Shown here: piece by piece, positions 1 through 49,957 of the stretch
Position numbering within the stretch: the first letter of the stretch is position 1
How the letters are laid out: every line of letters starts with the position of its first letter
DNA from: an uncultured Geobacteraceae bacterium
Lineage (GTDB): Bacteria > Desulfobacterota > Desulfuromonadia > Geobacterales > Pseudopelobacteraceae
Reading direction: 5' to 3'
NCBI GenBank assembly: GCA_903925005.1
Contig: CAIYDX010000205.1
Span: 1-49,957, forward strand
DNA length: 49,957 nt
Notes under the pieces: model-generated
What the model saw: only the letters and a program-made list of their open reading frames with translations
Database searches by the model: none
Told to the model about the DNA's origin: nothing
Translations under genes and position numbers: made by a program

Positions 1-13
1 AACGAAGTTTCCG

Positions 14-1255
14 ATGTTTTTTTTTCCAGCTGCAGAAATGATTCAACGATATTCCGGTATGCCACCATTGTCACTTTTCCAGGGACAATGGGTAAAGGCG
101 CCAGAATTGTTTTCTTCTTGCGACAACTTCTGCTTATTTATCTATAACAACGCAATGATGCACAGGCAAATTATGAAACTACAGGGTTGCACAACTGAAC
201 ATGGAAACGCATCGGCATTTGTTGGCTACTTGATGAGAAGTGGCGAAACGGGACTTCTCTGTGTGTCGGAAATTATGCGTGATGAAATATTCCAGCAGGA
301 TCTTGAAAATTTGCAGAGGCATCAAAAAGACGATTTTATAAGACAGTTCGGTGAAAAGTTGGATTGGTGGCGGCATCGTGAACTGACAGAAAAAGATTCA
401 CCGAAAGTTCATGCCAACAAGGCCCGAGTGTTGGCACGTGCGGTGTTAGTGGAGGATAAAGGGACAACGAGGAAAATTCACAGAACGCCGGAACATACCC
501 GAGTTCAGGAAGTGGTTCATAGTATCTCTTTAACGCAGAGATTCCACCAGACAGCTGGAAAAGCAGCCGGCAAGGAGTTTATCGAACCGTTGCCGAAGTC
601 GTTGTTAACTGACCCTGATGGTGCAGAAAAGATAAAAGCGGCTGTGCTGGCGGTGCGTAATTGCTTTCCAAGTAATCTGCCTTTAGTCCTGACAGTCCAT
701 GTAGATGGCGGTCATAACCCCCATTTGCAAGGATGGCTTTCGGAAAAAACTTGGAATGTGGAAAATAAACGTTGGGATAAACCGCATGAACTGCTGGATA
801 CGGCGGCAGGTCTTGAAAAACTATGGGGTGATGTGGCAAAGGCCGTAACAGATGCTACCGGCACTTCTTTTAATCGCAACACTGATGATCCGGTGCGGCC
901 AAAACGAACGGTCTTTCACCCGCGTACTGCATATTGGGTACAACAGTATAAACATGATGACCTGATAACAGGTGATTTTCTCCGGCTGGAACAAAACCCA
1001 AAGGCTCGGGAGGCGGTTCGGCAATTGGTTGAACAGGTTAGATATGACCGCGATAAAATGCTGCAGTTAAAGAGTGTGGCACGATTCAATGACGTTATAT
1101 CGATAGCCGAAGAAACAAACGGTCTGTTCAAGTCCCAAGCTGGGCATACGATAAAAGGTGCAACAGCGTCATCTGCGACCTCTTCAGCCAACGAAATTAC
1201 CGCCGCTATGGAGCAATGCTCCTATGTTAACCGGAAGGCTAATAAATCCAGATAG
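14..1255 (+). CDS. Possible relaxase/mobilization-like protein
   Basis: Reads up to 413 residues. The frame is open to the left edge, so the true start may lie outside; a plausible internal start is the ATG at 155 or 158, but none has a convincing ribosome binding site. The only recognisable feature is around residues 228-241, HVDGGHNPHLQGW, which resembles the histidine motif of MobA/MobL-type relaxases (H-x-D-x(3)-N-P-H-x-H) except that the last histidine is glutamine. The rest is charged and unfamiliar. It starts a three-gene operon: the next gene begins 8 bases after its stop. Context (near an integrase) fits DNA mobilization, but the family is a guess from one motif. Confidence 0.4.
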   Translation: MFFFPAAEMIQRYSGMPPLSLFQGQWVKAPELFSSCDNFCLFIYNNAMMHRQIMKLQGCTTEHGNASAFVGYLMRSGETGLLCVSEIMRDEIFQQDLENLQRHQKDDFIRQFGEKLDWWRHRELTEKDSPKVHANKARVLARAVLVEDKGTTRKIHRTPEHTRVQEVVHSISLTQRFHQTAGKAAGKEFIEPLPKSLLTDPDGAEKIKAAVLAVRNCFPSNLPLVLTVHVDGGHNPHLQGWLSEKTWNVENKRWDKPHELLDTAAGLEKLWGDVAKAVTDATGTSFNRNTDDPVRPKRTVFHPRTAYWVQQYKHDDLITGDFLRLEQNPKAREAVRQLVEQVRYDRDKMLQLKSVARFNDVISIAEETNGLFKSQAGHTIKGATASSATSSANEITAAMEQCSYVNRKANKSR

Positions 1256-1263
1256 GAGATTGT

Positions 1264-2022
1264 ATGTTAACACCATATCTGTTTGACCCCACCTCGCGGA
1301 AAAGCGTGGCGGAGCAAGTCGAGTACAACGATAAATTGAACCTTGAAAAGACACATCGCCCACTTAACATGCGTATTTATCTGGATGATGATGAAATTGA
1401 TCAATTGCAGGCAGCATTTAAAACCATTCCGATTTCGGAAAAGCCTGTCGCAATCTGGCGCTCCTGTTTCGAGCTGATTACCAGGGCACTCATTGTTGAA
1501 GAGGAGTTCACCCCCGAAACCGCCGCTGATTTCATCAATACCGGTATCGGCTGTGAACAGGAAATGTTACCGCAAATCCGCGAGGTTTTTACTACCAGCA
1601 TATTTGCGCCAATTCAGATCTTGCTTGATATGGCGTCTACCCTCCATTTTGAACTGACCAAGAAAATATTTGTGACATCAATGGAGTTGCACAACCTTGA
1701 TTACCGTTCACTGTTTCCGCAACGGGTTTGTGTGCATAGCCCTGATATGGTTCTCAAGAGGATGAAAAACCCGAAATTCAAGCCGACAGCGGAAGAGCGT
1801 AAAACATATTTCAAGGAATATAAAGAGCAGTCTTTTTCCATAATGAACAGCATGTCAATTTGGGAAATAGCTGATATCGTTCCTATGGAAAGTATGCAGA
1901 CATTACAGAATGCCGGACGCTACAGCATATTGAAACCAGTTTATGCGGATGATTCACCTACCACCGCACCGGCAGCAAAAGCGGCATCAGTGAAAGCAGA
2001 ACTCAAAGGAAAAGTCCTATGA
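1264..2022 (+). CDS. Hypothetical protein of the element operon
   Basis: 252 residues, family not recognised. The ATG follows GATAGGAGATTGT, a good ribosome binding site 6 bases upstream. The sequence is soluble-looking, without a signal peptide or membrane segment; residues about 40-50 are rich in aspartate and the C-terminal 25 residues are a low-complexity Ala/Thr/Lys tail. It lies 8 bases after the relaxase-like gene and its stop overlaps the start of the next gene (ATGA), so the three proteins are probably made together. A role in the same process as the upstream protein is inference from context only. Confidence 0.6.
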   Translation: MLTPYLFDPTSRKSVAEQVEYNDKLNLEKTHRPLNMRIYLDDDEIDQLQAAFKTIPISEKPVAIWRSCFELITRALIVEEEFTPETAADFINTGIGCEQEMLPQIREVFTTSIFAPIQILLDMASTLHFELTKKIFVTSMELHNLDYRSLFPQRVCVHSPDMVLKRMKNPKFKPTAEERKTYFKEYKEQSFSIMNSMSIWEIADIVPMESMQTLQNAGRYSILKPVYADDSPTTAPAAKAASVKAELKGKVL

Positions 2023-2372
2023 AACCAATCGACAACCCTGTTTTTAAGGCGTTCCATGGCTATCAATATGCCGCCATGGAAATTGCCGGAGAGTGCGACA
2101 AACTTTTGGAGGAACAGCAGGAGGTAGCCTTTTTTGCCGACCAGCTCCGATCTTTTTTAGCGGCTATCCGCAAAACGCTTGAATCGGCGTCACCGACTCA
2201 AGCAGAGCATACTATTACGATAACATCGGCAGAATTTTTAAAACTTACCGCAGATTTGGTGAAAATAGAATCTGCTGTAGGGCGAGAGGCGCGGCAGGTG
2301 GAATCTGTTCCTGCCCGTACGCAGAAACCTCAAGGACAGGGGTTGTCGCTGTTAGCGAGAAAGACAAATTAA
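2019..2372 (+). CDS. Hypothetical protein, last gene of the element operon
   Basis: 117 residues, not recognised. It overlaps the preceding gene by four bases (ATGA), indicating translational coupling; the site AAAGGAAAAG lies just upstream within that gene. It is predicted largely helical, with acidic stretches at residues 25-35, and a basic, Gln-rich C-terminus. No cysteine cluster, signal peptide or membrane segment. It is the last gene before the inward-facing tmRNA gene, and a hairpin at 2421-2446 separates the two. Confidence 0.55.
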   Translation: MKPIDNPVFKAFHGYQYAAMEIAGECDKLLEEQQEVAFFADQLRSFLAAIRKTLESASPTQAEHTITITSAEFLKLTADLVKIESAVGREARQVESVPARTQKPQGQGLSLLARKTN

Positions 2373-2420
2373 AAAAATAGTTCAGTGATAGAAAGCCAAC
2401 AACCAGCACCCGATAATAAA

Positions 2421-2446
2421 ATAGCGCCGCAGTGATGCGGCGCTAT
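2421..2446 (-). terminator. Hairpin terminator of element-borne ssrA, possibly bidirectional
   Basis: Perfect 11-bp stem, ATAGCGCCGCA and TGCGGCGCTAT, with a 4-base loop. On the minus strand it is followed by TTTATTATC, a U-rich tail 40 bases after the tmRNA 3' end. On the plus strand the tail is weaker (CAAATCG), but the hairpin could also stop the operon that ends at 2372. Confidence 0.75.
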
Positions 2447-2485
2447 CAAATCGACAATAAGTTACTGTATTATCGAACTAAAGTT

Positions 2486-2496
2486 TGGTGGAGGTG
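2486..2496 (+). repeat. Direct repeat TGGTGGAGGTG, candidate attachment core
   Basis: Identical to 4761-4771. Both are the 3' ends of tmRNA genes, so part of the identity is expected from tmRNA conservation. The flanking T-arm sequences differ, which limits the shared core to 11 bp. Confidence 0.5.
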
Positions 2497-2889
2497 CAGG
2501 GAATTGAACCCTGGTCCAAACGCTCTTCAATACTAACCTCTACGCTGATAGATTGATTACGGGTTTAAATTCAAAGTAAGCCATCACTCACGGCACAAAG
2601 AATCGATTCCTAAATACGGTGACTATCGGACCATCCTCACCGTCCCATTACAATTACTTCTTTTTGACAGCCGAAGGGTTACACAGGGAGTTAAGTCTAC
2701 CCTCTAGCTCGCTTGGATTCCGAAGAATCTAAGGCTGGTACTAAGCAGCAATTGCACCTGCAAAGGCGTAATTGTCTGCAGCAGTTGTATTGTTTGCATT
2801 TATTGTTTAGTGGATTATTCTAGAGGCCAACCACTATCCTCCCAGCGCAATCAGAATCTATCTTCGCCTGTCGAAACCTTTACACCCCC
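2486..2889 (-). ncRNA. ssrA: tmRNA, element-borne copy
   Basis: 404-nt transfer-messenger RNA. The 5' end GGGGGUGUAAAGGUUUCGAC pairs perfectly over 7 bp with CACCUCC before the 3' ACCA (one G-U pair). The T-arm is CAGGG-UUCAAUU-CCCUG. The tag frame runs from about 2797 to the TAG at 2741-2743. It reads ANNTTAADNYAFAGAIAA if it starts at the GCA at 2797, or a shorter form starting at a later Ala codon; it ends in the usual proteolysis signal AIAA. It differs strongly from the second tmRNA gene at 4761-5155 but keeps all hallmarks, so it looks functional. It has its own terminator (2421-2446) and is separated from the integrase by another (2959-2991). Confidence 0.85.
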
Positions 2890-2957
2890 AAAGCGTAATT
2901 TCTCTTCTTTTTTGAATATATCCCATTTTCGTTATAATTGCACTATTTCTGTTAAAT
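2890..2957 (-). promoter_or_regulatory. Probable promoter region of element-borne ssrA
   Basis: AT-rich stretch between the integrase terminator and the tmRNA 5' end. On the minus strand it contains TTTAAC and TATAAC 14 bases apart, and a second -10-like TATATT further down. No single good pair at 17 bases stands out, so the exact promoter is uncertain. A processed 5' leader is normal for tmRNA. Confidence 0.3.
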
Positions 2958-2958
2958 T

Positions 2959-2991
2959 TCGGATCTCCCAGATTGTCCCTGAGAGACCCGA
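2959..2991 (-). terminator. Hairpin terminator of the integrase gene
   Basis: On the minus strand TCGGGTCTC pairs with GAGATCCGA over 9 bp (one G-U), with an inner CAG/CTG pairing in the 15-base loop, followed by AAATTT. It lies about 40 bases after the integrase stop. Confidence 0.55.
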
Positions 2992-3029
2992 ATGTCTGAG
3001 TTGATAGGTTACTATAGGTTGAAAGTGGA

Positions 3030-4649
3030 TTAACCCCAAGCACGTTTCCAAGGTTTAACGTTTTCAAGTGATTTACTGAAGTCTACATTATCAATGATCT
3101 CTTTGAGCTTCTGATAATCAAACTTTGTAATGTAGCCGTCGTGAGCTTTGCCATCTTCATGGCCGACGATGGCAGTTCGATCTTCTTCGGGCACATGGTT
3201 TAAAACCATTGCGGTGATGAAGTTTTTCCGAAAGCTATGAAAGACAAGTTTATCGTTGTTGATCCCGATGCTTTCCAAAAATCGGCCTGGCCCGTTAAAC
3301 CATTTTGAAATAGTTTGCCCAACATAAACTTTAGTCTCAGGTTTTTCGCGATTAGGGTCCTTTTCCCAGTAATACAATTCCGGGAAAATACGAGTCTCAT
3401 TACGTTTAGTGAGTTCTTCGATGCGCTCTTTAAAACCGAGCTCCAATAGTTTTTTATGGATCGGCACGAAGCGGCGACTCTTATCCGTCTTAATTGTATG
3501 GCCAGGAGTATCTTCGCTCATGTTGATGCCGTATATACCGTCACGTTCGATAATGTCGGTAAGGCATAGCTGAGCAATTTCAGTTTGACGCATGCCGGTC
3601 AGCAACGCAATAAGCGGCGACCAGTATTGATAAACTTTAGAAGGACGGTCACCAGTAAAGTTATCATGACTGAACATCACAGTGAGTTGTTCTTCAGTGA
3701 ACGAATCGCGTTTGGCGTGTCTAGGCTCTCGACTCTTCTTTTTTAGATCGCCAAATGGATTATATGCTCCCTTGAACGCCCAGTGGTATAGCGTCGAGCA
3801 CGAGATAAGGAGACTATTTACGTACGTAGGTTTAAACAATTCAGACGCCGGTATTGTAGTATCGTTGATCAGATCCTTTAGTGAACGGTCTCGATATTTG
3901 ATGGAAAGTTTCCGACGCTTAGGGATACGCACTATTGCTTTGCGGAACTCCATTGCCATCATAGGCGTTACAGACCGCAGAAAGCGATCTCCCAGAACAT
4001 CAACGAGAAGCACCAAGTCCGCTCTCGCTTCTTTCTCAATTTTAGAATTCTTCCACCTTTCGAGTTCATTACCGAACTCCATATACCGGGTGATAGCCTC
4101 AGAAATGCGCATTTTATCGACATCTATTTCTTTTAAATGATCATATTCGATGGCACAGTCAAAATCTTCTTCGAGTGGCGTTGCAGCAATCGACGGAAGA
4201 TTTGCATGATTATGAGTTGTCGGAGGAGCTATTAGAGCAGGCGCTATTTCTAGGGGAGGGCAAGCAACTTCTTCTATACGACTGAGAATTTTCGAAGCAA
4301 ACGGGTTTCCGGAACCAGCTTGGAGTAGCAGCTGAAGATCCTCTGTAGGGATGTCAATTTTGCGCTTAAAAGATGTTCCGTCCGGAAGCGAGTGCTTGGA
4401 CTCGAAAAGCATTTCGGACAAACCCGGAATTGTTATGCGATTGGAGGACATTTGTTCACCACGAAGGTAGCGAAAAAGCAGGTCTGTTTTATAAGCAAGC
4501 TCACGCGCAAGTTGAGCAGCCTCCTGCTTACTACCTGTTTTTAAAGTAATTTTTATCTCACGTTTGCCAAGTTTCTCACGAAGATCGACGGGGACTGAGC
4601 GACGAAAAAAGTAGTTGGCGGGAGTAGCAAGAATGTAACATCTAACCAT
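3030..4649 (-). CDS. Tyrosine recombinase (site-specific integrase)
   Basis: 539 residues from the ATG at 4649, chosen because AAAAGGAGACT lies 5 to 6 bases upstream; the open frame continues 26 codons further without support. It catalyses integration and excision of the element. The N-terminus (residues about 1-60, with YFFRRSVPVDLREKLG) matches the DUF6538-type start of many integrases that use tRNA or tmRNA genes. The catalytic set is visible: R354 in LLTGMRQTE, H471 and R474 in HSFR, H497 in VGHE, and nucleophile Y506. The central part (about 200-330) is the core-binding domain. The gene is on the same strand as, and just downstream of, the ssrA at 4761-5155. It appears intact. Confidence 0.92.
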   Translation of the reverse strand: MVRCYILATPANYFFRRSVPVDLREKLGKREIKITLKTGSKQEAAQLARELAYKTDLLFRYLRGEQMSSNRITIPGLSEMLFESKHSLPDGTSFKRKIDIPTEDLQLLLQAGSGNPFASKILSRIEEVACPPLEIAPALIAPPTTHNHANLPSIAATPLEEDFDCAIEYDHLKEIDVDKMRISEAITRYMEFGNELERWKNSKIEKEARADLVLLVDVLGDRFLRSVTPMMAMEFRKAIVRIPKRRKLSIKYRDRSLKDLINDTTIPASELFKPTYVNSLLISCSTLYHWAFKGAYNPFGDLKKKSREPRHAKRDSFTEEQLTVMFSHDNFTGDRPSKVYQYWSPLIALLTGMRQTEIAQLCLTDIIERDGIYGINMSEDTPGHTIKTDKSRRFVPIHKKLLELGFKERIEELTKRNETRIFPELYYWEKDPNREKPETKVYVGQTISKWFNGPGRFLESIGINNDKLVFHSFRKNFITAMVLNHVPEEDRTAIVGHEDGKAHDGYITKFDYQKLKEIIDNVDFSKSLENVKPWKRAWG

Positions 4650-4654
4650 AAAAA

Positions 4655-4713
4655 AGTCTCCTTTTAGTACAATCCCGTGTACCGAAACTTGTACCGAATT
4701 GAAAAAGGAGACT
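4655..4713 (-). promoter_or_regulatory. Integrase leader: hairpin over the ribosome binding site, plus repeats
   Basis: AGTCTCCTTTT at 4655-4665 and AAAAGGAGACT at 4703-4713 are perfect 11-bp inverted repeats. In the integrase mRNA the upstream arm would pair with the ribosome binding site and hide it. The 37-base loop holds two direct copies of GTACCGAA (4679-4686 and 4691-4698) spaced 12 bases apart, which could be a protein-binding site. This suggests control of integrase translation or directed excision; both are inference. Confidence 0.5.
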
Positions 4714-4760
4714 CTAAAATAATTCAAATGTTATGTGTTATCAGCTACTTGCGTGATTGA

Positions 4761-4771
4761 TGGTGGAGGTG
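4761..4771 (+). repeat. Direct repeat TGGTGGAGGTG, candidate attachment site at the element boundary
   Basis: The 3' end of the smpB-linked tmRNA gene, next to the integrase upstream region, and identical to 2486-2496. The actual crossover may lie further inside the tmRNA gene (for example in the T-loop). Confidence 0.5.
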
Positions 4772-5155
4772 GTGGGAGTCGAACCCACGTCCAAAAGACC
4801 TACAAAACCAGACACTACGAGCGTAGTTCATTTTCTAATCTTACGCTCAGGTCGAAATAGAACGAAAACCCCGGAGCCTCAGAAGGTTTGACTGACACCT
4901 ACAACCAGGATCACTCTAGTTTGCTTCTTTTGATGTGCGAAGAGTTACCAGAACTATCTACTCTTTACACCACCTAGGATTTTCTCTAGGGATTGTTGAC
5001 ACTAAGCAGCGAGGCGAGCCTCAAAAGCGTAGTTGTCTGCTGTTGCATTTGTTAAGTTGGCAATTAATAATTCGCAGATTTTTTAACGCGGGCCATCTGC
5101 GTCCCTCGACTCGCTTCCAATTCCTTTAATCCCCTGTCGAAACCTTTACGCCCCC
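4761..5155 (-). ncRNA. ssrA: tmRNA, smpB-linked copy
   Basis: 395-nt tmRNA starting 38 bases after the smpB stop, so this is probably the native gene. The 5' end is GGGGGCGUAAAGGUUUCGAC; the 3' end is T-arm GUGGG-UUCGACU-CCCAC then CACCUCC-ACCA. The tag reads ATADNYAFEARLAA if the resume codon is the GCA at 5044-5046, ending at TAG 5002-5004. Position 6 of the acceptor stem is C opposite A, a mismatch, whereas the element-borne copy has U-A there. This is expected if an integrating element replaced the 3' end. It has no terminator of its own; the integrase follows directly, so read-through into it is possible. Confidence 0.88.
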
Positions 5156-5193
5156 CTTCTAAAGTAAAATGTGAATGGTGAATTTGGAAACAA

Positions 5194-5664
5194 TCAATCC
5201 CGGTTTCTAGCCTTCAGCGCCTGCGACATCTCACGCTGGCTGTCCTTGGTTTTCATATCCTCACGTTTATCGTACAGTTTCTTCCCTTTGGCAAGCCCTA
5301 TCTCGACCTTTACCAAGCCGTCCTTGAAATAGAGCCTGAGCGGAATGACCGACAGCCCCTTCTCGCGAATCCTGCCGTACAGCCGGTCTATTTCGCGGCG
5401 GTGCAAGAGCAGCTTGCGGTTGCGATCCGGTTGGTGATTCTGACGGTTGCCGAATTCGTACTGCGAAATATTCAAGTTGTGCAGGTAGGCCTCGCCGTCG
5501 CGTACCAGCATGAACGAATCATTCAAATTGGCCATGCCGGCCCGCAAAGACTTGACTTCTGTCCCCTGCAGCACCAAGCCCGCCTCAAACTTCTCTTCGA
5601 TAAAATAATCGTGATAAGCTTTTTTATTGTTACAGATAAGTTTTTCACCCATATTTGGCATCAT
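5194..5664 (-). CDS. smpB: SsrA-binding protein SmpB
   Basis: Binds tmRNA and brings it to stalled ribosomes in trans-translation. About 152 residues from the ATG at 5652 (MGEKLICNNKKAYHDYF) or 156 from 5664; neither has a strong ribosome binding site. Family motifs are clear: NKKAYHDYFIEEKFEAGLVL, GTEVKSLR, NLNDSF, and the basic C-terminal tail GLAKGKKLYDKREDMKTKD that enters the mRNA channel. Length is normal. It is immediately upstream of ssrA on the same strand and divergent from glgP, leaving about 100 bases for both promoters. Confidence 0.97.
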   Translation of the reverse strand: MMPNMGEKLICNNKKAYHDYFIEEKFEAGLVLQGTEVKSLRAGMANLNDSFMLVRDGEAYLHNLNISQYEFGNRQNHQPDRNRKLLLHRREIDRLYGRIREKGLSVIPLRLYFKDGLVKVEIGLAKGKKLYDKREDMKTKDSQREMSQALKARNRD

Positions 5665-5762
5665 AACAGAGATTGTGCGATAATGGAACGCTCAACCTTG
5701 CATTAAGTTCAAGAAATATATATAGTTCTCTCTCGTTAACTTTGTCTCAAGGGGTGGATGTC

Positions 5763-8255
5763 ATGACCACAATCGAAACGTCTCCGATCCGCGATGAAAA
5801 ACAGACCGCTGTAGAACTGCAGCGTGCATTTCTCCGCCACTTGCAATATACCCTGGTCAAGGACAAGTACTCCGCGACCAAAGGCGATCTTTATCAGGCT
5901 CTGGCGTTTGCCGTTCGCGACGTATTGGTCGATCAGTGGCTTGATACCCAGCAGTCATATTATATCAACGATGCCAAGCGGGTTTACTACATATCGATGG
6001 AATTCCTGATGGGGCGTACGCTCGGCAACAGTTTGATAAACCTGGGGATTATGGACGAGTGGCAGACCGCTCTGAAAGAGATGGGGATCAATGTCGAGGA
6101 ATTGCTGGAACAGGAGTGGGATGCGGGGCTGGGTAACGGCGGCCTGGGGCGGCTGGCGGCCTGCTTTCTCGATTCAATGGCTACTATGAACCTGCCTGCC
6201 TATGGCTATGGCATCCGGTACGAATTCGGCATGTTTTATCAGAAAATTGTTGGCGGGAATCAATACGAAGCGCCCGACAACTGGCTGCGCTATGGCAATC
6301 CCTGGGAGTTTGGGCGCCAGGAACACCTCCATAAGATCAAGTACAACGGAAGGGTGGTGGTCTATAACGACGATCATGGTCATACGCGCTACTCCTGGGT
6401 GGATACAACCGATGTCATGGCGCTGGCCTATGATGTTCCGATTCCTGGCTACGGTAATAATACCGTTAATACGTTGCGTCTCTGGAGTGCCAAGGCAACC
6501 CGAAATTTTGAACTGGGATCTTTTAACCAGGGCAACTACATCGGAGCCGTTGAGTCGAAAATGCGAAGTGAGAATATCTCAAAGGTACTTTATCCGGCCG
6601 ATCATATGGCGGAAGGTAAAGTGCTTAGATTACGCCAGGAATATTTTTTGTCGTCCGCCACGGTGCAGGATATTTTCTACCGCTTTACCAAGAAGCACGA
6701 CGATCTGAAAATGCTGCCGGATAAAGTGGCAATTCAGCTTAATGACACCCATCCAACCCTGGCGATTCCTGAGCTGATAAGGATTCTTCTGGATGAAAAA
6801 CATCTGAGCTGGGACGATGCCTGGGATATTGCTACCAATACGTTTGCCTATACCAATCACACCATTCTTCCCGAAGCGCTGGAAAAGTGGCCGGTTCGGA
6901 TGATGGAAGATATTCTGCCGCGCCATCTGCAGATTATTTACCGTATCAATGATCTCTTCATCCAGCAGGTTAGCGCCCGTTTTCCGGGTGACGATGATCG
7001 TCTGCGGCGAATGTCGATCATCGGCGAGGATGGTGAGCAATGCGTGCGTATGGCACACCTGGCGATTGTTGGCAGTCATTCGATCAATGGCGTGTCGGCC
7101 CTGCATAGTGAAATTTTAAAAGATGACCTGTTCCACGATTTTTACGAGCTCTGGCCTGAACGCTTTAACAACAAAACCAACGGTATCACCCAGCGCCGCT
7201 GGCTGAAACATGCCAACCCCTGGCTGGCCGACCTGATCTCATCAAAGATCGGGGAAGGGTGGGTCACTGATCTGGACCAGCTGAAAAAACTGATTCCGAT
7301 GGCGGATGATCGTGAATTTCAACAACAGTGGATTGAGGTTAAGCGTGCCAACAAACGTGTCCTTGCTGAGTATATTCAGAGGAAAAACGGGGTGGCAGTG
7401 TCGCCCGATTCGATGTTTGACTGTCATACCAAGCGTATCCACGAATACAAGCGCCAACTCCTGAACGTGCTGCATGTTATAACCCGCTACAACCGCCTCA
7501 AGGCTAATCCGGATGCCAACGTCGCTCCGCGTACGGTCATATTCAGCGGCAAAGCCGCACCTTCGTATTTCATGGCCAAGCTGATAATCAAACTGATTAA
7601 TTCTGTCGGTGAGATCATTAACAAGGATCCGGACGTCAGCGGCCGTCTCAAGATACTCTTTCTGGCCAATTATAATGTCTGGCTTGCCGAGATGATCTTT
7701 CCGGCATCAGATCTCTCCGAACAGATTTCCACGGCCGGCACCGAGGCGTCCGGTACCGGAAATATGAAATATTCTCTGAACGGGGCACTGACAATCGGTA
7801 CGCTGGATGGCGCCAACATCGAGATCATGGAGGAGGTTGGTCGCGATAATATTTTCATTTTCGGTTTGACCGCGGATCAGGTTACCGGGCTGAAAAATGC
7901 CGGCTACCAGCCGTATGACTACTATCAGCATAATCCGGAACTGAAACTGGCAATTGACATGATCGGCAACGGCAGTTTTTCACTTCATGAACCTGATCTT
8001 TTCAAGCCGATTGTCGATACGCTGCTGAGCATCGACAACTACCTGCTGCTGGCCGATTATTCTTCTTATATTGCCTGTCAGGACGAGGTGGATAAATTGT
8101 ATCAACAGCCGCACGAATGGGCGCGAACCTCGATCCTTAATACCGCCGGCATGGGCAAATTCTCCAGCGATCGTACCATCGCCGAATATGCGCGTGACAT
8201 CTGGAACATCAAACCTGAAAAGATAAGCCGCCATAGCAGGCGAGACCTGCGTTAG
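5763..8255 (+). CDS. glgP: Glycogen/alpha-glucan phosphorylase
   Basis: Releases glucose-1-phosphate from glycogen. 830 residues from the ATG at 5763, chosen for the upstream AAGGGGTGG; a longer frame back to 5673 overlaps smpB and is unlikely. Landmarks: YYISMEFLMGRTLGNSL near residue 80, NGGLGRLAACFLDS near 130, and the pyridoxal-phosphate site EASGTGNMKYSLNG with the Schiff-base lysine K669, followed by GTLDGANIEI. Full length for the family, cytoplasmic. It stands before rarA with 14 bases between, so the two may share a transcript. Regulation is not visible. Confidence 0.97.
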   Translation: MTTIETSPIRDEKQTAVELQRAFLRHLQYTLVKDKYSATKGDLYQALAFAVRDVLVDQWLDTQQSYYINDAKRVYYISMEFLMGRTLGNSLINLGIMDEWQTALKEMGINVEELLEQEWDAGLGNGGLGRLAACFLDSMATMNLPAYGYGIRYEFGMFYQKIVGGNQYEAPDNWLRYGNPWEFGRQEHLHKIKYNGRVVVYNDDHGHTRYSWVDTTDVMALAYDVPIPGYGNNTVNTLRLWSAKATRNFELGSFNQGNYIGAVESKMRSENISKVLYPADHMAEGKVLRLRQEYFLSSATVQDIFYRFTKKHDDLKMLPDKVAIQLNDTHPTLAIPELIRILLDEKHLSWDDAWDIATNTFAYTNHTILPEALEKWPVRMMEDILPRHLQIIYRINDLFIQQVSARFPGDDDRLRRMSIIGEDGEQCVRMAHLAIVGSHSINGVSALHSEILKDDLFHDFYELWPERFNNKTNGITQRRWLKHANPWLADLISSKIGEGWVTDLDQLKKLIPMADDREFQQQWIEVKRANKRVLAEYIQRKNGVAVSPDSMFDCHTKRIHEYKRQLLNVLHVITRYNRLKANPDANVAPRTVIFSGKAAPSYFMAKLIIKLINSVGEIINKDPDVSGRLKILFLANYNVWLAEMIFPASDLSEQISTAGTEASGTGNMKYSLNGALTIGTLDGANIEIMEEVGRDNIFIFGLTADQVTGLKNAGYQPYDYYQHNPELKLAIDMIGNGSFSLHEPDLFKPIVDTLLSIDNYLLLADYSSYIACQDEVDKLYQQPHEWARTSILNTAGMGKFSSDRTIAEYARDIWNIKPEKISRHSRRDLR

Positions 8256-8269
8256 GGACACTGCCCGCC

Positions 8270-9631
8270 ATGAATACGCCTGATCTCTGGGAGCAGAGCT
8301 CCGCCGGAGCACATACCGCAGCGGAGCTGTCTCCGCATGCGCCTCTTGCCGAACGGATGCGGCCCCGCTCCGTTGCCGAATTTTCCGGACAGGAACATCT
8401 GATTGGTGAAGGGCGCATTTTACGGCGCATGATCGAAACCGATTCGCTCGCCTCGCTGATCCTCTGGGGGCCGCCCGGTTGCGGAAAAACCACGCTGGCT
8501 CACATTATTGCCGCCGAAACCAAATCGCACTTCATCTTTTTCTCCGCGATTCTCTCGGGCGTCAAGGAGATCCGGGAAACTTTCCGCGAGGCGGAACGCT
8601 ATGCGGCGCGCGGCATTCGCACCATCTTGTTTATCGACGAGATTCACCGCTTTAATAAATCCCAGCAGGACGCGTTTCTTCCCTATATCGAGAAAGGTGT
8701 TGTCACCATTATCGGTGCTACAACCGAGAACCCCTCATTTGAAGTTATTGCCCCACTGCTGTCGCGTTGCCGCGTTCTAACGCTGCAGCAGCTTGAACCG
8801 GCCGCAGTGCGCGCGTTATTGGTACAGGCCTTAACCGACTGCAAACGGGGGCTCGGGAATCTTTCCCTGTCGGCAACCGACGAGGCACTGGAGTTTCTGG
8901 CGGCACAGGCGGACGGAGATGCTCGTGTTGCACTAAATACTTTGGATGTTGCCGCAGGGCTCATGGAGGGTCAAGGGTCAAGGGACAAGGGTCAAGAGGT
9001 GATAACCCTTGAGGTTGTTCAGGAGGCGCTGCAGAAAAAGGCGCTGCTTTATGACAAGGGTGGTGAGGAGCATTATAATGTCATTTCGGCGTTCATCAAG
9101 TCATTGCGCGCCAGCGCCCCGGATGCCGCTCTGTACTGGTTGGCCCGGATGCTGGAGGCCGGCGAGGATCCAATCTTCATCCTGCGGCGCATGATCATCC
9201 TGGCCTCGGAAGACATCGGCAACGCCGATCCGCGTGCCCTTCAGATGGCCGTTTCGGCACTGCAGGCTTTTCAGGTTATCGGCATGCCGGAAGGGCGGAT
9301 AATTATGGGGCAGGCGGTTACCTATCTGGCCACCGCCCCGAAATCCAACGCCTCGTATGTCGGCATCGATGCCGCACTGGCCGAAGTCAGGAAAAGCGGT
9401 GCCTTGCCGGTGCCGCTGCACATACGCAATGCCCCGACAAAACTTATGAAAGAGCTTGGCTATCACAAAGGGTATCAGTATGCTCATGATTATGAAGACG
9501 GCTACTCCGGGCAGGAGTGTCTGCCGGATAAGCTGTCCGGCAGAAAATTTTATGAACCTGCCGGGCATGGCTACGAAAAGAGTATCGTGGAGAGGATGGA
9601 GTGGTTGAAAAACAGAAAGGATAAGCCGTAA
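8270..9631 (+). CDS. rarA: Replication-associated recombination protein RarA (AAA+ ATPase)
   Basis: DNA-dependent ATPase of the MgsA/WRNIP1 family acting at stalled forks. 453 residues. Walker A GPPGCGKT at 67-74, Walker B FIDEIHRFNK near 124, sensor 1 GATTENPSFE, and the C-terminal tetramerization part with EDIGNADPRAL and HIRNAPTKLMKELGYHKGY. Residues about 233-243 (GQGSRDKGQEV) are encoded by an in-frame run of a heptamer repeat (8968-8999) also found between lepB and aspS; this is a variable linker in the family, so the insertion is probably tolerated. The upstream ribosome binding site is weak. Confidence 0.96.
   Translation: MNTPDLWEQSSAGAHTAAELSPHAPLAERMRPRSVAEFSGQEHLIGEGRILRRMIETDSLASLILWGPPGCGKTTLAHIIAAETKSHFIFFSAILSGVKEIRETFREAERYAARGIRTILFIDEIHRFNKSQQDAFLPYIEKGVVTIIGATTENPSFEVIAPLLSRCRVLTLQQLEPAAVRALLVQALTDCKRGLGNLSLSATDEALEFLAAQADGDARVALNTLDVAAGLMEGQGSRDKGQEVITLEVVQEALQKKALLYDKGGEEHYNVISAFIKSLRASAPDAALYWLARMLEAGEDPIFILRRMIILASEDIGNADPRALQMAVSALQAFQVIGMPEGRIIMGQAVTYLATAPKSNASYVGIDAALAEVRKSGALPVPLHIRNAPTKLMKELGYHKGYQYAHDYEDGYSGQECLPDKLSGRKFYEPAGHGYEKSIVERMEWLKNRKDKP
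8968..8999 (+). repeat. In-frame heptamer repeat GGGTCAA inside rarA
   Basis: Three copies of GGGTCAA and one GGGACAA in a row. The same heptamer occurs as an inverted cluster at 39611-39674. Here it is read through as coding sequence. Confidence 0.8.
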
Positions 9632-10092
9632 TGAAGCCATTCACCCTTGATCGCACCCAGGTTTTGCCGATTACCCTTGAAACGGCCTGGAATTTTTTTT
9701 CCAACCCGGCCAATCTCGCAAAGATCACACCACCGGCAATGGATTTCTGTATTACATCGCCGCCTCAGAGCGGCATCTATGCCGGTCAGATCATAACTTA
9801 CACCATTCGTCCGTTTTCGCGCGTTACCGTCAACTGGACAACCGAGATCACTCACGTTGATCGTCCTAATTTCTTTGTTGACGAGCAGCGTTTTGGCCCG
9901 TATCGTTTCTGGCATCATCAGCACCGTTTTCGCGAAGTCAAAGGGGGTGTTGAAATGTCTGATCTTGTTCATTACCTGCTAAGCCATGACCAGTTGGCCG
10001 GTCTGATCAATCGCCTGTTCGTGGCGCCACGCCTCAGGCGAATATTCGATTTTCGCAGCAGGGCACTTGCAGAACTATTTTTTAATAAATAA
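9631..10092 (+). CDS. SRPBCC (START-like) family protein
   Basis: 153 residues; the ATG overlaps the rarA stop by one base (TAATG) and follows GAAAGGATAAG, so it is translated after rarA. The opening pattern, QVLPITLETAWNFFSNPANLAKITP, is the classic start of the polyketide cyclase/dehydrase-like SRPBCC fold, a cavity-forming helix-grip domain that binds hydrophobic ligands. Ligand unknown. No signal peptide. Related single-domain proteins are common as hypothetical conserved genes; nothing in the sequence gives a specific reaction. Confidence 0.85.
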   Translation: MKPFTLDRTQVLPITLETAWNFFSNPANLAKITPPAMDFCITSPPQSGIYAGQIITYTIRPFSRVTVNWTTEITHVDRPNFFVDEQRFGPYRFWHHQHRFREVKGGVEMSDLVHYLLSHDQLAGLINRLFVAPRLRRIFDFRSRALAELFFNK

Positions 10093-10138
10093 GCTATTAC
10101 ATAACTGCCCAGATAAAAAAATTAAATACAAACCGTTT

Positions 10139-10250
10139 CACACGGAGGCACAAAGGCACGGAGAAAACCAAGCTTTATAGACTTGAAGTCCTTGTGGTAA
10201 ATAACAAGCCTTTTGTTATGGCTATCTTTGTGCCTCTGTGCCTTCGTGTG
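10139..10250. repeat. Inverted repeat with 25-base arms (CACACGGAGGCAC type)
   Basis: Arms at 10139-10163 (CACACGGAGGCACAAAGGCA and on) and 10226-10250 (its near complement, ending GTGCCTTCGTGTG) differ at a few positions. It fills most of the 226-base gap between the SRPBCC gene and pfkA. Similar GGCACAAAGGCAC palindromes are known as dispersed extragenic repeats in many environmental bacteria. No gene is seen in the gap. Confidence 0.8.
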
Positions 10251-10318
10251 AGATCAGTTTAGACGCTTTCATTACCTAAGTTATTACGCTATTACTTCAA
10301 TAAGCAGGAGACATCACT

Positions 10319-11281
10319 ATGAAACGACTTGCAATATTGACCAGCGGCGGAGACTGCTCCGGCATGAATGCTACCATCCGCGCAGCTGCACGGACCGCCT
10401 TAGCCAACGACATCGAGATGATCGGTTACCGTAAGGGGTATGCCGGCCTCCTGAAAAACGATTACATCGTTCTCACTACCCAGGCTGTTTCCGGGACGAT
10501 GCAACGGGGCGGGACATTTCTGCAGTCGGCCCGTTCGGCCGAATTCCGCACCGACGAAGGGCGGCAAAAGGCGCTGGATAATCTGCTTAAGGAAAGGGTT
10601 GAGGGGCTGATCGTGATCGGCGGTGATGGCTCGTTGAACGGCGCTCTGGCGCTTGAAAGAATGGGCTTTCCGGTGATCGGCATCCCGGCCAGCATCGACA
10701 ATGATATTGCCTATACCGATATGGCTCTGGGGGTCGATACTGCGCTTAACAATATCATTTATGCCGTGGACTGTATCAAGGACACCGCCAGTTCCCACGA
10801 CCGGGCCTTTATAGTTGAAGTTATGGGACGTAATTCCGGATATCTGGCTTCAACCGCCGCCATCGCATCCGGCGCCGAGTTTGCCATCGTTCCAGAGGTG
10901 GAACTGGACCTTGGCGAAATGTGCCACCAACTTCGCCAACGTTATGACGAGGGGAGGACTAATGCTCTGATCATCATGGCGGAGGGGGCTGGACGGGCGC
11001 AGGAAGTTGCCGACGGCATCAAAAACGCCATCGGTTTTGAAACTCGCGTAACCGTGCTTGGGCACTATCAGCGGGGTGGGGCGCCATCCGTTTTTGATCG
11101 TCTCCTGGGGAGCCGTTTCGGCATGAAGTCGGTCGAACTTCTGCTGTCCGGCACGAAAGGCGTTATGGTTGGCCTATCGGCCAATTCGCTTACCACCACG
11201 CTGCTGGAGATGGTTGTTAATGGCGGACAGAAGAAGTTGAACGAAGATCTGCTGCACATGGCGGAGATTCTGGGAATATGA
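10319..11281 (+). CDS. pfkA: 6-phosphofructokinase, ATP-dependent type
   Basis: Phosphorylates fructose-6-phosphate in glycolysis. 320 residues, normal bacterial length; ribosome binding site GCAGGAGAC upstream. Motifs: LTSGGDCSGMNATIR at the N-terminus, VIGGDGSLNGAL near residue 100 (glycine after GGD indicates ATP rather than pyrophosphate as donor), and PASIDNDI and the TALNNIIYAVDCIKDTASSH region carrying the fructose-6-phosphate site. Its stop overlaps the corA start (ATGA). Three genes, pfkA–corA–membrane protein, form a coupled operon. Confidence 0.95.
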   Translation: MKRLAILTSGGDCSGMNATIRAAARTALANDIEMIGYRKGYAGLLKNDYIVLTTQAVSGTMQRGGTFLQSARSAEFRTDEGRQKALDNLLKERVEGLIVIGGDGSLNGALALERMGFPVIGIPASIDNDIAYTDMALGVDTALNNIIYAVDCIKDTASSHDRAFIVEVMGRNSGYLASTAAIASGAEFAIVPEVELDLGEMCHQLRQRYDEGRTNALIIMAEGAGRAQEVADGIKNAIGFETRVTVLGHYQRGGAPSVFDRLLGSRFGMKSVELLLSGTKGVMVGLSANSLTTTLLEMVVNGGQKKLNEDLLHMAEILGI

Positions 11282-12354
11282 AACGCTCCGGCTCACGTTT
11301 CCATAACAAGCGTTCGGTTAAGAACGGTCTTTCCCCCGGTACTCTGGTGCATATCGGAGAAGAGTCGAACAAAAAAGTACAGATTTCCGTTATCGGCTAC
11401 ACGCCGGACAGCATCGAAGAGCATCGTTTCGAGCAGATTGATCAGTATCTGGACAATCCCTGCGACAGCGCCGTCCTATGGGTCGATATCGAAGGGGTTC
11501 ACGATGTTGAACTGATCCGAGCTCTTGGTGAAAAGCATGCATTTCATCCTCTGGTGCTGGAAGATATCGTCAACACCGTGCAGCGCCCCAAAATTGAGGA
11601 TTACGGCGATTATCTCTTCATTGTTTTGAGGATGCTCTCTCCGACGGCAGGGGGGGACTTCAGTTCGGAACAGTTAAGTATTATTCTCGGTCCGGACTAT
11701 CTGTTCACCTTCCAGGAAGGAATCAAGGGGGATGCTTTTGACTCGGTCCGAAATCGAATACGCAACGGCAAGGGGAAAATTCGCGGTATGGGGGCCGATT
11801 ATCTCGCCTATGCGCTGATCGATGCTGTTGTCGACGGTTATTTCACTGTTCTTGAAGAGTTCGGTGAGGGGGTTGTCGATGTCGAGGAAGAGTTGACGCT
11901 GGCACCGGATCAGGAGTCTCTTCGTAGTATCAACACGATGAAAAAGGAGATAATCTACCTGCGCAAGAGTGTCTGGCCGTTACGAGAAGTGATCTCGTTT
12001 CTGGAAAGGGGTGACAGCCATCTGCTGCACGATGACACAAGGCTTTATTTCCGGGATGTTTATGATCACACAGTTCAAGTGATCGACACGGTTGAGACTT
12101 ACCGCGACCTGCTCTCAGGCATGCTTGATCTTTATCTCTCCAGCATCAGCAACCGTACCAACGAGGTGATGAAGTTTTTGACCGTGATCGGCACGATCTT
12201 TATGCCGCTGACATTTCTGGTCGGGGTTTACGGCATGAACTTCAAGCATTTTCCGGAGTTGGAGTGGCAGAACGGCTATTTCATCCTTTGGGGATTGATG
12301 ATCGCCATGGCGCTGCTGATGGTAATTTATTTCAGAAGGAAGCGCTGGCTATGA
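11278..12354 (+). CDS. corA: Magnesium/cobalt transporter CorA
   Basis: Inner-membrane channel for Mg2+ and Co2+. 358 residues; starts inside the pfkA stop (ATGA). The long N-terminal cytoplasmic domain contains HPLVLEDIVNTVQRPKIEDYG, and the C-terminus has two membrane helices joined by the signature YGMNF and followed by a positively charged end (FRRKRWL). Full length for the family (Thermotoga-like subfamily). Its stop overlaps the next start (ATGA), giving a translationally coupled trio. Confidence 0.96.
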   Translation: MKRSGSRFHNKRSVKNGLSPGTLVHIGEESNKKVQISVIGYTPDSIEEHRFEQIDQYLDNPCDSAVLWVDIEGVHDVELIRALGEKHAFHPLVLEDIVNTVQRPKIEDYGDYLFIVLRMLSPTAGGDFSSEQLSIILGPDYLFTFQEGIKGDAFDSVRNRIRNGKGKIRGMGADYLAYALIDAVVDGYFTVLEEFGEGVVDVEEELTLAPDQESLRSINTMKKEIIYLRKSVWPLREVISFLERGDSHLLHDDTRLYFRDVYDHTVQVIDTVETYRDLLSGMLDLYLSSISNRTNEVMKFLTVIGTIFMPLTFLVGVYGMNFKHFPELEWQNGYFILWGLMIAMALLMVIYFRRKRWL

Positions 12355-12698
12355 CACGACTTATACTCAAATGGGCGCTTAACTCCTTTGCCCTCTTTTT
12401 CGTTATGAAGCTGATCTCCGGCATCCGGATCGACCGGTTTCAGGATCTGCTGCTGGCAACGCTGGTTATCGGCCTGTTGAACGTTTTTCTCCGCCCGATC
12501 ATCATTCTGCTGACCCTGCCGGTTACGCTGCTGACACTTGGCCTGTTTACCTTCGTAATCAACGGCCTGATATTCTATCTGGCGGCGCATCTGGTGCCAG
12601 GATTCCATGTTACCGGCTTCGGCTCCGCGTTTGTCGCTGCGCTTCTCTTCAGTATGTTCAGTTTTGTACTTAACATGATGTTCGGCACGAAGCAGTGA
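12351..12698 (+). CDS. Phage holin-like (DUF360) four-helix membrane protein
   Basis: 115 residues from the ATG at 12351, chosen because AGAAGGAAGC lies upstream and it overlaps the corA stop. Four hydrophobic helices fill the protein; the second has the family-typical GLLNVFLRPIIILLTLPVTLLTLGLF region. Members of this family are widespread inner-membrane proteins called phage holin family 4 or DUF360; a real holin role here is doubtful, since no phage genes are near. Confidence 0.85.
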   Translation: MTRLILKWALNSFALFFVMKLISGIRIDRFQDLLLATLVIGLLNVFLRPIIILLTLPVTLLTLGLFTFVINGLIFYLAAHLVPGFHVTGFGSAFVAALLFSMFSFVLNMMFGTKQ

Positions 12699-12750
12699 TC
12701 CGCTTGAGTCGGCACGCATCTCTCTATTTTGGCACCTTACTCTGCAACCG

Positions 12751-14139
12751 ATGATCTCCATCGACACCTCTCTCATTGTCCGCGTGGAGCGAACTATTCG
12801 CAGACAGGGGCTCTTCAATCCGGTCGATACCCTGGTCGTCGCGCTCTCCGGTGGAGCGGATTCCTCCGCGCTGCTTGATCTGCTCACCCGGCTTCCCGAT
12901 TACCCACTCCGCCTGATTGTCGCTCATCTGAACCACTCCCTGCGCGGCGGCGAATCCGATGCCGACGAGGAGTTCTGTCGGGAGCTGGCAGCCCGCTACT
13001 CACTCCTGTTCGAATGCAGGAAAATTGATGTCAATAACTTTGCATCGAAATGTCGGCTGAATCTTGAGGATGCCGGACGGCGGGCTCGGATAGAATTTCT
13101 CGATGAAATCCGCGGAAAGTTTGGAGCGGCAGCGGTGGCGCTTGCCCATCATGCGGACGACCAGGCAGAAACCATGCTGATGCGTCTGCTGCGCGGCTCG
13201 GGAATGACCGGATTATCGGGTATGGCGTACCGCAATGCCCGAGGCTATGTTCGTCCGTTGCTGGATATATCTCGCGCAGAGATTGAACAGTACCTTCGTA
13301 TTCGTGGTCTAAAGTGGCGTGAAGATGCCAGCAACAGCGACACGATCTACCTGCGCAACCGCATTCGCCATGAACTGCTGCCGCTTCTTGAAGAGTACAA
13401 TCCCGCCATCCGTTCAGCTCTCGTCTCAGCGGCGGCAATTATTGGTGGAGATGAGACCCTCTTGATCGAGCTGACTGAACGTACATTTGCCGAGTCGTGC
13501 CGGGTCGGGGAGGGGAGGGTGCTCTGCGGCATCGCTCACCTTCGTACGCTCAATCCTGCCCTGCGGCGCAGAATCCTGCGTCACGCTTTCAAGGAGATGG
13601 CTGGTACGCTGGCCGGGGTCAGCCGGCGTCATATCGATTCAATTTGCGATTTGATCACTTCCGATTGCCCCAATGCACGGTTGGCTCTCCCGCATGGTAT
13701 TGCCGTGGTGAGAGAATATGACTCTCTGATAGTAATGCGCGCCGATGATACCACACTTGATACCGCCTTCGAACTGCCGATTACGGAGCCGGGCAGCTAT
13801 CAACTCCCTTCTGGCGGCTGTCTCTTGGTTGATGCCACCAACGCGGCTTCCTTTCCGCCAGAGGCCGATACCGTCTGTTTCGACCTTGCCAAAGCCCCGT
13901 TCCCCTGGCTGATCCGCACTTTCCGTCCCGGTGACCGGATTGTGCCGTTCGGCATGAGCGGCAGAAAAAAGGTTAAGGATGTTTTTATCGATCGGAAGAT
14001 ACCGGTATCTGAACGGGCGCGTATTCCGCTCCTGTTCCAGGGCAATAACTTGATCTGGATTGCGGGAGTGTGCGCTTCCCAGTTATGTCGAATTGGCTCT
14101 GCGTCCGGCAATGTGGTGCGAGTCACTTGGCAGCCATAA
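12751..14139 (+). CDS. tilS: tRNA(Ile)-lysidine synthetase TilS
   Basis: Modifies C34 of the CAU-anticodon isoleucine tRNA to lysidine, needed for reading AUA codons. 462 residues. PP-loop ATP site SGGADSS at 33-39, HLNHSLRGGESDADEEFC near 55-72, the HHADDQAETMLMRLLRGSG motif near 131, and a C-terminal TilS domain ending about residue 450 (PGDRIVPFGMSGRKKVKDVFID). Full length. No clear ribosome binding site at this ATG, so the start is the best available but unproven. Confidence 0.95.
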   Translation: MISIDTSLIVRVERTIRRQGLFNPVDTLVVALSGGADSSALLDLLTRLPDYPLRLIVAHLNHSLRGGESDADEEFCRELAARYSLLFECRKIDVNNFASKCRLNLEDAGRRARIEFLDEIRGKFGAAAVALAHHADDQAETMLMRLLRGSGMTGLSGMAYRNARGYVRPLLDISRAEIEQYLRIRGLKWREDASNSDTIYLRNRIRHELLPLLEEYNPAIRSALVSAAAIIGGDETLLIELTERTFAESCRVGEGRVLCGIAHLRTLNPALRRRILRHAFKEMAGTLAGVSRRHIDSICDLITSDCPNARLALPHGIAVVREYDSLIVMRADDTTLDTAFELPITEPGSYQLPSGGCLLVDATNAASFPPEADTVCFDLAKAPFPWLIRTFRPGDRIVPFGMSGRKKVKDVFIDRKIPVSERARIPLLFQGNNLIWIAGVCASQLCRIGSASGNVVRVTWQP

Positions 14140-14235
14140 TTTGAATTAAAAAAATAGTATCAATAGATCCGCATGTTGACTTAACCTGAATAAATAAATA
14201 GAGTTCACCGAAACTTTTCCGCACGAAGGGAAATT

Positions 14236-17163
14236 ATGAAAACGCTCAGTTCTACCGTTATCCTGCTGCTCTTCTTATCTTCCGTTGCCTTTGCGGCACG
14301 ATTCGACACATCGTTTACCTTTTCCACAATCGAGACTCCGCATTTTTCGATCCATTTCCATCAGGGACTGGAAGCGGTTGCCCAGAAGGCTGCGGTCATT
14401 GCCGAGAATGCGCATGGCAAGCTGACCAGGCAGTTCTCCTGGGAACCGAGTGAAAAAACCGAATTGGTGCTGATCGACAACAGCGACTTTGCGAACGGGT
14501 TCTCCACCGCGTTCCCTTATAATACCATCTACGTCCAGGTAGTCCCGCCGAGCCTCGCATCGACAGTCGGCGAGTACGACGACTGGCTTAAGACCGTGAT
14601 CACGCATGAATATGCTCACATTGTCACTCTGGACCCTTCGCGCGGCTATTCGAAGACGATGCGGACACTCTTCGGTAAGCCGCTTCCAGGATTGGACCCG
14701 CTTTCCGAACTGCTGTTCCTGGTTACGGCTCCGCCGAATGTTTTTATGCCGCGCTGGTGGCACGAAGGGATAGCCACCTGGGCGGAAACGGAGTTTACCG
14801 GAAAGGGACGCGGCAGAAGCAGCTCGTATGAGACCTTTTATCGCATGGCGGTCGCCGAAAATAATTTGCCGACAGTCGACCAGATAAACGGCGATGTTCC
14901 GGACTGGCCCGCCGGGAACATGCCGTACGCCTACGGCTACAAATTGCAACGGTATATCACCGACACCTACGGAAAAGACGCCCTCGGTAAGCTGAGTATT
15001 GCCCATGCGGGGCGTTTTCCTTATTTCATCAGCACTCCGCCGGAAGAGCTGTTCGGCGGGAAAAACTATCGAGATCTTTATGCTGACATGATAGCCGCGC
15101 TGAAACGCGAGGAGTCGCAACAGATAGCTGCCCTCGCTGCGGTTCCGTTTACCCCGCTCCGCACGGTCTCGAACCGTGGGGAAGTGCTGACCAATCCAAG
15201 GTATTCTCCGGATGGCAGCCATATCGCCTTCACAAGGCATGACCCGCACGATCACGGCTCCACGGTTATTACCGACAAGAGTGGGAGCGCAATCGTGGCA
15301 GAATTCCGGCGCAACATTTCGGATGGAAGCAACTGCTGGTCGCCTGATGGGGGGAACCTCTTCTTCACCCAAGCCGAGATCAATAAAGGCTTTAACGCTT
15401 ACCAGGATTTGTATGCATTTGATCTCGCGCACAAGTCGATCACCCGCATTACCCGTGGTCAACGTCTGGGAGATGTGGACATCTCTCCCGACGGCAAGCG
15501 CTTCGCAGCCGTTGTCAGCAGACGGGGAAGCCAGAATCTGGCGTTGATCGAAATGCCCGTTCCGGGCGCTGTCGCCGCACCGCCACGGCTTGTCACCGAC
15601 CATGCGCTGCAGCGGGTCTCCTCGCCGCGCTGGTCGCCCGATGGCACGATGATTACCTATGCGCTCACCGACAATGCCGGGCAGACCGCGATCCATATTT
15701 ACGATATTGGCCCCTGCAGGGCCCGCACGCTTTTTACCGTGAATCATAACGTGGCTTTCCCGGCCTGGTCCAGGGACGGTTCTTATCTAATCTATACCTC
15801 CGACGAGACCGGGGTGTTCAATCTCTTTGCTTATGACTTGAAGGAGGGGAAAAGCCACCAGGTGAGCCATCTGCTCGGGGCGGCGCTGCAGCCGGATCTC
15901 TCTCCCGACGGCACGGCGATACTCTTTTCAAGTTATGACTCGCATGGTTTCAGTATCGTGCAGATGCCGTTCGACCGAAAAACGTGGTTGGCAGTGAGAG
16001 GTCCTGCTTTGCCGAGAGGGCTCGAAATGTCAGCCGCCGGCGGCAATGAGGGCGCTATAGCCGAGAGCGGGGCGCAGGCATCTGCTGCTTCCCCTTACAA
16101 TCCGCTCCGGACGCTTTTACCGCACTTCTGGCTGCCGAGAATTTCAGGGGACGGATCGGACAAAGCGGTATTCGGTCTGTTCACTGCAGGCGAGGACGTG
16201 CTTGGTTACAACAGCTACTCGCTCACCGCCGATTACGGATCAGTCAGGAAACGCAGCTATTTCAATCTCAACTACCAAAACGATTACTTCTATCCGACCT
16301 TTTTTCTGAAGGCGCATGCGGAGCCGTTTCTTTATGCCAACCTGCTGCAGAGGGGCGACTACTATGAATTGAACCAGGGGGTCACCCTCGGGGTGTCCTA
16401 TCCGATCAACTTTATGGAATCACGATACAGTATCACCGCAGGGTATCAACTGCAGGATCAGAGGGCACTCAGCGCCCTGGACAGCAGCGGCAGGTTCAAT
16501 GGCGTATCCGTCTTTCAGGGGCGACAGGACAATCTGTTCACCGGCATAAGCTTTGACAATGTTCTCAGGTATCCATACTCGATCAGTTCCGAGGAGGGAC
16601 GACGCATAGCGTTAATGTACCGCCGCTATGACCGCAACCTCGGCAGTGACCTGGATCTGTCGAAATACAGCGCCGAGTACCAGGAATTTTTCCGTTTGCC
16701 GCTCTCTTCACAGAAACATCAGATAATCTATCTCCGCCTTGCCGGCGCTCTGGCCGACATCGACCCGAAGTACGGTCAGCAGGCGTTTCAGATAGGAGGG
16801 GTCCCCTCTGACTTGAATCTGTATCCGCTGCGCGGTTATCCGGAACGCTCGGCGACCGGCAAATACCTCGCCACCGGAACTCTCGAATACCGGGCGCCGC
16901 TATTTTATCCGATGCGCGGCTTCAGCACAACGCCGGCTTTTGCGGAAAAAATTCATAGCGCGATCTTTGTCGATGCGGGACAGGTCTGGGATGACCGCAC
17001 ACCTTTCAGCGGCAGCAATGTCAAGGTTGGCGCGGGAGTAGAGCTGCGCATGGACGTGACGCTTGGCTACCAGTTGAAGGTAACCCCCGCTCTTGGTGTT
17101 GCCCATGGCTTTAGTCAAGGGGGAGAGAGCCAGGTATACTTCACCGTGTATCTGGATCTTTGA
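14236..17163 (+). CDS. Exported peptidase-MA-like/TolB-like propeller/outer-membrane barrel protein
   Basis: 975 residues with a signal peptide (residues 1-20, cut after AFA-A). Three parts are visible. Residues about 25-290 carry a gluzincin-like site, H124-E-Y-A-H128, and a second WWHEG motif (H176, E177), as in peptidase-MA-type domains. Residues about 310-600 hold at least six WD40-like/TolB propeller repeats (YSPDGSHIAFTR, WSPDGGNLFFTQ, ISPDGKRFAAV, WSPDGTMITYAL, WSRDGSYLIYTS, LSPDGTAILFSS). Residues about 650-975 look like an outer-membrane barrel of the surface-antigen (BamA C-terminal) type, ending in alternating hydrophobics with a terminal Leu. Likely an outer-membrane protein with a periplasmic protease/propeller. 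A possible promoter (TTGACT at about 14174) is weak. Confidence 0.85.
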   Translation: MKTLSSTVILLLFLSSVAFAARFDTSFTFSTIETPHFSIHFHQGLEAVAQKAAVIAENAHGKLTRQFSWEPSEKTELVLIDNSDFANGFSTAFPYNTIYVQVVPPSLASTVGEYDDWLKTVITHEYAHIVTLDPSRGYSKTMRTLFGKPLPGLDPLSELLFLVTAPPNVFMPRWWHEGIATWAETEFTGKGRGRSSSYETFYRMAVAENNLPTVDQINGDVPDWPAGNMPYAYGYKLQRYITDTYGKDALGKLSIAHAGRFPYFISTPPEELFGGKNYRDLYADMIAALKREESQQIAALAAVPFTPLRTVSNRGEVLTNPRYSPDGSHIAFTRHDPHDHGSTVITDKSGSAIVAEFRRNISDGSNCWSPDGGNLFFTQAEINKGFNAYQDLYAFDLAHKSITRITRGQRLGDVDISPDGKRFAAVVSRRGSQNLALIEMPVPGAVAAPPRLVTDHALQRVSSPRWSPDGTMITYALTDNAGQTAIHIYDIGPCRARTLFTVNHNVAFPAWSRDGSYLIYTSDETGVFNLFAYDLKEGKSHQVSHLLGAALQPDLSPDGTAILFSSYDSHGFSIVQMPFDRKTWLAVRGPALPRGLEMSAAGGNEGAIAESGAQASAASPYNPLRTLLPHFWLPRISGDGSDKAVFGLFTAGEDVLGYNSYSLTADYGSVRKRSYFNLNYQNDYFYPTFFLKAHAEPFLYANLLQRGDYYELNQGVTLGVSYPINFMESRYSITAGYQLQDQRALSALDSSGRFNGVSVFQGRQDNLFTGISFDNVLRYPYSISSEEGRRIALMYRRYDRNLGSDLDLSKYSAEYQEFFRLPLSSQKHQIIYLRLAGALADIDPKYGQQAFQIGGVPSDLNLYPLRGYPERSATGKYLATGTLEYRAPLFYPMRGFSTTPAFAEKIHSAIFVDAGQVWDDRTPFSGSNVKVGAGVELRMDVTLGYQLKVTPALGVAHGFSQGGESQVYFTVYLDL

Positions 17164-17200
17164 GATAATTGATCTTAGGGATTTGGGAATTATTAAAATA

Positions 17201-17315
17201 CCGTTTTTGACTTGTAGGGGCTAAGCAAGTTTCATCTGCTTCGCCCGCCTTTGAATCGGTGCCAACAAGGGTAAAGCAGGTGAAGCGTTTGCTTTACCCC
17301 TACGTTTAAAAACGG
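17201..17315. repeat. 90-bp paired-hairpin repeat, copy 1
   Basis: Core 17214-17303 starts GTAGGGGC and ends ACCCCTAC, and contains two tandem hairpins with arms of the AAGCAGG/CTGCTT kind. The core is flanked by CCGTTTTT and AAAAACGG, extending the inverted ends. Very similar to 17728-17841; the two copies flank one small gene. It has the architecture of a paired REP or MITE-like element. Confidence 0.8.
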
Positions 17316-17338
17316 TAAATCAGCATTTTCTGCATCCC

Positions 17339-17719
17339 TTATTCCAGCGTCTTGGCATCAACGGCAAAATATTCCGATTCACCGAAGCAGGTTGTCGGGA
17401 CACCTTTATGTTGTTCGTAGAAGAGTGAAACTTTTTTACCCACCGACGAATTGATTTTGTCGATTACCCCTTTGTCACGCACTGAAAAAAGGAATTTTTC
17501 CGGCAATGCACCTGGTACCGGCAGCATCTGCAACTCCCCTTCCCAGGTTTTGCAGATCCACCCTTTTTCAGAGAATTTTTGGACGTATCCGATTCTCTCC
17601 CCTTTGGAATAACTCAAAGTAAGCGCGGTCTTGACATACCCTGCAGTGAGAACTACCGCAGCGACAATCAGCAGTATAGAAAATTTGACCGTTTTTTTCT
17701 TGATTTCTTCGAACGTCAT
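17339..17719 (-). CDS. Small membrane-anchored hypothetical protein
   Basis: 126 residues from the ATG at 17719, which follows GGAGGATCAA; the frame's longer version (to 17791) is encoded by the repeat next to it and should be ignored. One N-terminal membrane helix (residues about 12-32, ILLIVAAVVLTAGYV), then about 90 residues outside, with three cysteines. Not recognised. It lies alone between two copies of a 90-bp hairpin repeat; no operon partner. Confidence 0.65.
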   Translation of the reverse strand: MTFEEIKKKTVKFSILLIVAAVVLTAGYVKTALTLSYSKGERIGYVQKFSEKGWICKTWEGELQMLPVPGALPEKFLFSVRDKGVIDKINSSVGKKVSLFYEQHKGVPTTCFGESEYFAVDAKTLE

Positions 17720-17727
17720 TTGATCCT

Positions 17728-17841
17728 CCGTTTTGATTGTAGGGGCGAAGCAGGTTTCAACTGCTTCGCCCGCCTTTGATCTCTGTGGCAAAAGGGCGAA
17801 GCAGGTTGAGCTTTTGCTTCGCCCCTACATGAAATAAACGG
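17728..17841. repeat. 90-bp paired-hairpin repeat, copy 2
   Basis: Core 17739-17828 from GTAGGGGCGAAGCAGG to GCTTCGCCCCTAC. Inside are two hairpins, each opening GGGCGAAGCAGG and closing CTTCGCCC. Flanked by CCGTTTT and AAACGG. More symmetric than copy 1. Its left end touches the ribosome binding site of the small gene at 17339-17719. Confidence 0.8.
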
Positions 17842-17881
17842 TATATTTGTAATTGCCGGCTCTCTTATTCTGTATTCATGG

Positions 17882-19432
17882 TTATGATAACGGGTTAGAA
17901 GAATTTGACTCCTGTCCGGCCGGCTGTTGAGCGATCGGTGTCCGGTTCTTAACCGCAAACACCTTGATCCCCGCTTTTGTCTCCAGTGGACAGACATTCT
18001 CGCAGATGCCGCAACCGTTACAGATCTCTTCCACCAGATAAGGCTCCTTGACCGTTTTGAGCCGGCCGTCAAGCCCCATGACCTGGACGTCGCGGGAGCG
18101 GATAGCCTTCTCCGGAATCGGGCAGTGCTCTTCACAGACGATACAGTCGATCTTGCGGGCAAACGGCAGACAGTGATTCTTGTCGAAGACCCCCTTGCCG
18201 ATTACTTCGCGCCGTTTTGTCTCTACCGGCAGTGACGGGATCGCTCCGGTCGGGCAGACCTGGCCGCAGAGGGTGCAGTTGTATTCGCAATATCCGAGCT
18301 TTGGGATAACCAGAGGGGTGTAGATTCCTTCTAAACCTGCCTGATACGAAGCGGGATACAGCGCGTTCTTCAGACAGACCTTCATGCATTCTCCACACCT
18401 GACACATTTTTTCAGGAAGTCATCCTCACTCCGTACGCCCGGCGGGCGGAGCAGGCACGACTCATTCTCTGGATAGCGAAAACGGGTCGGCAGTGCCAGC
18501 AGCACACCACCCGCGATCCCCCCCAGCAGCAGTCGTCTTTCCGGCAGAAACGGTTCGCTTCCCTTCTGCTTCAGTGAAGGGCGGAAGGATATCCGGTCAT
18601 GCGGGCACCCCTCCCGGCACTCCATGCAGAGGATACATTCATCCTTGAGCAGAACGTCACCGCTAAAACTGGTCGGGCAGAGTTTGCGGCACTCTCCGCA
18701 GTCGCCGCATACCGTCATCGGCACACGGCTGAAGAGTGAAAACCTTCCCAGCAATCCGAGAAGCGTCCCCAATGGGCAGAGGTTCCGGCACCAGTTACGC
18801 GTTTCAAAACGCTCCAGTGCGATGATGCCGATCAGGATGGCCGTCGAAAGAAGCGCCAGCGGATAGAGTGTATCGCGGAACGGCAGCAGGTTGTCGCGGA
18901 TCAGGTTATAAGCCGGTGCCATGGCATCGCGCCGCTCGCCGATCATCCGGTACAGCCCGACCCACCCCTCCTTGGCTGTGAGGCCAAGGAGCGGGTAGAG
19001 TAGAAATGTCAGAGCACGCAGCAGGATGGCCATCGGGTCCAGCAAGCCGCTCAGATTGAGATTGAACAGCGAAGCCGTCAATAGCGGCAGCAGCAGCCAG
19101 TATTTGGTGTTTCCCTTGAGTGCCCTGATCGGCGCAGTTTTGCGGATCTTAACTGTTATCAGGTCGAGGACCGTCCCGAGCGGACAGATCCAACCGCAGA
19201 AAAAGCGCCCAAGCAGCAGTGTCGCGATGACCATCAGAGCGGCCGGCAGCAGCAGCCAGGTCCATGACTTTGTTGCCAAAAGCCAACTTAACAGCACCAG
19301 TGGATCAACCCTGAAAAAGGCATTGACCGCGGCATTGATTTCATCATGGCCACGGTATTCCGTCTGAACGAACAGGATCAGGAACAGAGCCAGAAAGAAC
19401 AGTTGACTGCAGCGGGGCAGGGTACGCTTCAC
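17882..19432 (-). CDS. Membrane polyferredoxin, NapH/YccM-like 4Fe-4S protein
   Basis: 516 residues, GTG start 4 bases after the DUF362 gene with GAAGG upstream. The N-terminal half has several membrane helices with NapH-type motifs (CGWICPLGT near residue 75, CRNLCPLGT near 215). The C-terminal half has at least five cysteine clusters of [4Fe-4S] type: CGDCGECRKLCP, CILCMECREGCP, CVRCGECMKVC, CTLCGQVCP, CNGCGICENVCP, plus CIVCEEHCP. It is expected to move electrons between the quinone pool or an external donor and the partner protein upstream. The exact redox partner is not known. Confidence 0.9.
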   Translation of the reverse strand: MKRTLPRCSQLFFLALFLILFVQTEYRGHDEINAAVNAFFRVDPLVLLSWLLATKSWTWLLLPAALMVIATLLLGRFFCGWICPLGTVLDLITVKIRKTAPIRALKGNTKYWLLLPLLTASLFNLNLSGLLDPMAILLRALTFLLYPLLGLTAKEGWVGLYRMIGERRDAMAPAYNLIRDNLLPFRDTLYPLALLSTAILIGIIALERFETRNWCRNLCPLGTLLGLLGRFSLFSRVPMTVCGDCGECRKLCPTSFSGDVLLKDECILCMECREGCPHDRISFRPSLKQKGSEPFLPERRLLLGGIAGGVLLALPTRFRYPENESCLLRPPGVRSEDDFLKKCVRCGECMKVCLKNALYPASYQAGLEGIYTPLVIPKLGYCEYNCTLCGQVCPTGAIPSLPVETKRREVIGKGVFDKNHCLPFARKIDCIVCEEHCPIPEKAIRSRDVQVMGLDGRLKTVKEPYLVEEICNGCGICENVCPLETKAGIKVFAVKNRTPIAQQPAGQESNSSNPLS

Positions 19433-19436
19433 GGTG

Positions 19437-20321
19437 CTACGCCTTCACGATCTTGATCTTGTCCAGGTTCATCTCGCCGAGGCCGCGCTTGTATGCCGCC
19501 ACCGTCACCGGGATGTCGCCCGGTTTCATGCCGAACAGTGTGGTGGCAAAGGCATCGGCGGCAACAGTATCGGTCGAGGCGATCACCTTGTTAAGCACCT
19601 TGACGTCGGCGATATTGCCCCCTTGAGGTCCGTGAGCGGTAAGGATGCGGGTTGCATCGATAATCGTGAGATGACACTTGACATGGGCATTGACATCCGC
19701 CAGGGCGGCTTCCAGGTTGCGGTGGATGTTCCCGCGTGTTCCCCCCATGATCCCCATGACATTTTTCAAGCCGAGGGTCAGCTTGGAAAGCGTATGGTGC
19801 TTGGCGACCGGCACGTTGATGTAGACATTGGCCGAAAGCGCTTCGTCATACAGTTCCCATTCCTTCAGGCACGCGCCGTTCAATGTCACTTTTCTGAACC
19901 GCTCCGTCTCAATATGCTTGCATTGGACCCCTTTCATCCCTTTCAGGGCGCCTTCGATCCCGCTGTTGACATAGCAACGGCGTGAATCGTTGCAGGTGTT
20001 GTCGAAGACCTTGACCTTTTTGGCCCCTGCGGCCAGACACTCTTCGACCACTGCCCGCACGACCAGGGGATGGGTATTGGCGGCAAGTTCGCTTGACCGG
20101 TCCCATCCGATGTTGGGCTTGACCACAACGATGTCTCCTGGCTTGACAAACCGTCTCATTCCGCCGAGGGCGTTGATGGCCTTTCGGGTTATGGCCGGGT
20201 AGTCAGTCCCTTCCGCCACCGCCACAAGAGACTGTTCGCGTGCAGCAAGTGCTTCGTTGATCAGCACGGGGGCCAGCAAAACCGCGGCTCCGGTGGTTTT
20301 TATGAATGTCCGTCTGTCCAT
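19437..20321 (-). CDS. DUF362 domain protein with Tat-like signal
   Basis: 294 residues from the ATG at 20321, since GGAGGGACAC lies directly upstream; an upstream ATG at 20333 would overlap that site. N-terminus MDRRTFIKTTGAAVLLAPVL is a twin-arginine-type export signal, so it is probably a periplasmic protein. The body matches DUF362 (VVVKPNIGWDRSSELAANTHP, VKVFDNTCNDSRRCY, INVPVAKHHTLSKLTLGLKNVMG). The function of DUF362 is unknown; it is often paired with ferredoxin-like proteins, as here with the polyferredoxin 4 bases downstream. Confidence 0.9.
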   Translation of the reverse strand: MDRRTFIKTTGAAVLLAPVLINEALAAREQSLVAVAEGTDYPAITRKAINALGGMRRFVKPGDIVVVKPNIGWDRSSELAANTHPLVVRAVVEECLAAGAKKVKVFDNTCNDSRRCYVNSGIEGALKGMKGVQCKHIETERFRKVTLNGACLKEWELYDEALSANVYINVPVAKHHTLSKLTLGLKNVMGIMGGTRGNIHRNLEAALADVNAHVKCHLTIIDATRILTAHGPQGGNIADVKVLNKVIASTDTVAADAFATTLFGMKPGDIPVTVAAYKRGLGEMNLDKIKIVKA

Positions 20322-20506
20322 GTGTCCCTCCATGAATATACGCTAAATATTGGTAAAATATAAGGTGCTGTCGGCGTGATTGTACGCTTATCCGAGTTTT
20401 TTTCAAGCAGACAAAAGCAGAAAAGAGCCGTAATAATTTCTGTTTCCGTTTTGTTGTTACGCTTCCTCAATAAACAGAAAACCTTATTCACCTTACTGAA
20501 TATTGA

Positions 20507-20556
20507 TTGACATCAAACTTAATAATGCATTACAATTACAGAAAGTAATGAATTAC
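20507..20556 (+). promoter_or_regulatory. Promoter and operator of the AbrB-PIN toxin–antitoxin pair
   Basis: -35 TTGACA at 20507 and -10 TACAAT at 20531, 18 bases apart. Downstream lies the palindrome GTAATGAATTAC (20545-20556), and CATTAC at 20528 is complementary to GTAATG at 20545. Such repeats at the start site fit autoregulation by the AbrB-type antitoxin. The rest of the gap 20322-20577 shows nothing else. Confidence 0.55.
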
Positions 20557-20577
20557 GAAAGCGCGAGGTTTTCTATA

Positions 20578-20817
20578 ATGGCATATTCAGCGACTATCAC
20601 ATCAAAAGGGCAGATTACAATTCCACGCGCTGCCAGACAAGCATTAAATACCTCTACTGTTGACATTGAGGTTCAGGGTAATCTGGTTATTTTGCGTCCG
20701 GTTCAGAGTGTTGCCGGTTCGCTGGCTGCATATCAACATGGCACTGAATCCTTTGAAGAAATAAGAAGCAAGGTGTGGCAGGAGGTTGCCGATGAAAAAA
20801 CGGGTAAGCCTTCCTGA
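20578..20817 (+). CDS. AbrB/MazE-type antitoxin (VapB-like)
   Basis: 80 residues from the ATG at 20578; a longer frame from 20503 begins inside the promoter. The N-terminus, SATITSKGQITIPRAARQAL, is the swapped-hairpin AbrB DNA-binding domain. The C-terminal tail (residues 50-80) would wrap the toxin. It overlaps the PIN toxin by 26 bases, a typical toxin–antitoxin arrangement. It should bind the palindromes in its own promoter. Confidence 0.9.
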   Translation: MAYSATITSKGQITIPRAARQALNTSTVDIEVQGNLVILRPVQSVAGSLAAYQHGTESFEEIRSKVWQEVADEKTGKPS

Positions 20818-21214
20818 TACTAACTTCATCCTGCGCTATTTACTTCGTGATAACGAGGCACACTTTGTCGAGGCATCGGAATATTTTGAAAAGGTGCGTG
20901 TCGGGAAAGAATCGGCCTTGATTTCTGAATCGGTGCTGGTTGAGTGTCTGTACGTTTTGACGAAACATTATAAGGTGCCGCGTGCAGAGGCAACTAAAAG
21001 TCTCCATGGAATTTTTATTTACAAGGGAGTAATCAACCCCAACCGGGAGGTACTGACCAGAGCGTTGTCACTGTTCGCTGAAACCACATTGGACCCGGTT
21101 GATTGCCTGCTGATTGCAATGACAGCAATCGAAGGCCATGCCGTGAAATCATTTGATCGCGCGTTGTTGAAGCGGATAGTATTTCAAGCCGGTCAAACAA
21201 ACAATGAAAAGTAG
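20792..21214 (+). CDS. PIN-domain toxin (VapC-like ribonuclease)
   Basis: 140 residues from the ATG at 20792 with GGAGG eight bases upstream inside the antitoxin gene. PIN-domain acidic residues: D in LPDTNFILRYLLRD, E in SESVLVECLYVL, D in TTLDPVDCLLIAM and D in VKSFDRAL, which bind Mg2+ for RNA cleavage. Length and overlap fit VapC partners of AbrB antitoxins. No membrane segments. RNA target unknown. Confidence 0.9.
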   Translation: MKKRVSLPDTNFILRYLLRDNEAHFVEASEYFEKVRVGKESALISESVLVECLYVLTKHYKVPRAEATKSLHGIFIYKGVINPNREVLTRALSLFAETTLDPVDCLLIAMTAIEGHAVKSFDRALLKRIVFQAGQTNNEK

Positions 21215-21388
21215 GATCAGTCGAGTCAATAGTAGTTGCGAAGTAGTTCTTAAGCCCGGAGCAGAGCTCACATCAAATGTTTGCGATGTAATTTTCGTGT
21301 CGTTTGAGCTTGTCAAACATCCCCCCAATATGTTAACTTCACAAAATTTTCAACGTCACGAACATGCACATTTACACGGGGGTTTACC

Positions 21389-23257
21389 TTGAACCAGTTT
21401 TACAAGAATCTCTCTCTCTGGCTGGTTATCAGCCTGATGATGATCCTGCTTTTCAATATGTTCAACAAACCGCGACCGACCGCAGAGAAGCTTAACTTCA
21501 GCGATTTCATGACCCAGGTTGAAACCGGCAAGATTACCTCGGTCGTTATTCAGGGCAATGATATTTCCGGCAAGTTCGAAGGGAAGGACGGCAAGGAGTT
21601 TCACACCTATAAGCCGTATTCCGATGCCGATCTGACCAAGAAACTGCTGGAGAAGAAGGTTACGATCAATGCCAAACCGGAAGAGGAAAAGTTCTCCTGG
21701 TTTTCGATATTTATCTCCTGGTTTCCGCTGATCCTTTTGGTAGGCGTCTGGATTTTCTTCATGCGTCAGATGCAGATGGGTGGGGGAAAGGCGATGTCGT
21801 TCGGCAAGAGCCGCGCCAAGCTGCTGACCGAGGCTCAAGGGAAGATTACCTTTGAAGATGTCGCCGGTATTGAAGAGGCCAAGGAGGAGCTGGAAGAGAT
21901 CATCGCTTTTTTGAAAGAGCCGAAGAAATTTACCGCGCTCGGCGGAAAAATTCCCAAAGGGGTGCTGTTGGTAGGCCCTCCGGGAACCGGCAAAACATTG
22001 CTGGCCCGCGCGGTTGCCGGTGAAGCTGGTGTCCCGTTCTTTTCGATATCCGGATCGGATTTTGTCGAGATGTTTGTCGGCGTCGGCGCGAGCCGCGTTC
22101 GCGACCTGTTTTTGCAGGGTAAAAAGAGCGCTCCGTGCATTATCTTTATCGATGAAATCGATGCGGTTGGTCGCCACCGCGGCGCCGGCATGGGGGGAGG
22201 ACATGATGAACGCGAGCAGACTCTCAACCAGCTGCTGGTGGAGATGGACGGTTTTGAGTCAAATGAAGGGGTGATCCTGATTGCGGCCACCAACCGTCCT
22301 GACGTCCTTGACCCCGCTCTGCTGCGTCCCGGTCGTTTTGACCGTCAGGTCGTTGTGCCGCGCCCTGATGTCAAGGGACGCGAAATGATTTTGAAAGTAC
22401 ACTCCAAAAAGGTGCCGCTCTCCGCCGATGTCGATCTGGCGGTAATTGCCCGAGGTACCCCCGGTTTTTCCGGTGCCGATCTGGCCAACCTGGTTAATGA
22501 GGCGGCCCTGCTGGCTGCCCGCCTGAATAAGACTGTTGCCGACCCTACCGACTTCGATAGTGCCAAGGACAAGGTCCTTATGGGGGTCGAGCGGCGCAGC
22601 ATGGTTATCTCCGACGAGGAGAAAAAGAGTACCGCCTACCACGAAGCTGGCCACACGTTGGTGGCCAAGCTGGTTCCCGGCACTGATCCGGTTCACAAGG
22701 TTTCGATCATACCTCGCGGACGGGCGCTGGGCGTCACGATGCAGCTCCCGATCGAAGACAAGCACAGCTATTCCCGCGAGTCGCTGCTGGCTCGCATTGC
22801 CGTGCTGATGGGGGGACGGGCGGCCGAGGATCTGATCTTCAATACGTTCACAACCGGCGCCGGCAACGACATAGAGCGCGCCACCGATATGGCCCGCAAG
22901 ATGGTCTGTGAATGGGGCATGAGCGACAAAATGGGACCGCTTTCGTTCGGCAAAAAGGATGAATCCATTTTCCTTGGGCGTGAAATGGCAATGCATAAAA
23001 ATTTCAGCGAAAAGACCGCCGAGCATATCGATGACGAGATCAAGCGGATTGTTGATGAATCTTATGAACGCGCCGTTGGGCTGTTGCGTGAAAATATCCA
23101 GAAGCTTCACGACCTGTCCGAATGCCTGATTGAGAAAGAAAACCTGACCGGTGACCAGGTCGATGAAATTATCGCTACAGGCAAATTGGTATGCCCGGAG
23201 CCGCTTCAGCAGCAACCGGTTGAACCGGCCGTTGTGCATACCGATATAACCGCGTAG
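21389..23257 (+). CDS. ftsH: ATP-dependent zinc metalloprotease FtsH
   Basis: Membrane-anchored AAA+ protease that degrades misfolded membrane and regulatory proteins. 622 residues; starts with TTG after ACGGGGG. Two N-terminal membrane helices (residues about 6-25 and 104-124), Walker A GPPGTGKT at 196-203, Walker [12 protein letters not shown], the second region of homology [21 protein letters not shown], zinc site H418-E-A-G-H422. Full length. The 174-base gap before it holds only a short palindrome (GTTTGA and TCAAAC at 21302-21318), no convincing promoter. It starts the long housekeeping run; folP follows after two bases. Confidence 0.97.
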
Positions 23258-23259
23258 AC

Positions 23260-24465
23260 ATGGCCCGCTTTGCCCCACGATTGCTGGAGCTGTCGACGGC
23301 CGAACATGCCGCGCGCGAATTGCGGCGGATGGCGGTTGACAGCTGCGGCATCACCCTGATGGTACCCAAAATGCGGACGCTCTGCATTCAACTCCTTCAA
23401 TTGGAATGCCGTCAGGCAAACGTCCTTAAACAGGAGATGTTGTCTTTGGGAGGAGATGCTGCCGTTGCCCGGGGTACGGTCGCCTGCAGTATCGACAAAA
23501 CCGATTGTCTGTTGATCGGCACCGCCAAACAGCTTACGAGGCTTTGCCGGAAGCTGAAAGCACAGCCGTTCGCTTTGTCGGAGCTGGCGGCGGAGCTGGA
23601 GAAGCTGCTGTCGCAAATTGTTTCGCCACCGGCTGCGTGGAAAACGTCCAGACGCACGTTATCGCTGGAACGCCCGTTGATAATGGGCATCCTGAATGTT
23701 ACTCCTGACTCTTTTTCCGATGGCGGCCGCTGCAGCGATCCTGATCGGGCGTTTGATCAAGCCTTGCAGATGGAAGCGGAAGGCGCCGATATCATAGACA
23801 TCGGCGGTGAAAGTACCCGCCCTGGCGCCGCGCCGGTATCGGCCGATGAAGAGAAAAGCCGTATCGTACCGGTGATCGAGCGGCTTGCCGGCAGACTAAG
23901 GTGCGCCATTTCGGTCGATACCTGGAAAAGCGCTGTTGCCGACGAGGCTCTTGCGGCAGGTGCGGAAATTATCAACGACATCAGCGGCTTCCATTTTGAT
24001 CCCCGAATGGCCGTATTGGCTGCCGCGAGTGGCGCCGGTGTCGTGCTGATGCACACCAGAGGCACACCGGACAAAATGCAACAGAATACGGTGTACGACG
24101 ACCTGATGGCGGAAATATCGGCGAGTCTGCATGCCTCGCTTGATCTGGCTCATGAAGCCGGAGTTTCCGATAGTTGCATTGCCATCGATCCGGGGATCGG
24201 CTTCGGCAAGGATGCTGCCGGCAATCTGGAACTTATACGGCGAATGGCGGAATTATCGAGTTTTGGCCTGCCGATTCTTTCCGGCCCGTCGCGCAAATCT
24301 TTCATCGGTAAAGTCTTGGGACGGGAACGTATGGATGAACGCCTTTTCGGCACTGCCGCGGCAGTCGCTCTCTCGGTATCCCATGGCGCGTCCATCCTGC
24401 GTGTGCATGATGTCCGGGCAATGCGCGACGTTGCCGATATGGCACATGCCGTAATGCAGAGCTGA
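23260..24465 (+). CDS. folP: Dihydropteroate synthase with N-terminal extension
   Basis: Condenses p-aminobenzoate with the pterin pyrophosphate in folate synthesis. 401 residues, over 100 more than the usual 280. The enzyme core begins near residue 140 (IMGILNVTPDSFSDGG) and has DIIDIGGESTRPGA, ISVDTWKSAV, EIINDISGF, and SGPSRKSFIG. The extra N-terminal 135 residues are an unrecognised domain with three short helical stretches. Follows ftsH after two bases, before cdaA. Confidence 0.95.
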   Translation: MARFAPRLLELSTAEHAARELRRMAVDSCGITLMVPKMRTLCIQLLQLECRQANVLKQEMLSLGGDAAVARGTVACSIDKTDCLLIGTAKQLTRLCRKLKAQPFALSELAAELEKLLSQIVSPPAAWKTSRRTLSLERPLIMGILNVTPDSFSDGGRCSDPDRAFDQALQMEAEGADIIDIGGESTRPGAAPVSADEEKSRIVPVIERLAGRLRCAISVDTWKSAVADEALAAGAEIINDISGFHFDPRMAVLAAASGAGVVLMHTRGTPDKMQQNTVYDDLMAEISASLHASLDLAHEAGVSDSCIAIDPGIGFGKDAAGNLELIRRMAELSSFGLPILSGPSRKSFIGKVLGRERMDERLFGTAAAVALSVSHGASILRVHDVRAMRDVADMAHAVMQS

Positions 24466-24498
24466 AATGGTAATGAACGCCTGTTTCAAAGGGGAAGT

Positions 24499-25287
24499 AT
24501 GGCTTCAGTTTTCGACAGCGTCACCCTGCTTGGCCTCTTCGACAAGCTACTTGTCGCAGGACTGATTTTCTTCTGTTCGCTGATTCTTAAGAAGGAAGCC
24601 GCTTTTCGTTTTCTTGCACTTGTTACCGCTCTTATTGCAGCGGAGTTTTGCTCGAAAACTCTAGGACTCACGGCAACCGCCTCCTTTTTCCATCTGCTGC
24701 TATCCTCTGCTCCGGTTATTGTTGCCATCATCTTCCAGAGCGATATCAAACGCGCCCTTTTTTCCTTCTGGAAACGTCATAAATCAGGAGATATTGATAA
24801 TCTTGACCTGACATCTACTGTTGATGAACTGTCGAAAGGGCTTCACGAACTGGCTGGACGTCAAATCGGCGCGCTGATTGTCATCATCCGGCAGATGTCG
24901 ATAGATCATCTGGTTCAGATCGGCACCGAAATAGACGCCAAGGTAACCAGCGAACTGCTCAATTCGATTTTTCTTCCCTATTCGCCGATTCATGACGGCG
25001 CAGTTATTATCCACAAGGACAAGATCACTTCGGCCGGCTGCATTCTTCCTCTCTCCCAGAATCCGGACATCGCCAAAAGATTTGGTACCAGGCACCGGGC
25101 CGCGCTTGGTATCTCCGAGCAGACCGATGCGTTGGTGCTGGTTGTCTCGGAGGAGACCGGAAAAATATCAATCGTTCACGAAGGGAAAATTACCTATGAT
25201 GCCGATCCTGCCGAGATTCGCCGTCTTTCTCGCAAGGCGATCGAAGGGCGGCACGCACCGAGGGTTACAGCTACACAGGAACATTAA
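24499..25287 (+). CDS. cdaA: Diadenylate cyclase CdaA (c-di-AMP synthase)
   Basis: Makes cyclic di-AMP. 262 residues; AAGGGGAAGT precedes the ATG. Three N-terminal membrane helices in residues 1-90, then a DisA-N catalytic domain with the D166-G-A motif (SPIHDGAVII) and G196-T-R-H-R (GTRHRAALG). Full length. It sits directly before glmM, as in many bacteria, but the gene for the regulator CdaR (YbbR), which often lies between, is absent. Confidence 0.93.
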   Translation: MASVFDSVTLLGLFDKLLVAGLIFFCSLILKKEAAFRFLALVTALIAAEFCSKTLGLTATASFFHLLLSSAPVIVAIIFQSDIKRALFSFWKRHKSGDIDNLDLTSTVDELSKGLHELAGRQIGALIVIIRQMSIDHLVQIGTEIDAKVTSELLNSIFLPYSPIHDGAVIIHKDKITSAGCILPLSQNPDIAKRFGTRHRAALGISEQTDALVLVVSEETGKISIVHEGKITYDADPAEIRRLSRKAIEGRHAPRVTATQEH

Positions 25288-25311
25288 CTTTACTACAGGA
25301 GATTCACGACA

Positions 25312-26670
25312 ATGAAAAAACTATTCGGAACCGATGGCGTCCGCGGTGTCGCCAATGTTTATCCGATGACTACCGAGATGGCGATGCAGCTGGGACGGGC
25401 AGCGGCCTATATATTCAAGGGAGGAAGAAAGCGCCGTCACCGTATCGTGATCGGCAAGGACACCCGCCTCTCCGGTTATATGCTGGAAAGTGCGCTGGTT
25501 GCCGGCATCTGCTCGATGGGTGTCGATGTTTTGCAGGTCGGGCCGCTGCCGACCCCCGGTATTGCCAACATCACTTCATCGATGCGCGCCGATGCCGGTG
25601 TTGTCATCTCCGCCTCGCACAACGCTTTTCAGGACAACGGGATAAAGTTCTTCTCGGCAGACGGTTTCAAGCTGCCGGACGAGTTGGAGATGAAGATTGA
25701 AAAACTGATCGAGACAAATCATATCGATTCATTGCGCCCCACCGCCACCGAAGTCGGCAAGGCGTATCGTATCGAAGATGCCGCCGGCCGCTATATCGTT
25801 TTTCTCAAGAATACCTTTCCTCAGGAGATGGATCTTTCCGGCCTGAAGATTGTTCTGGATTGCGCCAACGGTGCTGCCTACAAGGTTGCTCCGGCGGTGT
25901 TCGAAGAGTTGGGGGCCGAAGTAATCCCGTACGGAGTCAAGCCGAATGGAACCAACATCAATGCCGAATGCGGTTCAACCTGTCCCTCCGTGATCAGTGA
26001 AGCGGTCAAGCTGCATCGCGCCGATATCGGCATCGCACTTGACGGCGATGCCGATCGCGTGATCGTATGCGATGAATTCGGCAATGAAGTCGATGGCGAC
26101 CATATCATGGCCATCTGCGCCAGCGACATGCTGAAGCGGAAACGGCTCAATAAAAAAACACTGGTGGCGACCGTGATGAGCAACATGGGGCTCGATATTG
26201 CCCTTCGCAAATGCGGCGGTAATATTATCAAGACTGATGTCGGCGACCGATATGTTGTTGAGGCGATGCGTGCGGGGGGATACAATCTAGGTGGGGAACA
26301 GTCGGGACATATGATTTTTCTTGACTACAACACGACCGGAGACGGGATAATGTCCGCACTACAGCTTCTGGCGGTGATGCGTCGCGAGGAGAAGACTCTT
26401 TCGGAACTGGCCGAGATCATGATTCCGCTGCCGCAGGTTCTCTGCAATGCGCGTGTTCGGGAAAAAATGGATATTTTGTCTTTCAGCGATGTCGCTGCTA
26501 AAATCAAGGATGTCGAAGAAAAACTTGGCAATGAGGGGCGGGTGCTGATCCGTTACTCCGGCACCGAACCTCTGCTCCGGGTCATGATCGAGGGGCAGGA
26601 TAAATATGAAATCACGACGTGGGCAAATGAAATATGTGATTTGGCGAAGAAGCATATTGGGGAAAAATGA
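25312..26670 (+). CDS. glmM: Phosphoglucosamine mutase
   Basis: Converts glucosamine-6-phosphate to glucosamine-1-phosphate for cell-wall precursors. 452 residues; ACAGGAGATTC precedes the ATG. N-terminal [11 protein letters not shown], active-site serine in [17 protein letters not shown] near residue 102, metal site DGDADR near 243, and phosphate-binding [12 protein letters not shown] near the C-terminus. Length normal. Its stop overlaps the pdxJ start region. Confidence 0.97.
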
Positions 26671-27389
26671 TGGCAAAATTAGGACTTAACGTCGATCATA
26701 TAGCAACCGTCCGGCAGGCGCGCGGAGGCGCGGAGCCTGATCCGGTGACAGCCGCCGCCATCGGCGAGATGGCCGGGGCCGAAGGGATAACGATTCATCT
26801 GCGTGAGGATCGGCGCCACATTCAGGATCGCGATCTGGAAATACTGCGGCGCACCGTGAAGAGCAAGATCAACCTTGAGATGGCTGCTACTCAGGAAATG
26901 GTGCGGATAGCGCTCAGGGTCAAGCCTGAACAGGTTACGCTGGTGCCGGAAAAACGGCAGGAGCTGACCACCGAGGGGGGGCTGGATGTGATCGTCAATG
27001 CCAAGCTTGTCTCCGATACGGTAAAGAGATTAAAAGATGGCGGGATAGTCGTCAGCCTGTTTGTAGATCCGAACCAGGAGCAGATTAAGGCGGCTAACAA
27101 GACTGATGCCGATTATATCGAAATCCATACCGGTTCCTATGCCGAAGCGGCCACCTGGGCCGAACAGCAGCGCCAACTTGAAAACATCGACACCGCGATC
27201 AAGCTGGCCCGCAAGGTAGGAATGGGAGTAAATGCCGGACATGGGCTTAACTATACTAATATCAAGGCAATTACCGCCCTGGGCGGCATAGAGGAGTATA
27301 ATATCGGCCATTCCATCATTGCCCGTGCAATGCTGGTCGGATTGGATCGGGCGGTGCGCGACATGGTTGAACTGCTTAAATACGCGTGA
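26667..27389 (+). CDS. pdxJ: Pyridoxine 5'-phosphate synthase PdxJ
   Basis: Closes the pyridine ring of vitamin B6 from deoxyxylulose phosphate and aminoacetone phosphate. 240 residues; either of two adjacent ATGs (26667 or 26670), after GGGGAAAA. Motifs: [58 protein letters not shown], and [12 protein letters not shown] near the C-terminus. Overlaps glmM and acpS. Confidence 0.96.
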
Positions 27390-27763
27390 TCTACGGAATA
27401 GGTACCGACATTGTTGCAATAGAGCGTTTTCAGCGGTTTATCGATGCCGGCAATACTGCTCTCATTGAACGTCTCTTCACGCCGCTTGAGCGTTCCAAGT
27501 GCGGGAACAGAAAAGATGCCGCATCCTGTCTGGCGGCACGATTTGCCGCGAAGGAAGCCTTTCTGAAGGCGCTCGGAACCGGTCTGCGGGATGGTCTTTC
27601 ATGGCTGGATATGGAAGTATTCAATGATGCTCTGGGAAAACCGGGATTGCAACTTTCCGGAAAAGCAGCGGAACTGTGTGATGCGGGCAAGCTCAGCATA
27701 CATCTCTCTCTGTCTCACGATGGCGGCAGTGCGATTGCGATGGTGGTTTTGGAGTCAATATGA
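27386..27763 (+). CDS. acpS: Holo-[acyl-carrier-protein] synthase
   Basis: Transfers phosphopantetheine from CoA to acyl carrier protein. 125 residues; GTG start overlapping pdxJ by four bases. Metal-binding D8 in [12 protein letters not shown] and the [15 protein letters not shown] motif near residue 53. Length normal. Part of the coupled series pdxJ–acpS–nnr with overlapping starts and stops. Confidence 0.95.
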
Positions 27764-29304
27764 GAGTAATTTCCGCAGAGACCATGCAGGAGCTCGACAG
27801 GCAAACGATTAATGGGTGCGGCATTACTGGGCGGCAACTGATGGAAAATGCCGGGCAGAGCTGCGCCGAAGAGATTATCGCCGAATTCGGGCTGCAGGGG
27901 CGCGCTGTTGTCATGGCCGGCAAAGGCAACAACGGCGGCGACGGATATGTTATTGCGCGCCTGCTGGGTGAGAAGGGGTGGGATGTCAAGGTCATCATCC
28001 TTGCCGAGCGTGAACAGATCTCCGGCGATGCGGCGCTGAACCTGGAGATGCTTCCCTGTTCGGTCATCAATTATTGTACCGGCGAAGGTCAATTGTCCGG
28101 CCGGTACATGGAGGAGCTCTTTCAGGCTGATCTGATTGTAGACGCTCTGCTCGGCACCGGGCTCAGCAGTGCTGTCAGCGGTATTTATCTTGAAGCTGTA
28201 GATCTGATGAATGCCTCGTGGAGGCCGGTAGTTTCCGTGGACATCCCTTCCGGCATCCATGGCACAACCGGAAAGGTGCTGGGAAGTGCGGTCAGGGCCT
28301 CCATAACCGTTACCTTCGCGTTTGCCAAACTTGGCCATGTACTCTATCCTGGGGCTGAATATACCGGGCGCCTCGTGGTGGCCGATATCGGAATACCCCC
28401 TGAACTTATGAAGTCTGCTTCAGGCTGCGATTTTCAGAATGCCGATGCGATGGGTAACATGCTGCATCGAAGAGATCGACAAGCCCATAAAGGGCACTTC
28501 GGCCATTGTCTGATCATCGCCGGTTCGACCGGCAAAACCGGTGCGGCGGCCCTGGCGGCAAACAGCGCCGTGAGATCCGGCTCCGGGCTGATAACTTTGG
28601 CGGCGCCAGCAACGATTCACGCTGTTCTTGAGATGAAAACGACTGAAGCGATGACGGTTCCGCTGCCCGATTCCGGTAAGGGCCATTTGACGAACAGCGC
28701 CTTTCCGGTTATCGAAAAACTGCTGACCGGCAAGGATGCCGTAGCGATTGGTCCCGGTATTGATCGTCATCCGGAAACATTTGCCTTGGTCCGTAAACTG
28801 GTGGAGACGGTTGCCTTGCCGCTGGTGATCGATGCCGATGGTCTGAATGCCCTGGCGGAAGACATATCTGTTTTAAAACGTAAAAAATCAAAGCGGATTA
28901 TTCTTACACCGCATCCGGGAGAAATGGCGCGCCTGCTCGGCAGCTCCATTCCGGAGCTGGAAACGAGTCGTATTGCAATCGCTCAGGAATTTGCCTCCAG
29001 TCACGGCGTCTTTCTGGTTTTGAAGGGAGCGCGCACCATCATCGCTTCCCCTTCCGGAGATGTCGCCATCAACGGCAGCGGCAATCCGGGCATGGCTTCC
29101 GGCGGCATGGGTGATGTACTGACCGGTATCATCGTCTCTCTGCTGGGACAAGGGTATGCCGCATGGGATGCCGGCCGTCTCGGGGTATTCCTTCATGGAT
29201 ATGCGGCGGACATGGTCGCGGAGGAGAAGGGTGAAATCGGTATCAATGCCTCCGATGTCCTTGAAATGTTGCCCCATGCCTGTCATAAGTTACTAAAGAA
29301 CTAA
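27760..29304 (+). CDS. nnrD: Bifunctional NAD(P)H-hydrate epimerase/dehydratase
   Basis: Repairs damaged NADH and NADPH. 514 residues; ATG overlaps the acpS stop (ATGA), with TTGGAG upstream. The N-terminal epimerase half (about 1-215, YjeF-N) has [16 protein letters not shown]. The C-terminal dehydratase half (about 230-510, carbohydrate-kinase-like) has [35 protein letters not shown] and [17 protein letters not shown]. Length normal for the fusion. Confidence 0.96.
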
Positions 29305-29319
29305 AAAGGAGAATTTAAT

Positions 29320-29769
29320 ATGCTGACCGTTGCAGATATTATGACCAGTAACGTAGTTTCGATTAAAGGAACTACCACCGTGCGCGAAATGGCCGGTATT
29401 TTCGGTTCCAAAAGCTTTGGTACACTCCCGATCGTTGATGATGCCGGAAATCTGACCGGAATTGTTACCGCATCCGATCTGGTCGAGCAGGACCGTCCGC
29501 TGCACATGCCGACGGTTATATCGCTTTTTGACTGGGTTATTCCGATCGAGGGGGAGAGTGCCCTGCAGCGGGAATTGAAAAAAATTACCGCGCAAACCGC
29601 TTCAGAACTGGCATCTACTGACGTCGTCACCGTCACTCCCTCTGATTCCGTCAGCAGCGTGGCCGAAATCATGAGCAATAAAAAATTGCATGCCATTCCC
29701 GTAGTTGACGGGAAGAAGCTGGTCGGCATGGTGTCGCGCATCGATATCATCCGCTCAATGAACCGGTAG
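29320..29769 (+). CDS. CBS-domain pair protein
   Basis: 149 residues with two CBS domains: MLTVADIMTSNVVSIKGTTT at the start and the second half DVVTVTPSDSVSSVAEIMSNKKLHAIPVVDGKKLVGMVSRIDIIR. Such pairs bind adenine nucleotides as small sensors; no effector domain is fused. AAAAGGAGAATT precedes the ATG. The stop overlaps the tsaE start by one base. Confidence 0.92.
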   Translation: MLTVADIMTSNVVSIKGTTTVREMAGIFGSKSFGTLPIVDDAGNLTGIVTASDLVEQDRPLHMPTVISLFDWVIPIEGESALQRELKKITAQTASELASTDVVTVTPSDSVSSVAEIMSNKKLHAIPVVDGKKLVGMVSRIDIIRSMNR

Positions 29770-30260
29770 TGCCGGAGCTGCGGATCACAACCGGTTCGCC
29801 CGAAGAAACCGAACGGTTGGGATGGACTATCGGCTCGCTGCTTCAGCCCGGCTCTTTTCTGGCGCTGCGCGGCGATCTCGGCGGTGGTAAAACCTGTCTG
29901 ACCAGGGGGGTGACCGCTTTGCTGGCTCCACAAAGCGCCCATCTGGTGGCCAGCCCGACGTACGCAATCATGAATTGTTATCCAGGCGCCATACCGGTCT
30001 ATCATTTTGATTTCTACCGTTTGACCGGAGACGACGATATTGCCGAGCTCGGATTTGAAGAGTTCTTTTATGGCGATGGCGTTTGTGTCGTTGAATGGTC
30101 CGAGCGCCTTGTCGAATTGATGCCGGATGATGTTTTGACACTTATGTTCGAGTATGCGGGAGATGACCGGCGGCTGATTACGATAACCGGCTCGGGGCAA
30201 AAATCGGACAATGTCCTTGATCGGCTGGCCAAGAGAGTTAAACAGCAAAAAAATCTTTGA
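29769..30260 (+). CDS. tsaE: tRNA threonylcarbamoyladenosine ATPase TsaE
   Basis: Small P-loop ATPase needed with TsaB and TsaD for the t6A modification of tRNAs. 163 residues; GTG start inside the CBS gene's stop. Walker A GDLGGGKTCLTRG near residue 38, then SPTYAIMNCYPG and YHFDFYRLTGDDDIAELGFEEFF, and VEWSER. Length normal. The tsaB and tsaD genes are not in this window. Confidence 0.95.
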   Translation: MPELRITTGSPEETERLGWTIGSLLQPGSFLALRGDLGGGKTCLTRGVTALLAPQSAHLVASPTYAIMNCYPGAIPVYHFDFYRLTGDDDIAELGFEEFFYGDGVCVVEWSERLVELMPDDVLTLMFEYAGDDRRLITITGSGQKSDNVLDRLAKRVKQQKNL

Positions 30261-30336
30261 CCAGACGGCTGTTTATCTGTTATAGAGCAGAATCTACCGA
30301 TTTATCTCTTTATCTATTCTCAACAAGGAGAGCAGT

Positions 30337-31554
30337 ATGGCGCTAGTAGTACAGAAGTATGGCGGCACCTCGGTCGGAACACCCGATCGCATTAAAAACG
30401 TTGCCAGACGTATCATTAAAACCTATGACGCCGGAAACGATGTAATCGTTGTTGTTTCCGCGATGTCGGGCGAAACCAACAAGCTGGTTGCGCTTGCCAA
30501 TGAAATGTGTGAAATACCGGACGGCCGCGAATATGACGTGTTGGTTGCGACCGGCGAGCAGGTCACAATCGGGCTTCTGTCGATGTATCTCAAGTCGCAG
30601 GGATACAAGGCAAAATCGTACCAGGGGTGGCAGGTTCCGATCAATACCGACACAACCGCTACGAAAGCCCGGATCGAGAGCATCGATGACAAGAATATCC
30701 GCGCCGACCTTAAAGAGGGAACCATTATCGTTCTGGCCGGTTTCCAGGGGGTTGATGCCGATGGAAACGTAACGACGCTGGGGCGCGGCGGTTCCGACAC
30801 TTCGGCCGTAGCCATTGCCGCCGCCCTCAAGGCTGATGTCTGTGAGATTTACACCGATGTTGACGGTGTGTACACCACCGATCCCAACGTCTGCAAAGAG
30901 GCGCGCAAGATTGAAAAGATTTCGTACGACGAGATGCTGGAGCTGGCCAGTCTGGGAGCCAAGGTGCTGCAGATCCGTTCGGTCGAGTTTGCCAAAAAAT
31001 ATAACGTGGACGTGCATGTCCGCTCAAGTCTTAATGAAAACACCGGTACGATGGTTACCAGAGAGGACAAAGATATGGAAGGAATACTCGTTTCAGGAGT
31101 TGCGTACGATAAAAATGAAGCCAAGATTGCGGTCAAGGGGGTACCGGACAAGCCGGGCATCGCCGCAAAAATTCTTACTCCGCTCTCCGATGCCGCAATT
31201 TCGGTGGACATGATTGTGCAAAATGTCAGTGATGGCGGTATGACCGATTTCACCTTTACCGTAACGAAGGCCGATCTTAAGCAGGCTCTGTTGATTACGA
31301 ACGAAGTCGCCAAGGAAGTTCAGGCCAAAGAGGTGCTTTCCGACGAAAACATCAGCAAAATATCGATTGTCGGCCTCGGAATGCGGAGCCATGCCGGTGT
31401 GGCAACGCAGATGTTCAGCGCTCTTTCACAGAACAACATCAACATTCAGATGATTTCAACTTCGGAAATCAAGATATCGGTCGTCATCGACGAAAAATAC
31501 ACCGAACTGGCCGTACGCGTCATGCATGAGACCTTTGGCTTGGCCGATAAATGA
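30337..31554 (+). CDS. lysC: Aspartate kinase
   Basis: First step of the aspartate family (lysine, threonine, methionine). 405 residues; AACAAGGAGAGC before the ATG. N-terminal VVQKYGGTSVG, GRGGSDTSAVAIAAAL near residue 150, VYTTDPN near 180, and two ACT regulatory domains after residue 260 (VKGVPDKPGIAAKI and IVGLGMRSHAGVA), so allosteric feedback is expected. Length fits a single-function kinase. It ends the long operon; a terminator follows. Confidence 0.96.
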   Translation: MALVVQKYGGTSVGTPDRIKNVARRIIKTYDAGNDVIVVVSAMSGETNKLVALANEMCEIPDGREYDVLVATGEQVTIGLLSMYLKSQGYKAKSYQGWQVPINTDTTATKARIESIDDKNIRADLKEGTIIVLAGFQGVDADGNVTTLGRGGSDTSAVAIAAALKADVCEIYTDVDGVYTTDPNVCKEARKIEKISYDEMLELASLGAKVLQIRSVEFAKKYNVDVHVRSSLNENTGTMVTREDKDMEGILVSGVAYDKNEAKIAVKGVPDKPGIAAKILTPLSDAAISVDMIVQNVSDGGMTDFTFTVTKADLKQALLITNEVAKEVQAKEVLSDENISKISIVGLGMRSHAGVATQMFSALSQNNINIQMISTSEIKISVVIDEKYTELAVRVMHETFGLADK

Positions 31555-31586
31555 TTTTGGCGGCGCTTTGATTTGATTCATCCAGG

Positions 31587-31619
31587 GGGAGAACGATTTA
31601 ACGTTCTTCCCCTTTTTTA
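31587..31619 (+). terminator. Intrinsic terminator after lysC
   Basis: GGGGGAGAACG pairs with CGTTCTTCCCC (one G-U pair) over 11 bp, loop ATTTAA, followed by TTTTTTAT. A textbook terminator closing the ftsH–lysC run. Confidence 0.9.
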
Positions 31620-31635
31620 TACCAAGCAGGCTACT

Positions 31636-33018
31636 ATGAAACCGGACAGCCCAAAAAAACATACATATTTTACCTGTCGCGGCGACGTCCTTGAGCCGAC
31701 CTCGGCAACGGTTGTCAATGAGTATCCGCTGCAGCTGATCGTCAATGGGCGTGAGATTGCGACCCTGATCGGCTCTCCCCACGACCTCCGCTTTCTGGTC
31801 GCCGGTTTTCTCCACCTTCAGGGGTTTGTGTCGTCTCTGGACGATTTTGAGATGTTCAGCGTCTGTGAAGAGTTCGGCACCGCCAATGTCAGGATCAAGG
31901 GAGAACTTCCGGAGCGGCTTAAGCCGGTGTTGACCTCCGGCTGCGGCACCGGCATCACATTCACGCTTCCGGCCGTCAACCCTGTAGGGGTAACTCCGGC
32001 AACTGATCGCGTGCCGCGCTTACCACGCCGGATATTCTCGCTGATGAACGAGCTGACTCAAAAAGCCGATCACTACCGTTCGCACGGCGGCATTCATTCC
32101 GCCGCCATCGGCCGAAACGGCAAAATTATTTTGTATGCAGAAGATCTCGGCCGGCATAACACGTTTGACCGGATCGCCGGTGAAGCCCTTTTTAAAAGCA
32201 TTGACATGGCCGGGACCGAATTGGTGACATCGGGGAGAGTTTCGACCGAAATGGTTGCCAAAGCGGCATTGATGGGGATCAGCGTCATCGCCTCACGCAC
32301 GTCACCCACCGATATGGCGATCAGGCTCTGTGAACAGGCCGGTATCTGCCTGATCGGCTACGTCCGGGGAGGATCGTTTACTCTGTACAGCCATCCCGAG
32401 GCGATTGAAGAATATTCGGAAAATACCAAAATTGAAGGTGTTACCGGATTTATATTGGCCGGCGGGGCATCCAGCCGCATGGGGAGGAATAAGGCGCTTC
32501 TGGAAGTTGACGGCATCCCGATTATCACCCGTACCTACCGGACATTGGCCGCCCTGTTTCATGAAGTGATCGTCGTCACCAATTCACCGCACGACTATGA
32601 CTTTCTTCCCTGCCGCAAAGTTCCGGATATTTATCCCAATTACGGTTCAATCGCCGGCCTGCACTCGGCGCTGGCTCACAGCAGCAGTCCGAGGTCATTC
32701 ATAACCGCCTGCGATATGCCGTTCCTAGATCCGGCGATTATTCACCATCTGTGCGCTGTTTGTGCGGAGGGTTTCGACGCGGTGATTCCGTACAGTGAGG
32801 GGGGGCAGGAACCGCTGCACGCGGTCTACTCGTCTGCCTGTAAAGACGTATTTAAAAACGCGATCCGGAACGGCGAACGGAAGATTCTGGACATCCTGGA
32901 AAGGATGAATGTCAGGCATGTAACGTACGATGAAGTAAAAAGATTCGGAGAACAGGGGGCTTCGTTTCTGAATGTGAACACCCCTGAAGAGTACGAGGGA
33001 ATCAGGATAGTCAAGTAG
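31636..33018 (+). CDS. FdhD–MobA fusion: formate dehydrogenase sulfurtransferase and Mo cofactor guanylyltransferase
   Basis: 461 residues from the ATG at 31636; an in-frame TTG at 31573 lies before the lysC terminator and is rejected. Residues 1-260 are FdhD, which moves sulfur onto the molybdenum/tungsten cofactor of formate dehydrogenase; catalytic C103 sits in TSGCGTG. Residues about 268-461 are MobA, which adds GMP to the cofactor: FILAGGASSRMGRNKALLEVDG, NYGSIAGLHSAL, TACDMPFLDP, and FLNVNTPEEY. The fusion joins two consecutive steps of making the same bis-MGD cofactor. The stop overlaps that of tadA, convergent, by eight bases. Confidence 0.95.
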   Translation: MKPDSPKKHTYFTCRGDVLEPTSATVVNEYPLQLIVNGREIATLIGSPHDLRFLVAGFLHLQGFVSSLDDFEMFSVCEEFGTANVRIKGELPERLKPVLTSGCGTGITFTLPAVNPVGVTPATDRVPRLPRRIFSLMNELTQKADHYRSHGGIHSAAIGRNGKIILYAEDLGRHNTFDRIAGEALFKSIDMAGTELVTSGRVSTEMVAKAALMGISVIASRTSPTDMAIRLCEQAGICLIGYVRGGSFTLYSHPEAIEEYSENTKIEGVTGFILAGGASSRMGRNKALLEVDGIPIITRTYRTLAALFHEVIVVTNSPHDYDFLPCRKVPDIYPNYGSIAGLHSALAHSSSPRSFITACDMPFLDPAIIHHLCAVCAEGFDAVIPYSEGGQEPLHAVYSSACKDVFKNAIRNGERKILDILERMNVRHVTYDEVKRFGEQGASFLNVNTPEEYEGIRIVK

Positions 33019-33469
33019 TGCGGCGTTCTTTCCGTTTGCGCTTGCGCAACTCGGCAAAGAAGTCACTCAGCAAGCTGGAACAGTCGTTTTCAAGAACCAT
33101 CGGCAGAAGTTCGACACTGTGATTGAGGCGGGGATCGCTGGAGAGGTCGAACAGCGACCCGGCCGCTCCCCCCTTCGGGTCGTAGCAGCCGAAGACGACG
33201 GTCGGGATACGGGCCAGGATAATAGCCCCCATGCACATCGTACAGGGTTCGAGGGTGACATATAAAACGGTATCAAGGAGCCGCCAGGAACCAAGTTTCC
33301 GGGCGGCTTTTCTAATGGCGATCAATTCGGCGTGCCCAGCGGGATCCTGTGATGTTTCACGCACGTTATGACCACGGGCAATGATTTTGCCGTCACGCAC
33401 GATTACGCAGCCGATCGGCACCTCGTCCTTGGCCTGTGCCTTGCCGGCTTCGGCAATAGCCCGCCGCAT
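33011..33469 (-). CDS. tadA: tRNA-specific adenosine deaminase TadA
   Basis: Deaminates A34 to inosine in tRNA(Arg). 152 residues from the ATG at 33469. Zinc site H46-A-E48 (PAGHAELIA) and P75-C76-T-M-C79. This ATG is probably internal: the codons just upstream read HEHW, matching the HEYWM start region of the family, and the frame stays open, so translation may start at a non-ATG codon upstream. Convergent with fdhD-mobA. Confidence 0.93.
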   Translation of the reverse strand: MRRAIAEAGKAQAKDEVPIGCVIVRDGKIIARGHNVRETSQDPAGHAELIAIRKAARKLGSWRLLDTVLYVTLEPCTMCMGAIILARIPTVVFGCYDPKGGAAGSLFDLSSDPRLNHSVELLPMVLENDCSSLLSDFFAELRKRKRKERRTT

Positions 33470-33572
33470 CCAATGTTCGTGGCTGCGGGACGGGGCGGGT
33501 TTTTGCGGGGTAGTGGAGGGTGAAATAGGTGAAGTTCCTTTTTGTGTGGTGTTTGTCCAAAAAACTAATGAA

Positions 33573-33839
33573 TCAACTTAACAGTCGGTCGTAGTCGCTA
33601 TGGGTTCCGATCCAGAACCAGACTATACCATCGGGTATGGAAACACCAAGGGCGCGGTAATGGAGTCCGATACGGACCGACCAGAACTGTCCGATTTGTT
33701 TTAAATGCAGGGAAGGGTGTTGGGGATTGTTCTTCAGTAACTCAAAATTTGCGTCGGCCCGTTGCTGAATAGCTGAAGGAAGACGGGAGTAACAGTCCCA
33801 AAAGCGTGGTGAAGTATTGTGAACTAAAGTGGTTTGCAT
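33573..33839 (-). CDS. RelE/ParE-like toxin
   Basis: 88 residues, ending in SDYDRLL. Pattern SPRFWDCYSRLPSAIQQRADANFELLKNNPQHPSLHLKQIGQFWSVRIGLHYRALG is that of plasmid-stabilisation RelE/ParE folds. It overlaps its antitoxin partner upstream by 16 bases. Probably an mRNA endonuclease or gyrase inhibitor; the RelE-type basic catalytic residues cannot be assigned by eye. Confidence 0.75.
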   Translation of the reverse strand: MQTTLVHNTSPRFWDCYSRLPSAIQQRADANFELLKNNPQHPSLHLKQIGQFWSVRIGLHYRALGVSIPDGIVWFWIGTHSDYDRLLS

Positions 33840-34024
33840 TGACCAGCGCTATAGTGGGCAAGGGCTTCTGCTGCAAGGGAATCAAGCTTGCCGTTGCTGA
33901 TATCTGCATCAAGAGCATTATCCCAGCGCTCTGCGTCAAATTCGTCGAACCATGTACGAAACTGGCAGAGTTCCTGTTCGGGAAGAGCAGCAATCTGTGA
34001 TTCTATGCGTTGGAGCGATGGCAT
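33824..34024 (-). CDS. Small antitoxin partner
   Basis: 66 residues; AGGAGGTTGTC sits 5 bases before the ATG. The sequence LQRIESQIAALPEQELCQFRTWFDEFDAERWDNALDADI is highly acidic and helical, like small antitoxins paired with RelE/ParE toxins. On the minus strand TTGACT and TTATTT about 18 bases apart (34082-34053) give a promoter, back to back with the promoter of the next module. No DNA-binding motif seen. Confidence 0.75.
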   Translation of the reverse strand: MPSLQRIESQIAALPEQELCQFRTWFDEFDAERWDNALDADISNGKLDSLAAEALAHYSAGQCKPL

Positions 34025-34103
34025 GACAACCTCCTGAAAAGCTATGCTCTTAAAATAACATACAAATTGTTACCGAGTCAAACTCTAGAAAAACAATCCG
34101 CGC

Positions 34104-34145
34104 TTGACTATGTTAACGCATAAATGTACTTTTATAAGTACATTT
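34104..34145 (+). promoter_or_regulatory. Promoter and operator of a Phd–RelE module
   Basis: -35 TTGACT at 34104 and -10 TACTTT at 34127, 17 bases apart. The perfect palindrome AAATGTACTT-TTAT-AAGTACATTT at 34122-34145 covers the -10. Typical of autoregulation by a Phd/YefM antitoxin. Confidence 0.75.
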
Positions 34146-34157
34146 AAGGAGGTTGCC

Positions 34158-34433
34158 ATGACACACATATTGTCAATTATGGAAGCACGAAAACAGCTAA
34201 CATCCTTACCGGAGACACTTTCCCACAACGGACAGCCTGATGTTCTGGAAATCACTCGCCGTGGCAAGCCGGTGTTGGCTGTATTGCCGTGGGAATTGTA
34301 CGAAGCGGTTTCGGAGACGCTGGAAGTTATGAGTGACGGAGAGCTGATGGCCCAATTACGTCAGAGCATACAAGAGATGGATTCCGGCAAGCTCATCTCC
34401 TGGCAGGATGCCAAACAGGAGCTTGGCCTGTGA
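34158..34433 (+). CDS. Phd/YefM-family antitoxin
   Basis: 91 residues from the ATG at 34158 with AAGGAGG upstream; the frame back to 34104 begins in the promoter. EARKQLTSLPETL and EITRRGKPVLAVLPWELYEAV are the DNA-binding Phd/YefM fold; the acidic C-terminus (from residue 55) would neutralise the toxin. The stop overlaps the toxin's GTG start (GTGA). Confidence 0.9.
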   Translation: MTHILSIMEARKQLTSLPETLSHNGQPDVLEITRRGKPVLAVLPWELYEAVSETLEVMSDGELMAQLRQSIQEMDSGKLISWQDAKQELGL

Positions 34434-34750
34434 AGTGGCAGATTCTGCTTACACCAACAGCATTGAAGCTTTTGTCGGATATTTCCGACCGACGCATCCG
34501 GGATAAAATTGGAGCGGTAATTGATCGTCTGGCTGAGGACCCTGAAAAACAGGGCAAGGCACTGCTAGGTGAACTGGCAGGGTTTCGAAGTATAAGGGCT
34601 GTTGGACAACGTTACCGCATTATTTATCAGATTAGAGGTAACGATATTGTTGTAGTTATTGTTGCCGTTGGTATTCGTCGTGATGGAGCCAAAGATGATA
34701 TCTACAATCTAGCGAAGAAGCTTTTCAGATTGAGATTGTTAAGCGAGTAA
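34430..34750 (+). CDS. RelE-family toxin
   Basis: 106 residues, GTG start overlapping the antitoxin by four bases. ILLTPTALKLLSDISDRRIRDKIGAVIDRLAEDPEKQGKALLGELAGFRSIRAVGQRYRIIYQI is the RelE/ParE pattern, with RYRIIYQI the conserved core strand. Likely a ribosome-dependent mRNA endonuclease. Translationally coupled to the antitoxin. Confidence 0.9.
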   Translation: MKWQILLTPTALKLLSDISDRRIRDKIGAVIDRLAEDPEKQGKALLGELAGFRSIRAVGQRYRIIYQIRGNDIVVVIVAVGIRRDGAKDDIYNLAKKLFRLRLLSE

Positions 34751-34829
34751 AACACTTCCGGAATAAATGTTCCATTTGGGTGGATGACCAGTTCACGCGC
34801 GCGTGCGCGGGGGGCTGGCCAATAACATG

Positions 34830-35251
34830 TTATGTGAAAAAAGGAAAACAATGACTGAGAAGTATGGACATCAGCATCTCGGATTTCTATTTCGGGAGTT
34901 GTTCGAGACTGACAACGAGGGAATAACCTACAAAGGCAAGAAATACGAGTGGAAAGATATCGTCGAAATCTCGCGAGGGTTCGGCTCTCTGATTCAGACT
35001 ATATTCATGTACGGCCGTCGGCAAGAAGGAGCGACAATCGCTCTCAAAGACGGACAAAAGATAAGGATAAATGCAAGAGTCTTCACAAAAGCTGGAGAAA
35101 CACCAAAATTCGGCACGTCCGGCTTCGTGACAGGCGAGAGCACTGCTTTTTCTGAGGTATTGGATCTTCTTTCCCGGAAAACAGGCATCAGCACATAACA
35201 AGGCGGCGGCACACGGTCTCCGCTTCGCTCCGCCGGTTCGCCACCACGACG
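34830..35251 (+). mobile_element. Integron-like gene cassette (lone, no integrase seen)
   Basis: Starts TTATGTG after G34829 and ends at G35251, followed by TTGAACACC. In its circular form the join would give GTTATGTG, the exact complement of CACATAAC at 35192-35199 — the relation expected between the R' and R'' core sites of one attC. A single promoterless gene of 115 residues fills the cassette and its stop codon overlaps R''. This geometry is specific to integron cassettes. The left core GTTATGT deviates from the GTTRRRY consensus, and no integron integrase lies in the window, so it would be a cassette away from its integrase. Confidence 0.5.
34851..35198 (+). CDS. Cassette gene, hypothetical protein
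   Basis: 115 residues from the ATG at 34851, 20 bases after the proposed cassette start, with AAAGGAAAACA upstream. Soluble, basic, not recognised; contains KYEWKDIVEISRGFGSL and a phased YGRRQEGATIALKDGQKIRINARVF segment that looks like beta strands. Its TAA stop is embedded in the proposed attC core. Confidence 0.6.
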   Translation: MTEKYGHQHLGFLFRELFETDNEGITYKGKKYEWKDIVEISRGFGSLIQTIFMYGRRQEGATIALKDGQKIRINARVFTKAGETPKFGTSGFVTGESTAFSEVLDLLSRKTGIST

Positions 35252-35257
35252 TTGAAC
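35192..35257 (+). other. attC-like recombination site
   Basis: R''-like CACATAAC at 35192 and R'-like GTTGAAC at 35251-35257 (fits GTTRRRY). Between are GC-rich, partly self-complementary arms (AGGCGGCG... and CGCCACC) and the CGCTTCGCTCC segment often found in attC sites. The inner pairing is imperfect, so a folding program should be used. Confidence 0.5.
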
Positions 35258-35285
35258 ACCAATCGAGAATGAAACAGGAACAAAT

Positions 35286-35487
35286 ATGAAAAAATTTGTC
35301 GGAGTCGCTGTAGGATTTCTTGGTGGAGAGTATAGCAAGCTTGATAATAGTCGGCTTGATTGTGTCTGTCTTTGAAATTTAATATCAATCCGTATTGCCG
35401 GGTGCTTTGCTTGGCGCATTCATTGGTGGATTTCCAGGTTTCTTTTTCCCGCGATTGGGTGAAAAATTAATCGATTTTTTTGGATAA
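35286..35487 (+). pseudogene. Decayed small membrane-protein gene (second cassette remnant)
   Basis: ATG with CAGGAAC upstream gives MKKFVGVAVGFLGG, then the frame fails. Shifting by one base at about 35335 restores a hydrophobic run (SLIIVGLIVSVFEI), which meets an in-frame TAA and continues as LPGALLGAFIGGFPGFFFPRLGEKLIDFFG to TAA at 35485. The pattern is one frameshift plus one nonsense change in a small glycine-rich membrane protein. It starts just after the proposed attC site, so it may be the next cassette; no matching downstream core site was found. Confidence 0.5.
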
Positions 35488-35503
35488 CCCACTGGACTTC
35501 TAC

Positions 35504-35532
35504 TTGACTATACTACGCCACTGACGTATAAT
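35504..35532 (+). promoter_or_regulatory. Consensus-like promoter giving a leaderless toxin mRNA
   Basis: TTGACT (35504-35509) and TATAAT (35527-35532) with exactly 17 bases between. The ATG of the toxin gene is only 6 bases after the -10, so the predicted start coincides with it. Confidence 0.8.
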
Positions 35533-35538
35533 AAATTC

Positions 35539-35862
35539 ATGGTCATCATCGAAACCCCAATATTTTCCAAGCAGCTTTTATCCACTCTATCCGACGAGGA
35601 ATATCGTCTTTTTCAGGCAACTCTACTGGAGCGACCTGATGCCGGAAAGGTCATTCCCGGCGGTGGTGGACTTCGTAAAATACGATGGGGATTGGAGGGG
35701 CGAGGTAAGAGCGGCGGAGCACGAGTAATCTACTACTGGTTTACGGCGAGGGGAACAATTCTGCTCCTGTTCATGTATCCGAAAAACGTGCAGGAAAACC
35801 TTACCCAAGACCAACTCAAGCAACTCAAGAGGATTATTGAGGAGGAATATCATGAAGGATGA
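35539..35862 (+). CDS. RelE/HigB-type toxin
   Basis: 107 residues. Sequence FSKQLLSTLSDEEYRLFQATLLERPDAGKVIPGGGGLRKIRWGLEGRGKSGGARVIYYWFTARGTILLLFMYPK is the RelE/HigB family core. No ribosome binding site; the promoter ends six bases before the ATG. The toxin gene comes first and the antitoxin second, as in HigBA, with an 11-base overlap. Confidence 0.9.
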   Translation: MVIIETPIFSKQLLSTLSDEEYRLFQATLLERPDAGKVIPGGGGLRKIRWGLEGRGKSGGARVIYYWFTARGTILLLFMYPKNVQENLTQDQLKQLKRIIEEEYHEG

Positions 35863-36205
35863 ACTTTTTCAGGAACTGTTGGCAAGCGTGAAACAAGGCG
35901 CGGCGATCATGAAAGGCACAATGCAGCCCTCTCGATCATTTGAATTCCCAGAAACCGAGGTTCGCGCTCTACGCGAGCAATTCGGTCTTTCACAAGATAA
36001 GTTTGCAGACCTTGTGGGAATCAGCGTAGGAACATTGAGAAACTGGGAACAAGGCCGACGTAAACCGGAAGGCCCCGCACGTGTGCTTTTACGGGTTGCC
36101 TCCCGTCACCCGGAGGCCCTTCTGGACATTGGAAGCGAGCAACCCCAAAGAGCAGATCGCACAATTCGCTCAACCGGACGTGCAAAAAAGCTGCAAGCCG
36201 CTTAA
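35852..36205 (+). CDS. HTH-domain antitoxin (HigA-like)
   Basis: 117 residues from the ATG at 35852 with a strong GAGGAGGAATAT site 7 bases upstream, inside the toxin gene. Central XRE helix-turn-helix: LREQFGLSQDKFADLVGISVGTLRNWEQGRRKPEGPARVLL. The N-terminus (about 1-35) precedes the HTH. It should bind the promoter at 35504. The C-terminus is basic. Confidence 0.9.
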   Translation: MKDELFQELLASVKQGAAIMKGTMQPSRSFEFPETEVRALREQFGLSQDKFADLVGISVGTLRNWEQGRRKPEGPARVLLRVASRHPEALLDIGSEQPQRADRTIRSTGRAKKLQAA

Positions 36206-36285
36206 ATCCTACCCCGTTATGGGGACAGTAAGCCGATGATGAGATCCTTCAGTACGCTGTCCCATTCGCCTTTATCTCGCCATTG

Positions 36286-36332
36286 ATGTTTTAAAAAACA
36301 TAGTTGTCGGAACAATACAGACGTGGTATAAA
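36286..36332 (+). promoter_or_regulatory. Promoter and palindrome before the DUF6516 gene
   Basis: Perfect palindrome ATGTTTT-AA-AAAACAT at 36286-36301 ends just before TTGTCG (36304); TATAAA at 36327-36332 is 17 bases further. The ATG follows the -10 by five bases, so the transcript would again be leaderless. Confidence 0.6.
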
Positions 36333-36337
36333 AGACC

Positions 36338-36646
36338 ATGCCTGAAACAAAGATTATAGACCGAACATTCATGGTTTCGCGCAAGCGTGGGAATGGCACT
36401 CTCAGATACGAAGTGTGGGAGGATAATGGAGCTGTCACCCGTTACAATCTGGCATACATCAATCACCTGATTTATAGCGGCGACAACGGTCGAGTTATTG
36501 GATATGACAACAGGCATGGACATCATCGGCATTTCAAAGGGACTGTCGATCCGGTAGAAATGACGAGCTTTGAGGAAATTGAATGGCGCTTTGAACAGGA
36601 ATGGACAATGGTGCTGGAGGAATATAATGCGCAACATAATAGTTAA
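36338..36646 (+). CDS. DUF6516-type putative toxin
   Basis: 102 residues without a ribosome binding site, promoter adjacent. IDRTFMVSRKRGNGTLRYEVWEDNGAVTRYNLAYINHLIYSGDNGRVIGYDNRHGHHRHFKG matches the DUF6516 pattern (toxin-like, with a central YDNRHGHHRH patch). The proposed toxin role rests on its usual partnership with the HTH protein downstream, which starts before its stop (20-base overlap). Confidence 0.75.
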   Translation: MPETKIIDRTFMVSRKRGNGTLRYEVWEDNGAVTRYNLAYINHLIYSGDNGRVIGYDNRHGHHRHFKGTVDPVEMTSFEEIEWRFEQEWTMVLEEYNAQHNS

Positions 36647-37001
36647 TACAGGCACTACAAAAGAATTTTTTACACATGTACGCGAGACTGCCAAGCAACT
36701 TGATCGCGGTGAAGTTCCCAAACCGGAGTTTACTCTTACGTTCGAAGATCCAGGCGATATGTTTGCCGTCATGTCTCCGGCACGACTGGAATTGTTTCGC
36801 GCAGCCAAGTCTTATCCATCCTCCATAACCGCTATCGCACAGCGCCTTCATCGCGATAGAAGCACAGTCAAGAAGGACGTTGATATTCTGGTAGCCGCCG
36901 GTCTGCTCAATGTTGAAGAAGTGCCTCTTCCCGGTCATGGTCGCCAGAAATTTGTACGGGCAGCGGCGGATAGAATTCAATTACAGGCTGTAGTCGCTTG
37001 A
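36627..37001 (+). CDS. HVO_A0114-type DNA-binding protein (putative antitoxin)
   Basis: 124 residues from the ATG at 36627 with GGAGGAATATA upstream inside the previous gene. A winged helix-turn-helix spans about residues 55-100 (LELFRAAKSYPSSITAIAQRLHRDRSTVKKDVDILVAAGLL), followed by a C-terminal basic tail. Such proteins pair with DUF6516 in toxin–antitoxin-like modules. The last accessory gene before lepA; the 114 bases that follow show no gene. Confidence 0.8.
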   Translation: MRNIIVNTGTTKEFFTHVRETAKQLDRGEVPKPEFTLTFEDPGDMFAVMSPARLELFRAAKSYPSSITAIAQRLHRDRSTVKKDVDILVAAGLLNVEEVPLPGHGRQKFVRAAADRIQLQAVVA

Positions 37002-37115
37002 TATAGCTTAGGTAGGTCTAACCCAATACGGCGACGCCGTTCCCTTTTCCCCTTTACTTTCCCGCCATCTTTATTTATTCTTCACAGTCCTAATTTTTAG
37101 AGTACGAAGGAATTC

Positions 37116-38912
37116 ATGGAAATCAGCAGAATCCGCAACTTCTCCATTATCGCCCACATCGATCACGGCAAATCAACCCTGGCGGACCGCCTGCTGGAGT
37201 ATACCGGTACGGTCTCGGACCGGGATAAACAGAATCAGTTCCTTGACAAAATGGATCTGGAGCGTGAGCGGGGCATTACCATCAAGGCGCAAACAGTTCG
37301 TCTTAATTACCGTTCCGACGCCGGCATTGACTATGTTCTGAACCTGATCGACACCCCCGGTCATGTTGACTTTACCTATGAAGTGTCACGCTCTCTGGCC
37401 GCCTGTGAAGGGGGATTGCTGGTTGTTGACGCCTCCCAGGGGGTCGAGGCCCAGACCCTGGCAAATGTCTATCTCGCTCTTGATATCAACCTGGAGGTCT
37501 TTCCGGTATTGAACAAGATCGACCTGCCGGCGGCCGATCCGGAACGGGTCAAGCAGGAGATCGAGGACATCATCGGCATCGATGCCCATGATGCCGTTCT
37601 GGCCAGCGCCAAAGAGGGGATCGGCACGCACGAGATCCTCGAAGAGATCGTCAAGAAGATTCCGCCACCGGTCGGGAATTCGGATGCGCCGCTTAAAGCG
37701 CTGCTGTTCGATTCCTGGTATGATCAGTATCAGGGGGTCATCATCCTGGTTCGCATCTTTGACGGCACACTCAAAAAGGGTGACAAGATCCAGCTTATGG
37801 CGACAAACAGCACGTTTGAAGCGCTAAAAGTTGGGGTCTTTGCGCCGACGATGGTTGAAGTGCCGGAACTAGCGGCGGGGGAGGTCGGGTTTATTATCGC
37901 CGGCATCAAGGACGTTGCCGATGCCAAGGTCGGCGATACGGTAACGCTGCTGCATCGCCAGTGCGAGCGGGCGCTTGATGGCTTTAAAGAGGTCAAGCCG
38001 ATGGTTTTCTCCGGTTTGTACCCGATCGACACCGTGCAGTACGAACAGCTGCGCGATGCGCTGGCCAAGTTGAAATTGAACGATTCGTCATTCTCTTTCG
38101 AACCGGAAACATCGCTGGCGCTCGGTTTCGGATTCCGCTGCGGATTCCTCGGCCTCTTGCATATGGAAATCATTCAGGAACGGCTCGAACGGGAATTCTC
38201 GCTCGACCTGATTACCACCGCGCCGACAGTTGTCTACCGGGTGCATAAATTGAACGGCGAAGTATATTCCATTCAGAGTGCCAATCAGATGCCCGAACTG
38301 CAAAGCACGGAATTTCTGGAAGAGCCTTTTATCCTGGCCCATATCCACGTGCCGAATGAATTTGTCGGTGGCGTATTGGCACTCTGCGAGGACAAGCGCG
38401 GTGTGCAGCGCGAGATCAAGTATCTGACGCCGACGCGCGTGATGATTATCTATGAATTGCCGTTGAACGAAATCGTGCTCGATTTCTATGACCGCCTCAA
38501 ATCGATCACCAAAGGGTATGCTTCTCTCGATTATGAACATCTGGAGTACCGGCAGAGTGATCTGGTGCGCATGAATGTCATGATCAACGGCGAAGTCGTC
38601 GATGCCCTGTCGCTGATCCTGCACCGGGATAAAGCATATTTCCGCGGTCGTGATCTGGTCTCAAAAATGAAGGAACTTATTTCACGGCAGATGTTCGAGG
38701 TGGCCATTCAGGCGGCCATCGGCAACCGGATTATCGCCCGCGAGACGGTCAAGGCGATGCGTAAGGATGTTCTGGCAAAATGTTACGGCGGCGATATCAC
38801 CCGTAAGCGGAAGCTGCTGGAGAAACAGAAAGAGGGCAAGAAACGGATGAAGAATGTCGGCAATGTCGAACTGCCGCAGGAAGCGTTTCTGGCCATATTG
38901 AAAGTAGACTGA
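37116..38912 (+). CDS. lepA: Elongation factor 4 (LepA)
   Basis: Ribosome-associated GTPase that back-translocates or unlocks stalled ribosomes. 598 residues; ACGAAGGAATTC before the ATG. G1 [10 protein letters not shown]2 [12 protein letters not shown]3 DTPGHVDF, G4 NKIDL, and the LepA-specific C-terminal domain with [32 protein letters not shown]. Length normal. Followed by lepB after 26 bases, the same order as in E. coli. Confidence 0.98.
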
Positions 38913-38938
38913 CAGACCACTTACATAAAGGAATACGC

Positions 38939-39604
38939 ATGGAAGAGTATCAGGAATCAACACAGTCAGGGGTATCACCGGCAAAATCGGAGCAGATCAA
39001 AAAGAAGAGCCTTATCCGGGAGTATGCCGAGTCTATTGCAATAGCGGTACTGCTGGCTCTGATAATTCGCTCCTATCTGGTTCAGGCCTTCAAGATTCCA
39101 TCCGGATCGATGGAGGATACGCTGGTAATAGGCGATCATCTGCTGGTCAGTAAATTTATGTACGGCACTAAAGTTCCTTTTGTCGATAAGCGTGTCCTGA
39201 AGGTACGCGACCCGCGTCAGGGGGATGTAATAGTTTTCGAGTATCCGGAAGATCCCAGCAAGGATTTTATCAAGCGGGTGATCGGAGTTCCCGGAGATGT
39301 GGTGGAGGGAAAAGAGAAGAAGGTCTACGTTAACGGCAAATTGTATGAAAACATACACGAAGTGCATAAGGAAAAGGAGATCATCCCGAAAGAGATGAAT
39401 CCGCGCGATACGTTCGGGCCACTCACCGTGCCTCCCGATTCGTACTTTGTGATGGGGGACAACCGTGATCGCTCCTACGACAGCCGTTTCTGGAAGTTTG
39501 TCCGGCGTGATCAGATCAAGGGGTTGGCATTTATCAAGTACTGGTCATGGGATCGTGATAAACTTATGCCACGGTTTGGAAATATCGGACGACTAATTAA
39601 CTAG
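38939..39604 (+). CDS. lepB: Signal peptidase I
   Basis: Cuts signal peptides from exported proteins; inner membrane, active site outside. 221 residues; AAAGGAATACGC before the ATG. One membrane helix (residues about 32-50), catalytic S57 (PSGSMEDT) and K112 (FIKRVIGVPGD), then GDNRDRSYDSRFW near residue 178. Length normal. An inverted heptamer repeat follows the stop. Confidence 0.97.
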   Translation: MEEYQESTQSGVSPAKSEQIKKKSLIREYAESIAIAVLLALIIRSYLVQAFKIPSGSMEDTLVIGDHLLVSKFMYGTKVPFVDKRVLKVRDPRQGDVIVFEYPEDPSKDFIKRVIGVPGDVVEGKEKKVYVNGKLYENIHEVHKEKEIIPKEMNPRDTFGPLTVPPDSYFVMGDNRDRSYDSRFWKFVRRDQIKGLAFIKYWSWDRDKLMPRFGNIGRLIN

Positions 39605-39610
39605 GAGCTA

Positions 39611-39674
39611 GGGTCAAGAGTCAAGGGGCAAGTAAACCTAATACCCTTGACCCATGACCCTTGCCCCTTGACCC
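39611..39674. repeat. Inverted GGGTCAA heptamer cluster
   Basis: GGGTCAAGAGTCAAGGGGCA at 39611 on is answered by TTGCCCCTTGACCC at 39661 and ACCCTTGACCCATGACCC at 39643, giving a long hairpin. The same heptamer runs in frame in rarA (8968-8999). The hairpin may also end transcription of lepB; aspS has its own ribosome binding site just after. Confidence 0.8.
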
Positions 39675-39689
39675 TAATGGAGGTTTAAT

Positions 39690-41474
39690 ATGGATTTTCT
39701 CGGGAGTTGGAAACGGACACATTACTGCGGTGATCTGCGGGCTGCGGACATCGGCAGCGAAGTTATATTGATGGGGTGGGCACTGCGCCGCCGCGACCAT
39801 GGCGGACTTATTTTTATCGACCTGCGCGACCGCGAGGGGATAGCTCAGATCGTGTTCGATCCGGAAGTCAACGGAGCGGGGCATGCCGTTGCGGAATCGG
39901 TTCGCAGCGAATTTGTGCTGGCGGTCAGGGGTACGGTTATCCCGCGCCCGGAAGGGACCGTCAATCCGAACATGAAGACCGGCGAGGTCGAAATTCAGGT
40001 GGTGGAGTGCAAGCTGCTCAACCGTTCCAAGCCGCTCCCGTTCATGCTCGACGAACATAGCGACATCAATGAAAACATTCGTCTGAAGTACCGCTATCTT
40101 GATCTTCGTCGCCCTCAGCTGCAGTACAACCTGATCCTCCGTTCCAAGGTCGCCCAGTTGACCCGCTCATATCTGACCGATAACGGTTTTATCGAACTTG
40201 AAACCCCGTTTCTTACCAAATCGACTCCGGAAGGGGCGCGTGACTTCCTGGTGCCGTCCCGTATCAATCAGGGGCATTTTTATGCGTTGCCGCAGTCGCC
40301 ACAGATATTTAAACAGATCCTGATGATTTCCGGTTTTGACAAATATTTTCAGGTTGTGCGCTGTTTCCGCGATGAGGATCTGCGCGCCGATCGTCAGCCG
40401 GAGTTTACCCAGATTGACTGCGAGATGTCCTTTATTGACCAGGAGGATATCATCACGGTCATGGAGGGGTTGATTGCCCGCGTGTTTACTGAAGCAAAGG
40501 GGGTTACAGTTCAACTGCCGGTTGAACGTCTTACCTACGCCGAGGCAATTCGTCGCTTCGGTCTTGATAATCCCGACCTCCGTTTCGGGATGGAACTCTG
40601 CGACCTGACCGATATGGTCAAAAACTCCGGCTTTAAAGTATTTGCCGATGTCGCCTCCAAAGGGGGAATGATCAAAGGCATCAATGCCAAGGGGTGCGCC
40701 AGGTTCTCCCGCAAGGAGATCGACGATCTGACGGAATTTGTCAAGATTTACGGCGCCAAGGGTCTGGCCTACGTCAAGATCGAGAATGGCGAATGGCATT
40801 CCCCGATTGCCAAGTTTTTCACTCCGGAAGAGATTGCCACCATGAACAACACTTTTGGCGCCGAAGAAGGAGATCTGCTCTTCTTCGTGGCAGACAAGCC
40901 AAAGGTAGTAAACGATTCGCTCGGCAAGCTGCGTAACCATCTCGCAAACCTTCTCAAATTGACCAGCAAGGATGATTACCGTTTTGTCTGGATAACCGAA
41001 TTTCCGCTGCTGGAGTGGGACGAGGACGAAAAACGCTGGTGTGCGGTTCATCACCCATTCACCGCACCTATGGACGAAGATCTGGAATTTATCGAGTCCG
41101 ATCCGGGGCGCTGTCGCGCCAAGGCGTACGACCTGGTATTGAACGGTAATGAGATTGGCGGCGGTTCGATCAGAATTCACCAGGAACATGTCCAGTCTCT
41201 GATGTTCAAATTACTTGGAATGAGCGTTGAGGATGCCCGCAGCAAGTTCGGTTTCCTGCTGGATGCTCTCGAATTCGGCACACCTCCTCATGGCGGCATC
41301 GCTTTTGGTATGGATCGATTGATAATGCTGCTGACAGGCAGCGACTCAATCCGTGACGTTATCGCCTTCCCGAAAACCCAGAAAGGGACCTGCATGATGT
41401 CCGAGGCTCCTTCGTCGGTTGATACAAAACAACTTCGAGAACTGGGAATACGTCTGGCAGAAAAACAAGCCTGA
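39690..41474 (+). CDS. aspS: Aspartyl-tRNA synthetase, likely non-discriminating
   Basis: Charges tRNA(Asp), and probably tRNA(Asn) too. 594 residues; AATGGAGGTTT before the ATG. Class II motifs: RYRYLDLR-like KYRYLDLRR near 131, [18 protein letters not shown] near 220, and [15 protein letters not shown] near 535. In place of the Leu and Lys found in strict AspRS (E. coli RRRDLG and DEKTIN) it has H37 (RRRDHGG) and G89 (PEGTVN). These are the residues linked to relaxed specificity in Pseudomonas AspRS. Whether AsnRS is missing cannot be seen here. Confidence 0.96.
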
Positions 41475-41476
41475 TA

Positions 41477-42169
41477 ATGCGTGGAACCTGCCGCCAGGCT
41501 GTTTGCATACTGTTGTTGGGTGCAGCCCTGGCGGCTTGTTCCGCACCGGTTCCTACCTGGCGCAACAAGACGGCCCCTCTGGTTGAAGAGGTTGGTCGCC
41601 ATGATGCGCCGGTTCTGTTTTCGCAGGAGTATCGGAGTCTGCTGGAAACATTTGAGCATGGCGAAGCGCTCTATCATGTCCGCGAAGATGACAAAGGGGC
41701 GGATCTTTATTATCAGCTGGCATTTCAGAAAGCAGTAATGCTGCTGTCGGAAGTTCAGCAGGCCAGGCAGCGGCTTGCCGCCGAAAAACAGCAGCAGATA
41801 GCCGAGCTTGCAGCGAAAGCTGAAGAAGAACAGTTGATGCGTTCCGCCGCGGAGGCGGAGATGCGACTGAGACAGCGGCATTCATCCGGATCAGCGGAAC
41901 CCGCCAGCTCGGCACAGAAAAAAAGCAAGGAATCCCCGCCACCACAACCCACAACCTATACCGTTCGCCGCGGTGAAACGTTACCTCAAATTTCCGCACG
42001 AACAGAAATCTATAACGATTCAACCCTATGGCCGATAATCTACCGCGCCAACCGTGATCAGATCCGGGATCCCAAGCGGCTCTGGCCCGGTCAGGTCTTT
42101 GTCATACCGCGTAATTTCAGCCGTGATGAAGCGGTTGAAGCGCGGCGCTATTCCAATAAAAACAACTAA
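41477..42169 (+). CDS. LysM-domain lipoprotein
   Basis: 230 residues, two bases after aspS, with no ribosome binding site visible. Signal peptide with lipobox LAAC21, so it is lipid-anchored. A helical, Gln/Glu/Ala-rich segment (about 95-150) likely forms a coiled coil. A LysM peptidoglycan-binding domain fills about residues 158-215 (TYTVRRGETLPQIS to PGQVFVIPR). Likely a cell-envelope protein; the partner is unknown. Confidence 0.9.
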   Translation: MRGTCRQAVCILLLGAALAACSAPVPTWRNKTAPLVEEVGRHDAPVLFSQEYRSLLETFEHGEALYHVREDDKGADLYYQLAFQKAVMLLSEVQQARQRLAAEKQQQIAELAAKAEEEQLMRSAAEAEMRLRQRHSSGSAEPASSAQKKSKESPPPQPTTYTVRRGETLPQISARTEIYNDSTLWPIIYRANRDQIRDPKRLWPGQVFVIPRNFSRDEAVEARRYSNKNN

Positions 42170-42220
42170 CATTCAGTTCTGTCCACAATTGCCGCAACCT
42201 TTGTCTGAGCCGATTTTTCC

Positions 42221-42255
42221 TTGACAGTCAATGGTGATTTGTATACTGTATACAA
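42221..42255 (+). promoter_or_regulatory. Promoter with a perfect GntR-type palindrome before the TCA genes
   Basis: TTGACA at 42221-42226; -10 candidates TATACT (spacing 15) or TACTGT (spacing 17). TTGTATACTGTATACAA at 42239-42255 is a perfect 17-bp palindrome of the FadR-like GntR kind and covers the -10, so a bound repressor would block transcription of the downstream block. Confidence 0.65.
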
Positions 42256-42310
42256 GATTTTTATTGTGGCTGTAAAGTATCGTTATAACATATAGTTTTA
42301 TCAAAAATAG

Positions 42311-44569
<2,259 letters not shown>

Positions 44570-44625
44570 TCGGGTAGTGGCTTTAAGCTCTTTTAGAATT
44601 TATATGTAATATTGAAGTGAGCTAG

Positions 44626-47063
<2,438 letters not shown>

Positions 47064-47093
47064 CGATTCATTCCAGGTGTCTGGAAGTCAGCG

Positions 47094-47123
47094 AAAGAAG
47101 GGTGGTGTTTGTCGCCCTTCTTT
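47094..47123 (+). terminator. Hairpin between mdh and korD
   Basis: AAAGAAGGG pairs with CCCTTCTTT over 9 bp (loop 12) and is followed by TGCTTC, a modest U-rich tail. A smaller TTCCAG/CTGGAA hairpin lies at 47070. Probably a terminator or attenuator; kor genes would then need their own start. Confidence 0.65.
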
Positions 47124-47182
47124 TGCTTCATTATGGAGCCTGTATTTACCACCTTTTATTACGGAATAAAGGAGCTTTTTAG

Positions 47183-47380
47183 ATGGAAAAAACATTGCCA
47201 AAAATTGAAATTATCGAGAAGTACTGTAAGGGGTGCCACATCTGTGTCGAATTCTGCCCTAAAGACGTACTTGAGATGAAGGGCTTTTATGCCTCTGTGA
47301 AAAATCTTGAAGCCTGTATCAAATGTATGCAGTGCGAATTGCGCTGCCCCGATTTTGCTATCAAAGTCATAACCGAATAA
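47183..47380 (+). CDS. korD: 2-oxoglutarate:ferredoxin oxidoreductase, delta (ferredoxin) subunit
   Basis: 65 residues holding two [4Fe-4S] motifs: CKGCHICVEFCP and CIKCMQCELRCP. It passes electrons from the catalytic subunits to ferredoxin. ATAAAGGAGCTT before the ATG. First of four kor genes: D, A, B, C at 21, 2 and 28 bases spacing. Confidence 0.95.
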   Translation: MEKTLPKIEIIEKYCKGCHICVEFCPKDVLEMKGFYASVKNLEACIKCMQCELRCPDFAIKVITE

Positions 47381-47401
47381 ATCTACAGGAGGAAATGAAC
47401 A

Positions 47402-48535
47402 GTGTCCAAAAAAGTAGCGTTTCTTCAGGGTAACGAAGCTGCTGCACAAGGCGCATTATACGCCGGTTGCAACTTCTTCGGCGGCTACCCTATCACCCCC
47501 TCGACCGAAGTTGCCGAAGTAATGTCCGCGGAACTTCCCAAGATCGGCGGAAAATTCATTCAGATGGAAGACGAAATCGGTGCCATGGCTGTTATCCTTG
47601 GTGCATCTCTAGCCGGCTCCAAGGTTCTTACTTCAACTTCCGGCCCCGGTCTTTCCCTGAAGCAGGAGCTTATCGGATACGGCTGCATCGCCGAGATCCC
47701 ATGCGTTATTTATAACGTCATGCGCGGCGGTCCCTCGACAGGTATGCCGACAGGTCCCAGTCAGTCCGACGTCATGTGTGCCAAATGGGGCACCCATGGT
47801 GACCATCCTGCCATCTGTCTGGTTCCCGCCTCTGTTCAGGAAACCTATGAAGAGGTTATCCGTGCTTTCAACCTGTCGGAAAAATATCGTACTCCGGTTA
47901 TGGTTATGCCGGACGAGATCATTGCCCATATGCGTGAGCGTATTGTTTTCCCTGAACCTGGCGAAATCGAAATAACTCCGCGCAAATCTCCGACAGTGCC
48001 GCCTGAACAGTACAAACCGTACGACACCAGTTTCGGCGATGTTCCGCCGCTGGCTTCCTTCGGTTCCGGCTACAAATTTCATGTAACAGGTCTCAATAAA
48101 ATGCAGGACGGTTTCCCGACCACCAAGGCCGAGATCGTCCAGGCTGAGGAAGAGCGCCAGGTCCGCAAGGTTGACGCGAATATTGACGATATTGTAACCT
48201 TCGAAGAATATAAGCTCGATGACGCCGAAGTAGTTGTCGTTGCCTATGGCTCTACCTCCCGTTCCGCACGTTATGCGGTAAACGTTGCCCGTGAACAGGG
48301 AATCAAAGCCGGCTTGTTCCGCATCAAAACCTTCTGGCCGTTCCCGGATAAACAGATCAAGGCGTTGGCAGGCAAAGTCAAAGGCATTGTCATTCCTGAG
48401 ATGAATCTTGGTATGTGCTCACTTGAACTTGAACGTTGCGCTCAAGGCAAGGCTCCGGTGCTCGGAATTTTCCGCGTTGACGGTGAGCCGATCAATCCCG
48501 ACCAGATCCTCGAAAAGATCAAGGAGGTTAAATAA
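47402..48535 (+). CDS. korA: 2-oxoglutarate:ferredoxin oxidoreductase, alpha subunit
   Basis: 377 residues; GTG start after CAGGAGGAAATGAA. Binds substrate and CoA side of the complex: GNEAAAQGALYAGCNFFGGYPITPSTEV at the N-terminus (2-oxoacid family signature), and GGPSTGMPTGPSQSDVM near residue 104. Converts 2-oxoglutarate and CoA to succinyl-CoA while reducing ferredoxin; reversible, so may serve a reductive cycle. Confidence 0.96.
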   Translation: MSKKVAFLQGNEAAAQGALYAGCNFFGGYPITPSTEVAEVMSAELPKIGGKFIQMEDEIGAMAVILGASLAGSKVLTSTSGPGLSLKQELIGYGCIAEIPCVIYNVMRGGPSTGMPTGPSQSDVMCAKWGTHGDHPAICLVPASVQETYEEVIRAFNLSEKYRTPVMVMPDEIIAHMRERIVFPEPGEIEITPRKSPTVPPEQYKPYDTSFGDVPPLASFGSGYKFHVTGLNKMQDGFPTTKAEIVQAEEERQVRKVDANIDDIVTFEEYKLDDAEVVVVAYGSTSRSARYAVNVAREQGIKAGLFRIKTFWPFPDKQIKALAGKVKGIVIPEMNLGMCSLELERCAQGKAPVLGIFRVDGEPINPDQILEKIKEVK

Positions 48536-48537
48536 CC

Positions 48538-49359
48538 ATGGCTTTTGATTATGAAAAATATCTTCGTCCCGGCAAATTGCCCCACATCTGGTGTCCAGGC
48601 TGCGGCCATGGCATCGTCATGAAGGGGCTTATTCGTGCCATGGACACGCTTAAGCTGAAAAAAGAGGAGACCGCTGTCGTATCCGGTATCGGTTGCGCTT
48701 CACGTCTGCCCGGCTACATCGATTGCTGTACTCTGCACACGGCTCATGGCCGCGCCGCTGCTTTTGCAACCGGCGTCAAGATGGCCAAACCCGAAATGAA
48801 TGTTATTCTTGTCGGCGGCGACGGCGACGGCACCGCTATTGGCGGTAACCACTTCATTCATGCATGTCGCCGCAATATCGACATGACTTACATCATTATG
48901 AACAACTACATCTACGGTATGACCGGTGGTCAGTTCTCTCCATGCACGCCGACAGGACATAAGGCATCCACAACTCCTTATGGCAACCCGGATCCCGGTT
49001 TTGATATTGCCAAGCTTGCAATCGGCGCCGGTGCTACTTTCGTGGCACGCGGTACCGCATTCCATGCCAACCAGATAGACAAGCTGATCGTTGAAGCGAT
49101 TCAGCACAAGGGTTTCTCGGTTGTGGAAATACTTGACGATTGCCCGACCACCTATGGTCGTCGCAACAAATACAAATCTGTCATCGAAATGATGAACCGT
49201 CTTAAAGAGGTTGCCGTGCCGGTTAAGGCGGCCGAAAAGATGACAGCCGAACAACTGCAGGGTAAAATTCTGACTGGAGTTCTCTACAAGGAAGAAACTA
49301 AGCCTGAGTATACTGCCGAGTACGCTAAAGTTATCGAGCGTGCCAAGGCTGCCAAGTAA
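48538..49359 (+). CDS. korB: 2-oxoglutarate:ferredoxin oxidoreductase, beta subunit
   Basis: 273 residues; AAGGAGGTTAAATAACC before the ATG. Thiamine pyrophosphate subunit: WCPGCGHGIVMKGLIRA at residue 20, and GGDGDGTAIGGNHFIHACRRN near residue 95 (metal and TPP site). Two bases after korA. Confidence 0.97.
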   Translation: MAFDYEKYLRPGKLPHIWCPGCGHGIVMKGLIRAMDTLKLKKEETAVVSGIGCASRLPGYIDCCTLHTAHGRAAAFATGVKMAKPEMNVILVGGDGDGTAIGGNHFIHACRRNIDMTYIIMNNYIYGMTGGQFSPCTPTGHKASTTPYGNPDPGFDIAKLAIGAGATFVARGTAFHANQIDKLIVEAIQHKGFSVVEILDDCPTTYGRRNKYKSVIEMMNRLKEVAVPVKAAEKMTAEQLQGKILTGVLYKEETKPEYTAEYAKVIERAKAAK

Positions 49360-49387
49360 CAATTACAGGAAAAGGAGCGATATATTC

Positions 49388-49933
49388 ATGTCAAGATATG
49401 AACTCAGGTTTTCCGGTGCAGGTGGACAGGGGCTGATCACCGCCGGGATCATCATGGCCAAAGCCGCTTCGATTTACGAAGGGAAACAGGCCGTTCAGTC
49501 GCAAAGCTACGGTCCGGAAGCTCGTGGCGGCGCATCTAAATCGGAAGTTATTATTTCGGATGGGCCTATTGATTACCCTAAGGCCACTACGGTAGACGCA
49601 TTGCTGGCCATGACCCAGGAAGCGTGCGACAAATATACGCACGACCTGAAAGATGGCGGCATCTTGCTGGTGGATTCCGATCTCGTAAAAAATCTTCCAA
49701 AAGGGAATTTCAAGATTGTCTCTTTCCCGATCATCAATACTGCCAAAACCGATGTTGGTCGTGAGATAGTTGCCAACATTGTTGCCCTTGGGGCCATGGT
49801 TGCATTGACCGGTCAGGTAAGTCGTGAAAATGCCGAAAAGGCGGTTCTTTCAAGTGTCCCGGAGGCATTTATCGAACTGAACAAGAAAGCATTCAGCATC
49901 GGTTTTGAAAAGGCTCTGGCCGCCAGCGCCTAA
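49388..49933 (+). CDS. korC: 2-oxoglutarate:ferredoxin oxidoreductase, gamma subunit
   Basis: 181 residues from the ATG at 49388 (AAAAGGAGCGAT upstream); a longer frame from 49340 overlaps korB and is rejected. N-terminal FSGAGGQGLITAGIIMA is the gamma-subunit signature, then SQSYGPEARGGASKSEV. Complete, ends 24 bases before the window edge. Confidence 0.96.
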   Translation: MSRYELRFSGAGGQGLITAGIIMAKAASIYEGKQAVQSQSYGPEARGGASKSEVIISDGPIDYPKATTVDALLAMTQEACDKYTHDLKDGGILLVDSDLVKNLPKGNFKIVSFPIINTAKTDVGREIVANIVALGAMVALTGQVSRENAEKAVLSSVPEAFIELNKKAFSIGFEKALAASA

Positions 49934-49957
49934 ATATGATACTACGTTGATGGTAAC

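Follow-up and report, generated by a model that had tools for sequence, protein, structure and literature searches.

A stretch of DNA from an uncultured Geobacteraceae bacterium, 49,957 nucleotides long and analyzed here as a whole (the window), carries two tmRNA genes with an integrase gene between them, raising the question of where the second tmRNA came from and what its presence may mean for the first. tmRNA is generally regarded as a single-copy gene of vertical inheritance, serving islands as no more than a landing site. Among the tyrosine-integrase islands in tRNA and tmRNA genes described with Islander, tmRNA is the most enriched target, and the target is restored on insertion (PMC4383910). 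Islands are likewise described as accumulating behind ssrA in Dehalococcoides (PMC3146451). The window is one whole contig of a draft genome in 419 contigs with 6.16% contamination; everything left of base 1 is off the contig, and the far end of the element discussed below lies outside the sequence seen.

Both loci are complete tmRNA genes, as the earlier note had claimed. ARAGORN calls them on the minus strand at 2486-2889 and 4761-5155, base for base where they had been placed, and neither fails the covariance model: each matches Rfam RF00023 over model positions 1-374, with 139.7 bits (E 9.5e-55) for the gene at 2486-2889 and 138.8 bits (E 2.3e-54) for the gene at 4761-5155 (cut-off 47). 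Referred to here as type B and type C, respectively, the two window genes are divergent; their comparison reported as shared 59 nt at the 3' end (75%), 40 nt around the tag (75%) and a 5'-terminal stretch of 26 nt (92%). ARAGORN reads a tag frame in both and, in keeping with the earlier suggestion of a different tag, the tags differ (Table 1). The acceptor stem of B forms 7 of 7 pairs, and that of C forms 6 of 7 with G3:U70 kept. The C gene begins 38 nt after the smpB stop codon.

Table 1. Features of the window around the two tmRNA genes.
Feature	Position	Strand	Remarks
ORF413 of element	14..1255	+	47% to G008 and 29% to G013 element protein; weak relaxase fold lead
ORF252 of element	1264..2022	+	29% to G013 and 26% to G008 element protein
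ORF117 of element	2019..2372	+	no known family
Terminator of B	2412..2447	-	12-pair stem (2447-2420) and T-rich tail
Type B tmRNA, complete	2486..2889	-	within element; ARAGORN tag ANNTTAADNYAFAGAIAA, tag start uncertain, AADNY being the called start in most relatives
Promoter-like motif of B unit	2915..2943	-	GTGCAA-17-TATATT
Inverted repeat	2961..2989		upstream of B promoter motif; operator-like
Tyrosine integrase	3030..4649	-	with DUF6538 domain; ORF open from 4727 (TTG), ATG at 4649
Putative attL core	4761..4783	-	3' end of resident tmRNA; identical end starts G013 contig C119
Type C tmRNA, complete	4761..5155	-	behind smpB; read as resident; tag ATADNYAFEARLAA
smpB	5194..5664	-	chromosome side
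Glycogen phosphorylase	5763..8255	+	adjoins smpB in congeners; chromosomal anchor

Inspection of the sequence past the C gene bears out the proposal that the B gene lies within an integrated element. The ORF between the tmRNAs matches DUF6538 (1.7e-15) and Phage_integrase (1.3e-10), giving the arrangement of a tyrosine integrase beside a tDNA by which tDNA-targeting islands are recognized. Gene order past the integrase is B followed by three genes on the opposite strand. A sister element in the relative G013 has an integrase 60% identical to that of the window and then genes at the same positions, two of them with similarity (29% each), and no tmRNA lies between its integrase and the next genes. 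G008 retains the decayed remains of an integrase region together with two genes resembling those of the window (26% and 47%), with no tmRNA at the corresponding place in that decayed copy. Mean GC of 500-base windows is 44.5% over positions 1-5000 versus 51.6% over 5001-12000. Searches of Pfam, PHROGs and NCBIfam with ORF117, ORF252 and ORF413 gave nothing informative. The predicted structure of ORF413 is poor (pLDDT 57), and its top PDB matches are mostly relaxases, the best being a MobA relaxase domain at E 7e-3 with none at 0.001; mobilization of the element via ORF413 may be taken as a lead only. Six peptide patterns representing the integrase found no match in sets of genome contigs and viral contigs, and a pattern search of the window's own genome for the far attachment site (at most 2 mismatches) gave only the gene itself, the contig stopping at base 1.

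The B gene is arranged as a unit with candidate signals of its own. The terminator that the earlier note ascribed to it is present as a 12-pair hairpin with a T-rich tail; similar terminators were found by pattern at 5 of 16 B loci and by eye in G118, a genome of another genus. The promoter-like motif was recognized by comparison, GTGCAA-17-TA being common to 8 of 16 B loci, and a consensus promoter scan did not report the window copy. Across 16 B sequences, two-sided changes that keep pairing affect 8 of the 106 pairs predicted, including three versions of the T-stem, as would be expected of a working RNA. A phage moron is an autonomous transcription unit among element genes. Like a moron, the B unit sits between element genes and is missing from the sister element; unlike one, it would make an RNA of the translation machinery, and its carrier may be something other than a phage. 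B had no match among 50,697 phage records or 72,556 plasmid records, whereas C matched seven phage records over 8-10% of its length, at the 3' end. A search of viral contigs for the exact 5' pattern of either gene gave no match.

The C gene on the smpB side is most likely the resident. Its acceptor stem pairs GGGGGCG with CACCTCC, leaving a C6:A67 mismatch (bases 5150 and 4770). Comparison of 39 tmRNAs (37 whole and 2 read across contig ends) reveals an acceptor mismatch in only two, window C and the type A gene of G013, both at pair 6 and both followed by an integrase of this kind. The G013 case is itself read across two contig ends: contig C99 stops within the A gene, and C119 starts with an identical 3' end and continues into the integrase. 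Such a mismatch fits an element end, derived from a GGGGGTG-type tmRNA, that would have overwritten the end of its target. Over the last 35 nt, the mismatch base is the sole difference between window C and the C gene of G021, and this 35-nt stretch recurs without change at the 3' end of B in six genomes. In G137, from another genus, a C gene with a 51% identical integrase has no mismatch. The mismatch is a single base and could also be a point mutation.

Two other roles for the B gene were considered and set aside. The earlier note had offered B as a fresh attachment target for tandem insertions, an idea that the sequence does not support: its T-arm and acceptor read CAGGG..CCCTG versus GTGGG..CCCAC in the resident 3' end at the insertion point, and the window contains no further tmRNA 3'-end fragment. 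A 2.3-kb element made up of integrase and tmRNA and ending at the B 3' end was also rejected, because the 3' end in question is paired to the 5' end of B itself and stays identical to the C end for just 11 bases.

To place both genes, tmRNA types were compared across a genus sample of 39 genomes. Three types occur, A (353-355 nt, tag ADNYNTPVALAA and alike), B (404-407 nt, tag ..AADNYAFAGAIAA and alike) and C (395 nt, tag ATADNYAFEARLAA and alike). Behind smpB, type A is found in 16 of the 39 congeners, B in 12 and C in 4, with 4 of the 16 A genes and 2 of the 4 C genes partial at contig ends; the types of G002, G004, G009, G013, G014 and G058, and the C of G008, are read from such partial genes. 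Two congeners have a tmRNA without a link to smpB (G010, B; G008, part of a C), and no tmRNA was found in five (G018, G022, G025, G029 and G034). The gap from smpB to tmRNA is 13-57 nt in 16 of 34 congeners read, all three types included, and up to 3,040 nt in the others. In the rest of the family, a match was present in 30 genomes; the gene measures 351-355 nt in 27 of them and 404, 395 or 394 nt in three. Since the family's genes are mostly 351-355 nt and the only one of these short genes that was aligned, that of G116, is type A, the ancestral type is probably A, with B and C, the C of the window included, as probable arrivals. B and C occur jointly behind smpB in no other of the 39 congeners. 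B is not always housed in an element of this kind; in 12 of the 39 it lies simply behind smpB.

Two relatives retain remnants that constitute direct evidence for what appears to be displacement of a resident tmRNA by type B elsewhere. G028 keeps a remnant made up of the initial 23 nt of an A-type gene 52 nt after smpB, with an intact B ~130 nt further, and at the position of this stump the relative G013 has A. In G118, what persists after smpB is nt 2-120 of an A-type gene, 90.8% identical to A in the congener G116 (E 2.4e-42); the B promoter motif comes next and then an intact B. Each of these genomes has one tmRNA match. In G010, B is the sole tmRNA found, on a contig other than that of smpB. 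Because a B-type gene is the sole tmRNA found in G028, G118 and G010, it is plausible that B supplies tmRNA function in its host, one of the roles first envisaged for it. By eye, ~11 nt of a tmRNA start may persist behind smpB in G010.

Identity across genera suggests transfer of type B between them. The B bodies of G000, G031, G028, G017 and G118 cluster (FastTree support 0.965), and B of G118 is 94.3-96.2% identical to that of four genomes of the window's genus, versus 74.6-76.9% for smpB DNA between the same genomes. Type A of G116, in comparison, is 83-85% identical to that of four congeners of the window. Type C is 97.7-98.2% identical within the genus and 88.6-89.9% identical to G137 and G133, and smpB of G137 is 62-65% identical to that of the genus.

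Changes of type are also visible between close species. A tree of the neighboring phosphorylase, built from the 29 of 36 rows with >400 residues in the fetched stretch, contains five starred sister pairs of unlike type: G028 (B) with G013 (A), G016 (B) with G009 (A), G004 (A) with G014 (C), G012 (A) with G002 (C), and G015 (B) with G023 (A). The smpB tree, which is short and leaves 17 of 32 inner forks open, recovers only G028/G013 and G004/G014. Because G016 and G015 pair with other B genomes in the smpB tree, smpB and tmRNA were possibly exchanged together in those cases. In G006, G015 and G016, B sits on a short spacer with an ordinary T-arm; these seamless cases need another exchange, perhaps by ordinary homologous recombination.

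The explanation that we consider probable, and the best available, is that an element at the 3' end of the resident ssrA carries a self-contained tmRNA unit able to displace the resident. An integrative element would have been inserted by its integrase at the 3' end of a type C tmRNA gene behind smpB, and the insertion would have swapped the resident's last bases for the element's own, leaving the C6:A67 mismatch. The element would carry the B unit, comprising promoter-like motif, complete tmRNA and terminator, just behind its integrase in the manner of a moron, and B, with its different T-arm, would offer no equal attachment sequence. If transcribed, charged and functional with the host SmpB, B could serve as a spare while both genes persist and could cover for a damaged or lost resident. 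A single deletion running from inside the resident through the integrase would then leave a 5' stump beside an intact B, the state observed in G028 and G118.

The order of arrival could, however, be turned around, with B as the old host gene and C brought in by an element that inserted 5' of B and took the place behind smpB. C too may be mobile, because the C genes of G013 and G021 have upstream sequences 92% alike over 77 nt although, of the two, the G021 copy alone shares a contig with smpB, lying behind it. In G031, which has A behind smpB and B 24 kb away on the same contig, chromosomal-looking genes (cysN, cysD and mnmA, by eye) follow the distal B, further in keeping with an old B, and 5'-side displacement is present in G055 and G074. 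We nonetheless regard this order as unlikely, given that the mismatch in C points to exchange of a 3' end, that no tmRNA intervenes between the integrase and the following genes in the elements of G013 and G008, and that window B has the unit signals also found next to the G028 and G118 stumps. Alternatively, the side-by-side tmRNAs could be a chimera assembled from a mixed draft genome, a possibility in line with the contig number and contamination of this draft. With both tmRNAs and smpB on one 50-kb contig, two types likewise on one 128-kb contig in G031, and the integrase side laid out alike in G013, a chimera appears very improbable.

A little more weight than the reversed order carries, albeit still that of an unlikely account, falls to a view of B as neutral cargo or a relic, in which trans-translation is left entirely to C and ordinary homologous exchange of the smpB-ssrA region between species accounts for the replacements elsewhere. 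smpB and tmRNA are neighbors, and the smpB tree both misses three of the five unlike-type sister pairs and groups G016 and G015 with other B genomes. This view is countered by the stump with intact B in two genera, by the unit signals and base-pair conservation of B, and by the far greater divergence of smpB than of B between genera; moreover, the G028/G013 and G004/G014 pairs are starred in both trees.

Returning to displacement by an element-borne unit, the reading may be extended, tentatively and at somewhat less than even likelihood, to integrative elements of these Desulfuromonadales-type bacteria as replacement vectors for an essential-type RNA gene. Such elements would introduce a complete foreign tmRNA under control signals of its own, would outlast the resident ssrA or damage it, and would come to hold the sole tmRNA. 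This extension is weakened by the smpB tree, in which three of the five changes of type find no support, and by the mismatch consisting of a single base. If it is true, an element still carrying that copy would be impossible to lose.

The arrangement shares features with several known systems. As in Islander islands, the integrase adjoins the tmRNA 3' end; in contrast to those islands, which carry a target fragment and leave a fragment at the far end (PMC4383910), the element here carries a whole tmRNA of another type. For the Dehalococcoides ssrA islands, the available portion of the source describes a serine recombinase, 20-bp repeats and fragments, and no second whole tmRNA (PMC3146451), as opposed to the tyrosine integrase and whole tmRNA of the window. 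Phage genomes with tmRNA number 402 of 18,146 in one count (PMC9004378), and like phage-encoded tmRNA (PMC9004378, PMC4131195) the B gene is a complete tmRNA on a mobile genome. Phage-encoded tmRNA is described on phage genomes, whereas the element here is integrated at ssrA itself and the host gene appears displaced in relatives. Second ssrA alleles are known as well, and the accessible part of that account gives no mechanism or replacement (PMC4131195). Phage tmRNAs, islands in ssrA and second ssrA alleles all have precedent; in a literature search of partial coverage, by title and abstract start, no report of a resident ssrA displaced by an element-borne copy was found. In the present case the exchange, across species and genera, seems to involve the tmRNA gene itself, and both an intermediate (two genes) and end states (stump and foreign gene) are visible. 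This offers a natural experiment on how readily tmRNA from one lineage can pair with SmpB from another, and on whether a mobile element can turn indispensable by taking over a core gene.

Genomes with two tmRNAs were also counted in larger samples. Two matches over the cut-off occur in at least 6 of 141 genomes of the order (G000, G013, G023, G031, G055 and G074), of which two hold truncated copies of their own type and one is a probable contamination. The former, G055 and G074, were rejected as like cases, their second copies being of the host's own type and missing approximately the first 25-30 nt; the second tmRNA of G023 lies on a 5.4-kb contig together with an SmpB of its own (57%) and was left out of counts as probable contamination. 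G013 has A at smpB and, on contig C3, a second tmRNA, a C that is not seen behind smpB on the same contig. In a phylum sample with three candidates scored per genome, such that counts are lower bounds, at least 2 of 395 genomes (G000 and G425) have two tmRNAs at E<=1e-25.

A further replacement of a resident tmRNA by a foreign type may have occurred in G086, a compared genome whose tmRNA resembles type B and adjoins an SmpB typical of G086's own genus (87-89%). Whereas tmRNA length in other genomes of that genus is about 351-353 nt, the G086 gene reaches 416 nt.

Coordinates of features in the window and in compared genomes
Feature	Location	Remarks
B-like tmRNA	L110 (G086) 7519-7934	416 nt; tag ANDKLAGFFAADNYAFAGAVAA
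3' tmRNA fragment	L049, G031 C62:99286-99311	7.6 kb from type A gene
DnaA-like ATPase, ClpP-like protease, AAA protein, PD-(D/E)XK nuclease	L073 (G013 C119) 7716-12541	coded by sister element
Ferredoxin-type membrane protein and second gene	Window 17882-20333

The complete genomes G055 and G074 (loci L104-L107) each hold an additional, almost full-length tmRNA that belongs to the host's own type and is situated 15-20 kb away. In these copies roughly 25-30 nt are missing from the start, as would be expected had an insertion at the 5' side displaced them. In the draft genome G023, a 5.4 kb contig (C401, locus L068) bears another smpB (57%) accompanied by a tmRNA of its own, and this pair is probably contamination of that draft. 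The 3' tmRNA fragment of G031 marks an ordinary ssrA island with a different integrase, where G036 looks like the empty site of that island. For the one-contig genome G066 (locus L108), the sole tmRNA match lies at about 8460-8793 and is without the normal 3' acceptor strand; ARAGORN made no tmRNA call there.

Counterparts of the window's ferredoxin-type membrane protein and its partner gene directly follow the tmRNA on contig C3 of G013, with 84-87% identity, and the same two families are located after the tmRNA in G035. In contrast, the window carries this pair on the opposite side of smpB, which indicates that the neighbourhood has been rearranged. Elsewhere in the window, four consecutive small gene pairs precede lepA (33573-37001). 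By eye, these look like candidate toxin-antitoxin modules (RelE/ParE, Phd, HigBA and HTH-like).
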